Virus record (IMG/VR): IMGVR_UViG_3300045257_000201
Coordinates: 1-38,690 of that record
Direction: 5' to 3' (one strand)
Origin: a virus
DNA: 38,690 nt
Shown: piece after piece, positions 1-38,690 of the stretch
Position numbering within the stretch: position 1 is the first letter of the stretch
Layout of the letters: every line of letters starts with the position of its first letter
The notes under the pieces: model-generated
Seen by the model: only the letters and a program-made list of their open reading frames with translations
Database searches by the model: none
Told to the model about the DNA's origin: nothing
Translations under genes and position numbers: made by a program

Positions 1-115
1 AGCCACGGCTGTAACAGGGCAGAATAAAGTTACGGTTCCCGTTCCAATTGCCTACCCTAATGTGGTTAATCAGAATATCATTGTAGACCAGGGCATCTAT
101 ATTTGGAGTGGTGGT
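1..115. repeat. Terminal direct repeat, left copy
   Basis: These 115 bases are identical to 38576-38690. The repeat lies inside one continuous reading frame (the last fibre gene), which closes perfectly when the two ends are merged. The simplest reading is a circular or circularly permuted genome whose contig ends overlap, giving 38,575 unique bases. A true short terminal repeat cannot be excluded from sequence alone. Confidence 0.95.
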
Positions 116-184
116 GTAACGCCATTTGCAACAGGGGATGGGACGTTAGATGTTTACTTAACTTATCAGACAATAACTATTTAA
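2..184 (+). CDS. C-terminal end of fibre-like protein split by the contig ends
   Basis: This open frame has no start here. It is the continuation of the gene that begins at 37956: that gene ends in frame at base 38690 and resumes at base 116, giving a protein of 268 residues in total. The last 23 residues (from base 116) are unique to this end and finish with a TYQTITI tail, like the TIVTTTA and SVITTTA tails of the small paralogues at 31965 and 32429. It is therefore the C-terminal part of a virion fibre or decoration subunit. A good ribosome site (AAGGAGAG) for the next gene overlaps its stop. Confidence 0.9.
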   Translation, partial: ATAVTGQNKVTVPVPIAYPNVVNQNIIVDQGIYIWSGGVTPFATGDGTLDVYLTYQTITI

Positions 185-193
185 GGAGAGACG

Positions 194-352
194 GTGAAAA
201 GACAAACAGGTTCAATTTTATTAGGAATGTTGATTGTCCTTGTTTTCGCATCTACATTCGTCATTATGGATCAGATGTATGACGATGACGATACTGAGTG
301 TTTTTATCCAGCTGCGCCTGTAGAGGACATTAACGAAAGGTCTAAATCATGA
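194..352 (+). CDS. Small single-pass membrane protein (52 aa), function unknown
   Basis: The frame begins with GTG at 194, just after AAGGAGAG at 183-190. It encodes a short basic N-terminus (MKRQTG), one hydrophobic helix at about residues 7-25, and an acidic tail with the run DDDD. This is a typical signal-anchor layout with the N-terminus inside and the C-terminus outside. It sits directly behind the last fibre gene and overlaps the next membrane gene by 4 bases, so the two are probably translated together. Position at the end of the late operon and the paired membrane proteins make a lysis role (holin or spanin part) possible, but no family is recognised. Confidence 0.65.
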   Translation: MKRQTGSILLGMLIVLVFASTFVIMDQMYDDDDTECFYPAAPVEDINERSKS

Positions 353-522
353 AATTAACTGATGGAGAGCCGATTATGAAATCTAACTTAGAGTCGTTCT
401 GCGTTTTTATTGGTTTTTTTTTGATTTTAGTTCTGGTTTATTTATTCGTTTGGTATGAATGCAATTCGGATGACTTAAAAAAAGATGAAAATCGTGAAGT
501 GTTCGATACATTCGTGAGTTAG
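349..522 (+). CDS. Small single-pass membrane protein (57 aa), function unknown
   Basis: The ATG at 349 overlaps the stop of the preceding gene (ATGA), which suggests coupled translation. A second in-frame ATG at 376 is an alternative start. One strongly hydrophobic helix lies at about residues 18-36 (core LILVLVYLFV), followed by a charged, acidic and lysine-containing tail of about 20 residues. It is the last + strand gene before the convergent terminator at 549-570. Together with the 194-352 product it is a candidate for a holin/antiholin or inner-membrane spanin, inferred only from size, topology and place. Confidence 0.65.
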   Translation: MKLTDGEPIMKSNLESFCVFIGFFLILVLVYLFVWYECNSDDLKKDENREVFDTFVS

Positions 523-548
523 AATTCAAAAAAGCTGTATTTAATTGT

Positions 549-570
549 GGTGATTATAAAGATAATCACC
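549..570. terminator. Hairpin between convergent operons
   Basis: A perfect 9-bp stem, GGTGATTAT (549-557) and ATAATCACC (562-570), encloses the loop AAAG. It lies between the end of the + strand late operon (stop at 522) and the end of the - strand operon (stop at 605). There is no clean U run on either side, so termination may be weak or Rho-assisted, but the position suits a bidirectional terminator. Confidence 0.55.
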
Positions 571-604
571 ATTATCAATGTTTAAGCTCCGCCACTGAAG
601 TTTA

Positions 605-817
605 TTAACTTTCTATATCTTCTGGCCAAATCTCAAAATCGAACTCTCTTTCCAGACTCTCAATGAGCTCCTCGAGAATTTTAAGAGTTTTAAAATCTGG
701 ATGTTTTTGCCATTCCTCTCCAGGAAGCGAATCTTTAACTATCTCAGCAAACAAATTTCTCTGCTCCTTGTAGATTCCTTTTATAAGAGAGAATTTTCTA
801 TATTCTGTTAATGCCAT
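605..817 (-). CDS. Hypothetical acidic protein (70 aa), last gene of the minus operon
   Basis: An open frame of 70 codons starts at 817 (MALTEYRK). It is predicted helical and acidic, especially the C-terminal half (EELIESLEREFDFEIW). No membrane segment, signal or known motif is visible. It is the terminal gene of the cassette that begins with the leader peptides at 1919, separated from the 880-1122 gene by about 60 bases without an obvious strong ribosome site. I do not recognise the family. Confidence 0.55.
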   Translation of the reverse strand: MALTEYRKFSLIKGIYKEQRNLFAEIVKDSLPGEEWQKHPDFKTLKILEELIESLEREFDFEIWPEDIES

Positions 818-879
818 TTTTCAGTTGTACGGGGTTTCCGTAAGGCTCCTTTCCCATTTGAACTATCCGGAATTTTCGG

Positions 880-1122
880 TCAGTTGGTTACAAAATGTAA
901 CCGGCTGCTTCCAGGCTCGTCTAAATATAATTTAGTCTCAAGCATTGCTAAAGCCTCTTTAAGCTTTTGGGTATTAACAATCGTCATTCTGTATTGATTA
1001 ATAATTATACCCATAGAACTTTTTGATTCGCTTTCTCTTCGTACAGCCATCTCAACCAAATTCTTCGCCACTAAGCTTTTATTGGTTTTATTGAATTCTT
1101 CTAATGAAATTAGTTCAAACAT
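880..1122 (-). CDS. Hypothetical protein (80 aa) coupled to the putative immunity gene
   Basis: The best start is ATG at 1122 (MFELISLEEF), which shares one base with the stop of the upstream membrane protein gene (TAATG), rather than a longer frame extending to 1188. The product is soluble and probably helical, with lysine, glutamate and arginine spread throughout, and ends in LHFVTN. The tight coupling to the 1122-1376 gene suggests the two act in the same process. No known domain is recognised; a second immunity or regulatory role is only a guess. Confidence 0.6.
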   Translation of the reverse strand: MFELISLEEFNKTNKSLVAKNLVEMAVRRESESKSSMGIIINQYRMTIVNTQKLKEALAMLETKLYLDEPGSSRLHFVTN

Positions 1123-1376
1123 TAAATACCACGAATTATACGCATAATTTCTTTTAAAGGACTGTAGAAAACATCGAATATAACCCAAATAACATTAGCC
1201 GTTAATAAAAAGCTAACTATTCTGTGATAATAAAAATTATAACTATTATTATAGCTAGCGTATGCGCACACACCGATTATTCCCATAATATATAAAAACT
1301 TCAATAGGTTCAAAAGGGTTTGACGTACACATACCCTCTCTATTTTTGTCATAACATCTTTAGTAAGTGGCATCAT
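1122..1376 (-). CDS. Small two-helix membrane protein, putative bacteriocin immunity protein (84 aa)
   Basis: The likely start is one of the two adjacent ATGs at 1376 and 1373, seven to ten bases after the stop of the second leader-peptide gene; another ATG lies at 1352. Two hydrophobic helices are visible, at about residues 21-40 (LLNLLKFLYIMGIIGVCAYA) and 53-70, with basic ends (KIERV, KEIMRIIRG). Immunity proteins of class II microcins and bacteriocins are typically small multi-pass membrane proteins encoded directly after the toxin gene, and the size, topology and position here fit. There is no sequence match I can name, so immunity is an inference. A holin-like role is the main alternative. 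Confidence 0.55.
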   Translation of the reverse strand: MMPLTKDVMTKIERVCVRQTLLNLLKFLYIMGIIGVCAYASYNNSYNFYYHRIVSFLLTANVIWVIFDVFYSPLKEIMRIIRGI

Positions 1377-1383
1377 GACGCAA

Positions 1384-1674
1384 CTATTTAGCTGTCGAAG
1401 CAGCTTGATACATCCAATATGCATCTTGAATAAAATAAGACATTGTTTTCCCTGCTGCTGCAATACTTCCGCCAATAACGCATCCAGGAACCCCTTTTCC
1501 GGTTATCATAGCTCCAGCGCAACCCCAAAATGCGGCATTAATAGCCTCAGAAAAAATTAGCATTGGGCTTTGGTAGTTATAATTAACCTCTACAAAGCTG
1601 AAATCGTTATATTCACAAACGCCATATGTAGCGCCTGATATTTGAGAATGTTCGATTAAACTTAAATTTCTCAT
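1384..1674 (-). CDS. Double-glycine-leader, microcin-like peptide 2 (96 aa)
   Basis: The first 15 residues, MRNLSLIEHSQISGA, match the pattern of colicin-V-type leaders (MRTLTLNELDSVSGG): Met-Arg, hydrophobic residues at 4, 6 and 12, Glu at 8, and a Gly-Ala processing site at 14-15. A C39-peptidase ABC exporter would cut after Ala15, leaving about 81 residues. The mature part is Gly/Ala-rich with small-residue zipper patterns at about 50-74 (GCAGAMITGKG, CVIGGSIAAAG), as in pore-forming class II bacteriocins, and holds three cysteines. Its ATG overlaps the stop of peptide 1 (ATGA). No exporter is encoded in this genome, so export would need a host system. Confidence 0.75.
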   Translation of the reverse strand: MRNLSLIEHSQISGATYGVCEYNDFSFVEVNYNYQSPMLIFSEAINAAFWGCAGAMITGKGVPGCVIGGSIAAAGKTMSYFIQDAYWMYQAASTAK

Positions 1675-1919
1675 TGGAAAAACTCTGGGTGTAAATCACA
1701 AATCATACTGTACATGATAAGCCACGGGGCCATTTCATCCCATGATGCTCCAGAATTAATCCTGTCTTGGAATTCTTTAGGAAGCGATCCGTCTGCTGGG
1801 AAAGTAACATACATCGTCTCAGAACCGCTATTTCCTGGGCCTGAGCTATTGATATAATCCGCCGTAACGTAAGCTGCGCCTGAAATATATTCTGTTTCTT
1901 CTAAATTAATCGTTCTCAT
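1671..1919 (-). CDS. Double-glycine-leader, microcin-like peptide 1 (82 aa)
   Basis: The N-terminus MRTINLEETEYISGA has the same 15-residue double-glycine-type leader as the following gene, with hydrophobic residues at 4, 6 and 12, Glu at 7 and 8, and a Gly-Ala cleavage site. The predicted mature part (about 67 residues) is acidic, rich in Gly, Ser and Pro in its first half, contains one cysteine, and ends in an aromatic tail. It looks less membrane-active than peptide 2, so the pair may form a two-component bacteriocin, or this one may be a partner or signal peptide. AGGGA lies a few bases before the ATG at 1919. Confidence 0.75.
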   Translation of the reverse strand: MRTINLEETEYISGAAYVTADYINSSGPGNSGSETMYVTFPADGSLPKEFQDRINSGASWDEMAPWLIMYSMICDLHPEFFQ

Positions 1920-1952
1920 AATATCCCTGCCATATCCCTTTCGTATCCGGCT

Positions 1953-1976
1953 CCGCCTGAGATCGTCTCCAGGCGG
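1953..1976 (-). promoter_or_regulatory. GC-rich hairpin in the leader of the microcin-like genes
   Basis: CCGCCTG (1953-1959) and CAGGCGG (1970-1976) form a 7-bp stem, extended inward by AGA pairing with TCT around a short loop with one bulged base. It stands out as GC-rich in an AT-rich area and lies about 35 bases upstream of the first leader-peptide ATG on the minus strand. It could be an attenuator, a processing or stability element, or a translational control structure. Confidence 0.45.
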
Positions 1977-2018
1977 CTCTTGCTAAGTGCTATAAAATAT
2001 TCGTCTATTTTAATTAAA

Positions 2019-2042
2019 GGGGGGAATACGGACAGACCCCCC
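2019..2042 (-). terminator. G6/C6 hairpin terminator before the microcin-like cassette
   Basis: On the minus strand six G (2042-2037) pair with six C (2024-2019) around a 12-base loop, followed by TTTAATTAAAAT, a moderate U-rich tail. It separates the recombination and lipoprotein genes from the leader-peptide genes. This implies the cassette is either read through at reduced level or has its own promoter between about 2018 and 1980; I see no clear consensus promoter there. Confidence 0.6.
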
Positions 2043-2104
2043 AAATAAAAACATATCATAAAATTAGATAAGGGAAACAATTATTTTTATAAGCTACATA
2101 GCTT

Positions 2105-2257
2105 TCATTGTTTTAGATATATTCTAAATGAATACGTCTGACCGTCAGCATTAAGCTCCTTTCGAACCGTAGTGCATTTACTATAGTCCACGGATGAGCA
2201 TCCACATATAGATATAATTAAGAAAAAAATTAAAACACACTCTGATATACTTTTCAT
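2105..2257 (-). CDS. Small lipoprotein (50 aa)
   Basis: The ATG at 2257 overlaps the stop of the upstream 24-residue frame (ATGA). The product has a short N-terminus, a hydrophobic stretch (VLIFFLIISI) and a lipobox-like end, ICGC, with Cys20 as the predicted lipidated residue, leaving a mature lipoprotein of about 31 residues that is polar and slightly basic. Phages use such tiny lipoproteins either as outer-membrane spanin subunits (Rz1 type, usually proline-rich, which this is not) or as superinfection-exclusion factors that block their receptor. Its place in the early minus-strand operon favours exclusion, but this is inference. Confidence 0.6.
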   Translation of the reverse strand: MKSISECVLIFFLIISICGCSSVDYSKCTTVRKELNADGQTYSFRIYLKQ

Positions 2258-2328
2258 ATTATTCCAAGCCAGCTTAAAATAAATAGTATGCCAAGAAACT
2301 CGAGAAATGGTGAATATATTTTTTTCAT
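2254..2328 (-). CDS. Tiny membrane peptide (24 aa)
   Basis: The ATG at 2328 opens a 24-codon frame that encodes a basic start (MKKIYSP) and one hydrophobic helix (FLGILFILSWLGII) and stops inside the ATG of the lipoprotein gene (ATGA overlap). It could be a functional membrane micropeptide or simply a coupling leader for the lipoprotein. The perfect overlaps on both sides of this run of small frames argue that at least translation is real. Confidence 0.4.
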   Translation of the reverse strand: MKKIYSPFLEFLGILFILSWLGII

Positions 2329-2331
2329 TTT

Positions 2332-2397
2332 TTATACCCTACGTGCCCACAGAATCACAAGGATACAAAAAATTATAGATGACATTGTAGGGCTCAT
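2332..2397 (-). CDS. Tiny membrane peptide (21 aa) directly after recT
   Basis: The ATG at 2397 begins one base after the recT stop codon and encodes a 21-residue peptide with a hydrophobic core (SIIFCILVILW) and a positive end (ARRV). The layout resembles small phage or type-I-toxin-like membrane peptides. The next tiny frame starts 3 bases after its stop. Evidence is only the tight spacing and the composition, so confidence is low. Confidence 0.35.
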   Translation of the reverse strand: MSPTMSSIIFCILVILWARRV

Positions 2398-2398
2398 A

Positions 2399-3196
2399 CT
2401 ATTCTCCAATATTTGATATCTTTTCTGCTAGTTTATCTGACTGGCTTTGTATGTCGATAACGTTTGAATCCTCATCATCAAGCCCAAATTCCTTAAGTGC
2501 AGATTTTAGATTTTGATCTCCGTATTCTGCTTTTTCGTCTAACTCCATAGCTATTATTGTTTCTATTGAAGAAGGTGCTGTCTTGAATAATCGTCTAATC
2601 ACGGTCTTTTTAGCCATCTCTTCGTAATAATTAATCCACGGCTTTGAATTTCTTCCAGGGCTCTTTGATCTAATTTTATCAACTTCTTCTACAGACATCA
2701 TTTCGTATTGAAAATATCCGTTCTTCATAATTACGATAGCAAAAACACCCAATAAATCCCCTCTGTCTGACCACTTTCTTACATGCTTTATATGGGGTGT
2801 TGATCCATCTTCAAATTCGAAGAGATCGTTTGAGTATACGCAGGCTGATTTTATTGAAAATACGTCAGGCGACCTTCTTATTAGGTCGAGCATACCGCGA
2901 TATCCAAGCATAAGTGTAATCTCTCCATTAAAGGGAACTAAATAAACTTTCCCTAGAACAGATCCAATCTCAAGTCCCATTTGAGCAATTCGGAGTATAC
3001 CACCACAAATTGATTTAGGACAACAACTATTTAAAGCTGGGTTGTTTTTTAATTCAGATATAGCAGACATGATAGATCTATCTGCAGACATCTCATTTGG
3101 AAGTATCTTTTCCAAATATGGCTTCATTTTCATGAGTCGATCTAAAGCTGGAATCTCAATGCTATTATTAGAATTTGCGCCTGTTGTCATTGTCAT
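2399..3196 (-). CDS. recT: RecT-family single-strand annealing protein
   Basis: The 265-residue product shows the RecT family core: an N-terminal helical part, the block GLEIGSVLGKVYLVPF followed by the LGYRGMLDL motif (about residues 75-105), and the later motif KPWINYYEEMAKKTVIRRL (about 185-203). RecT-type proteins coat single-stranded DNA left by an exonuclease and anneal it to complementary strands. The upstream gene, 2 bases away, encodes the matching YqaJ-type exonuclease, so the two form a standard phage recombination pair. The start at 3196 follows AGAAGG in the end of the exonuclease gene; a second ATG at 3190 is possible. The C-terminal tail is acidic, as is common in the family. 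Confidence 0.93.
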   Translation of the reverse strand: MTMTTGANSNNSIEIPALDRLMKMKPYLEKILPNEMSADRSIMSAISELKNNPALNSCCPKSICGGILRIAQMGLEIGSVLGKVYLVPFNGEITLMLGYRGMLDLIRRSPDVFSIKSACVYSNDLFEFEDGSTPHIKHVRKWSDRGDLLGVFAIVIMKNGYFQYEMMSVEEVDKIRSKSPGRNSKPWINYYEEMAKKTVIRRLFKTAPSSIETIIAMELDEKAEYGDQNLKSALKEFGLDDEDSNVIDIQSQSDKLAEKISNIGE

Positions 3197-3198
3197 TT

Positions 3199-4116
3199 TT
3201 ACTGCCCTTCTTGTTTAATTAAAAATCTTCTAGATGCTGAACATTCTTTTACGTATTTTGAATATTCTCTTTCGTTATCTTCCTTAAACCGTGTAGCGTC
3301 AAACCTTTTTGTCGGCTTAGATGCTTTCCATATAACTGCTATTTTACCTGATAAATCCAGCAAAGTGTCCTTTTCACCCATGAAAACTTTAATTTTATCT
3401 TCAAGATCTTTCTTCGTCTTCGACATCCTATCTTCCTCCAATCTTATGTCCCTTAAGTTAATTAGAAGCTCACTTATCTCTCCAGTTGCTACCAAGCTTT
3501 CCTCTATGGATTTATATCCATGTAAGCTTATAACCTCTTGGCCGCTTAGGATTCTTGGGGGGTAATTTTTTTTTACACACTCCCAAAACTCCTGTTGTTT
3601 TCTGATAAGCATTTCTTCGAGCTTCATATTACGCTCAATTACATAAAATCTAAAGTCAGTCCCTCGGATCAAAACTGCAACATAAGCCTTTTTTACGTCA
3701 CAAACCGCCATATAATGGGCCACCTGGCATAAATAATGGTCAGGAATATTCCCGGTTCCGCTTTCTCCCCACCCATAATCGTATGAGGATGTCTTAGCTT
3801 CGAATATAGCATCCGTTCCTACCCATCCATCAATGTGACCAGCCATGAATGGAATTTTATCGTGCACGATCAACCTTTCATCCGTAGTCACCTTAAGACC
3901 TGTTTCTGCCTCGAACCAAGAACGTACAGCTGGCTCTAGAAAGTTTCCAGCCTTTATACACGCTTTATGGGATATATCCTTAGGAGTAATCTGTCGTGTT
4001 TTCTCCTGCCAAAGCTCAATATGATTTGCATATGGTGATACTCCACATATCACCGCTGCATCCGAACCGCATATATAGTTCAATCTTTCGTTGAGTTGAT
4101 TTTGGCTTAGGCTCAT
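3199..4116 (-). CDS. YqaJ-type phage exonuclease
   Basis: The 305-residue protein carries the YqaJ/lambda-exonuclease-like nuclease core: the G-SDAA-ICGVSPY block (about 17-28), the GNFLEP motif with its Glu (about 57-62), the GHIDG Asp (about 93-97), the EAKT motif (about 106-109) and the YLCQVAHYM helix (about 127-135). These residues form the metal-binding site of 5'-3' double-strand exonucleases that feed RecT-like annealases. A helical C-terminal region of about 100 residues follows. The start at 4116 overlaps the end of the membrane protein gene by 4 bases (ATGA). Confidence 0.92.
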   Translation of the reverse strand: MSLSQNQLNERLNYICGSDAAVICGVSPYANHIELWQEKTRQITPKDISHKACIKAGNFLEPAVRSWFEAETGLKVTTDERLIVHDKIPFMAGHIDGWVGTDAIFEAKTSSYDYGWGESGTGNIPDHYLCQVAHYMAVCDVKKAYVAVLIRGTDFRFYVIERNMKLEEMLIRKQQEFWECVKKNYPPRILSGQEVISLHGYKSIEESLVATGEISELLINLRDIRLEEDRMSKTKKDLEDKIKVFMGEKDTLLDLSGKIAVIWKASKPTKRFDATRFKEDNEREYSKYVKECSASRRFLIKQEGQ

Positions 4117-4295
4117 ACATGGACCCTAGAACTTGCACTAATAAAGTCTGTCATTATTGGACGATATTTCTCTTTTTTGGATAATTTATTTTTCATGCTA
4201 TTAAACATGAAATATCCAGCTGCACTGCATGCTATCGCAGAAAGTACAAAAAGAAAGCTCATCATAAGCGATACAACAAAAAGTAAAATATCCAT
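4113..4295 (-). CDS. Small single-pass membrane protein (60 aa)
   Basis: I place the start at 4295, where AAGGAG lies 6 bases upstream, rather than the longer frame from 4325. The N-terminal half is a long hydrophobic helix (about residues 3-30), followed by a lysine-rich stretch (MKNKLSKKEKYR) and a short polar tail. It is the third gene of the early minus-strand operon and overlaps the exonuclease start. Function unknown; early membrane proteins of phages often change host physiology or exclude other phages. Confidence 0.65.
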   Translation of the reverse strand: MDILLFVVSLMMSFLFVLSAIACSAAGYFMFNSMKNKLSKKEKYRPIMTDFISASSRVHV

Positions 4296-4305
4296 GTTAT
4301 CTCCT

Positions 4306-4458
4306 TTATATCCAATATTTATCATCGTTTAAAATTTCCTTCTTCAACCAGAATTTAAATATATCTGGCTGAAGCTCTATATCTCTTAAGTCACGCTCCT
4401 TTGCAGCGAAATCAAACTCTTGATATTCCTCATCTCCGTGATACAACTCCATGCACAT
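4306..4458 (-). CDS. Hypothetical protein (50 aa), early operon
   Basis: The ATG at 4458 follows the stop of the 55-residue frame with no gap, and GGAGGG lies 8 to 14 bases upstream. The product is small, soluble and acidic, with several aromatic residues near the C-terminus (FKFWLKK, KYWI). It is not in any family I recognise. The perfect packing between its neighbours and the good ribosome site support it as a real gene. Confidence 0.6.
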   Translation of the reverse strand: MCMELYHGDEEYQEFDFAAKERDLRDIELQPDIFKFWLKKEILNDDKYWI

Positions 4459-4626
4459 TTATTCACCCTCCTGGCAAAATCTTTCCTCTTCTTGCTCTTG
4501 GAGGTATCGGTCATCTCCATAGTCTCCACTATCCCGACATTTGAACATCTGTGGGAATATTTCTTCAAGCACCTGTCTTTGATACTTACATTTTTTTAGA
4601 TATACGTCTATTTCTTGAGTTGTCAT
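4459..4626 (-). CDS. Hypothetical acidic protein (55 aa), first gene of the early minus operon
   Basis: The frame starts at 4626 (MTTQEIDVYL) with AGGA upstream, about 40 bases downstream of the predicted transcription start of the strong minus-strand promoter. It has four cysteines (residues 13, 30, 51 and the surrounding context give three certain ones: 13, 30 and 51) and a very acidic C-terminal half (LQEQEEERF). Being first in the operon it should be among the earliest phage products. No function can be assigned. Confidence 0.6.
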   Translation of the reverse strand: MTTQEIDVYLKKCKYQRQVLEEIFPQMFKCRDSGDYGDDRYLQEQEEERFCQEGE

Positions 4627-4674
4627 TTCTTTTGTCCTTTTGATTTAAGCCTGCATTATTGCCGACTTGAAACA

Positions 4675-4703
4675 AGTATACAAACCGTATACATTTTTGT
4701 CAA
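4675..4703 (-). promoter_or_regulatory. Strong sigma-70 promoter for the minus-strand operon
   Basis: Read on the minus strand there is a perfect -35 TTGACA (4703-4698), a 17-base spacer and a -10 TATACT (4680-4675). It faces the 4626 start and should drive the recombination genes. The spacer and -10 are covered by a palindrome (see operator), so the promoter is probably repressible. Confidence 0.85.
4676..4692. promoter_or_regulatory. Palindromic operator GTATAC-N5-GTATAC
   Basis: Two GTATAC half sites, each itself a palindrome, lie 5 bases apart inside the minus-strand promoter, covering the -10 and half the spacer. A bound protein would block polymerase. The neighbouring ribbon-helix-helix gene (4797) is the obvious candidate regulator, since such proteins bind short palindromic repeats near their own promoters; this pairing is inferred. 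Confidence 0.6.
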
Positions 4704-4740
4704 GCATATTTTTAATAAAAAAAATAAATTAAATTATATC

Positions 4741-4769
4741 TTGACTTATATATGATATATATTTAGAAT
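4741..4769 (+). promoter_or_regulatory. Sigma-70 promoter for the ribbon-helix-helix gene
   Basis: TTGACT (4741-4746), a 17-base AT-only-rich spacer and TAGAAT (4764-4769) form a near-consensus promoter about 27 bases upstream of the 4797 start. The spacer contains an alternating TATATATGATATATAT stretch with near dyad symmetry that may be another binding site. Confidence 0.75.
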
Positions 4770-4796
4770 CTAATTAATATCAAATAAGGGGGACTT

Positions 4797-5054
4797 ATGT
4801 TAGAAGATAGAATTACTGGTTACTCAGATGTTATTAAAGATGACATGAAGAAAAAAGAAGAAGAAAAGGCTATAAATGCAAAAAGCAAGCCTTACGCCAT
4901 AAGAATGACGAAGGCAGAATATTCAATGTTTAAAAATGCATGCGCAGATCATAAAATAAAACCGGCCGTTTTTGCACAAGAAGCAATAATGTTGGCAGTG
5001 TATGATTTGGTTAATCAAAGAAAACTACAAAATCAATGTATGCTTGAAGCTTGA
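4797..5054 (+). CDS. Ribbon-helix-helix DNA-binding regulator (85 aa)
   Basis: After a charged, lysine-rich N-terminus (about residues 1-30) the segment PYAIRMTKAEYSMFKNACAD and the following helix ending in FAQEAIMLAVYDLV fits the CopG/Arc ribbon-helix-helix pattern: a short beta strand with alternating contact residues, a helix, a turn (HKIKP) and a second helix. Such proteins dimerise and bind short palindromes. The gene is driven by its own promoter, diverges from the early minus operon and lies next to the GTATAC operator, so it is probably the switch regulator of the control region. The start has GGGGGA upstream. Its end overlaps the convergent 5033-5275 gene by 22 bases. Confidence 0.7.
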   Translation: MLEDRITGYSDVIKDDMKKKEEEKAINAKSKPYAIRMTKAEYSMFKNACADHKIKPAVFAQEAIMLAVYDLVNQRKLQNQCMLEA

Positions 5055-5275
5055 TTAGAGCCAAATTTTAAATAACGAGAGATATTTATAAGCCAGTTAA
5101 TTGGTATTATAAACTTTTCACCGGTATCTAAATTAAGTTCTATGTAGTCGTCTATTTTGGCATTTTGCATATGAAAAGACTCTATGCTTGGATCTGAAAG
5201 GTCAGGAACTGCTGGGAGATCATTTTTATCTTCGTAATCGTCGGGATCGTCGCTTAGGTATTTAAAATATGACAT
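5033..5275 (-). CDS. Hypothetical acidic protein (80 aa), convergent to the regulator
   Basis: The ATG at 5275 is preceded by AGGA at good spacing. The N-terminal half is strongly acidic (SDDPDDYEDKND), and the C-terminal half looks like a small beta/alpha segment (IELNLDTGEKFIIPINWL). Its tail overlaps the end of the regulator gene on the other strand by 22 bases, so the two transcripts would be antisense at their 3' ends. I cannot assign a function; an acidic early protein could be an anti-host or DNA-mimic factor, but nothing here proves that. Confidence 0.6.
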   Translation of the reverse strand: MSYFKYLSDDPDDYEDKNDLPAVPDLSDPSIESFHMQNAKIDDYIELNLDTGEKFIIPINWLINISRYLKFGSNQASSIH

Positions 5276-5356
5276 AATTTTATTCCTGTGATGAACTTAA
5301 TTTAAGTGTTACACAAGAATGGAAATGTCGAAAGGGGAAATTTAGGTAAAAAAATA

Positions 5357-5406
5357 CCCGGTTACCTAACCCCCAAAAGGACAAACAAATGGTAAGGGTA
5401 ACCGGG
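5357..5406. repeat. Long inverted repeat CCCGGTTACC / GGTAACCGGG
   Basis: A perfect 10-bp inverted repeat (5357-5366 and 5397-5406) encloses 30 bases that include further GGTAAGGGTAACC-like partial copies. It lies in the non-coding control region between 5276 and 5726. It could be an operator pair, an origin element or a transcript hairpin; there is no U run to make it a clear terminator. Confidence 0.6.
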
Positions 5407-5413
5407 CACGTTT

Positions 5414-5449
5414 AAAAATATATTTGGACTTCAACATCAATATATTTTT
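5414..5449. repeat. AT-rich inverted repeat AAAAATATATT / AATATATTTTT
   Basis: Perfect 11-bp arms (5414-5424 and 5439-5449) flank 14 bases. On the + strand the second arm ends in a T run followed by GATTTTTAAT, so this may act as a terminator for the short transcript through 5400; on either strand it could also be an AT-rich unwinding element beside the replication genes. Confidence 0.5.
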
Positions 5450-5505
5450 GATTTTTAATAAACCAATACAAAGGAACCAAATGATTAACAGATTAAACAA
5501 AACTC

Positions 5506-5561
5506 AGTAAATGCAGAAAAATCAATCACCAGGAGTAAATGTAGAAAAATCAATCACCAGG
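5506..5561. repeat. 28-bp direct tandem repeat, two copies
   Basis: Two head-to-tail 28-base copies (5506-5533 and 5534-5561) differ at one base (ATGCAG versus ATGTAG). The shared core is AAAAATCAATCACCAGGAG. The block lies about 165 bases upstream of the replication-initiator gene and looks like a pair of iterons or regulator-binding sites. The rest of 5276-5726 contains no supported gene. Confidence 0.7.
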
Positions 5562-5656
5562 AGACCCCATACTAATGCCTGCTAATAGAAATGTCAATGT
5601 CTCAACTCAATTTAACTTAAAAAAAATACATTCAAATGCAAGTTGTATAACCTGGC

Positions 5657-5686
5657 TTGATAGTGGTTAACTGGAATTATCATAAT
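5657..5686 (+). promoter_or_regulatory. Candidate promoter for the replication operon
   Basis: TTGATA (5657-5662), an 18-base spacer and CATAAT (5681-5686) lie about 40 bases upstream of the ATG at 5727. Each box has one mismatch to the consensus. It would drive the long + strand run of replication genes. Confidence 0.5.
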
Positions 5687-5726
5687 TATGAAATTGATTT
5701 TAATTAGATAACTTAAAGGAACTATT

Positions 5727-6602
5727 ATGAAACAGGTAAATATAGAGAAATACGTTCAGGATGATTTTATACATGGCGAAACTGAAAAGTGGCCATTCAC
5801 ACAACTATCTAATTATGTAATACAAAATATAGGAGATCCTTTGTCTGGATTTTTATGGGTGTATTTACAAAGCCTCCCACCTACTTGGTGCGTTAACAAA
5901 CAACACATAAAAGAACACTTTAAAATTGGCGAGCACTCTTACCAAAAAGCAATGGGTTATTTAAAGAAATGCAACTTAGTTTGCCAATTTCAAGAAAAAC
6001 TATCTGGGGGTCATTATGGGAAATCTAGAGTCATTGTTAAAAATGGTTCTAAGTTTATTCACCCTAAAGATCATGATAAAAATCTTTCGCCTTCAATAAA
6101 CCCCAATGTTTTCGAGGGTTCAACCAGTGGGGTGAAAACCGACCTAGTGGTTAAAAACCATGATTCACCGCTCATCGATTTTCCGATCACCGGTGGCTCC
6201 GTGCACGGTGAATCGACGAGCATTATAAAGAAGATAGATATTAAAAAGAAAACAAAGAATAAAAAGACTACTACTACAGAGAAGAAGGATAGTAGTGGTT
6301 CTTCTTTTGTTGATATTAGTTCCTTGGAGAAATATGGGTTCAGTGAAATACATAGCAAGCAGCTTGAGAAGCTTAAGATAGATAAAGAGCTTATTAGTGA
6401 ATCGATCAGTAACTACGTTCATGCTTTAAAAGCTCCTATCCGTAGCCAAAACATAGTAGATAAGGTGGCATACTTTATGGATGTAATGAGAAACGTTGGT
6501 TTTTTTGCTCTTCCTGGGAAGCGAGTTCTCACGCCGGTTGAAAAGGAAGTTAGACAGCAAATTGAAAACAACATTGACGATAGGTACGGTTTGGGATTTT
6601 AA
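5727..6602 (+). CDS. Winged-helix replication initiator-like protein
   Basis: The 291-residue protein has an N-terminal winged-helix-like region (about 37-110): a helix with LSGFLWVYLQSLPP, then NKQHIKEHFKIGEHSYQKAM as the probable recognition helix-turn-helix, and a wing ending in GKSRVIV. A long low-complexity linker rich in Lys, Thr and Ser follows (about 165-195), then a C-terminal helical domain. This layout (N-terminal DNA binding, linker, C-terminal partner domain) is that of phage O-like or DnaD-like initiators that load DnaB. Its position at the head of the replication operon, next to iteron-like repeats upstream and DnaA boxes downstream, supports this. The exact family was not recognised. 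Confidence 0.65.
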   Translation: MKQVNIEKYVQDDFIHGETEKWPFTQLSNYVIQNIGDPLSGFLWVYLQSLPPTWCVNKQHIKEHFKIGEHSYQKAMGYLKKCNLVCQFQEKLSGGHYGKSRVIVKNGSKFIHPKDHDKNLSPSINPNVFEGSTSGVKTDLVVKNHDSPLIDFPITGGSVHGESTSIIKKIDIKKKTKNKKTTTTEKKDSSGSSFVDISSLEKYGFSEIHSKQLEKLKIDKELISESISNYVHALKAPIRSQNIVDKVAYFMDVMRNVGFFALPGKRVLTPVEKEVRQQIENNIDDRYGLGF

Positions 6603-6603
6603 C

Positions 6604-6626
6604 TTATCCCCAATTTCTGTGGATAA
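6604..6626. promoter_or_regulatory. Inverted pair of DnaA-box-like sites
   Basis: TGTGGATAA at 6618-6626 is a perfect DnaA box on the minus strand (TTATCCACA). TTATCCCCA at 6604-6612 is the same site with one mismatch on the plus strand. They start two bases after the initiator gene stop and could mark the replication origin, or together form a hairpin ending that transcript. Confidence 0.5.
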
Positions 6627-6727
6627 CCTTGGCTTGAATTTATGACAAGGAGTTTCTTTTAAAAGCTATCTGACTTTGGTAGAGTAAATCTTGGGATTAG
6701 GATTAACTCAAGAAAAGGAAAATAAGC

Positions 6728-7060
6728 ATGAAGCATAAAGGAACAAAACCTCCGCCTGGTTGGACTAAACATGGTGCTTTGCGGATGGCTCACCAACGTG
6801 TTATCAACATTTTATCCGAAGGTAGAATAATGATAGCCGGCCATAAGGTAGACGATATGAAAACGATGGACGATGAGAATAACCTATATGCCATCTTGTT
6901 CGAAAAGGAAGTAAAGAAATGGCACGACCAAGTTGAGGCACAAAAGGCAGCTTACGAAAAAAAGAAAGAGAGCGCGAAGGTCGTACGGGGTTACGTCAAA
7001 TACGTGAAGAAGGCCAAAGCCAAACCGGAACCAGAGAAAGAGACTTCAGCCGTAGCATGA
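6728..7060 (+). CDS. Hypothetical basic protein (110 aa), paralogue of next gene
   Basis: The product begins with a Pro-rich start (GTKPPPGW) and contains the pattern GW-3-G-2-R-AHQ-2-I-2-L early (residues 13-30), then Y-2-LF near 56-60, and ends in a long Lys/Glu-rich coiled-coil-like tail. The next gene has the same pattern in a shorter protein, so the two are duplicates. It is very basic overall, which would suit binding to nucleic acid. The 6603-6727 gap before it holds the DnaA-like boxes. No known family is recognised. Confidence 0.65.
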   Translation: MKHKGTKPPPGWTKHGALRMAHQRVINILSEGRIMIAGHKVDDMKTMDDENNLYAILFEKEVKKWHDQVEAQKAAYEKKKESAKVVRGYVKYVKKAKAKPEPEKETSAVA

Positions 7061-7266
7061 TGAAGAAGCAGCTTATTGGATGGGGAGACAAGGGAATGAT
7101 GAGAAAAGCCCATCAGGAGGCCATAGAAAGGCTCAGGAGCGTAGATCTCACTATTGATGACCATCCGGAGGCTTACAAGGTTTTATTCATGCGATACCTC
7201 AAAAGACTTAAGCGCGCAAAGGCGCGAGAACGGGAAGCCGAGTTATTAATTAAAAAAACTAAATAG
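7057..7266 (+). CDS. Hypothetical basic protein (69 aa), paralogue of previous gene
   Basis: The ATG at 7057 overlaps the previous stop (ATGATG around TGA); a second ATG at 7060 is possible. The product repeats the neighbour's pattern: GW-3-G-2-RKAHQ-2-AI, then Y-2-LF and a basic helical tail (LKRLKRAKAREREAE). It lacks the longer tail of its paralogue. Function unknown; tandem duplicates in a replication operon could form a heteromer. Confidence 0.65.
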   Translation: MMKKQLIGWGDKGMMRKAHQEAIERLRSVDLTIDDHPEAYKVLFMRYLKRLKRAKAREREAELLIKKTK

Positions 7267-7276
7267 GAGATAGATC

Positions 7277-7399
7277 ATGGACGATCTTAATATTGAGTAC
7301 ATGGATGATGTTTATGGCGGGTGTTTAGAAGAAGTTGAAGAATTTATGGAAAAAGAAGTCGAAGAACTGATTTCTTTTGTCATAGACAGTGTAGATTGA
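7277..7399 (+). CDS. Small acidic protein (40 aa) before the nuclease
   Basis: The frame has an ATG at 7277 with AGGAGAT upstream. The product is very acidic (EEVEEFMEKEVEEL) and amphipathic. Its stop overlaps the TTG start of the VRR-NUC gene (TTGA), so its translation may be needed to start that gene. An acidic helix of this size could also bind a basic partner. Confidence 0.55.
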   Translation: MDDLNIEYMDDVYGGCLEEVEEFMEKEVEELISFVIDSVD

Positions 7400-7764
7400 A
7401 ATACGAAGAATCGCTTAATCAGATAGCTTTGATTAAGTGGTTTAAGATGCAGTATCCGGATCTCGAAGATATGCTTATCAGCTATCCTGCGGGTTTTAAC
7501 CTTAGTCTTGGCCAAAGAATTAGAGCCAGGTCTATGGGTCTTAAGGCTGGAGTTCCGGATCTTATCTTGTTAGTTCCTAGATTGATACGTGGAACGCTCT
7601 ACCCTCTTCTCTTCATTGAGATGAAATCAAAGGATGGGAAGTTATCGGCAATTCAGAAGGCGTACCATCACAAGTTAAAGGCTCAGGGTTATACCATTGT
7701 CATTGCATACAGTACTGAAGAAGCGATGATAAAAATAAAATCGTATCTTGATTCTGAAACGTGA
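7396..7764 (+). CDS. VRR-NUC domain nuclease (122 aa)
   Basis: This is a stand-alone VRR-NUC protein, a PD-(D/E)XK-type fold known in phages as structure-specific (Holliday-junction-cutting) nucleases. Visible motifs are the N-terminal helix with ESLNQIALIKWF, the turn AGVPDLILL (Asp55), the catalytic strand FIEMKSKDGKLS with Glu75 and Lys77, the following AIQ with Gln87, and the final GYTIVIAYSTEEAMIKI. I keep the TTG at 7396 as start because the first ATG inside would remove the conserved N-terminal helix. It probably resolves branched replication or recombination DNA before packaging. Confidence 0.88.
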   Translation: MKYEESLNQIALIKWFKMQYPDLEDMLISYPAGFNLSLGQRIRARSMGLKAGVPDLILLVPRLIRGTLYPLLFIEMKSKDGKLSAIQKAYHHKLKAQGYTIVIAYSTEEAMIKIKSYLDSET

Positions 7765-7778
7765 AAATAAAGTCAGTC

Positions 7779-7807
7779 TTGTGATAATGTATTTATACGG
7801 TTATATA
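7779..7807 (+). promoter_or_regulatory. Weak candidate promoter
   Basis: TTGTGA (7779-7784), 17 bases, then TATATA (7802-7807) lie in the short gap before the zinc-binding gene. The match is partial, so this may be chance in AT-rich DNA. Confidence 0.3.
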
Positions 7808-7824
7808 AAATAAGGATGTTAGTA

Positions 7825-8109
7825 ATGGATTTAAGAAAAGGCACAAATATTAAGCCAGGCGAAAGACGATGCATACGCTGTTCCGGAAGGAAGCAGATAT
7901 ACAAAACAATGGCAGGATGGTCCCATAATAATTCAGGCGGCACACTACAAGACTGCCCGATGTGCTTAGGAAAAGGTATAATTCCTAAAGAGATGCCGAA
8001 AATTGAACCAAACGAGGAAAAATCAGATGCCAAAAAAAGAACCCTCCGAAAAATCAAAGAAACCCATCCTAAAAAAATCATCTTCTCCGATTGCGAAAAA
8101 GAGTACTAG
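7825..8109 (+). CDS. Small zinc-binding protein with two CxxC pairs (94 aa)
   Basis: I choose ATG 7825 over 7816 because AAGGA then sits at normal spacing. The protein has CIRC (about residues 17-20) and CPMCLGKG (about 45-52), a DnaJ-like CxxCxGxG arrangement that should bind one zinc. The C-terminal third is lysine- and glutamate-rich. Its last 83 bases overlap the terminase small subunit gene in another frame, so the C-terminal region may be shaped by that overlap. A role as a nucleic-acid or protein-binding accessory is likely but unproven. Confidence 0.6.
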   Translation: MDLRKGTNIKPGERRCIRCSGRKQIYKTMAGWSHNNSGGTLQDCPMCLGKGIIPKEMPKIEPNEEKSDAKKRTLRKIKETHPKKIIFSDCEKEY

Positions 8110-8671
8110 AAAGAAAGTGCATACAGATGCTCAAGAAGAATATTACGCAAAGAAGAGTGAGGCTATAAAGAAAGTTATGGCTGATGCAAAGGAAGTTGGG
8201 AAGATCACAATAACAGGAAGGCCAACTACATATAATGAAGATATTGCATCTTATATCATAGATAAGGTAGCTTCAAGCGCCGTAGGTTTAAAGCAGCTTT
8301 GCAAAGATGATGACAACATGCCAGATCACTCCACTATTAACCTTTGGAGATGGAAGCATCCTGACTTTTCGGTTCGTTACCAGCTAGCTAAACAACATCA
8401 AACTTACTTAGTTGGTGAAGATTGTGAGGACCTTTCACAAGAGAGACTTTACTATCATGACACAGCAGGAGAGAAGCGAGTCGATCAAGGCTATACAGCT
8501 AGCCAGAGGCTCATAATTGATACGAAAAAATGGCACTCGGGGAAACTCAATCCAACGGTCTTCGGAGATAGAAAGGCAATAGAGCAGCTTCAGAATGAGC
8601 ATGAACAAACTAAGGCTGAACTTATGGCATTAAAAGCTCAATTGGCTATGGTTAACAAGAAGGAATACTGA
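8027..8671 (+). CDS. terS: Terminase small subunit
   Basis: The 214-residue protein has a lysine-rich N-terminus (about 1-30), then the terminase small subunit signature: GRPTTYNEDIASYI at about 64-77, an HTH-like stretch KQLCKDDDNMPDHSTINLWRW split by a turn (about 88-108), HPDFSVRYQLAKQHQ, and the ending SQRLIIDTKKWHSGKLNPTVFGDR in two blocks before a coiled coil. TerS recognises phage DNA and activates the large subunit. I use the ATG at 8027 (AGGA upstream), not the longer TTG frame at 8003. It sits some 4.5 kb away from the large subunit gene, among replication genes, which is unusual. Confidence 0.85.
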   Translation: MPKKEPSEKSKKPILKKSSSPIAKKSTRKKVHTDAQEEYYAKKSEAIKKVMADAKEVGKITITGRPTTYNEDIASYIIDKVASSAVGLKQLCKDDDNMPDHSTINLWRWKHPDFSVRYQLAKQHQTYLVGEDCEDLSQERLYYHDTAGEKRVDQGYTASQRLIIDTKKWHSGKLNPTVFGDRKAIEQLQNEHEQTKAELMALKAQLAMVNKKEY

Positions 8672-8907
8672 TGATAGTTGATGGGTTATATCAAGGGGAA
8701 GATCTAGACGTGGCAAAGAAAATAAAACGAGTAAGAAGTGCTTTGCTTCGTAGCATTATACAGTCTGATTGTACAGCGGTCCGAATAAAAGATACTTTGA
8801 GACAGATAGACTCCCATAGAAATGAACTTCAAAAAGCTGTAGACCACCTTTCAGATATAGAAGAGCATTTTATGGGTTTGTGTATGTCTAAGAAAATAAA
8901 AGAATAA
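8671..8907 (+). CDS. Hypothetical coiled-coil protein (78 aa)
   Basis: The ATG overlaps the terS stop by one base (TGATG). The product is helical with heptad-like leucine and isoleucine spacing (IKDTLRQIDSHRNELQKAV) and no recognised domain. It is the first of four consecutive short helical proteins. It may pair with another of them, but nothing more can be said. Confidence 0.6.
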   Translation: MIVDGLYQGEDLDVAKKIKRVRSALLRSIIQSDCTAVRIKDTLRQIDSHRNELQKAVDHLSDIEEHFMGLCMSKKIKE

Positions 8908-8919
8908 GAAGGGATACTA

Positions 8920-9090
8920 ATGATTGACGATAAAAGGGATTTTAAAAGAATTAGAACTACTATCACAAAGTGCATCAAAGATATTGATAGCACCAAGATT
9001 AGGTTAGATGAAATATATGCGTTCTTAGATAAAGTTGAATGTAGATTAAGTGAAAATCGTATCGAAGATGATGAGGAGTATGATTACTAA
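8920..9090 (+). CDS. Hypothetical coiled-coil protein (56 aa)
   Basis: A 56-residue frame from ATG 8920 with AAGGG upstream. The product is helical (KCIKDIDSTKIRLDEIYAFL) with an acidic end (EDDEEYDY). It shows loose similarity in layout to the preceding 78-residue protein (a basic start, then TxxRI/KIR, D-I-D blocks), so an old duplication is possible. It is too short for a firm family call, but it is tightly packed between genes. Confidence 0.55.
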   Translation: MIDDKRDFKRIRTTITKCIKDIDSTKIRLDEIYAFLDKVECRLSENRIEDDEEYDY

Positions 9091-9251
9091 TGGATGAAGA
9101 AAACATAACCCAAGCCTTACTTCATATTGGAAGGACATTGGACAGGCTGGAAGGAAGTCACGAAACTATAACCGCTTTAAAGGTCGAGACTGTAGAGCTT
9201 AGACATAAGATTAAAGAGCTCGAAGAATATATCAAAAATCAGGAATATTAA
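9090..9251 (+). CDS. Hypothetical coiled-coil protein (53 aa)
   Basis: The ATG at 9090 shares one base with the previous stop (TAATG). The product is a single amphipathic helix, with leucines spaced about every seven residues (LLHIGRTLDRLEG, LKVETVELRHKIKELEE). It resembles small phage coiled-coil adaptors. Function unknown. Confidence 0.55.
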   Translation: MDEENITQALLHIGRTLDRLEGSHETITALKVETVELRHKIKELEEYIKNQEY

Positions 9252-9626
9252 ATGAGTCAAAAATCTGAAATTTTAGAGCATTTACTAATTAAACTTGAAG
9301 AAATGGAAGTTGAAATTAAAAAACATCATCATTATGTTTCGTACGGAAAATATGATAATAAAATTTTAGATTTAGATTTTCTTAAAGACTCAGCTGGCCG
9401 ATTTTATGATGAAATAGAAGAACTAGAAAAGGCTGTTGAGTACGAAATGCCAGAGGAGCAAAAAAGAATTAGATCTTTAGAGAATCATAATGCTGCTTTA
9501 AAAGATAATATTGATTCATTAAATAGAAAACTTTCATCATGCGAAAAGAAGTTGAGTTTTGCTTTAACATTAGACAATAAGACAGAAGAAATTGATAGTG
9601 ACAAAGAAATGAATGCTGATGTCTGA
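9252..9626 (+). CDS. Hypothetical coiled-coil protein (124 aa)
   Basis: The start follows directly on the previous stop. Almost the whole length is charged and helical: an N-terminal coil (LEHLLIKLEEMEVEIKKHHH), a middle part with SYGKYDNKILDLDFL, and a second coil (NHNAALKDNIDSLNRKLSSC). There is no membrane segment or known catalytic motif. It belongs to the same run of translationally coupled helical proteins. Confidence 0.6.
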   Translation: MSQKSEILEHLLIKLEEMEVEIKKHHHYVSYGKYDNKILDLDFLKDSAGRFYDEIEELEKAVEYEMPEEQKRIRSLENHNAALKDNIDSLNRKLSSCEKKLSFALTLDNKTEEIDSDKEMNADV

Positions 9627-9717
9627 TGAAGAGGCTCAGGAGACGATTAAGATTCTTCTTGAATGGATAGATAAACAGAAAGAACAGAAAAGGAAAAAGG
9701 CGGAGAATAATGAGTGA
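9619..9717 (+). CDS. Tiny overlapping frame (32 aa)
   Basis: The frame from ATG 9619 (or 9613) overlaps the ends of both neighbouring genes and would encode a charged helix (MSDEEAQETIKILLEWIDKQ then a lysine-rich end). It covers the only gap between the 9252 and 9710 genes, so it may exist to keep ribosomes coupled. No strong ribosome site is visible. Confidence 0.35.
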   Translation: MSDEEAQETIKILLEWIDKQKEQKRKKAENNE

Positions 9718-9991
9718 AACTAGGATAGAAGAAATAGACCACGTCTCAAAGGCGCATGAAATAAATAATGAGCTGGCCAAGTGCTTTGAAGAGCTTAAAG
9801 AAGTGTGTGCATGCCTTCCTGAGTGGATCATTACAGAAGATGAAGATACCGAAATTATGAATAACGTTGCTGAATGTTATGAAAATGAAGATGTAATTCT
9901 ACCTCCTCCTGAAATGGTGGAGTTCTTAGAATATAAATTAAAGTGCGTACAAGAAATGTTAGTTCTAATGAAAAGAAAGGCAACGCATTAA
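9710..9991 (+). CDS. Hypothetical acidic protein (93 aa)
   Basis: The ATG at 9710 lies inside the end of the 32-residue frame, with GGCGGAG upstream. The product is acidic, with a helical N-terminal third (CFEELKEVCACLPEWI), an acidic middle and a final helix with LEYKLKCVQEMLVLMKRK. Its stop overlaps the start of the sigma-like gene by one base. It could be a partner of that protein, but this is inferred only from the tight coupling. Confidence 0.55.
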   Translation: MSETRIEEIDHVSKAHEINNELAKCFEELKEVCACLPEWIITEDEDTEIMNNVAECYENEDVILPPPEMVEFLEYKLKCVQEMLVLMKRKATH

Positions 9992-10698
9992 TGTCTAGGG
10001 AGATGAATGACCAAAATCTTGGTGACCCAGGACTTGAAGTATTCTATAAGTGGCTCAATAACTTTAAGTCACGATTCGGAAAAGATATGTTCATAGAAGA
10101 TGTCGCCGAAATAACAGGCCTTAATGAGAGAGAGATTCATATCCTATTGCTCCGGTATGAGAGTGATACAAAACTTAGAATGACTCTGGAGAATGTTGCC
10201 AATCATTTCAGCATAGGAAGAGAAAGAGTAAGACAGATTATATGTAAAGCCCTTAGAAAGCTTAGACAGCCCAGTAGACAAGAAGAATTGAGAGAATTTT
10301 TAAACGAAAAGGAAGCGAAAATGACCAAAGAAGAAGCAATTAGAGAGCTAGCTAGAAAACTATCAGAGCCTGAAAAGAAAACAGACTTTGCAAAGTATCA
10401 TAACGAACCAACAAGAGAAGCAATACTTGAACTTTCAGACGATAAAGATTCAATCATTGCCAAATCTGAGCTAGTTAATATGATATGTAAGGCAATAGAT
10501 TCAACAATCCAAGGCTCAGGATGCTGGGATATCTTGTTTAGCATTAAACATAACGGTCCATTTGACGCCTCAGATGAAGCACACAAAAGACGTCAAGATG
10601 CATATGACGAGCAACAAAAGATTAGGCAGGCATTTAAAGATGGTGTGGCCGCAATTGAGGCTGAGTATAGCGATAAGGAAAATTCTGAGGTGCATTAA
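9991..10698 (+). CDS. Sigma-70 region 4-like transcription protein
   Basis: I place the start at ATG 9991, not the GTG at 9943. Residues about 64-93 (MTLENVANHFSIGRERVRQI then CKALRKLRQ) match the helix-turn-helix of sigma-70 region 4.2, which contacts the -35 box. Region 2, which binds the -10 box and core polymerase, is missing. The first 60 residues are helical and could hold a region-4.1-like part (ERE-I-HILLLRYE). The C-terminal half (100-235) is unlike sigma factors. Such region-4-only proteins may redirect host RNA polymerase to phage middle or late promoters. Confidence 0.75.
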   Translation: MSREMNDQNLGDPGLEVFYKWLNNFKSRFGKDMFIEDVAEITGLNEREIHILLLRYESDTKLRMTLENVANHFSIGRERVRQIICKALRKLRQPSRQEELREFLNEKEAKMTKEEAIRELARKLSEPEKKTDFAKYHNEPTREAILELSDDKDSIIAKSELVNMICKAIDSTIQGSGCWDILFSIKHNGPFDASDEAHKRRQDAYDEQQKIRQAFKDGVAAIEAEYSDKENSEVH

Positions 10699-10931
10699 TG
10701 GCAATTAGAAAGCATTCCAAAACACTACATGCGAACTATCCATATGGATTGTGTAGTCCTCGCTACTTGCTTGAGACAATATACGCTATTCTATATTCAA
10801 TTAAAGATGATGCAGAGTTTTCTAGTCGAGACATGGGATTTCTTATTAAGTATCTCAAAATGCATACGGAAACCCACGAGAAGATGAGAATAGAACTAGA
10901 AGAGTTTAAAAGGAATAAAGATGATGAATGA
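10698..10931 (+). CDS. Hypothetical protein (77 aa)
   Basis: The ATG overlaps the stop of the sigma-like gene (TAATG). The N-terminal part is basic and aromatic (HANYPYGLCSPRYLLETIYA), the rest a charged helix. The end overlaps the primase-like gene start. No family is recognised. Confidence 0.55.
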   Translation: MAIRKHSKTLHANYPYGLCSPRYLLETIYAILYSIKDDAEFSSRDMGFLIKYLKMHTETHEKMRIELEEFKRNKDDE

Positions 10932-11610
10932 GGAAAACATTGTTGATGTTATAGGAAGTCGAATCCCTTTAAAGAAAGTTGGCGATGATTATATATCTTG
11001 TTGTCCTTTTCATAAAGAGAAGACTCCTTCATTCTGTGTAAGTGAAGAGAAACAGTTCTATTTCTGTGTAGGATGTGGCGTTCATGGTGATTCAGAAACC
11101 TTTAAGAGAGAATTTGATCCTATTGATACAGGCCAGCCAAAAGATTGGAAAGAATTTGTTAGGTCATTCAAACTTGAAGGAATAGAAAAGCTGATATTGC
11201 AGCACTGCAGTATATATTCATGGGACTTTCCAAATATAACTCTATCTCTTGAAGCCGCTCAACAACCGTTTATAAGCTCGGAAAGAATTGAAAGTCTAAG
11301 GATTAAATTTAGTCAACATTATAATAGAAGTGTTTTTCTATCAATTCTCGTAAGCACCGACGGATGTGAAAAGCATGAGCCATCTATACAGCATACTTTC
11401 AAGATAGATATATCCAAGATGGATGCTAGGTGGGTGTTGGAGCAGGATATAGAAGGTTTCTCTCCTAGAGCAATCCAGGAATTAAGAGAACGGGCATTCC
11501 AAGAAGATGGACAAGTCATCGAGTCTCTAAATGAAAAAATTGAAGAACTTGAAGCTTACATATTTCATTTGGAAAAAAGACTTTCTGGAATGTTCATACA
11601 TAAACAATAA
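10921..11610 (+). CDS. DnaG-type CHC2 zinc-finger protein without a TOPRIM domain
   Basis: The N-terminal 65 residues match the DnaG zinc-binding domain: a DVIGSRIPLKKVGDDYISCC stretch, then Cys28 and His31 (CPFH), the KTPSF motif, and Cys49 and Cys52 (CVGCGVHGD). In bacterial primase this domain reads the single-stranded start site. Full primases then carry a TOPRIM catalytic core, which I do not see; the remaining 165 residues are unrelated and end in a coiled coil. It may be a regulatory or template-recognition protein working with host DnaG and the adjacent phage DnaB. It starts at 10921 (or 10924) after AAAGGA. Confidence 0.8.
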   Translation: MMNEENIVDVIGSRIPLKKVGDDYISCCPFHKEKTPSFCVSEEKQFYFCVGCGVHGDSETFKREFDPIDTGQPKDWKEFVRSFKLEGIEKLILQHCSIYSWDFPNITLSLEAAQQPFISSERIESLRIKFSQHYNRSVFLSILVSTDGCEKHEPSIQHTFKIDISKMDARWVLEQDIEGFSPRAIQELRERAFQEDGQVIESLNEKIEELEAYIFHLEKRLSGMFIHKQ

Positions 11611-11621
11611 GGAAGGAAAAT

Positions 11622-12995
11622 ATGGAAGTGGAAAAAGACATCACATTAGAGCATATGCGCATACCTCCCCACTCCATAGAAGCAGAGCAGGCAGTATTAG
11701 GTGGTTTAATGCTTTGTAACCAGGAAGAATCTTTAGGTCTTGATTCTATAGAGCGATTAAGGCCCGCTGTTTTCTATCGCCTGGAACACCAGGTAATTTA
11801 CCGGGCAATGATGCAGCTTGTAAAAAAGGGTCAGCCGATTGACATAATAACAGTTTCTAACCATTTAAATGACATGAAGCAGCTTTATGATATGGGTGGA
11901 TTGGATTATCTCGGAGAACTCGCTCAAAACACTCCAAGTGCTGCGAATATTGGTGCTTATGCTGATGTTATATGGGAGATGTATGTTCGAAGAGCTGTAA
12001 TAAACGCTGCAACGAATATGATAGAGAGCTCATTTAACATAAAAGGAAGAACAGCGGCTGAAGTTCTTGATGTTGCCGAGCAAAAGATATTCAATATATC
12101 TCAGCATAGTAATAAGGTTGTCGGACCAGAGGATATTCAATCTATATCTGCACGTACCATTACGCAGATAGAAACCAGAATGAAGAATCAGGGTAAGGTT
12201 ACTGGGATTGAAACAGGATTCACAGATTTTGACAAGATGACTACAGGGCTTAATCCAGGAGAGCTTGTTATTATTGCGGGTAGGCCTTCAATGGGCAAAA
12301 CCTCCTTTGCTATGAATATTGCAGAATTTGCTTCTATCAAGAGCGGGAAGACAGTTCTTGTTTTTAGTATGGAAATGTCAGGAGAAGACTTAGCTGCCAG
12401 AATGTTCTCATCTATTGGCCGTATTGATCAAAACAAATTACGTACTGGAAATATGGGAGACCCTGATTTGGTACGCCTTTCCATGGCTATTAAAACTATG
12501 AGTAATGCAAAGCTTCATATTGATTCATCTGCTTCTCTTTCCCCAATGGAGCTAAGGGCTCGTTCTCGTCGTATCGCAAAAGAATGTGATATTGGCCTAA
12601 TTGTCGTAGATTACTTGGGGTTAATGCATGTTCCAGGACATAACAAAGGACGGACCGAGGAAATATCGGAGATATCTCGTTCATTGAAATCATTAGCTAA
12701 GGAGCTTAAAGTTCCAGTGATTGCACTATCTCAGCTAAATAGAAGCCTAGAAGTTCGTCCTAATAAGCGCCCTATTATGTCTGACCTAAGAGATTCAGGG
12801 GCCATTGAGCAAGATGCAGATTTGATAGCATTTGTTTACAGAGATGAAATTTATAATGAAGATAGCCCAGATAAAGGGATAGCAGAAATAATAATTGGAA
12901 AGCATCGTAATGGTCCAACCGGAACTATTAGATTAACATTTGTAGGCCATCACACAAGATTTGATAACTTAGTTATGGGGCAAGAAAGAATATGA
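11622..12995 (+). CDS. dnaB: Replicative DNA helicase DnaB
   Basis: This is a full-length DnaB (457 residues). The N-terminal domain begins with IPPHSIEAEQAVLGG and ends near 160. A linker leads to the RecA-like motor: Walker A GRPSMGKT at 220-227, FSMEMSGEDLA just after, a Walker B-like IGLIVVDYLGLM, SQLNRSLEVR, and the arginine-finger region near DLRDSGAIEQDADLI. The wording is close to gammaproteobacterial DnaB. It unwinds the fork and binds primase. It sits 11 bases after the zinc-finger protein, consistent with a phage helicase and primer-recognition pair. Confidence 0.97.
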   Translation: MEVEKDITLEHMRIPPHSIEAEQAVLGGLMLCNQEESLGLDSIERLRPAVFYRLEHQVIYRAMMQLVKKGQPIDIITVSNHLNDMKQLYDMGGLDYLGELAQNTPSAANIGAYADVIWEMYVRRAVINAATNMIESSFNIKGRTAAEVLDVAEQKIFNISQHSNKVVGPEDIQSISARTITQIETRMKNQGKVTGIETGFTDFDKMTTGLNPGELVIIAGRPSMGKTSFAMNIAEFASIKSGKTVLVFSMEMSGEDLAARMFSSIGRIDQNKLRTGNMGDPDLVRLSMAIKTMSNAKLHIDSSASLSPMELRARSRRIAKECDIGLIVVDYLGLMHVPGHNKGRTEEISEISRSLKSLAKELKVPVIALSQLNRSLEVRPNKRPIMSDLRDSGAIEQDADLIAFVYRDEIYNEDSPDKGIAEIIIGKHRNGPTGTIRLTFVGHHTRFDNLVMGQERI

Positions 12996-13144
12996 CAGTA
13001 GAAGAAGTTAATGCGATTTATGTGTCTGAAGCGATATATAGAACAGAAAGTTTAAAATGCCAAATTCAGTTGGTAAATGCTTTAAATGCGATTTGGGATA
13101 AATTAGATGAAATTAGTGAAAACATCCCAGAGCCAGGACGTTGA
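12992..13144 (+). CDS. Hypothetical short protein (50 aa)
   Basis: The ATG at 12992 overlaps the dnaB stop (ATGA). The product is one amphipathic helix (EAIYRTESLKCQIQLVNALN) with an acidic, proline-containing end. Its stop overlaps the terL start region (TTGA at 13141-13144), so it links the replication genes to the packaging genes. Confidence 0.5.
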   Translation: MTVEEVNAIYVSEAIYRTESLKCQIQLVNALNAIWDKLDEISENIPEPGR

Positions 13145-14712
13145 GTGTAAAAAACATAGATCTACAGAAGGAGCAAATGGTAGCCGAGCTTCAGGGAAGT
13201 CTCTTGGAGTTTTGCAAAGTCTTCTACCCTCTTCTAACTGGCAGGGAATTTATTATATCTCAGCCCATTGGCCGGGAATCGCATGCAATTACAATCTCTC
13301 GAGCACTCACTCGAGCAGCACGGTTACATATACCATCCATGCGACTCATAATAAATGTACCACCTGGGCATGGTAAGTCGACCTTTCTATGCATGTGGGT
13401 GGCTTGGACGTTGTCTAAATATCCCGATTCTCGTTATCTCTATATTTCTTATTCCAAATCCTTGGCCGCCAAACATACAGAGACTATTAAGCGGATCATT
13501 GGCCTTAGGCATTATAAATATTTATTCGACGTATCTATACGATGGGATTCTAAAGCTAAGGAATTCTTTCAGACCACTGCTGGTGGTTCTATTGCTGCTT
13601 TTGGTTCAGCAGGCGCTATCGTTGGTCAGGATGGCGGGCTACCTGGGTTAGATAGATTCTCAGGCGCTGTCATTATGGATGATAGCCACAAAATTGATGA
13701 GGCCCATTCAAATACAATCCGTGAAGGCGTTATTGAAAATTATCGTGAAACCATTCAGCAACGTGCTCGTGGTGTTATGGTCCCTTATATCTATATAGGC
13801 CAAAGAGTTCATGAGGCAGATTTAGCCGCGTATCTTCTCAACGGGAACGACGGGTACACATGGGAACAAGTTATACTTCAAAGTATAGATCCATGTGGTA
13901 ATGCATTATATCCTGAGGCCTTCCCTTTGGAATCACTGCTCATCAAGCAAGATAAAGACCCATATGTGTTCGCATCTCAGTTCCAACAGAATCCTATTCC
14001 AGCTGGTGGAGGTCTATTCAAGCCGGATTGGTTTATTACTTTGGATGAAGAGCCGGAAATGCTTATTACATTTATTACATGTGATACTGCTGAGACCGAC
14101 AAGAGTTGGAATGACGCTACGGTCTTTTCATTTTGGGGCGTCTATCATATCGTTAACTTTGGTAAAAAATCAGGTGAAATTGGATTGCACTGGATCGATA
14201 CCGTTGAACTAAGAGTTGAGCCAAAGGACTTAAAAGATTCATTCATCGATTTCTATACTGAATGTACCAGACACCGGATGCCTCCACTGATGGCAGCTAT
14301 AGAGAAGAAATCCACAGGTGTAACTCTTGTTAGTATTCTTAAGGAACTTAGGGGTGTAACAATACGTGAGATTGAACGGACACGGGCAAGTGGGAGCAAG
14401 ACTCAACGATTCCTTGAGATCCAGCCATACGTAGCCTCAAAATTAATATCGTTTACTAAGGACGCAAAGCACCAAGCCCATTGTATCAAGCACATGACCT
14501 CAATAACAGCCAATGATTCTCATAGGCATGATGATATAGCGGATACATTTGCAGATGCCATTCGACTGGCACTTATAGATAAGACCGTATATAGTATAGA
14601 TAAGAAAGATAACACAAGAAGTGGAATTTTAAGTGAGTTAAATAGGACATTTAACGACCGCCTAACTGCAGGGAATGCAAAAAATTATGGAAGTGGCAAA
14701 GAAATATTCTGA
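13141..14712 (+). CDS. terL: Terminase large subunit (packaging motor and nuclease)
   Basis: The 523-residue protein has the ATPase Walker A PPGHGKST at about 74-81, a Walker B-like AVIMDD at about 176-181, and a coupling segment around 200-230. The C-terminal RNase H-like nuclease starts with FITCDTAETDKS (Asp315) and ends with the conserved block HRHDDIADTFADAIRLAL. The motor pumps DNA into the prohead through the portal and cuts it. Neither possible start is ideal: TTG at 13141 has AGGA two bases away, while the ATG at 13177 has AAGGAG three bases away, so the true N-terminus may be 12 residues shorter. Confidence 0.93.
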   Translation: MSVKNIDLQKEQMVAELQGSLLEFCKVFYPLLTGREFIISQPIGRESHAITISRALTRAARLHIPSMRLIINVPPGHGKSTFLCMWVAWTLSKYPDSRYLYISYSKSLAAKHTETIKRIIGLRHYKYLFDVSIRWDSKAKEFFQTTAGGSIAAFGSAGAIVGQDGGLPGLDRFSGAVIMDDSHKIDEAHSNTIREGVIENYRETIQQRARGVMVPYIYIGQRVHEADLAAYLLNGNDGYTWEQVILQSIDPCGNALYPEAFPLESLLIKQDKDPYVFASQFQQNPIPAGGGLFKPDWFITLDEEPEMLITFITCDTAETDKSWNDATVFSFWGVYHIVNFGKKSGEIGLHWIDTVELRVEPKDLKDSFIDFYTECTRHRMPPLMAAIEKKSTGVTLVSILKELRGVTIREIERTRASGSKTQRFLEIQPYVASKLISFTKDAKHQAHCIKHMTSITANDSHRHDDIADTFADAIRLALIDKTVYSIDKKDNTRSGILSELNRTFNDRLTAGNAKNYGSGKEIF

Positions 14713-16849
14713 CAGGATTGTCGAGCTAAAGAAAACTGTAGAGGAAGCTCAAGAGTACTTTAGAGAAAACGTCAATCGATTCAACGAGTTTATGAAGTTC
14801 GTCTTCAAATCGTCAATGAATCAACAAGAAGTGGCCGCCCTACTTACAACGGGCCGTCCAACAATCGAATTCAATATACTAGAAGCATATATATCCCGTC
14901 TTAGAGGTGAATTTGCAAAACAGCAACCCTCAATCAATGTTCGCGCCGCAGATGGTGTGCCCTTATCTTCTTTAACTCCAGAGTTTACAGAAACCCTAAA
15001 AGTTTTAGAGGGCCATCTTGGCGCAATCTTCTCAGAATCGTCTAATGACATGCTTGCTTATAACCTAATGACTGACCAACTTGCAGGTGGGTTCTCAGTT
15101 GTTAAGGTTATGACTGATTATGTTAATGAAATGTCATTCGAGCAGAAGATATGTGTTACTCGGGTATTTGACCCTACTCTGTGTTTTTTCGACCCACTAG
15201 CCAGGGAAAGTCATAAGGGAGATGGTCGCTATTGTGGTGAGCTATCTCCAATGACTCGTGAAGCGTTCGAGGAGCAGTACGGCAAGGAAGCCACCAGCAA
15301 GATGACATTCACGCGTTCTCTTGCTGGGTTTAGTTGGTCTTTTAAAAACGAATCTGAAGATATTATTCTTGTGTGTGATTTGTATGAAAAGAAATGCAAA
15401 CGTGAAAAAATCATGAAGCTTTCAAATGGTCATACAGTTACTGAGAAAACCTATAAAAAATTCATGGAGTTATGGGAACAAGAATCGCATATAGAGCAAC
15501 CTCCTGTTCCAGTCGGCGAACCCAGAATGACAACACTTGAAACTATATGCAGATATCGCTTCTGTGAGAGTAAAGTGCTAGAATATGTCGAAACAGATTT
15601 TAAACACTTGCCTCTCGTTTTCGTAGACGGCAATAGCGTTACGATAAGTGAGTCAGGTTCATCAGGGCAGATGACTAGACCATATGTCTACCATGCGAAA
15701 GGAATCCAGAAGCTTAAAAACTACGCTGGCCAATCGCTCGCTAATGAGCTCGAAAATACTATTCAGCATAAGTTCATCGTCGCCATCGAATCAATCCCAG
15801 AAGACTATCAAACTGCATATCAAAATGTGCAAAAGGCCGATACTCTTATCTATAATCACTTTCTTGATAGTCGCAGTCCAGACGTACAACTCCCTCCCCC
15901 TCGTGAGGTTAACCGTACTCCAATACCCCCCGAAATTAGTCAAACGTTTAGAATGTCGGACGAGATAACTCAAGTTATTTTAGGTTCATATGATGGGGCG
16001 GCAGGACAAAACCAGAATACGATGAGTGGAATAGCCTTTGCTAGGTCAGCACTTCAAAGCAACAACGCTTCCATGCCTTATGTCGTTGGCTACATTAAGG
16101 CGCTCAATCGAGTTGCCCAGATTGTTCTTGACTTGATTCCTAAGTATTACCGGACACCTAGAAGCCTCCCTATCATGCAGCCAGATGGGAAACGTTCTCA
16201 TATAGAGATAAACAAGAAAGGTTCTATCTATATGAATTACGATCCTAACTCTCTTGAGGTTAAGGTTGAGACAGGCGTCAACTTCGCAATGCAAAAAGAA
16301 ATAGCTTTAAACACTATAACCAGCTTAATGCAGGCAAGCCCTATCTTTGGTCAATTTATGAATGAGCATGGCCTTCAGATTCTTCTCGATAACATTGAAA
16401 TTAGAGGAATAGAGGGGCTGAAGGAAAAAGCGGCAGAGTTTGAGAAGGAACTGGCTCAGCAAAGACAGCAAGCTCAACAAGCTCAGATGCAACAATCTCA
16501 AGCTCAAGCTCAACAGATGCAACAGCAAGCTCAAATTGAACAACAACGCGTCCAGATTGAAATGGCACAAGCGAAACGTTCACTTCAATCTCCAAGCATT
16601 GAACAGCTCGGCTTAATGTCTATTCAAGAGAAAGCAAAACTTGATGCTGCTAACTTGGCACTTAAAGAACGTGACTCTGAGACTAAGTTTATTGAGACGA
16701 TGGCTAAGATTGAGATGCAAGGTCTAGAGATAGAGCAAAAAGGCGCCCAACAGGATGCTGAGACGGCAAGAGAATTGGTTCGTGATATTACCGCCATGGC
16801 AGATACATTTGAACGCCATGAGGTTAAAAATAACAAGGAATCGGATTAA
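14675..16849 (+). CDS. P22-like portal protein
   Basis: At 724 residues this matches the unusually long P22-type portal (725 residues). Recognisable parts are the early RPTIEFNILEAYISRLRGEF block with the conserved pattern for this family, the central VTRVFDPTLCFFDP stretch, the wing-like beta region, and a C-terminal coiled coil that is extremely glutamine-rich (about 585-625, repeats of AQQ and QAQ), corresponding to the barrel of P22. The portal forms the ring through which DNA enters and leaves. The gene overlaps the end of terL by 38 bases; ATG 14687 is an alternative start. Confidence 0.9.
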   Translation: MQKIMEVAKKYSDRIVELKKTVEEAQEYFRENVNRFNEFMKFVFKSSMNQQEVAALLTTGRPTIEFNILEAYISRLRGEFAKQQPSINVRAADGVPLSSLTPEFTETLKVLEGHLGAIFSESSNDMLAYNLMTDQLAGGFSVVKVMTDYVNEMSFEQKICVTRVFDPTLCFFDPLARESHKGDGRYCGELSPMTREAFEEQYGKEATSKMTFTRSLAGFSWSFKNESEDIILVCDLYEKKCKREKIMKLSNGHTVTEKTYKKFMELWEQESHIEQPPVPVGEPRMTTLETICRYRFCESKVLEYVETDFKHLPLVFVDGNSVTISESGSSGQMTRPYVYHAKGIQKLKNYAGQSLANELENTIQHKFIVAIESIPEDYQTAYQNVQKADTLIYNHFLDSRSPDVQLPPPREVNRTPIPPEISQTFRMSDEITQVILGSYDGAAGQNQNTMSGIAFARSALQSNNASMPYVVGYIKALNRVAQIVLDLIPKYYRTPRSLPIMQPDGKRSHIEINKKGSIYMNYDPNSLEVKVETGVNFAMQKEIALNTITSLMQASPIFGQFMNEHGLQILLDNIEIRGIEGLKEKAAEFEKELAQQRQQAQQAQMQQSQAQAQQMQQQAQIEQQRVQIEMAQAKRSLQSPSIEQLGLMSIQEKAKLDAANLALKERDSETKFIETMAKIEMQGLEIEQKGAQQDAETARELVRDITAMADTFERHEVKNNKESD

Positions 16850-16974
16850 TGAAAGAGGAATTCTATAAGTGTATTGACCAACTTCTTAAGGTTAAAGAGA
16901 AAAGGTGGTCCGTTAATCCAAGAACAAAAAAGAAAATGTCGTCTAAATCTAAGAAAAAGGTGGGTATAAAATGA
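16849..16974 (+). CDS. Small basic protein (41 aa)
   Basis: The ATG overlaps the portal stop (TAATG) and follows AAGGAA. The product is very basic (KKMSSKSKKKVG end). It is the first of three short lysine-rich proteins between portal and scaffold. A DNA-binding or head-internal role is plausible but not shown. Confidence 0.6.
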   Translation: MKEEFYKCIDQLLKVKEKRWSVNPRTKKKMSSKSKKKVGIK

Positions 16975-17159
16975 AAGGAAAGAAAAATTTTATTAAGGAT
17001 GCAATCAAGAAGCCTGGCGCACTCAGGGCTGCCCTCCATGTGAAAAAGGGTGAAAAAATCCCTGAAGCGAAACTTGAAAAGGCAGAAAACAGCAAATCGT
17101 CATTAATGCGCAAGCGTGCAAACCTAGCTGAGACACTCGGAAAGTTGAGGAAGAAATAA
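16971..17159 (+). CDS. Small basic phage protein (62 aa)
   Basis: The start overlaps the previous stop (ATGA) and has AAGGTGG upstream. The product has a pattern I recognise from other phage genomes: GALRAALHVKKGEKIPEAKL, then KSSLMRKRANLAETLG. Such proteins occur beside portal or structural genes and have no proven function. It is strongly basic and may be packaged with DNA. Confidence 0.7.
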   Translation: MKGKKNFIKDAIKKPGALRAALHVKKGEKIPEAKLEKAENSKSSLMRKRANLAETLGKLRKK

Positions 17160-17312
17160 ATGCCACTCGTAAAGGGGCCTAAGGCCAGAACCAAAGCTGG
17201 AATCTCCAAGAATATAAGGACTGAGTCAGTTACAAAACCTCACAAGCAAGCTGTTGCGATTGCATTGAGCATTTCTGATCGGTCAAAAAAGAAACCAAAG
17301 AAGATGAAGTAA
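17160..17312 (+). CDS. Small basic phage protein, DUF6496-like (50 aa)
   Basis: The ATG follows the previous stop directly. The short protein has a conserved central pattern of the DUF6496 type (AGISKNIRTES, then KPHKQAVAIALSI) and a lysine-rich end. This family is common in phage genomes near structural genes, function unknown. The family name is from memory of the pattern, not from a search. Confidence 0.65.
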   Translation: MPLVKGPKARTKAGISKNIRTESVTKPHKQAVAIALSISDRSKKKPKKMK

Positions 17313-17324
17313 GGATGGATGCTA

Positions 17325-17431
17325 GGTGCCACCTTAGGTGACACTAAGTTAACATTCAAAGCATTGTATTCATTGGGCCTTTATTTTTAGGTGACACCTA
17401 AATTGGCAAAAGTGCGGTTAAAGGTGGCACC
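17325..17431. promoter_or_regulatory. Cluster of GGTG-N-CACC palindromes
   Basis: Four near-identical 9-base palindromes lie in a gene-free stretch: GGTGCCACC (17325-17333), GGTGACACT (17337-17345, one mismatch), GGTGACACC (17390-17398, inside the perfect 15-base palindrome TTAGGTGACACCTAA) and GGTGGCACC (17423-17431). The fixed half-sites with a variable centre look like binding sites for a dimeric regulator placed before the scaffold and coat genes. Confidence 0.6.
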
Positions 17432-17441
17432 CCAAATCGAT

Positions 17442-17481
17442 AAACCAAGTTATTAGTTTTTTTTAGCGAGAGACTTGGTTT
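17442..17481 (+). terminator. Inverted repeat AAACCAAGT / ACTTGGTTT
   Basis: Perfect 9-bp arms (17442-17450 and 17473-17481) flank a loop of 22 bases that contains a run of eight T. The second arm ends in TTTCTTGCCCCC, so this is not a classic terminator, but it may end the terL-portal transcript or form a control hairpin. Confidence 0.4.
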
Positions 17482-17565
17482 CTTGCCCCCCTACTCCGAG
17501 CAGTTGATCAAAAAATGGTCTATTTTTATGGAAGTAGGGCGCTTTTTTACGTGACAAGAAGATAG

Positions 17566-17608
17566 TTGACTTCATTTTTACAGTTACCTAAACTATAAAG
17601 TGAAGTCA
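17566..17608 (+). promoter_or_regulatory. Candidate late promoter overlapped by an inverted repeat
   Basis: TTGACT (17566-17571), 17 bases and TAAACT (17589-17594) form a plausible promoter for scaffold and coat. The same stretch is bracketed by TGACTTCA (17567-17574) and TGAAGTCA (17601-17608), a perfect 8-bp inverted repeat extending to 12 bases with one mismatch, so the -35 box sits in one arm. No gene is supported between 17313 and 17737. Confidence 0.45.
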
Positions 17609-17737
17609 GAAGTAGTGAACGGGGCACTTTAAATCTCGGTTTTGACTTTTCAGTTTAAGGATTAAGCTGACGAACTCATCGAAAGAGGAATGACCGCATA
17701 ACACGCGGGTAACAGTGTAAAAAAGGAAGGTATGTTC

Positions 17738-18454
17738 ATGGATGAACAAAATTTAGTGAGCGGAGCTCCGCCTGAAGTTCAACAACCCGAGGAAAGAACA
17801 TTTTCTCAGGCTGATGTGAATGCCCTGGTCGGTCGTGAAAAGCAGGCCGCCGCTGCGAGAGCTAGGCAAGAAGTTGAGAGAGAGTATCAACAACGAGCTG
17901 AGCAAGCTAATGCCCAAAGGCAAATGCAAAGCCAGCAACAGGAACAGCAAGCGATGTCCCACGGGCCATCTCAAGCTGAAGCCGATGCAATCTATCAACA
18001 GGTCCAAGAGCGGTTTAATAGGGAAATGCAGGAACGTCAATTCCAACAGGAGATGACGAATGTTGCAAATGCCTATCATTCCAAGATGGACTATAGCCGA
18101 AAAGGTTATTCCGATTTCGATGAGGTGACAAAGGATTTCGATCCCACCGCTTTCCCCCAGCTCGTCTACTTGGTGAGCGGGCTAGAAAATGCCGGTGATA
18201 TCATATACGACCTCAGCAAGAATCCGAGTAAGCTCGCCACACTAGATGCGCTAGCCCAGCGTTCGCCACGTATGGCGCAGGCTGAGCTTGGACGACTCTC
18301 TCAATCTATATCGCAGAATGCAAACGCGAGACAAGAAGCAGAGCAGAATCCAACGCAAGCGCCGTTAAATCCATTGCAACCTTCCAGAGTTTCTGGGAGC
18401 AATGGAAAGATGACGGTGAGCGACTTGCGAAATCAACCTTGGTTACGCGGTTAA
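17738..18454 (+). CDS. Scaffolding protein
   Basis: I choose ATG 17738 because GGAAGG then has normal spacing; ATG 17732 is too close. The 238-residue protein is polar, helical and rich in Gln, Glu and Arg (residues about 30-110 are a long coiled coil), followed by a short globular part (DYSRKGYSDFDEVTKDF) and a flexible C-terminus. Position between portal and coat, length and composition match P22-type scaffolds, which guide coat assembly and then leave. The call rests on context and composition, since scaffolds are poorly conserved. Confidence 0.8.
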   Translation: MDEQNLVSGAPPEVQQPEERTFSQADVNALVGREKQAAAARARQEVEREYQQRAEQANAQRQMQSQQQEQQAMSHGPSQAEADAIYQQVQERFNREMQERQFQQEMTNVANAYHSKMDYSRKGYSDFDEVTKDFDPTAFPQLVYLVSGLENAGDIIYDLSKNPSKLATLDALAQRSPRMAQAELGRLSQSISQNANARQEAEQNPTQAPLNPLQPSRVSGSNGKMTVSDLRNQPWLRG

Positions 18455-18469
18455 AGCCCAATCTCAATG

Positions 18470-18494
18470 CTCCCATTTGTTAAAACAAATGGAG
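18470..18494 (+). promoter_or_regulatory. Hairpin that sequesters the coat gene ribosome site
   Basis: CTCCCATTTGT (18470-18480) pairs with ACAAATGGAG (18485-18494), with one bulged C and the loop TAAA. The GGAG of the second arm is the ribosome site for the coat ATG at 18502. The structure could regulate coat translation or, by 5' folding, protect a processed coat mRNA. Confidence 0.6.
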
Positions 18495-18501
18495 ATTGAA
18501 A

Positions 18502-19746
18502 ATGGCAACGAATATCCTACAGCAGGTTATTACTTATAACGAGAGTAACCTCGCTTTACTTTTAAACTCATTTTGCTTCTTAAGCACCTCAAATAAAAAG
18601 TTTGTCGGCTTTAATGATGACATCCCTAAGAATCTCGGCGACACAGTTAGCTTTGATTTACCTCCTCGTTTTACCACTACGAACTCACTGGTTGTAACAT
18701 TCCAGCCTGCTGTTCAGCGTGTACAGAACTTGACGGTTAACCAACAAGCCTCAACCGCGTATGAGTTCACTGCCCAACAATTCATATTTAACGTTCGCGA
18801 TTATATGAAAACTTTTGGTAAGTCTGCTGTAGCTGAATTAGGTACTCAAGTTGAGTCCAACATTGCACAGTTAGCAGAAACTAATACTTTCCGTTTCTAC
18901 GGTGATGGTATTAATCCAATCAACTCATATTTACAGCTTGCAAATGCTTTAGCCTTCTTCCGTAACTTCGGTGCGGCTCCAACAGATACAGTAGGCTATT
19001 TATCTGATTTAACTTTCCCTTTAATCGTAAACTCAGGTTTGAATCAATTCACACTTGACCGCGGTAATCGTGAAGCTATGTCATGGGAAATTGGTAACTT
19101 CAGCAAATGCGAATGGTATCAATCTAACCTTTTAAAGACTCACACTTCAGGAACAGAAGGTAATGCTGGCTCTACATTGACTGTAGTATCAACAACTCTT
19201 GATGCCAATGGTGCTGTTATTACAATTACGTTCTCAGGCACTAATGCTGCTAATGACGTGAACTCAATTAAAGCTTACGATAAGTTCCAGTTTAGTGATG
19301 GTGTTTCAGGTCAGCCTGACATGAGATTCTTAACCTTTATCGGACATAAGCAATCTCAATCTCCTGTTCAGTTTCGCGCAACAGCTGATGCCACATCAAC
19401 GGCTGGCTCACAAGTAACGGTTAGTATTTTCCCACCCTTGCAAGCTCCTGCTGGAAACTCTCAAAATATTAACAACCCAATCGTTGCTGGTATGCAGGTA
19501 ACTGTTCTTCCAAGCCATAGATGCGGTTTGATTATGTCAGGCGACCCTCTCTTCTTGGCAATGCCAAAACTTCCTGACGAGGTTCCTTACCCAACAAGTG
19601 CGATGACTGACCCAAATTCAGGCGCAAGCTTACGTCAATACTACGGTTCTTTATTTGGTCAAAACCAAAGAGGGATGGTTCACGACGTTATATGGGGAAG
19701 CACCTTGGTAGATGAATACGCAATGATGGTAGCTTTACCGTTATAA
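18502..19746 (+). CDS. Major coat protein, P22-like
   Basis: The 414-residue protein follows the scaffold and is close to P22 coat in length (430). The first residues (MATNILQQVITYNESN) and NLGDTVSFDLPPRF correspond to the N-arm and E-loop region, and the spine-helix area contains QVESNIAQLAETNTF. A beta-rich insert at about 215-310 (SGTEGNAGSTLTVV, then VSGQPDMRFLTF) is where P22 has its I-domain, and the C-terminal part has SHRCGLIMSGDPLFLAMPKL. The ATG at 18502 is used; a TTG at 18496 is not needed. Codon use is even and typical of a highly expressed gene. Confidence 0.88.
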   Translation: MATNILQQVITYNESNLALLLNSFCFLSTSNKKFVGFNDDIPKNLGDTVSFDLPPRFTTTNSLVVTFQPAVQRVQNLTVNQQASTAYEFTAQQFIFNVRDYMKTFGKSAVAELGTQVESNIAQLAETNTFRFYGDGINPINSYLQLANALAFFRNFGAAPTDTVGYLSDLTFPLIVNSGLNQFTLDRGNREAMSWEIGNFSKCEWYQSNLLKTHTSGTEGNAGSTLTVVSTTLDANGAVITITFSGTNAANDVNSIKAYDKFQFSDGVSGQPDMRFLTFIGHKQSQSPVQFRATADATSTAGSQVTVSIFPPLQAPAGNSQNINNPIVAGMQVTVLPSHRCGLIMSGDPLFLAMPKLPDEVPYPTSAMTDPNSGASLRQYYGSLFGQNQRGMVHDVIWGSTLVDEYAMMVALPL

Positions 19747-19751
19747 GGAAT

Positions 19752-19784
19752 TTGCGACGCATTTAAATGGTATTTGCGTCGCAA
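19752..19784 (+). terminator. Perfect hairpin after the coat gene
   Basis: TTGCGACGCA (19752-19761) and TGCGTCGCAA (19775-19784) form a perfect 10-bp GC-containing stem with a 13-base loop, 6 bases after the coat stop. No U run follows, so it probably protects the coat mRNA 3' end or reduces readthrough rather than stopping transcription fully. Confidence 0.6.
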
Positions 19785-19808
19785 CGTTAAATTTAAAGGA
19801 GATAAATA

Positions 19809-20546
19809 ATGTCTGTAAATAATCCAATCGTAAATGCACGTACTAGATACGTTAATGGTTTGGCAATGGCTTATGCAAGCGCTACAACCTTTACCATAGC
19901 AGCCGGCGCTGCGAGCAACTCAACCGATATAGATGACATCATCTTGACAGCTCCCGTAACTAACACTATTACCTCTGTTGGTGTAAATGGTGTTGATATT
20001 GCAGCTGCTATTTTAGATAAGTTTTATGCAGTTTATGTAATCGGTGACTCAACCGGATACAAGGCAACAGCAAGTTTAATTTCATTAAGCTCAACTGCTC
20101 CAAGACTTCCTTTTGGCTACGATATGTTCCGCCGTGTGGGTTATATCTTAACCAATGGCTCAGCTCAGGTTCTTAAGTTCTACCAATATGGTGCTGATTC
20201 AGACCGTGTTATGTACTACGACGTTGGTATTTCTGAACTATCTGGTGGTTCATCAGCTACTTTTGCTGCAATTGATTTGGCTACTTCTGTTCCTCCAATC
20301 CATTGCGAAGTTATCCTTAACTTGTTGTTTACACCTGATGGTGCTACTGAAGTTGCCGAGTTCCTTCCATTTGGCTCTGCAGCATCAAACGGAATTGTGA
20401 CATTTGGTTGTGGTGTAGCAGCGGCTCAATCCGGAAATGTAACGGTTCCAAGCGTTCTAGATTCTGGTGTCCCTAAGATTCTATATAAAGTCGCATCCGG
20501 TGACACGCTAACAGCATTAACTGTTGGTTACACAGATAGTCTTTAA
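19809..20546 (+). CDS. Probable head or decoration protein (245 aa)
   Basis: The product is rich in Ala, Thr, Ser and Val with beta-strand patterns. It contains FYAVYVIGDSTGYKATASLI and LPFGYDMFRRVGYILTNGS, blocks I associate with uncharacterised phage structural proteins that follow coat genes. It has a strong ribosome site (AAAGGAGA) and sits between coat and the adaptor protein. Function as decoration or minor head protein is inferred. Confidence 0.65.
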   Translation: MSVNNPIVNARTRYVNGLAMAYASATTFTIAAGAASNSTDIDDIILTAPVTNTITSVGVNGVDIAAAILDKFYAVYVIGDSTGYKATASLISLSSTAPRLPFGYDMFRRVGYILTNGSAQVLKFYQYGADSDRVMYYDVGISELSGGSSATFAAIDLATSVPPIHCEVILNLLFTPDGATEVAEFLPFGSAASNGIVTFGCGVAAAQSGNVTVPSVLDSGVPKILYKVASGDTLTALTVGYTDSL

Positions 20547-20568
20547 TTAGAAAAAGGAGAACCCCGAT

Positions 20569-21276
20569 ATGGCGCTTACAACTAATGAACTCATAACAAA
20601 TGCTTTTTATGCATCTGGCGTGGTATCACGTGAGTTTGAGACAGTCAGTGGGCAACAAATCGGGGATGGCCTTCAATGGTTAAATGAAATCATTGATGAG
20701 AAAGTTGTAGATGATGGCATGATTCCGTATGAGTCGACCTACTCATTTGCAGCCGTTCCAGGTCAGGAGATATATTCAATTCCAAACCTGATAGCAGTCG
20801 ATACGCTCGTTTTCTTCCTAAATAGTGTCCGTTTTAGTATGGATTACAACAAAAGGAACAACTATTTTGGTTCAAACCGGGTAAATAACATCCAAACGCT
20901 TCCTTACCAATGGTATTTCGAAAGACAAAAAGGTGGCGGGAATTTATATATTTATTTTACCCCAGACAAGGCGTATCCGATGGAGTTGCATGGAACGTTT
21001 AGATTGAATGAAGTGACGTTATTTCAGGACTTAAGTTTAACGTTAGACAGATTCTATACGACCTACCTTAAATATGCTTTAGCAGATAGGGTTTGCGCGG
21101 AGTACAACTACGTAACTCCTCCTGGCGTTGAAAAGCAGTTAGGTAAATATGAAGGATGGATTGATAAGAAGTCCAAGTTGCTTGATTTGAGAATCGACAA
21201 GGTTTCTAGTTTGAAAGATGAGCATACCACATATGGGTGGGCTTACATAAACTTAGGAAGAGGCTTCACTGTTTAG
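20569..21276 (+). CDS. Head-tail adaptor, gp4-like tail accessory protein
   Basis: The 235-residue protein begins LTTNELITNAFYASGV and contains GDGLQWLNEIIDEKVVDDGM, a pattern like the helical core of P22 gp4-type adaptors that bind below the portal ring. The later part (PYQWYFERQKGGGNLYIYF, LYKYALADRVC-like stretch near the end) is typical for the longer members. Its order, coat then gp4-like then gp10-like, matches P22. ATG is preceded by AAAGGAGA. Confidence 0.8.
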   Translation: MALTTNELITNAFYASGVVSREFETVSGQQIGDGLQWLNEIIDEKVVDDGMIPYESTYSFAAVPGQEIYSIPNLIAVDTLVFFLNSVRFSMDYNKRNNYFGSNRVNNIQTLPYQWYFERQKGGGNLYIYFTPDKAYPMELHGTFRLNEVTLFQDLSLTLDRFYTTYLKYALADRVCAEYNYVTPPGVEKQLGKYEGWIDKKSKLLDLRIDKVSSLKDEHTTYGWAYINLGRGFTV

Positions 21277-21311
21277 CTGTTATTTTCATCATTTTTAAAG
21301 GTGATATTTGA

Positions 21312-22895
21312 ATGTCTACGGAACTATCAGAACAAATACCAATAAACGTAAGCGGAAGTTCTTCCTTCGGTGTTTGGCCAAAAATTAATCTGGAAAAAAC
21401 ATACAATATGTATATTTCAGATGAATGGATGATTGGATTCCCTGGGTACAAGAAAAGAGCCTTAGATGGTCTGCCAGGCGAAGGTCGAGCTATATTCCGC
21501 TCTGTCCGTGGTGAGTTTCTTATCGCTGTCGTTGGTTCTGCCGTATACCGACTTAATAACACGCTATCTCCGACCTTTATTGGAACGCTTCAAACCACTT
21601 TCGGCGAAGTTTTCATAGATGAGAATTTATCTCAGCAAATTTGCCTAGTTGATGGTTTAAAAGCATATATTTATCATTACACAACGGGCACGCTGACCGT
21701 TCAAAATCTTGTTGACGGCGGGACACTTGGCCAGCCAATCATCCCAAATTATGTATCGTTCCATAACACCTTCTTTTTAATAGCATCTTCATTAAATAGC
21801 GATAATAGCTTCCAGTGGTATGCCTTTGTCCCAGACCCAGGTAATTTGAACCTTATTATATGGCGATCAACGCAAACGCTTGAGACAAAGCCAGATGCTG
21901 CTATAGCTGTTAGGCGTGTTCCAGGACGCGGAAATAACGTCATTGTTCTTGGCCAATCTGTAGCTGAGATACATACTCAGGTGGGAGGAGAGCAAAACTA
22001 CCTTAGGGTGTCATCCTATAACATTGATAATGGATGTATCAGCGTTTCAACCGTCGCAGCGGGTGAAGATACGGTAGCTTGGTTGGCAGTTAATGAGGCT
22101 AACTCTCCGGTCATTATGGTTACAAATGGTTCTGAAACCAAGCAAATATCCACGGATGGTATTGATCACCTCATGGAGAGCATCCAGTTTCCGGAGCAAT
22201 CTACTGCGTTCTTCTTCCGTCAAAACGGACATTTATTCTATCAGCTTACCTTCTTTAACCCAGTTGACAACCTTACTTTGATTCATGATTTTACAATAGG
22301 TAAGTTCTTTCACCTGTCAGATGAGAATCTCAATTTTCATATAGCTCGAGACGTTGTCTACTTTAATGAGAAGTCATACTTTATCTCCCTTAGAGATGCG
22401 GCTATCTACGAGATTGGAGATCAGTTTGATACTTATAGTTATTCAACTGCGGATGATGACCTAGGTGAGCTTATACCCCGTATAAGGATATGCAAGACAG
22501 TACGAAAGAAAGATTCTTCTACTTTCAGAAGCGGTATGTTTACTTTTTGGATAGAGCAGGGCGTAAACAACTTTTTTGAAGGTGAAATATGTGATGGTGT
22601 TCTTATTACAGAAATAACAGAACAGCCCATTGTAAGTGAATCAGGCGAAACCATGCTGGGTGAGTTCGGATCATGTACGTTTGATTTTAATAAGCCTCGA
22701 GTTGATATGTCTGTATCTAAAAATGGTAATCAATCCTTTAGTAACTTTGTTGCACGTGATTTACAACCCATAGCTCATTTTAGAAATCAAATTAGGTGGC
22801 ATAGAATTGGACAAGCTAATGAACTAACAATACAGCTTAGATTCTGGGGATTTAATAGATTTGTGGTTACTGACGGAATTTTGGAGGTCTACTAA
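21312..22895 (+). CDS. Packaged DNA stabilisation protein, gp10-like
   Basis: The 527-residue protein matches the P22 gp10 tail-hub family: an early NVSGSSSFGVWPKINLEKTY block, MIGFPGYKK, repeated beta strands consistent with a propeller (FLIAVVGSAVYRLN, FGEVFIDENLSQQICLVDG), PDPGNLNLIIWRSTQ, and GRGNNVIVLGQSVAEI. This protein plugs the portal vertex under the gp4 ring and holds the DNA in. It starts at ATG 21312 after AAAGGTGA. Its stop overlaps the start of the next gene. Confidence 0.88.
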   Translation: MSTELSEQIPINVSGSSSFGVWPKINLEKTYNMYISDEWMIGFPGYKKRALDGLPGEGRAIFRSVRGEFLIAVVGSAVYRLNNTLSPTFIGTLQTTFGEVFIDENLSQQICLVDGLKAYIYHYTTGTLTVQNLVDGGTLGQPIIPNYVSFHNTFFLIASSLNSDNSFQWYAFVPDPGNLNLIIWRSTQTLETKPDAAIAVRRVPGRGNNVIVLGQSVAEIHTQVGGEQNYLRVSSYNIDNGCISVSTVAAGEDTVAWLAVNEANSPVIMVTNGSETKQISTDGIDHLMESIQFPEQSTAFFFRQNGHLFYQLTFFNPVDNLTLIHDFTIGKFFHLSDENLNFHIARDVVYFNEKSYFISLRDAAIYEIGDQFDTYSYSTADDDLGELIPRIRICKTVRKKDSSTFRSGMFTFWIEQGVNNFFEGEICDGVLITEITEQPIVSESGETMLGEFGSCTFDFNKPRVDMSVSKNGNQSFSNFVARDLQPIAHFRNQIRWHRIGQANELTIQLRFWGFNRFVVTDGILEVY

Positions 22896-23185
22896 TGTCC
22901 GATGTTCCAAACTTACCGCCGTTCTTTAATATGATTTATACTGATAAGGACGGTAGTTTAACGGCGAATGCTCAGCTTTATAATGATTTAACGTATCAGA
23001 TTTTAAATCAGCTTATTGTTATGATTAATAATGGTCTTCAACTGCCAAACAAAACAACAGCTGAAATTGCTGCATACGCGGCGGATACATCGGTTCCATT
23101 GGGAACATTATGGTTCAACAGCAGTACGGGGTTATTACAATTTAAGGATGGTCCTGGAACTTTACAGACAGTAACTAGCACATAA
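22895..23185 (+). CDS. Hypothetical virion-associated protein (96 aa)
   Basis: The ATG overlaps the gp10-like stop (TAATG). The start (NLPPFFNMIYTDKDGSLTAN) and a C-terminal segment (LGTLWFNSSTGLLQFKDGPG) resemble short structural proteins with a fibre-like beta motif (WFNTTTGTLQF pattern). It occupies the P22 tail-needle position but is much shorter than gp26. Probable tail component; exact role unknown. Confidence 0.6.
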   Translation: MSDVPNLPPFFNMIYTDKDGSLTANAQLYNDLTYQILNQLIVMINNGLQLPNKTTAEIAAYAADTSVPLGTLWFNSSTGLLQFKDGPGTLQTVTST

Positions 23186-23197
23186 AGGAATATAAAA

Positions 23198-23860
23198 ATG
23201 GATCCAAATTATTATAACTCTCAGCCAAACAACTTTAATGGCATGCCTGGCTCTAATGGCCCATCATTCCCATATACTAATAAAGCTATTAATGAAGTAA
23301 AAGGGTATTACGATCCATATACTTCAAACGCAAATGACCCAGAAGGCATTGTAGCTAGAATCATGGGAAATTTTAACCAAAGTCCAGGTCAAATAAAATC
23401 TAACCAAGAACGGTTAAATGCAGCAGATAATACGGCAGCCGCACAAGGAAGATCGTTATCGCCTATGCATATGAGAGATCAGGGAGATTTAGCATCTGCA
23501 CTATATAGCGAACAAATGCAGCAATATATAAAAAATGTTCTAGACCAACAAAACTTAGGCCTTAATGCTTCTACATCCGCCGCGGGAGACATTGGTAATC
23601 TATATAATTCAGCTGGGACAGCCGCTCATCAGGATGAATTGCAAAAGAAAAGCGATAAGAACTCCTTAATAAGTGCCATTATGCAAGCAATAGGGACCAT
23701 GGGCGGTGCAGCAATAGGAGGTCCTGGTGGGGCAGCTGCAGGTGGAGCGGCCGGAACAGGATTGTCAAAGTTTTTTTCTAAACAGCCAGAACAGAATGAT
23801 ATGAGAGGGTATGGATTTAATAATCCAAATTATTCAAATACAGAATGGATGGGGTATTAG
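23198..23860 (+). CDS. Probable DNA ejection protein (220 aa), glycine-zipper segment
   Basis: The first 60 residues are rich in Asn, Gly and Pro, the middle is helical and Gln-rich (QMQQYIKNVLDQQNLGLN), and near 160-187 lies a small-residue membrane-like segment (IMQAIGTMGGAAIGGPGGAA). This fits P22 gp7-like internal proteins that leave the head before the DNA and insert in the host envelope. It is first in a set of three consecutive genes in the ejection-protein position. Confidence 0.65.
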   Translation: MDPNYYNSQPNNFNGMPGSNGPSFPYTNKAINEVKGYYDPYTSNANDPEGIVARIMGNFNQSPGQIKSNQERLNAADNTAAAQGRSLSPMHMRDQGDLASALYSEQMQQYIKNVLDQQNLGLNASTSAAGDIGNLYNSAGTAAHQDELQKKSDKNSLISAIMQAIGTMGGAAIGGPGGAAAGGAAGTGLSKFFSKQPEQNDMRGYGFNNPNYSNTEWMGY

Positions 23861-25009
23861 ATGCCAATTCAACCTATTAATTATCTAAATTCTCAAATTT
23901 TAAAAAGTCCATGGAGTCAGGATTTTGCATCCATGCTACAGAAAGGTATGGCGCTTCGTCATGAACCCCAAAGATTGCTAAGACAGAAAGAGCAAGAGGA
24001 ATTATCTAATATCCTTAGAAAGGAACAAGGATTGCAAGCTCAGGCTGAGACGCCATTTGCAGGACCTAGGGCTGAAGCGGACATAATTTATAAACAAGCT
24101 CAGGCAAAAGCCGCTGATCAGCAAGCTAATATGCCTTTTGGCGGTAGATTAACTGGTGTGGCTAATGAGGCGCTTGGATTGGAACTTTTGAAGCAGCAGT
24201 ATGGGCCAGACAGCGAAGTTTATAAAAATGCGGCCAAAAGATATCAAGCTGATTTAGAGCAATCAAATGTCTTAAATCAATATAGGCAGGCTCTTAGCGG
24301 AACCGCCGAAAAGAGGGCATCGACAACTCTTGGAAAAACAGAACGTGAAATAGAAGACATCTATAAAAGGCAAGATCTGTCACCCCAAGAAAAAGAAGCC
24401 ATGATTGAAAGATACTCTTTGCAAAGACAAAAGCAGATATCAGATTCAGATTCTAGAAAGAGAGCTTTGTTTGCTTCTAACGTGGATAAAACATTAGCTC
24501 AAATAAATCCAAAGGCATTAACTCAATACGGTGGCGCTAAAGGAGCTGTAAAATTTGAGGTTGATAAATTAAAATCAGCAGCTGGAAAAGCTCCAAAGGA
24601 ATACTCTGAATATCAAAAATCTTTGACTGGCGCAAAATTGCTTGCAAAACAGATTAGACAGTTCTATGGGGATTCTATTACACCACAAGTCCAGCAATCA
24701 TTATCTGAAATGGTCAATCCAGCAACATGGGTTAATAACCCACAAGTTGCACTGGAGAAGTTTAATCAGTTTAAAGACATTCTTCAGTCTGAAACTGAAA
24801 CTTATAGAAGTGCCCTTAAAGGAACAGAAGAATTTAAGAGTTCAGATGAAAATAAAAAGAATAAAAACATGGAGATTTTAAAAAAACAACAAGCAATGGC
24901 AGACGCATTAAGGAAGCAGCAACCTAGAATGATCGGGGAGTCTGAAAACAAGGCAGCTTCACCTATTAAAAGATTTAAATATGTTAATGGAGCATGGATA
25001 AGTGCCTAA
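23861..25009 (+). CDS. Probable internal virion / ejection protein (382 aa)
   Basis: The ATG directly follows the previous stop. The product is almost wholly helical, rich in Lys, Gln, Ala and Glu, with patterns like LRQKEQEELSNILRKEQGLQ split over two helices, and has no recognised enzyme motif. It ends FKYVNGAWISA. Place and composition correspond to the second ejection protein of P22-like phages (gp20-like). Confidence 0.6.
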   Translation: MPIQPINYLNSQILKSPWSQDFASMLQKGMALRHEPQRLLRQKEQEELSNILRKEQGLQAQAETPFAGPRAEADIIYKQAQAKAADQQANMPFGGRLTGVANEALGLELLKQQYGPDSEVYKNAAKRYQADLEQSNVLNQYRQALSGTAEKRASTTLGKTEREIEDIYKRQDLSPQEKEAMIERYSLQRQKQISDSDSRKRALFASNVDKTLAQINPKALTQYGGAKGAVKFEVDKLKSAAGKAPKEYSEYQKSLTGAKLLAKQIRQFYGDSITPQVQQSLSEMVNPATWVNNPQVALEKFNQFKDILQSETETYRSALKGTEEFKSSDENKKNKNMEILKKQQAMADALRKQQPRMIGESENKAASPIKRFKYVNGAWISA

Positions 25010-26708
25010 AATATTTGAACTTCCAAATGGAATAGAACTAGAACTACCAGATGACATGCCAGAAGATGAAGTATTAAGGGCAGTTAATCAATTTACAGCT
25101 CAAAATAAAATGCCTGATCAAAAAGGACCATTGGGATATGAAAATCCAGAAGACATTGGAAGAGCCGAAGGTGGTAAAAGACTGTTGAAAGGCCTATCAG
25201 AGTATGGTCCTGAACTAGCAGCATCTGCTTTAGTCCCAGAAGTTCCAGTTATAGGGGCTTTATCAAAAATTCCAGCCTTAGCAAAAGCTTTTCAAAGTAT
25301 GCCAAGATTAGCAAAATATAGTCAATCTATATTTGGTAATGCTTTATCTCAAGGTGGAGTTGCAGCAGCATTTAATCCAAGTACAGCAAAAGAAAGCGCT
25401 ACGACAGCTGGCTCAATAGCTGGCCCAATATCAGGAGTTGCTCAGTTAGCTCAATCTGCTCATCCTGGAGCTAGAATGGCTGGAAGGCTCGGTCTTGGCG
25501 CAGCAACTGGAGGACTATCAGGGTTATTAGCTCAGAATTCCCCTTTTGGAGGATATGCGGCTCTTCCGGCTGCATTAGGAGGGGCATATTTAGGATTCAA
25601 AGGCGGACCAACAGCAAGATTCCAAAAAGACTTAAGATCAGGACTTGAGGGGGCCGAATATAAACCAGCTATGGAAGCGGCAGAAAGGCTTGGTTTGGAT
25701 TATTTATCTCCTGCAGAAGCTTCTGGAAATCCATTTCTAGGTGCTCAACAAGGCAATATTGGTAGAACACCTGAAGGCGCTCAAGAGTTATATAAGCGTG
25801 GCCAGTCTAGATTAGAATCAGAGGGTAAGTCTATCCAGGATTTATTTAAGAATATTTTTAATCCAGAAGAGCAAAAAGGACTTATGAAGGATCTATACAA
25901 AGAATCCTATGAGCATAAAGTTCCAAAAGAGTTTTCAGACAAAATAAGTCAAAACGAAATTGTCAAAAGAGCAAAATCTTTAGTAGAAGGAAATCCGGCA
26001 TTTAAAGAGCAATTAAAAGGCGTCGATAAAAATAGCCTTGAATACTGGGATTTAATAAAACGTGCATTGGATGATATGTCTACAAGAGCATCCTCAAAAT
26101 CCTCAAAGAATGAGGCGCGTTTAATTACGGGTGCTAGAAAAGATGTATTGAAAGAACTTGATAAAGTTGAGCCGTATAAAGATGCTAGATACTTATCTGA
26201 ACGAGAAAAGACTAGAGAAGGAATAGAAAAGGCATTTAATAAAAAAGAAATGACGGGCATGAACATGTACAACGTACTCAAGGATAAAAATAAATTTGAT
26301 AAGCTTCAAAAAAATCTTCGTGGAGTTCCTGATGCTCAAAAGAGACTAGATGATATGCGCGTGGCATTTAAAAATATTATAACCGTCCCAACCGCCAGAA
26401 CAGCAAGCGCATTAGAAAAAACAAGCATGACGAAGCCTCGTAATGATGTTGGGTCTATGATGATTACTTTAAAAGAAGCATTAACTGCTGGGAAGTTTGA
26501 TAAGGACGCCGTTGAACTACTAACAAATCCTAAATGGGAAAAACAATTAGATGATTTAGCGAATAAAGCTACACCAACTGAAAAAAGAATATCTAAGTTT
26601 ATAGATTTACTTGGAAAAGTAGGCGCTCAAGGTATGGCAAAAGATGTTTTAAATATTAACATCCCATACAATTTACCAGCAAATGAAGCAGAGGGAGCTC
26701 AACAATAA
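25002..26708 (+). CDS. Probable internal virion / ejection protein (568 aa)
   Basis: It starts with GTG at 25002, with GGAG nine bases upstream, overlapping the previous stop by 8 bases. The N-terminus (ELPNGIELELPDDMPEDEVL) has the short pattern seen at the start of several phage virion proteins. A long Ala/Gly-rich part with weakly hydrophobic helices (about 60-195) is followed by LSPAEASGNPFLGAQQGNIG, a block common to phage injection proteins, and a helical C-terminus. It is the third ejection candidate (gp16-like by position). No lytic transglycosylase motif is visible. Confidence 0.65.
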   Translation: MPKIFELPNGIELELPDDMPEDEVLRAVNQFTAQNKMPDQKGPLGYENPEDIGRAEGGKRLLKGLSEYGPELAASALVPEVPVIGALSKIPALAKAFQSMPRLAKYSQSIFGNALSQGGVAAAFNPSTAKESATTAGSIAGPISGVAQLAQSAHPGARMAGRLGLGAATGGLSGLLAQNSPFGGYAALPAALGGAYLGFKGGPTARFQKDLRSGLEGAEYKPAMEAAERLGLDYLSPAEASGNPFLGAQQGNIGRTPEGAQELYKRGQSRLESEGKSIQDLFKNIFNPEEQKGLMKDLYKESYEHKVPKEFSDKISQNEIVKRAKSLVEGNPAFKEQLKGVDKNSLEYWDLIKRALDDMSTRASSKSSKNEARLITGARKDVLKELDKVEPYKDARYLSEREKTREGIEKAFNKKEMTGMNMYNVLKDKNKFDKLQKNLRGVPDAQKRLDDMRVAFKNIITVPTARTASALEKTSMTKPRNDVGSMMITLKEALTAGKFDKDAVELLTNPKWEKQLDDLANKATPTEKRISKFIDLLGKVGAQGMAKDVLNINIPYNLPANEAEGAQQ

Positions 26709-28903
26709 TGGCACTAGATCCACACTATATAACCGATGGCCCACTTGAGGAAGCGTTTCTTAGCAAGGATTCTGGCTTGCCTTTAGCTGGCGGATTTATC
26801 ACATTCTATCGAGACTCTTCTAGAATAACTCCAAAAACAGTTTACCAGCTTACTGGAGCTCCACCTAACTATCAATATGTACCATTAGACAATCCTTTAG
26901 AACTTAATTCAATTGGCGTTGTTCAAAATAACGGAGGTGATAATGTCGTTATCTATTATTATCCTTGGCTTGATGATGGCGTCACACCTGATTTGTACTA
27001 CATTGAAGTAACGGATTCTAATGATGTGGTTCAGTTCACAAGAGAAGCATGGCCAAATAGCGCGGCAGGTGGTGGCGGTGGCGGCTCTGACTCTTTGCCA
27101 GTTCAAAATCAAATAAGTAATCCTCAGTTCACACAGATATTGATAAATGACGTTCCGAATCTCACTCCGTCGACTACAACCTATACGGTATCCGGTTCTG
27201 AATTGGAATTTGAGCTGGCTCCTGATTGGACGTTAATAATCAATGGGACAGATGATGTTGAGGTCGAAAGACTTTCATTAAGTGGTTCACTACAAGCACC
27301 GACAAATCCTCCTTATGCTTTGAGCATAGCTGTTGGATTAAATATAACATCATGCCATTTGAGGCAGCGTTTTTATACTAACTCTGGACTTTGGACAAGC
27401 ACAGCTTCAAATCCATTATTCCTTTCAACTGGAATGGTTATAAAGAATTTAATTAATGCTGATACGAATGTAAAGATGTTTTATCAGGCATCCAATGGGG
27501 CTTTAAATACAACGCCTCTTGAAATATTCGATCAAGATATAGAACAATTATCGGATTATACATTTTACACAGGCGGGAGTATTGAAGTTCCAGCATCAGA
27601 TGATGTTCTAGATGGAGAGGATGGATATGTAGATATCTACGTTCAATTATCCCCTGCGTCATCGGTTGCGATAACAAGCGTTCAGGTCGTTCCTGCTGTC
27701 AATGTAGAAACGGCTCCTGTTCTTCCATATGACATCGCAAGTGCGAATAGGGCTGAAGCGCTACTTGGGGATTATTATCTTCCTCGCGTTACAACATCAA
27801 ATATCCCAAGCATTCTAACGGCTTGGGACTTTCCATTGAATCCAGCTCAATTTGGGACTACAAAGACAATAACATTTGGAACTCCAGCTTATGTTTGGGA
27901 CCAGACCGTCTGCAACAGCACAGTCGGAAACGTTGCTGTAGCGCGAAACTCGGTAACCAATGCGCTTCAATTGACCCCAGCATCAGCTAATGCGTCGATG
28001 TATATGATTCAGTACCTTACTGGTGCTCAAGCAAAGGAAATATTATATAACCGACTTAGTTCTAATATTTCAGCTTACCTAACAGCAGCGGCAGGCGTTG
28101 TAACGGTTCGGGCGTATCTATATTCAGGTACAGCAGCCTCTGTAGTTCCCATATTGCCCTTATCATTGGTAACCCTAGCGTCAAACGGAACAGTCAGTTC
28201 TCCTGCAGCTGGATGGACGGAAATAGCTAGAAGCGGTCTTGATACGGCCAGAGCAGAAGTAACGGCAGATAGGCCAACGATTGATAATGATATTAAATTT
28301 ACCGGCTGGGAGATTGTCGATCCAACCCTAATATCCGATACGGATAAATTCGCCATGGTGGTAACGTTCGCATGGACAACAGCTCCTGTTATAAATGTTT
28401 TATCTATATCTTTGAATAAAGGTGATTTGCCAACACGGCCAGCTGCTCAAGCATTATCGGATGTTTTATCGGAATGTCAGTTTTATTATGAGATAACTAA
28501 AAATCCAGGAGTCGCATTGACAGCTTCTGGAGCTGAAGGATCCGTTATAGCTCAGCAGTATTGGTATAATGATGTTACAACGAACAACAGTTTTGGAGCA
28601 GGACGTTCATTTGGAGTCCAATATAAAATACAAAAAAGAACTCCTCCGACTTTTACTTTTTATTCCACCGTTGGAACAGTAAATAATGTTTCTCGAAATG
28701 TTTCCGTTCCTAATGTGGGAATTGTAACAGATGATTTAGTTTCATCTAGGTGGAGTAAGGTCTCGGCTGGATATGCTGGGGTATCATACAGATATAATTC
28801 TGCAACCGCTTTAACTACTGGTGGTGCAGCGACAGCGTTAGATCAGGAAATATACATTTCGTTTCATTATGAGGCAGATTGTAGACTCGGCATTATTGCT
28901 TAA
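26708..28903 (+). CDS. Large tail fibre or spike protein (731 aa)
   Basis: The ATG overlaps the previous stop. The N-terminal 120 residues (LPLAGGFITFYRDSSR, PLELNSIGVVQNNGGD, IEVTDSNDVVQFTREA) form the typical anchor of phage fibres to the tail. A glycine linker of six residues follows, then a long beta-rich body and a C-terminal section with an aromatic core (QYWYNDVTTNNSFGAGRSF). It is the first and largest of the fibre genes and probably binds the receptor or carries the rest of the fibre. Confidence 0.8.
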   Translation: MALDPHYITDGPLEEAFLSKDSGLPLAGGFITFYRDSSRITPKTVYQLTGAPPNYQYVPLDNPLELNSIGVVQNNGGDNVVIYYYPWLDDGVTPDLYYIEVTDSNDVVQFTREAWPNSAAGGGGGGSDSLPVQNQISNPQFTQILINDVPNLTPSTTTYTVSGSELEFELAPDWTLIINGTDDVEVERLSLSGSLQAPTNPPYALSIAVGLNITSCHLRQRFYTNSGLWTSTASNPLFLSTGMVIKNLINADTNVKMFYQASNGALNTTPLEIFDQDIEQLSDYTFYTGGSIEVPASDDVLDGEDGYVDIYVQLSPASSVAITSVQVVPAVNVETAPVLPYDIASANRAEALLGDYYLPRVTTSNIPSILTAWDFPLNPAQFGTTKTITFGTPAYVWDQTVCNSTVGNVAVARNSVTNALQLTPASANASMYMIQYLTGAQAKEILYNRLSSNISAYLTAAAGVVTVRAYLYSGTAASVVPILPLSLVTLASNGTVSSPAAGWTEIARSGLDTARAEVTADRPTIDNDIKFTGWEIVDPTLISDTDKFAMVVTFAWTTAPVINVLSISLNKGDLPTRPAAQALSDVLSECQFYYEITKNPGVALTASGAEGSVIAQQYWYNDVTTNNSFGAGRSFGVQYKIQKRTPPTFTFYSTVGTVNNVSRNVSVPNVGIVTDDLVSSRWSKVSAGYAGVSYRYNSATALTTGGAATALDQEIYISFHYEADCRLGIIA

Positions 28904-28922
28904 CATTAAAAGGATTTAAAAA

Positions 28923-29279
28923 ATGGCAACACCATACATTGCTCAACAAACCGTAACCGACTTCGGACTTAGGTTCGCTGACTTAAAATATAGCGCCAAA
29001 TTGGCGATTACGACCGATACAACCTTAACAATTCCAGGAAATGCCCCGAAATATAAGGCTTTATTTAAATGTGTCGCGGGAGGCGAGGTCTGGGTTGCCC
29101 TAAATGCAACCGCTGCTGCAACTGCAGGCACAACTTTCGCTGCAAGCACATCTGAAATGCTAACAGGCGAATATTATATTTGTCGGGAAGTAAAAGCAGG
29201 AGATGTTGTTCATTTCTTCAGCACTACAGCCACAACGGATGTAAGTGTTATACTTTATGCATTAGGAACGAATAACTAG
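28923..29279 (+). CDS. Hypothetical virion protein (118 aa)
   Basis: The product is Thr/Ala-rich and beta-patterned, with LTIPGNAPKYKALFKC, GGEVWVALNATAAA and a closing DVSVILYALGT, which suggest a small jelly-roll-like fold. AAAGGA precedes the ATG. Similar proteins accompany fibre genes in other phages, possibly as decoration or fibre-tip parts. No name can be assigned. Confidence 0.6.
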   Translation: MATPYIAQQTVTDFGLRFADLKYSAKLAITTDTTLTIPGNAPKYKALFKCVAGGEVWVALNATAAATAGTTFAASTSEMLTGEYYICREVKAGDVVHFFSTTATTDVSVILYALGTNN

Positions 29280-29297
29280 TAACACTAGGGGGCCAGG

Positions 29298-30515
29298 ATG
29301 GCTGATATTAAGTTTTCACAATTTGCAGCAGGCGGAAACGTTAAAGTCGGTGACATAGTTGTCGGCCTTAGAGATGCTGATAATGCGAAATTCACATTTC
29401 CAGGAACCGGATTTTCCGATGCTGATGGAAATTTCATTCTTGGATACTCCACATCTGGAGGAGGATCTATAAATCATCTATTTATAGAGAATGCAGCAGC
29501 TACTTTTGCACCCGAGCTTTCTGCAAGGGGAACAGATACAAATATAGATCTGCAAATATCCAGCAAGGGAACGGGAAGCGTCCTAGTAAATACCCTTGAT
29601 ATAGATTCAGTCGGAAATATTTCGGGAATTGTCTCTGCAATTTTTCCGGGTTCTTCAAGTGGGTCGGCAACATTGTTAGCCCAGGCAGCTGCTGGAACTC
29701 CAACCTTGCAACTTCCAAATACATCCGGGATATTGGCTCTTGCAAGCGCAATCCCAGCATTACCTCTTTCCTTGGCAAATGGCGGGACTGGGGCATCTTT
29801 GACGGCTAGCAATGGGGGCATCTTTTATTCCAATGCAACGACTGGGGCTATATTGTCTGGAACGGCTACGGCAGACCGGGTTCTACTCTCTGGAAGCTCC
29901 TCAGCGCCATCATGGAGCGTTACAACTTATCCAAGCACCACAACAATTAACCGACTTCTATATAGCTCATCAAATGATGTGGTTGGCCAAGTTACGGCCG
30001 CCAATAGCGCAGTCCTAGTAAGTGGTTCAACAGGTGTTCCTGTCTGGTCAAATACTATGACAAACGGCCAGATTATAATTGGATCAACAGGTGCTCAACC
30101 TCAAGCAGCATCTATAACGGCTGGAGCAGGAATATCAATTACACCAGGCGCCGCATCATTAACTATCGCCGCAACAGCTGGTGGTGGTGGGCTTGTCTGG
30201 TCAACTATAGCAGGAACATCACAATCAGCGACGGTCAATACGGGCTGGATCCCACAGAATGTTGGACTCACTACTATCACATTACCGTCTACCGCTGCAA
30301 TTGGTTCATTTGTCTCAATACAAGGGCAAGGTTCTGGAGGTTGGTTAATAGATGCTCCAGGAACTCAAATAATTCGAATTGGATCCTCGCCAACTAGCGC
30401 GGGGGGGACGGTATCTTCAGCAAATAGATATGATGCTATAACTCTAGTATGCATAGTGGCAGATACTGAATGGGCAATGTACGGACCAGTTTCGTCCGGT
30501 TTTGTGATTACTTAA
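29298..30515 (+). CDS. Fibre protein with Gly-Gly-Thr-Gly repeats (405 aa)
   Basis: The N-terminus (MADIKFSQFAAGG, VKVGDIVVGLRDADNAKF) is a known type of fibre attachment segment. The shaft contains LANGGTGASLTASNGGIFYS, a common trimeric fibre repeat. The last about 105 residues (TTITLPSTAAIGSFVSIQGQ onward to DAITLVCIVADTEWAMYG) form a head domain that recurs in the next gene at clear similarity. It is probably one subunit of the host-binding apparatus. Confidence 0.75.
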   Translation: MADIKFSQFAAGGNVKVGDIVVGLRDADNAKFTFPGTGFSDADGNFILGYSTSGGGSINHLFIENAAATFAPELSARGTDTNIDLQISSKGTGSVLVNTLDIDSVGNISGIVSAIFPGSSSGSATLLAQAAAGTPTLQLPNTSGILALASAIPALPLSLANGGTGASLTASNGGIFYSNATTGAILSGTATADRVLLSGSSSAPSWSVTTYPSTTTINRLLYSSSNDVVGQVTAANSAVLVSGSTGVPVWSNTMTNGQIIIGSTGAQPQAASITAGAGISITPGAASLTIAATAGGGGLVWSTIAGTSQSATVNTGWIPQNVGLTTITLPSTAAIGSFVSIQGQGSGGWLIDAPGTQIIRIGSSPTSAGGTVSSANRYDAITLVCIVADTEWAMYGPVSSGFVIT

Positions 30516-30525
30516 GGGATTAAAA

Positions 30526-31965
30526 ATGGCAAATAATAGTTTAAATAATGACAGTGTCCCATTAGTTCCTGATTTTGGCGGGACTGGTATAGCAAATGTT
30601 GGAACAATAACGGTAGGTGGCAACACGGAATTCTCCGGAGCCTTTACCTTTGTCGGAACTTTAACAGGTAATACAGCGGTTACTTTTCCTACATCTGGTA
30701 CCCTAGCTACTACATCTGGTGCTTCAGGTATCGTTAATGCGGGAACGGGAAACCAAATAACATACTATGCGACAACCGGGAATGCGGTTTCAGGGCTTGC
30801 CGGAGCTAATGGTTCTGTCTTGGTAACTGACAACACTGGCGTCCCATCGATGCTAGCTAATCCAGCTGCAACGGGTAGAGTACTCCAATCAGCAAATGGC
30901 AATATCCCATTCTGGTCTACTCCGAGTTACGCTAATACTTATGCCGTTTCTACTCTTTTGTATGCAAGTTCATCTGACACAGTGACTGGGTTAGCCACAA
31001 CAAACAGAGCCTCGCTCTCAACTAATTCAACGGGCGTACCAACTTGGCTTGCTTTAACTGACGGTCAGGTTGTCGTTGGAAGCTCAGCTGGAAGTCCGGC
31101 TGCTGCATCTTTAACGGCAGGGACTGGTATTAGTATTACGCCTGGATCAAACAGCATAACCATTGCAAATACCGGAGGCTCTGGAACTGTAAATAACGGA
31201 ACGGCAAATCAAATTGGATATTATGCAACCACTGGAACTGCTATATCTGGCCTTACTGGCTCAAATGGATCTGTACTGGTAACTAATAACACAGGTGTTC
31301 CATCGATGCTAGCTAATCCGACCGCAGACGGTAGACATTTAACATCTGCTAATGCTGCTATTCCTTTATGGTCAACGTCAAGCTATGCAGATACATTTGG
31401 CGTCTCTACCATTTTGTATGCCAGCTCAGCAAATACAGTAACTGGTTTGGCTACTACAAATAGAGCATCACTTTCTACAAATTCTACTGGAGTGCCCACT
31501 TGGCTTGCGTTGACAGATGGTCAGATTGTAGTCGGAAGTAGCGCAGGAAGTCCCGCAGCCGCATCATTAAGCGCAGGAACGGGTATTAGTATCACTCCAG
31601 GGTCTAACAGCATATCGATTGCTGCAACGGGCGTATCTGGCATTACATGGGCCAATATTTCAGGAACAACCCAAACAGCAGCAGTTAATACAGGATATGT
31701 CGTAGGAAATGCAAGCCAAACTACAATTACTCTCCCAACTACAGCGGCACTGGGGTCAGTTGTTATAGTTCAAGGTAAGGGAGCAGGCGGATTTATACTT
31801 GCTGCCGGAGCAGGACAGACAATACAAGTGGGTCAGTCAGCAACCTCAACAGCAGGGTCGGTAACATCCGCTGCTAATTATGATGCCATTCAGGTGGTGT
31901 GTATTACGGCAAATACGACATGGGCCACATCATATGTTCTCAGCTCAGGCGTTACGGTAGCTTAA
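30526..31965 (+). CDS. Fibre protein with a duplicated 145-aa shaft module (479 aa)
   Basis: After an N-terminal part with FGGTGIANVGTITVGGN, a module of about 145 residues occurs twice in tandem (about 72-219 and 222-367; landmark NNTGVPSMLANP, then NRASLSTNSTGVPTWLALTD). A third copy is in the 33355 gene. The C-terminal 105 residues match the head of the 29298 product. The module boundaries and the shared head show repeated shuffling among these genes. No enzyme motif is seen. Confidence 0.78.
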   Translation: MANNSLNNDSVPLVPDFGGTGIANVGTITVGGNTEFSGAFTFVGTLTGNTAVTFPTSGTLATTSGASGIVNAGTGNQITYYATTGNAVSGLAGANGSVLVTDNTGVPSMLANPAATGRVLQSANGNIPFWSTPSYANTYAVSTLLYASSSDTVTGLATTNRASLSTNSTGVPTWLALTDGQVVVGSSAGSPAAASLTAGTGISITPGSNSITIANTGGSGTVNNGTANQIGYYATTGTAISGLTGSNGSVLVTNNTGVPSMLANPTADGRHLTSANAAIPLWSTSSYADTFGVSTILYASSANTVTGLATTNRASLSTNSTGVPTWLALTDGQIVVGSSAGSPAAASLSAGTGISITPGSNSISIAATGVSGITWANISGTTQTAAVNTGYVVGNASQTTITLPTTAALGSVVIVQGKGAGGFILAAGAGQTIQVGQSATSTAGSVTSAANYDAIQVVCITANTTWATSYVLSSGVTVA

Positions 31966-32420
31966 TGGCAGTTAATACGCAACTAAATACAGCCACAGTT
32001 CCATTATCCATTTTTAAAAGTGTGGTTAACGTATCGTCGGCTCAAATATTGTCTATGTATACAACTCCAGTACTTCTAGTTCCAGCTCAGGGGTCTCATA
32101 AATTTATCTTCGTTCATGATGTCTTTGTTGAATATGCTCGTGGTGCTACTTCTTATTCAAACGGAAGTGGCGTTTCATTTCAATATGGGAATGCAGGATC
32201 AGATACTTCAACAACAATATTTATGAGCTCAAATATTGATTTAACTGGAGCGGCGAGTGATTTTGCCGGAGATCCTGTAATTCCTTTTACAACGTTTGGA
32301 TCATTGAGTGACTGGTTAAACCAAGGAATCTATGTAGGAACCAGCGTTAACAGCTTTATTAATGGTGATGGAACGTTAAGGATTGAAGTTTTTTATACTA
32401 TTGTAACTACTACGGCTTAG
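31965..32420 (+). CDS. Small fibre-tip or decoration protein, paralogue A (151 aa)
   Basis: I place the start at ATG 31965, which overlaps the previous stop, rather than an upstream frame. The pattern is shared with the next two genes: a short N-terminal peptide (MAVNTQLNTATVP), SSAQILSMYTTPVLLVPAQG, FVHDVFVEY and a TIVTTTA end. Its first about 36 bases are nearly identical to those of paralogue B, showing recent duplication. The same body is fused to other domains in the 37956 gene. Confidence 0.72.
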   Translation: MAVNTQLNTATVPLSIFKSVVNVSSAQILSMYTTPVLLVPAQGSHKFIFVHDVFVEYARGATSYSNGSGVSFQYGNAGSDTSTTIFMSSNIDLTGAASDFAGDPVIPFTTFGSLSDWLNQGIYVGTSVNSFINGDGTLRIEVFYTIVTTTA

Positions 32421-32428
32421 AGGAAAAA

Positions 32429-32887
32429 ATGGCAGTTAATACGCAACTAAATACAGCTACAGTCCCTAGCCCCGTTTTTACAACTACGGTTACTTTGTCA
32501 TCGGCAGACATACAATCAATGTATACAGCTGGAATCGTTTTAATTGCAGCTCAAGGCACTCATACTGTTGTTATGGTTCATGATGTATTTTTTGAATATA
32601 TTTTTGTTACAACAGAATATATAGATGGAGATCTGCCTCAAATCTCCTATGGAATTCTTAATGCGGACTTCAACATAACTCCTATTATGATTTTATCAAA
32701 TCTTTTCGTTACTACTGAAAGCCAGTTTTACCAAACGAATGGGGCTGATACTGGAGGGGTGATTCTTGCATCTCTTGGATGTGTTAATACAGGAGTCTAT
32801 ATATCAAATTATTCTGCTAATTTTAGCGGTGGCGATTCAACGGCAAAAATAACATTAACTTATTCTGTGATAACTACTACGGCTTAA
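32429..32887 (+). CDS. Small fibre-tip or decoration protein, paralogue B (152 aa)
   Basis: It has the same layout as paralogue A: MAVNTQLNTATVP, SSADIQSMYTAGIVLIAAQG, MVHDVFFEY, and the SVITTTA end. The middle of the protein differs strongly (more acidic and aromatic), so diversification is concentrated there. AGAGGAAAAA precedes the ATG. Probably a trimeric beta domain on the tail or head surface. Confidence 0.72.
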   Translation: MAVNTQLNTATVPSPVFTTTVTLSSADIQSMYTAGIVLIAAQGTHTVVMVHDVFFEYIFVTTEYIDGDLPQISYGILNADFNITPIMILSNLFVTTESQFYQTNGADTGGVILASLGCVNTGVYISNYSANFSGGDSTAKITLTYSVITTTA

Positions 32888-32889
32888 TT

Positions 32890-33342
32890 ATGACAATAAA
32901 TACTCAAATAAACTCAACCATAGAATATTTAAAGTCTACGGTAACCCTTTCATCGGCTAACCTTAAAGCTATGTATGCCACTCCGGTTTTGATGATTCCA
33001 GCTCAAGGTGCTCACACAATTATCGTTATTCATGATGTTTTTTATGAGCTTGTTTATACTGCTCCTGCTTATACTGGTGGCAATAGTGGACAGATAGTTC
33101 TTCAATATGGAAATACAGCTCATGCAGGAAGTTCTAATTACGCCAATCTTTCAGGAACACTTCTTATTGTAAATGCGAATTATATTAATGTTGGACTAGA
33201 GATAAACAATAACTTAACGGGCGCTATAAGCGGAATTATAAATACGGCCATATATGCATCAAATGTTACATCGGCTTATGCCACAGGAAATGGATTGGTC
33301 AATTGCACCATGTTTTATTCAATTATAAACACGATTAGTTAA
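32890..33342 (+). CDS. Small fibre-tip or decoration protein, paralogue C (150 aa)
   Basis: The third tandem copy: MTINTQINSTIE, SSANLKAMYATPVLMIPAQG, VIHDVFYEL, YSIINTIS end. It starts 3 bases after paralogue B, with no clear ribosome site of its own, so it is probably translated by coupling. The central part again varies from the other two. Confidence 0.72.
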   Translation: MTINTQINSTIEYLKSTVTLSSANLKAMYATPVLMIPAQGAHTIIVIHDVFYELVYTAPAYTGGNSGQIVLQYGNTAHAGSSNYANLSGTLLIVNANYINVGLEINNNLTGAISGIINTAIYASNVTSAYATGNGLVNCTMFYSIINTIS

Positions 33343-33354
33343 GAGGGATAAGTA

Positions 33355-34647
33355 ATGGCAATTGCAAACCAACTAAATACTGCGACAACGCCAATTAGCA
33401 TTCCGGAAGGCGGGACCGGTCAAACAACCAATACAGCCGCTATAAATGCGCTTGTAAGTGCTGCATCTCTAACTACAGCCACGGTGGCAACGGATGATTT
33501 GGTCCTTATACAAGATACAAGTGATTCAAATAACTTAAAGAGTGTGACAACCCAATCAATTGCCAACCTTGCTGTATCAGGGGTAACAAGCGTATCCGGG
33601 ACGACCAATAGGATAACCTCAACTGGAGGATCAACTCCGGTTATAGATATCTCGGCTTCGTATGTTGGTCAAAGCTCAATAACTACATTGGGAACCATTT
33701 CTAGCGGTGTTTGGGGCTCAAGTGCCACAGTTATTGGGGCTTCAAGTGGGGGGACTGGCGTTGCAAATACGGGGACGATTACAGTTGGTGGAAATACAGC
33801 GTTTTCTGGAGCCTTTACATTTACAGGGACCATTACTGGAAATACTGGGGTCACCTTTCCAACTAGTGGAACCTTACAAACAACTACCGGGGCGTCAGGT
33901 ACGGTTAACTCTGGAACGGCTAATCAAATAGCTTATTACGCTACAACGACGAACGCGGTTTCAGGATTAACGGGCGCAAATGGATCAGTGCTTGTCACAA
34001 ACAATACTGGTGTGCCATCTATGTTAGAAAATCCTGGAGCAGCTGGACGTGTTTTTCAGTCTGCTAATGCTGCTATTCCCGTCTGGTCTACTTCAAGTTA
34101 TGCTGATACGTATGCTGTGTCAACGATTCTATATGCTAGTTCTGCCAATACAGTGACTGGGTTAGCCACAACAAATAGAGCCTCGCTCTCAACTAATTCA
34201 ACAGGGGTTCCAACTTGGTTAGCCTTAACAGATGGCCAGGTGGTTGTAGGCAGTTCAGCTGGGAGTCCAGCAGCAGCGACAATTACAGCAGGTTCTGGAA
34301 TAACGGTTACCAATGCATCTAATGCGATAACGATAGCCGCAACAGCTGGTTCGGTTAGTGGTGCGGCAAAGTTTTGGCTTCTTGCAGCAGGGGCTGGAAC
34401 ATCAATCACGGCTAGCTTTAATGTTACGAGCATTACAGATGTAGGGGCAGGGTTATTAGATGTCACAATTGCTACTGACTTTTCTAGTGCAAACTGGGTA
34501 GGATTTTCTTCTACTGTGTCTGCAGAAGCAACAACAAGATGTTATTTCTCTGCAAGAGCGGCAGGAACGTGTTCTGTTTTTAATTTTAACGGGGCCTCAA
34601 AGGGAGACCCAACAACCTATTCTGTGGCTGGGTTTGGCGATCAATAA
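33355..34647 (+). CDS. Fibre protein with mixed modules (430 aa)
   Basis: This product joins pieces seen elsewhere: an N-terminal tag like paralogues A-C (MAIANQLNTATTP), a GGTGQTTNTAAINAL turn, an ATDDLVLIQDTSDSNNLKSV segment that recurs in the 37956 gene, one copy of the 145-residue shaft module shared with the 30526 gene, and a C-terminal AKFWLLAAGAGTSI domain of about 95 residues that matches the end of the 35111 product. It is a clear product of domain exchange. Confidence 0.78.
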   Translation: MAIANQLNTATTPISIPEGGTGQTTNTAAINALVSAASLTTATVATDDLVLIQDTSDSNNLKSVTTQSIANLAVSGVTSVSGTTNRITSTGGSTPVIDISASYVGQSSITTLGTISSGVWGSSATVIGASSGGTGVANTGTITVGGNTAFSGAFTFTGTITGNTGVTFPTSGTLQTTTGASGTVNSGTANQIAYYATTTNAVSGLTGANGSVLVTNNTGVPSMLENPGAAGRVFQSANAAIPVWSTSSYADTYAVSTILYASSANTVTGLATTNRASLSTNSTGVPTWLALTDGQVVVGSSAGSPAAATITAGSGITVTNASNAITIAATAGSVSGAAKFWLLAAGAGTSITASFNVTSITDVGAGLLDVTIATDFSSANWVGFSSTVSAEATTRCYFSARAAGTCSVFNFNGASKGDPTTYSVAGFGDQ

Positions 34648-34659
34648 TTGGAGAGTTTA

Positions 34660-35100
34660 ATGAGACATTTAATAAAAAAGAAAGACGGTTCGGTGGCGAT
34701 TATGACAACAGTTTCGGATGACATCGATCCTTCAGATGAATTTTTAAAATGGAGCCAGGAGGCGAATGACGAAATAGAATCTCATCGCCCAATGGAAGAA
34801 TCCGAAATTCCACAAGATAGGTATTTTAGAGGTGCTTGGATCCATAAGGATGATTCCATAGATGTAGATATTGATAAAGCAAAAAATATTCATAGGGACG
34901 TTATACGGGAACTTAGAAAGCCATTATTAGAAGCATTAGATATTGAATTTACTAGGGCATCTGAATCTAAAGATGAATCTAAAATGAAAGAATTAATAGA
35001 TAAGAAGAATGCATTGCGAGATGTAACTCAACATTCTATTCTTTTAAACGCTTCGACGCCAGAAGAAATAAAATCTTTTATGCCTGAAATTCTAAAATAA
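34660..35100 (+). CDS. Fibre assembly chaperone-like protein (146 aa)
   Basis: I choose ATG 34660 (GGAGAG upstream) over the TTG at 34648. The product is charged and helical. FRGAWIHKDDSIDVDIDKAK, then RELRKPLLEALDIEFTRA and KKNALRDVTQ follow the pattern of phage tail-fibre assembly proteins that carry a RxAW segment, a DMxKAxxI helix and a LLxALDxEyxRA helix. Such proteins help nearby fibres fold and trimerise. It sits in the middle of the fibre genes. Confidence 0.7.
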   Translation: MRHLIKKKDGSVAIMTTVSDDIDPSDEFLKWSQEANDEIESHRPMEESEIPQDRYFRGAWIHKDDSIDVDIDKAKNIHRDVIRELRKPLLEALDIEFTRASESKDESKMKELIDKKNALRDVTQHSILLNASTPEEIKSFMPEILK

Positions 35101-35110
35101 GAGGGTTACT

Positions 35111-36487
35111 ATGCCAGTTTTAAGCTATCAAATTAATTCCCCTGGCCAAGGCGGCGTTAATCCTAAGATTACATATATTTTCACGAATGATCCCGTTGCA
35201 GTTGTGACCCAGACAGGATATATAGATTGGCTAGCTAATCCTCAAGGAATTTATCCTGGAGACATAGCTTTGGTTGTTACGCGAGAAACTCCAACATCTA
35301 CTTTAGGTGCGGGATTTTATGAGTTTGTTCGAGTTGGAATGGGACCACATTGGGATTTGATTCCAGAAAATGGGTCTGCTGCAAACGTAAACTCAGTAGT
35401 TGGAACCCCTGACCAAACTGTAGCCTTTCCTAGCACGGGAAATGTTGTTATTTCAATTGCAGATAGTCCACACCTTCCAGGAACAGGATCTGTTGGTCTT
35501 CCAAAAGGCACAACGGCAGAACAATCAGGTATAGATGGATCTATAAGATTTAATACTCAGACTCTATTGTTTGAAGCAACAAAAGATGGGGTTGTCTGGG
35601 AAACGATACAAACAGACACAAACACAGTTACAAGTATATCGGGAACTACGAACCAAATTATTGCGTCTGCCTCAGTTGGAGATGTCGTTATTTCTATAGA
35701 TCCAGACCCTAGATTGCCTGGAACGGGATCTGTAACATTACCTAGCGGAACTACTGCTGAGCAGGCCGGTATTGCAGGGTCTATAAGATTTAATACTCAA
35801 ACATTGGTCTTTGAAAGCACAAAAGATGGCATTGTGTGGGATGTAATAGAAAGTAGTGGAACAGGCGTAATGAGTGTTTCTGGAACGACAAACAGAATTA
35901 CATCTACAGGTGGTGCGACTCCAGTTATAGACATTGCAGCAACATATGTCGGGCAAACCTCAATTACAACCTTGGGAACAGTGGCAACAGGAGCCTGGAA
36001 TGCAAGCACAATATCTGTCCCATTCGGAGGTACAGGTAATACAACTTTCACACCTTACTCATTGATAACGGCTAATACGACGGGAACTGGGGCGTTGCAA
36101 CCCCTTTCATCCTTGGGGACATCCGGGCAAGTTTTGACCTCAAATGGAGCTGGGGCATATCCAACCTGGCAGGCAGCTGGAGGTGGCGGGGGGAGTGGTT
36201 CTTCACAGTTTTGGGTAGAAACAAATGGAGCAGGAACATCCATATTAACCTCATATAATGTATCTAGCATTGTTGATAATGGAACAGGTAATTTAACGGT
36301 TATCTTTACAACACAATTTGCAACATCAAACTACGTTGTAAACGTTAGCACGTTTAGACTTGGAAACGGATACAATCCTGCTATTATAGGACAATCAGCA
36401 ACTCAGGTTAACGTTGCAAATAATAATGGTTCTGGACTATTTACAGATCCAACTAGATGGTATGTGTGTGGTTTTGGGGTTCAATAA
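35111..36487 (+). CDS. Fibre protein with internal repeat (458 aa)
   Basis: The N-terminal 85 residues (MPVLSYQINSPGQGGVNPKI) match those of the 36746 and 37956 products and are probably the attachment domain. A segment of about 60 residues occurs twice (landmark LPGTGSVTLPSGTTAEQAGI, then GSIRFNTQTLVFE). A GGTG turn, a glycine linker and a C-terminal FWVETNGAGTSI domain follow, the last shared with the 33355 product. Probably a trimeric fibre subunit. Confidence 0.78.
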   Translation: MPVLSYQINSPGQGGVNPKITYIFTNDPVAVVTQTGYIDWLANPQGIYPGDIALVVTRETPTSTLGAGFYEFVRVGMGPHWDLIPENGSAANVNSVVGTPDQTVAFPSTGNVVISIADSPHLPGTGSVGLPKGTTAEQSGIDGSIRFNTQTLLFEATKDGVVWETIQTDTNTVTSISGTTNQIIASASVGDVVISIDPDPRLPGTGSVTLPSGTTAEQAGIAGSIRFNTQTLVFESTKDGIVWDVIESSGTGVMSVSGTTNRITSTGGATPVIDIAATYVGQTSITTLGTVATGAWNASTISVPFGGTGNTTFTPYSLITANTTGTGALQPLSSLGTSGQVLTSNGAGAYPTWQAAGGGGGSGSSQFWVETNGAGTSILTSYNVSSIVDNGTGNLTVIFTTQFATSNYVVNVSTFRLGNGYNPAIIGQSATQVNVANNNGSGLFTDPTRWYVCGFGVQ

Positions 36488-36503
36488 GTTTTTGTGGAGT
36501 TAT

Positions 36504-36731
36504 ATGGCAATAACAATTGTAATAATAACGATATCATTGATTGTTGGAACGGGTGTAATGTTTTATTCGAAAGTTACTCATAAAGATGAGACACAAATAG
36601 AAAAAACAATAGAAACAGTAATTGAAAAACAATTAGAAGGTGCATTAAATTTACCAGATGATTCTTTAAAAGGAAAAATCGATTTCATGGTTCGACCTAT
36701 TGATCAGGAAGACGACAAAAATAAACTATAA
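36504..36731 (+). CDS. Small membrane protein within the fibre genes (75 aa)
   Basis: I start it at ATG 36504, with GTGGAG upstream, not inside the previous gene. One hydrophobic helix (about 2-20, core ITIVIITISLIVG) is followed by a charged helical domain (ETQIEKTIETVIEKQLEG) and an acidic/lysine end. An N-terminal anchor plus a soluble helical domain is the layout of inner-membrane spanins and some holins, so this is one lysis candidate in a genome that lacks obvious lysis genes. Confidence 0.65.
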   Translation: MAITIVIITISLIVGTGVMFYSKVTHKDETQIEKTIETVIEKQLEGALNLPDDSLKGKIDFMVRPIDQEDDKNKL

Positions 36732-36745
36732 AAGGAGAGATAGAC

Positions 36746-37945
36746 ATGCCAATTTTAAGCTTACAAATTAACGAACCCGGACAAGCAGGTGTAAAGCCCG
36801 CGATCGTTAGAATTCAGACGAACGATACATTAGCTGAAGTGCTTGTTACAGGATATCTTGACCATCAATTTGCTGAAAACATTCCTATTCAAAATGGCAT
36901 GATGGCGCTTGTTGAGACTAAGCCAAGTCAAAACTCACCCATAACTCAAAGTAGCTGGTTAGATGTGACATTTGCATCGGGGCGATGGTCATTAACGCCA
37001 ACAGCTGTAGCACCTGGATCAATAACATTACCAACAATCGCAAATCATATTGCTGTCTTTACTGATGTTGCTGGTTCTTTAGCTGAAGATACAAGTGTCG
37101 CAATTAATGGCGGAAATATACAAGCTGGACTTTCCGGAACAGCTGGTTATTTGGCCTCATTTCCATCTGCAGCTTTAAAAGGATCTTTTAGAGTAACGGC
37201 CGTTGCAAATACAGGTGACACCCTAGTTACGCTATCCAATGTGGCTCACGGTCAAGCTTCTGTCTACTCAATTCCAGACGCTGGGAATGCTGTAGGTAGA
37301 ATTTTAGCCGGAGCTAGTGCGACACCTTTTGTAACAAATCATATTTTAACAGCATCTGGAACAGGCGGCGTTGTATCTAATGATGCGGCAACCGCTATAA
37401 ATGGTGGAAATATTCAGGCTGGCTTATCTGGAACGGCTGGCTATCTTGCATCTTTCCCATCAACAGCGTTAAAAGGATCATTTAGAGTGGTTGCTGTGGA
37501 TAACACTGGCGATACATTAGTTACACTTTCTAATGTTGCTCATGGTCAGGCCACGGTTTATAGCATTCCAGATGCAGGTAATGCACTTGGCCGTGTATTG
37601 GTTGGTGCTACCGCAACTCCATTTACAACTGCTCATTTGTTAGCTTCATCTGGAACAGGCGGATTAGTTGCTGATTCAGGTATAGCCACAGCTGCAGTTC
37701 AGCTTAGCGCAAATATAAAAGCAGCTACAACTGGAAATATTGGTGGGGCAGGAGCTGGACCGATAACAGTTACCGTTGCAGGATTAACAACAGCATCGGT
37801 CGTGGTTTGCACCATTGAATCATCAAGTAATGCCGTATCGGTTCTTCATGCTACTGCAGGAACAGGTAATTTTGATGTTACTTTCAGTGGTGATCCAGGT
37901 GCAAGCTGCCTTCTAAATTATGTGGCATTTATTGCAGCTCAATAA
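36746..37945 (+). CDS. Fibre protein with 98-aa tandem repeat (399 aa)
   Basis: The N-terminal attachment domain (MPILSLQINEPGQAGVKPAI) is shared with the neighbours. From residue 119 a 98-residue unit (AINGGNIQAGLSGTAGYLAS, ALKGSFRV, NTGDTLVTLSNVAHGQ) is repeated in tandem (37100-37393 and from 37394 to about 37680). The C-terminus is a short beta domain (GPITVTVAGLTTASVVVCTI). AAAGGAGAG precedes the ATG. Copy number variation of this unit would change fibre length. Confidence 0.78.
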   Translation: MPILSLQINEPGQAGVKPAIVRIQTNDTLAEVLVTGYLDHQFAENIPIQNGMMALVETKPSQNSPITQSSWLDVTFASGRWSLTPTAVAPGSITLPTIANHIAVFTDVAGSLAEDTSVAINGGNIQAGLSGTAGYLASFPSAALKGSFRVTAVANTGDTLVTLSNVAHGQASVYSIPDAGNAVGRILAGASATPFVTNHILTASGTGGVVSNDAATAINGGNIQAGLSGTAGYLASFPSTALKGSFRVVAVDNTGDTLVTLSNVAHGQATVYSIPDAGNALGRVLVGATATPFTTAHLLASSGTGGLVADSGIATAAVQLSANIKAATTGNIGGAGAGPITVTVAGLTTASVVVCTIESSSNAVSVLHATAGTGNFDVTFSGDPGASCLLNYVAFIAAQ

Positions 37946-37955
37946 GGAGATTGAA

Positions 37956-38690
37956 ATGCCTATATTAAGTACAAGTTTTAATGATGTTGGGAACGCAGGA
38001 CAGGTTCCCAGCCTTGTCAGAATTGAAACTGATGATAGCTTGGCCACCATTTTAACAGTAGGATATTTGAATGCATTAGATCATCAAAATCTTCCGTTAA
38101 GTGAAAATTCTGTTGTTCTTGTTAGCACTGGAAGCGGTGTTAACAAGTCTGTCTCAGCAATGAGAATGGTTTTTTCTTCTGGTGATTGGAGTTTGGAGCT
38201 GTTGGAAGGATATCAGGAATCGTTAGATGATTTAACTCTTTCTGCAGCTACTCCAGCTACAAATGATAAAATCTTAATACAAGATACAAGCGATTCTGAC
38301 AAACTTAAAACAATTACAGTTCAGCAAGTTTTAGATTTGGTTCCTGGTGGATCTGGTGTTTTTTCTCAGATAAAAACAACGGTAACATCTCCCCAAATTT
38401 TAGATATGTTAAACACGCCTGTCTTGTTAATTCCAGCTCCAGGTGCAGGGAAAATTATTCTTGTAACATCGGTAACATTGATTGGCGTTTTTGGCACGGT
38501 TAACTATACGGCTGGCGATGTTCTTGCTGTTTCATACGATGGTTTTGATGGTATATCATTTTATGAGGAGATTCCAGCCACGGCTGTAACAGGGCAGAAT
38601 AAAGTTACGGTTCCCGTTCCAATTGCCTACCCTAATGTGGTTAATCAGAATATCATTGTAGACCAGGGCATCTATATTTGGAGTGGTGGT
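37956..38690 (+). CDS. Fibre-like fusion protein, runs across the contig ends (268 aa in full)
   Basis: The frame is open to the last base and continues at base 116 to the stop at 184. Three parts are visible: the shared attachment domain (MPILSTSFNDVGNAGQVPSL, to about 90), a linker with ATNDKILIQDTSDSDKLKTI as in the 33355 product, and a C-terminal domain with ILDMLNTPVLLIPAPGAG like paralogues A-C. It is thus a natural fusion of modules that elsewhere in this locus are separate genes. AAGGAG precedes the ATG. Confidence 0.85.
   Translation, partial: MPILSTSFNDVGNAGQVPSLVRIETDDSLATILTVGYLNALDHQNLPLSENSVVLVSTGSGVNKSVSAMRMVFSSGDWSLELLEGYQESLDDLTLSAATPATNDKILIQDTSDSDKLKTITVQQVLDLVPGGSGVFSQIKTTVTSPQILDMLNTPVLLIPAPGAGKIILVTSVTLIGVFGTVNYTAGDVLAVSYDGFDGISFYEEIPATAVTGQNKVTVPVPIAYPNVVNQNIIVDQGIYIWSGG
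38576..38690. repeat. Terminal direct repeat, right copy
   Basis: Identical over 115 bases to the first 115 bases of the window. Merging the copies restores one continuous fibre gene, so these bases should be counted only once. Confidence 0.95.

Follow-up and report, generated by a model that had tools for sequence, protein, structure and literature searches.

Probable exchange of heads among fibre-type surface proteins of an uncultured podovirus

The modular evolution of phage fibres is already well known, and the domain mosaicism described for tail fibres and spikes consists of shared parts joined to non-homologous parts (Smug et al., 2023; PMC10684548). Capsid decoration proteins can aid attachment and share structure with tailspikes, and pb10 of phage T5 was initially classed as a tail protein (PMC7602432). 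The fibre locus described here, from an uncultured podovirus, displays the same kind of mosaicism as that reported by Smug and colleagues. It differs from theirs in that many paralogous slots per genome share and probably exchange heads, and in that one head type also occurs in capsid decoration proteins. The reading preferred here, and considered probable, takes the locus to be an array of proteins displayed on the virion surface, with bases fixed in slots along the genome and with heads and the number of shafts exchanged by recombination.

The genome and its sampling

The stretch of DNA analysed, hereafter the window, constitutes an entire IMG/VR virus record (38,690 bp). Its first 115 bases are identical to its last 115 bases, an exact terminal overlap, and the contig is therefore circular. 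For this reason the gene at 37956 is not truly truncated, as its open reading frame ends at window position 184; once closed, its TPVLL head matches the profile over the full length. Judged from its genes, the window is an uncultured podovirus with head genes of the P22/Sf6 type, namely portal (phrog_156), large terminase, head-closure protein (phrog_578) and Sf6-type small terminase. DnaB helicase, RecT and YqaJ are also encoded. Although the head and packaging genes are like those of P22/Sf6-type podoviruses, the portal is only 21–25% identical to those of the nearest known phages among the records listed, and no P22-like tailspike was recognised at the fibre locus. In the known-phage collection the fibre locus had no DNA match, and those fibre genes that were tested had no protein match; no credible Pfam family was found among the fibre genes. 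The gene at 30526 is matched by phrog_33126 (function not annotated), and the heads of the genes at 33355 and 35111 are matched by phrog_11355, which is annotated 'tail fiber'.

Both the window and its relatives are metagenomic contigs. The MAG bins holding the relatives represent four unrelated taxa, and host assignment via these genome contigs was rejected on that account, the contigs being most likely phage contigs wrongly binned.

Modules of the fibre locus

Genes are named below by their first position, and the letters A to F denote gene slots shared with close relatives (Table 1). An earlier note on this DNA had described a fibre locus built from shuffled domains, and every recurring part named in it was recovered. 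The MPxLS N-terminus was found in three genes (35111, 36746 and 37956), the NTQLN-type start in four (31965, 32429, 32890 and 33355), the TPVLL domain in three single genes and in the 37956 gene, and the IQDTSDS linker in two genes (33355 and 37956), all as counted there. Of the genes at 33355 and 37956, there called fusions, the former is a chimera and the latter joins an MPxLS base, the IQDTSDS linker and a TPVLL head. The shaft, given there as 145 aa in three copies, does have two copies in 30526 and one in 33355, but it is 153 aa long and an extra diverged copy is present in 29298. Instead of two kinds of C-terminal heads there are four, namely GASA (29298 and 30526), phrog_11355-like (33355 and 35111), TPVLL, and a head peculiar to 36746; and the gene at 28923, with which the note had opened the locus, shares none of the modules. 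An SGTTNRI element is common to 33355 and 35111, and tandem repeats of 80 aa and 98 aa are found in 35111 and 36746 respectively.

Table 1. Coordinates of the fibre locus and of other genes referred to in the text
Feature	Position	Strand	Parts and remarks
RecT	2399-3193	-	Pfam
YqaJ recombinase	3202-4116	-	Pfam
Major capsid gene	18496-19746		
118-aa gene heading the locus	28923..29279	+	Conserved, 52-95% in relatives; without shared module
Slot A fibre, 405 aa	29298..30515	+	DIKF base 29298-29453, shaft 29754-30185, GASA head 30192-30512; module profiles
Slot B fibre, 479 aa	30526..31965	+	GGTG element 30568-30729, shafts 30724-31182 and 31180-31638, GASA head 31642-31962
Slot C1, 151 aa	31965..32420	+	NTQLN start and single TPVLL jelly-roll domain; G004 ortholog 61% over domain
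Slot C2, 152 aa	32429..32887	+	NTQLN start and TPVLL domain; G004 ortholog 69%
Slot C3, 150 aa	32890..33342	+	NTQIN start and TPVLL domain; G004 ortholog 70%
Chimeric fibre, 430 aa	33355..34647	+	NTQLN start 33355-33402, IQDTSDS linker 33466-33576, SGTTNRI 33580-33717
Chimeric fibre, remaining parts		+	GGTG 33739-33900, shaft 33895-34353, phrog_11355 head 34363-34644
Slot D, 458 aa	35111..36487	+	MPxLS base 35111-35365, 80-aa repeats 35384-35620 and 35624-35860
Slot D, remaining parts		+	SGTTNRI 35864-36001, phrog_11355 head 36200-36484
Slot E, 399 aa	36746..37945	+	MPxLS base 36746-37000, 98-aa repeats 37028-37333 and 37322-37630, own head 37694-37942
Slot F, 267 aa closed across the circle	37956..38690	+	MPxLS base 37956-38201, IQDTSDS linker 38235-38345, TPVLL head from 38358
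End of the 37956 gene	116..184	+	Last 22 codons and stop, beyond the 115-bp terminal overlap

All-against-all alignment of the domains, by which the earlier note had proposed to separate shared modules from mere composition bias, was controlled with 500 shuffles per module pair and with four unrelated module pairs as negatives. Similarity was far beyond that of the shuffles: in all tested pairs but one, z ranged from 9.5 to 59 and 0 of 500 shuffles reached the observed score, whereas the negatives gave z values of -0.3 to 2.0. The exception is the short NTQIN start of 32890 against that of 33355 (z = 1.5, 47 of 500 shuffles), which alone is not significant and is the weak member among the four starts. 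The shafts are rich in few residues, as would be expected if the resemblance came from a Ser/Thr/Gly/Ala-rich fibre composition without real homology. Shuffles never match the observed scores save for that one N-terminus, however, unrelated modules of similar composition do not match, and the modules are retained in orthologs of relatives. Composition bias, rejected by the shuffle controls, has next to no chance of being the explanation.

Heads and bases in related genomes

Viral contigs were scanned with the head-closure protein, by which 22 relatives were found; 12 were aligned, with identities of 57 to 78%. The fibre region was compared in eight long relative records, with modules labelled by profiles derived from the window. 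Of the relatives, three are close: G004, G006 and G008 are 71–74% identical to the window in head closure and 59–60% in the protein encoded at 26708, and they share the gene slots of the window but with different heads. In the core tree, with the distant relatives as outgroup, the window lies outside (G006,(G004,G008)). The five more distant relatives have kept, besides slot E, only slot-A-like genes.

Module swaps between genomes, for which the earlier note had proposed such a comparison, were found in slots A, B, D and F, where heads differ on orthologous bases and, as in mosaic fibres, homologous parts occur in proteins that also bear non-homologous parts. Slot A consists of shaft and GASA in the window and G004, of GASA without shaft in G006, and of shaft and TPVLL in G008. 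Slot B carries GASA in the window and G006 and TPVLL in G004, and is absent from G008. Slot C consists of three single-domain TPVLL genes both in the window and in G004 and of one longer gene in G006, and it is missing from G008. Slot D has a phrog_11355 head in the window and TPVLL in G004, G006 and G008; slot F has TPVLL in the window, G006 and G008, the middles differing, and GASA in G004. Only slot E keeps one head, in a single constant base-head pair, across all nine genomes (the window and eight relatives). The chimeric gene at 33355, which among the four close genomes is present only in the window, has a start of the slot-C type, a middle matching that of slot F in G006 and a head as in slot D. 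Its shaft and those of 30526 are 76–83% identical to each other, compared with 57–66% to the slot-B shafts of relatives, a closeness that fits duplication or homogenisation inside the lineage of the window.

The base of slot D is 93% identical between the window and G004, and the heads on it are non-homologous (phrog_11355 versus TPVLL). In the GASA tree, the slot-F head of G004 falls inside the slot-B clade (support 97/97), and its grouping with slot A of G004 was rejected (p-AU 6e-6); this slot-B-type head is carried in G004 by an MPxLS-type base. Between the window and G004, DNA homology runs unbroken from slot A into the beginning of slot B (window 30421-30701), and again from the slot B head through C1–C3 (window 31654-33335). 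The interior of slot B is mostly two shafts in the window; G004 has there a 1.56-kb replacement stretch containing a partial shaft, a TPVLL head ending in a stop codon, and the beginning of an MPxLS gene. These alignments suggest that the slot B gene became two in G004, the front having received a new head, while the previous head came to sit on a new base. Slot B is intact in the window, in G006 and in another contig (L009), and because the window also lies outside the trio of the core tree, the split form of G004 is by parsimony the derived one. The shared DNA is mostly 64–82% identical, and for this reason the exchange events are not recent and their breakpoints are not placeable to the base. 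The TPVLL heads of slot B in G004 and slot F in G008 lie on long branches, and the source of individual TPVLL heads is ambiguous. The hypothesis that the three slot-F TPVLL heads share one origin was rejected (p-AU 0.016); derivation of the G004 slot B head from slot F received a support of 56/81.

Old paralogy and divergence alone, without any exchange of heads, would agree with two features of the locus. C1, C2 and C3 have one-to-one orthologs in G004 (61–70% over the domain), from which it follows that the paralogs are old, and slot E is stable. Such a history does not accommodate the nearly identical slot D bases with non-homologous heads, nor the position of the G004 slot-F head in the slot-B clade; it is very improbable, and divergence without exchange was rejected for slots B/F and D, barring misassembly. 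The shuffling described in the earlier note thus stands, and more firmly from the comparison of genomes, but its confinement to one genome is too narrow, since the paralogs are old.

According to the preferred reading, each display protein would begin with an N-terminal base and end in a beta-rich C-terminal head, in some of them with repeats or a shaft in between. Bases would hold fixed slots along the genome, and heads and shaft number would swap between slots and genomes by recombination at the boundaries of base, shaft and head. The RecT and YqaJ recombinases of the phage itself may permit and drive such exchange between diverged copies; exchange of this kind has been reported for Rad52-like recombinases in other phages (PMC3945230).

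Capsid-linked relatives and position on the virion

The TPVLL domain, for which no Pfam match was found, is predicted as a single jelly-roll (pLDDT 84.6, pTM 0.80). Foldseek comparison of this model with the PDB returned generic jelly-rolls, for example that of satellite panicum mosaic virus (E 8e-4), with the KHP40 cement protein 7dou at rank 33 (E 4.5e-3). A single solved relative was identified by the TPVLL profile: the 269-aa protein 'orf16', chain H of PDB 9EG4, present in seven copies (E 7e-25), whose C-terminal residues 137-268 are the TPVLL domain. Entry 9EG4 is absent among the 50 Foldseek matches listed and possibly lies outside the PDB set searched; the orf16 domain had no match in the known-phage collection. 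L042, another virus in which the TPVLL domain occurs, has a capsid protein that matches chain A of 9EG4, likewise in seven copies and named 'Phage major capsid protein' (E 9e-55). From the names and numbers of the chains only, we infer that a T=7 capsid with one decoration protein per capsid protein would have just such 7 + 7 chains in its asymmetric unit. The only solved relative of the MPxLS-TPVLL type (9EG4) would lie on a capsid.

Such genes are also found beside the capsid gene in other records. L042 has, directly after its capsid gene, a tandem of three genes that combine TPVLL with an N-terminus of the phrog_18004 type; in L048 a TPVLL gene follows the capsid gene, and in NC_023841 (Dunaliella viridis virus SI2) the capsid gene is followed by a gene with a phrog_18004-type N-terminus. 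In L050 and L051, the same TPVLL domain is the C-terminal head of Phage_cement_2 (PF09956) proteins; their base is cement, whereas the bases in the group of the window are MPxLS, NTQLN, DIKF or of slot-B type. Orf16 and the slot F protein of the window have TPVLL in common in a similar order (269 versus 267 aa). Orf16 is found with capsid protein in 7:7 chains and its L042 relative adjoins the capsid gene, whereas the window genes lie in the tail and fibre region, with shafts and other heads.

The MPxLS base is probably a member of one broader family that also takes in phrog_18004 and the N-terminus of orf16. A match to phrog_18004 was obtained for eight of the 17 MPxLS members (best 3e-6) and for the L042 proteins, and the N-terminus of the latter matches orf16 (i-E 9e-5); compared directly, MPxLS and the orf16 N-terminus gave a weak link (profile E 0.022, hhalign Prob 54%). 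Both models, MPxLS and TPVLL, are matched by three proteins of uncultured phages (A0A6J5N2K8, A0A6J5LH73 and A0A6J5L9E2). The MPxLS 'attachment domain' may have the capsid, not the tail, as its site of attachment.

The earlier note had taken all the genes to be tail fibres with host-receptor-binding heads, and the array to be a system of receptor-binding diversification. The locus does lie after the genes for tail and injection proteins and after the gene at 26708 (731 aa), two of its heads match the phrog_11355 'tail fiber' family, and head swaps on fixed bases are typical of receptor-binding proteins (PMC10684548). TPVLL, and probably MPxLS too, nevertheless have capsid-associated relatives, and the slot E head is unchanged in nine genomes; this view is possible but doubtful.

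Alternatively, the MPxLS/TPVLL proteins of slots C, D, E and F could be capsid decorations or head fibres, and slots A and B true tail fibres, a division that we regard as tenable, if unlikely. It would agree with the base-plus-TPVLL build of orf16 and its seven chains with seven of major capsid protein, with the placement of such genes after the capsid genes of L042 and NC_023841, with the TPVLL fusion to Phage_cement_2, and with the ability of decoration proteins to aid attachment (PMC7602432). In the present phage group, however, the genes are about 12–18 kb from the capsid gene and adjoin tail genes, and in the window the locus (28923-38690) does not neighbour the capsid gene. The N-terminal link between MPxLS and orf16 is weak, and TPVLL is also carried on a slot A base (G008) and a slot B base (G004), so that the head by itself indicates neither the location nor the docking site.

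Under the display-protein reading, which we still hold to be the probable one, the bases would dock on the virion at the tail, the capsid or both. Tail docking is favoured by gene position and phrog_11355, and capsid docking of the MPxLS-TPVLL proteins by their relationship to orf16. The heads would face outward and make adhesive contact with cells or with surfaces of another kind. That one jelly-roll head moves between capsid decoration and tail-fibre-type proteins, with capsid and tail adhesins built from one kit and heads exchanged between the two sites, is a further proposal and a rather improbable one.

The phage group, the set of domains, the gene-splitting event and the presence of one of the head domains in capsid decoration proteins as well appear to be new. 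Four close genomes having the same slots with different heads provide a readable natural series of head exchange, and TPVLL, a domain outside Pfam with a solved relative, is testable. If TPVLL does serve both capsid and tail, the adhesive surface of these phages would be built from one kit, linking two groups of proteins that are usually studied separately.

Contig ends and relatives in MAG bins

The first 115 bp of the window are repeated exactly at its end (1-115 and 38576-38690), and the contig is therefore circular, with a length of about 38,575 bp. The fibre gene at 37956 is cut by the window boundary. Four relatives of the window phage group (L037, L038, L039 and L040) were found in MAG bins of Mucilaginibacter, Nitrosotalea, Saccharibacteria and Alphaproteobacteria, which conflict with one another, so no host was assigned from the bins.

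Genes in and beside the fibre array

The 118-aa gene is strongly conserved, with identity of up to 95% versus 60% for the 26708 protein upstream, and its product had no family match. The phrog_20196 gene has no counterpart in the C3-D interval of the relative G004. The 76-aa protein, possibly a lysis protein, has a hydrophobic N-terminal segment, and its gene is retained at the D/E interval in G004, G006 and G008. On another contig, L042, three tandem genes (9536-11987), each coding for a phrog_18004-type N-terminus and a TPVLL domain (a predicted jelly-roll head), lie immediately downstream of a major capsid gene.

Recombination genes and a possible regulatory gene

The sigma-70 region 4 protein, a possible phage transcription factor, also contains a HEAT-repeat-like stretch scoring slightly under the cut-off. 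The RecT and YqaJ recombinases are possible drivers of module exchange.

Accessory features of the window
Feature	Position	Strand	Location
RecT and YqaJ recombinase genes	2399-4116	-	
Sigma-70 region 4 domain protein	9943-10695	+	
118-aa gene	28923-29279	+	between 26708 gene and fibre array
phrog_20196 protein	34660-35100	+	between array slots C and D
76-aa protein	36501-36731	+	between array slots D and E
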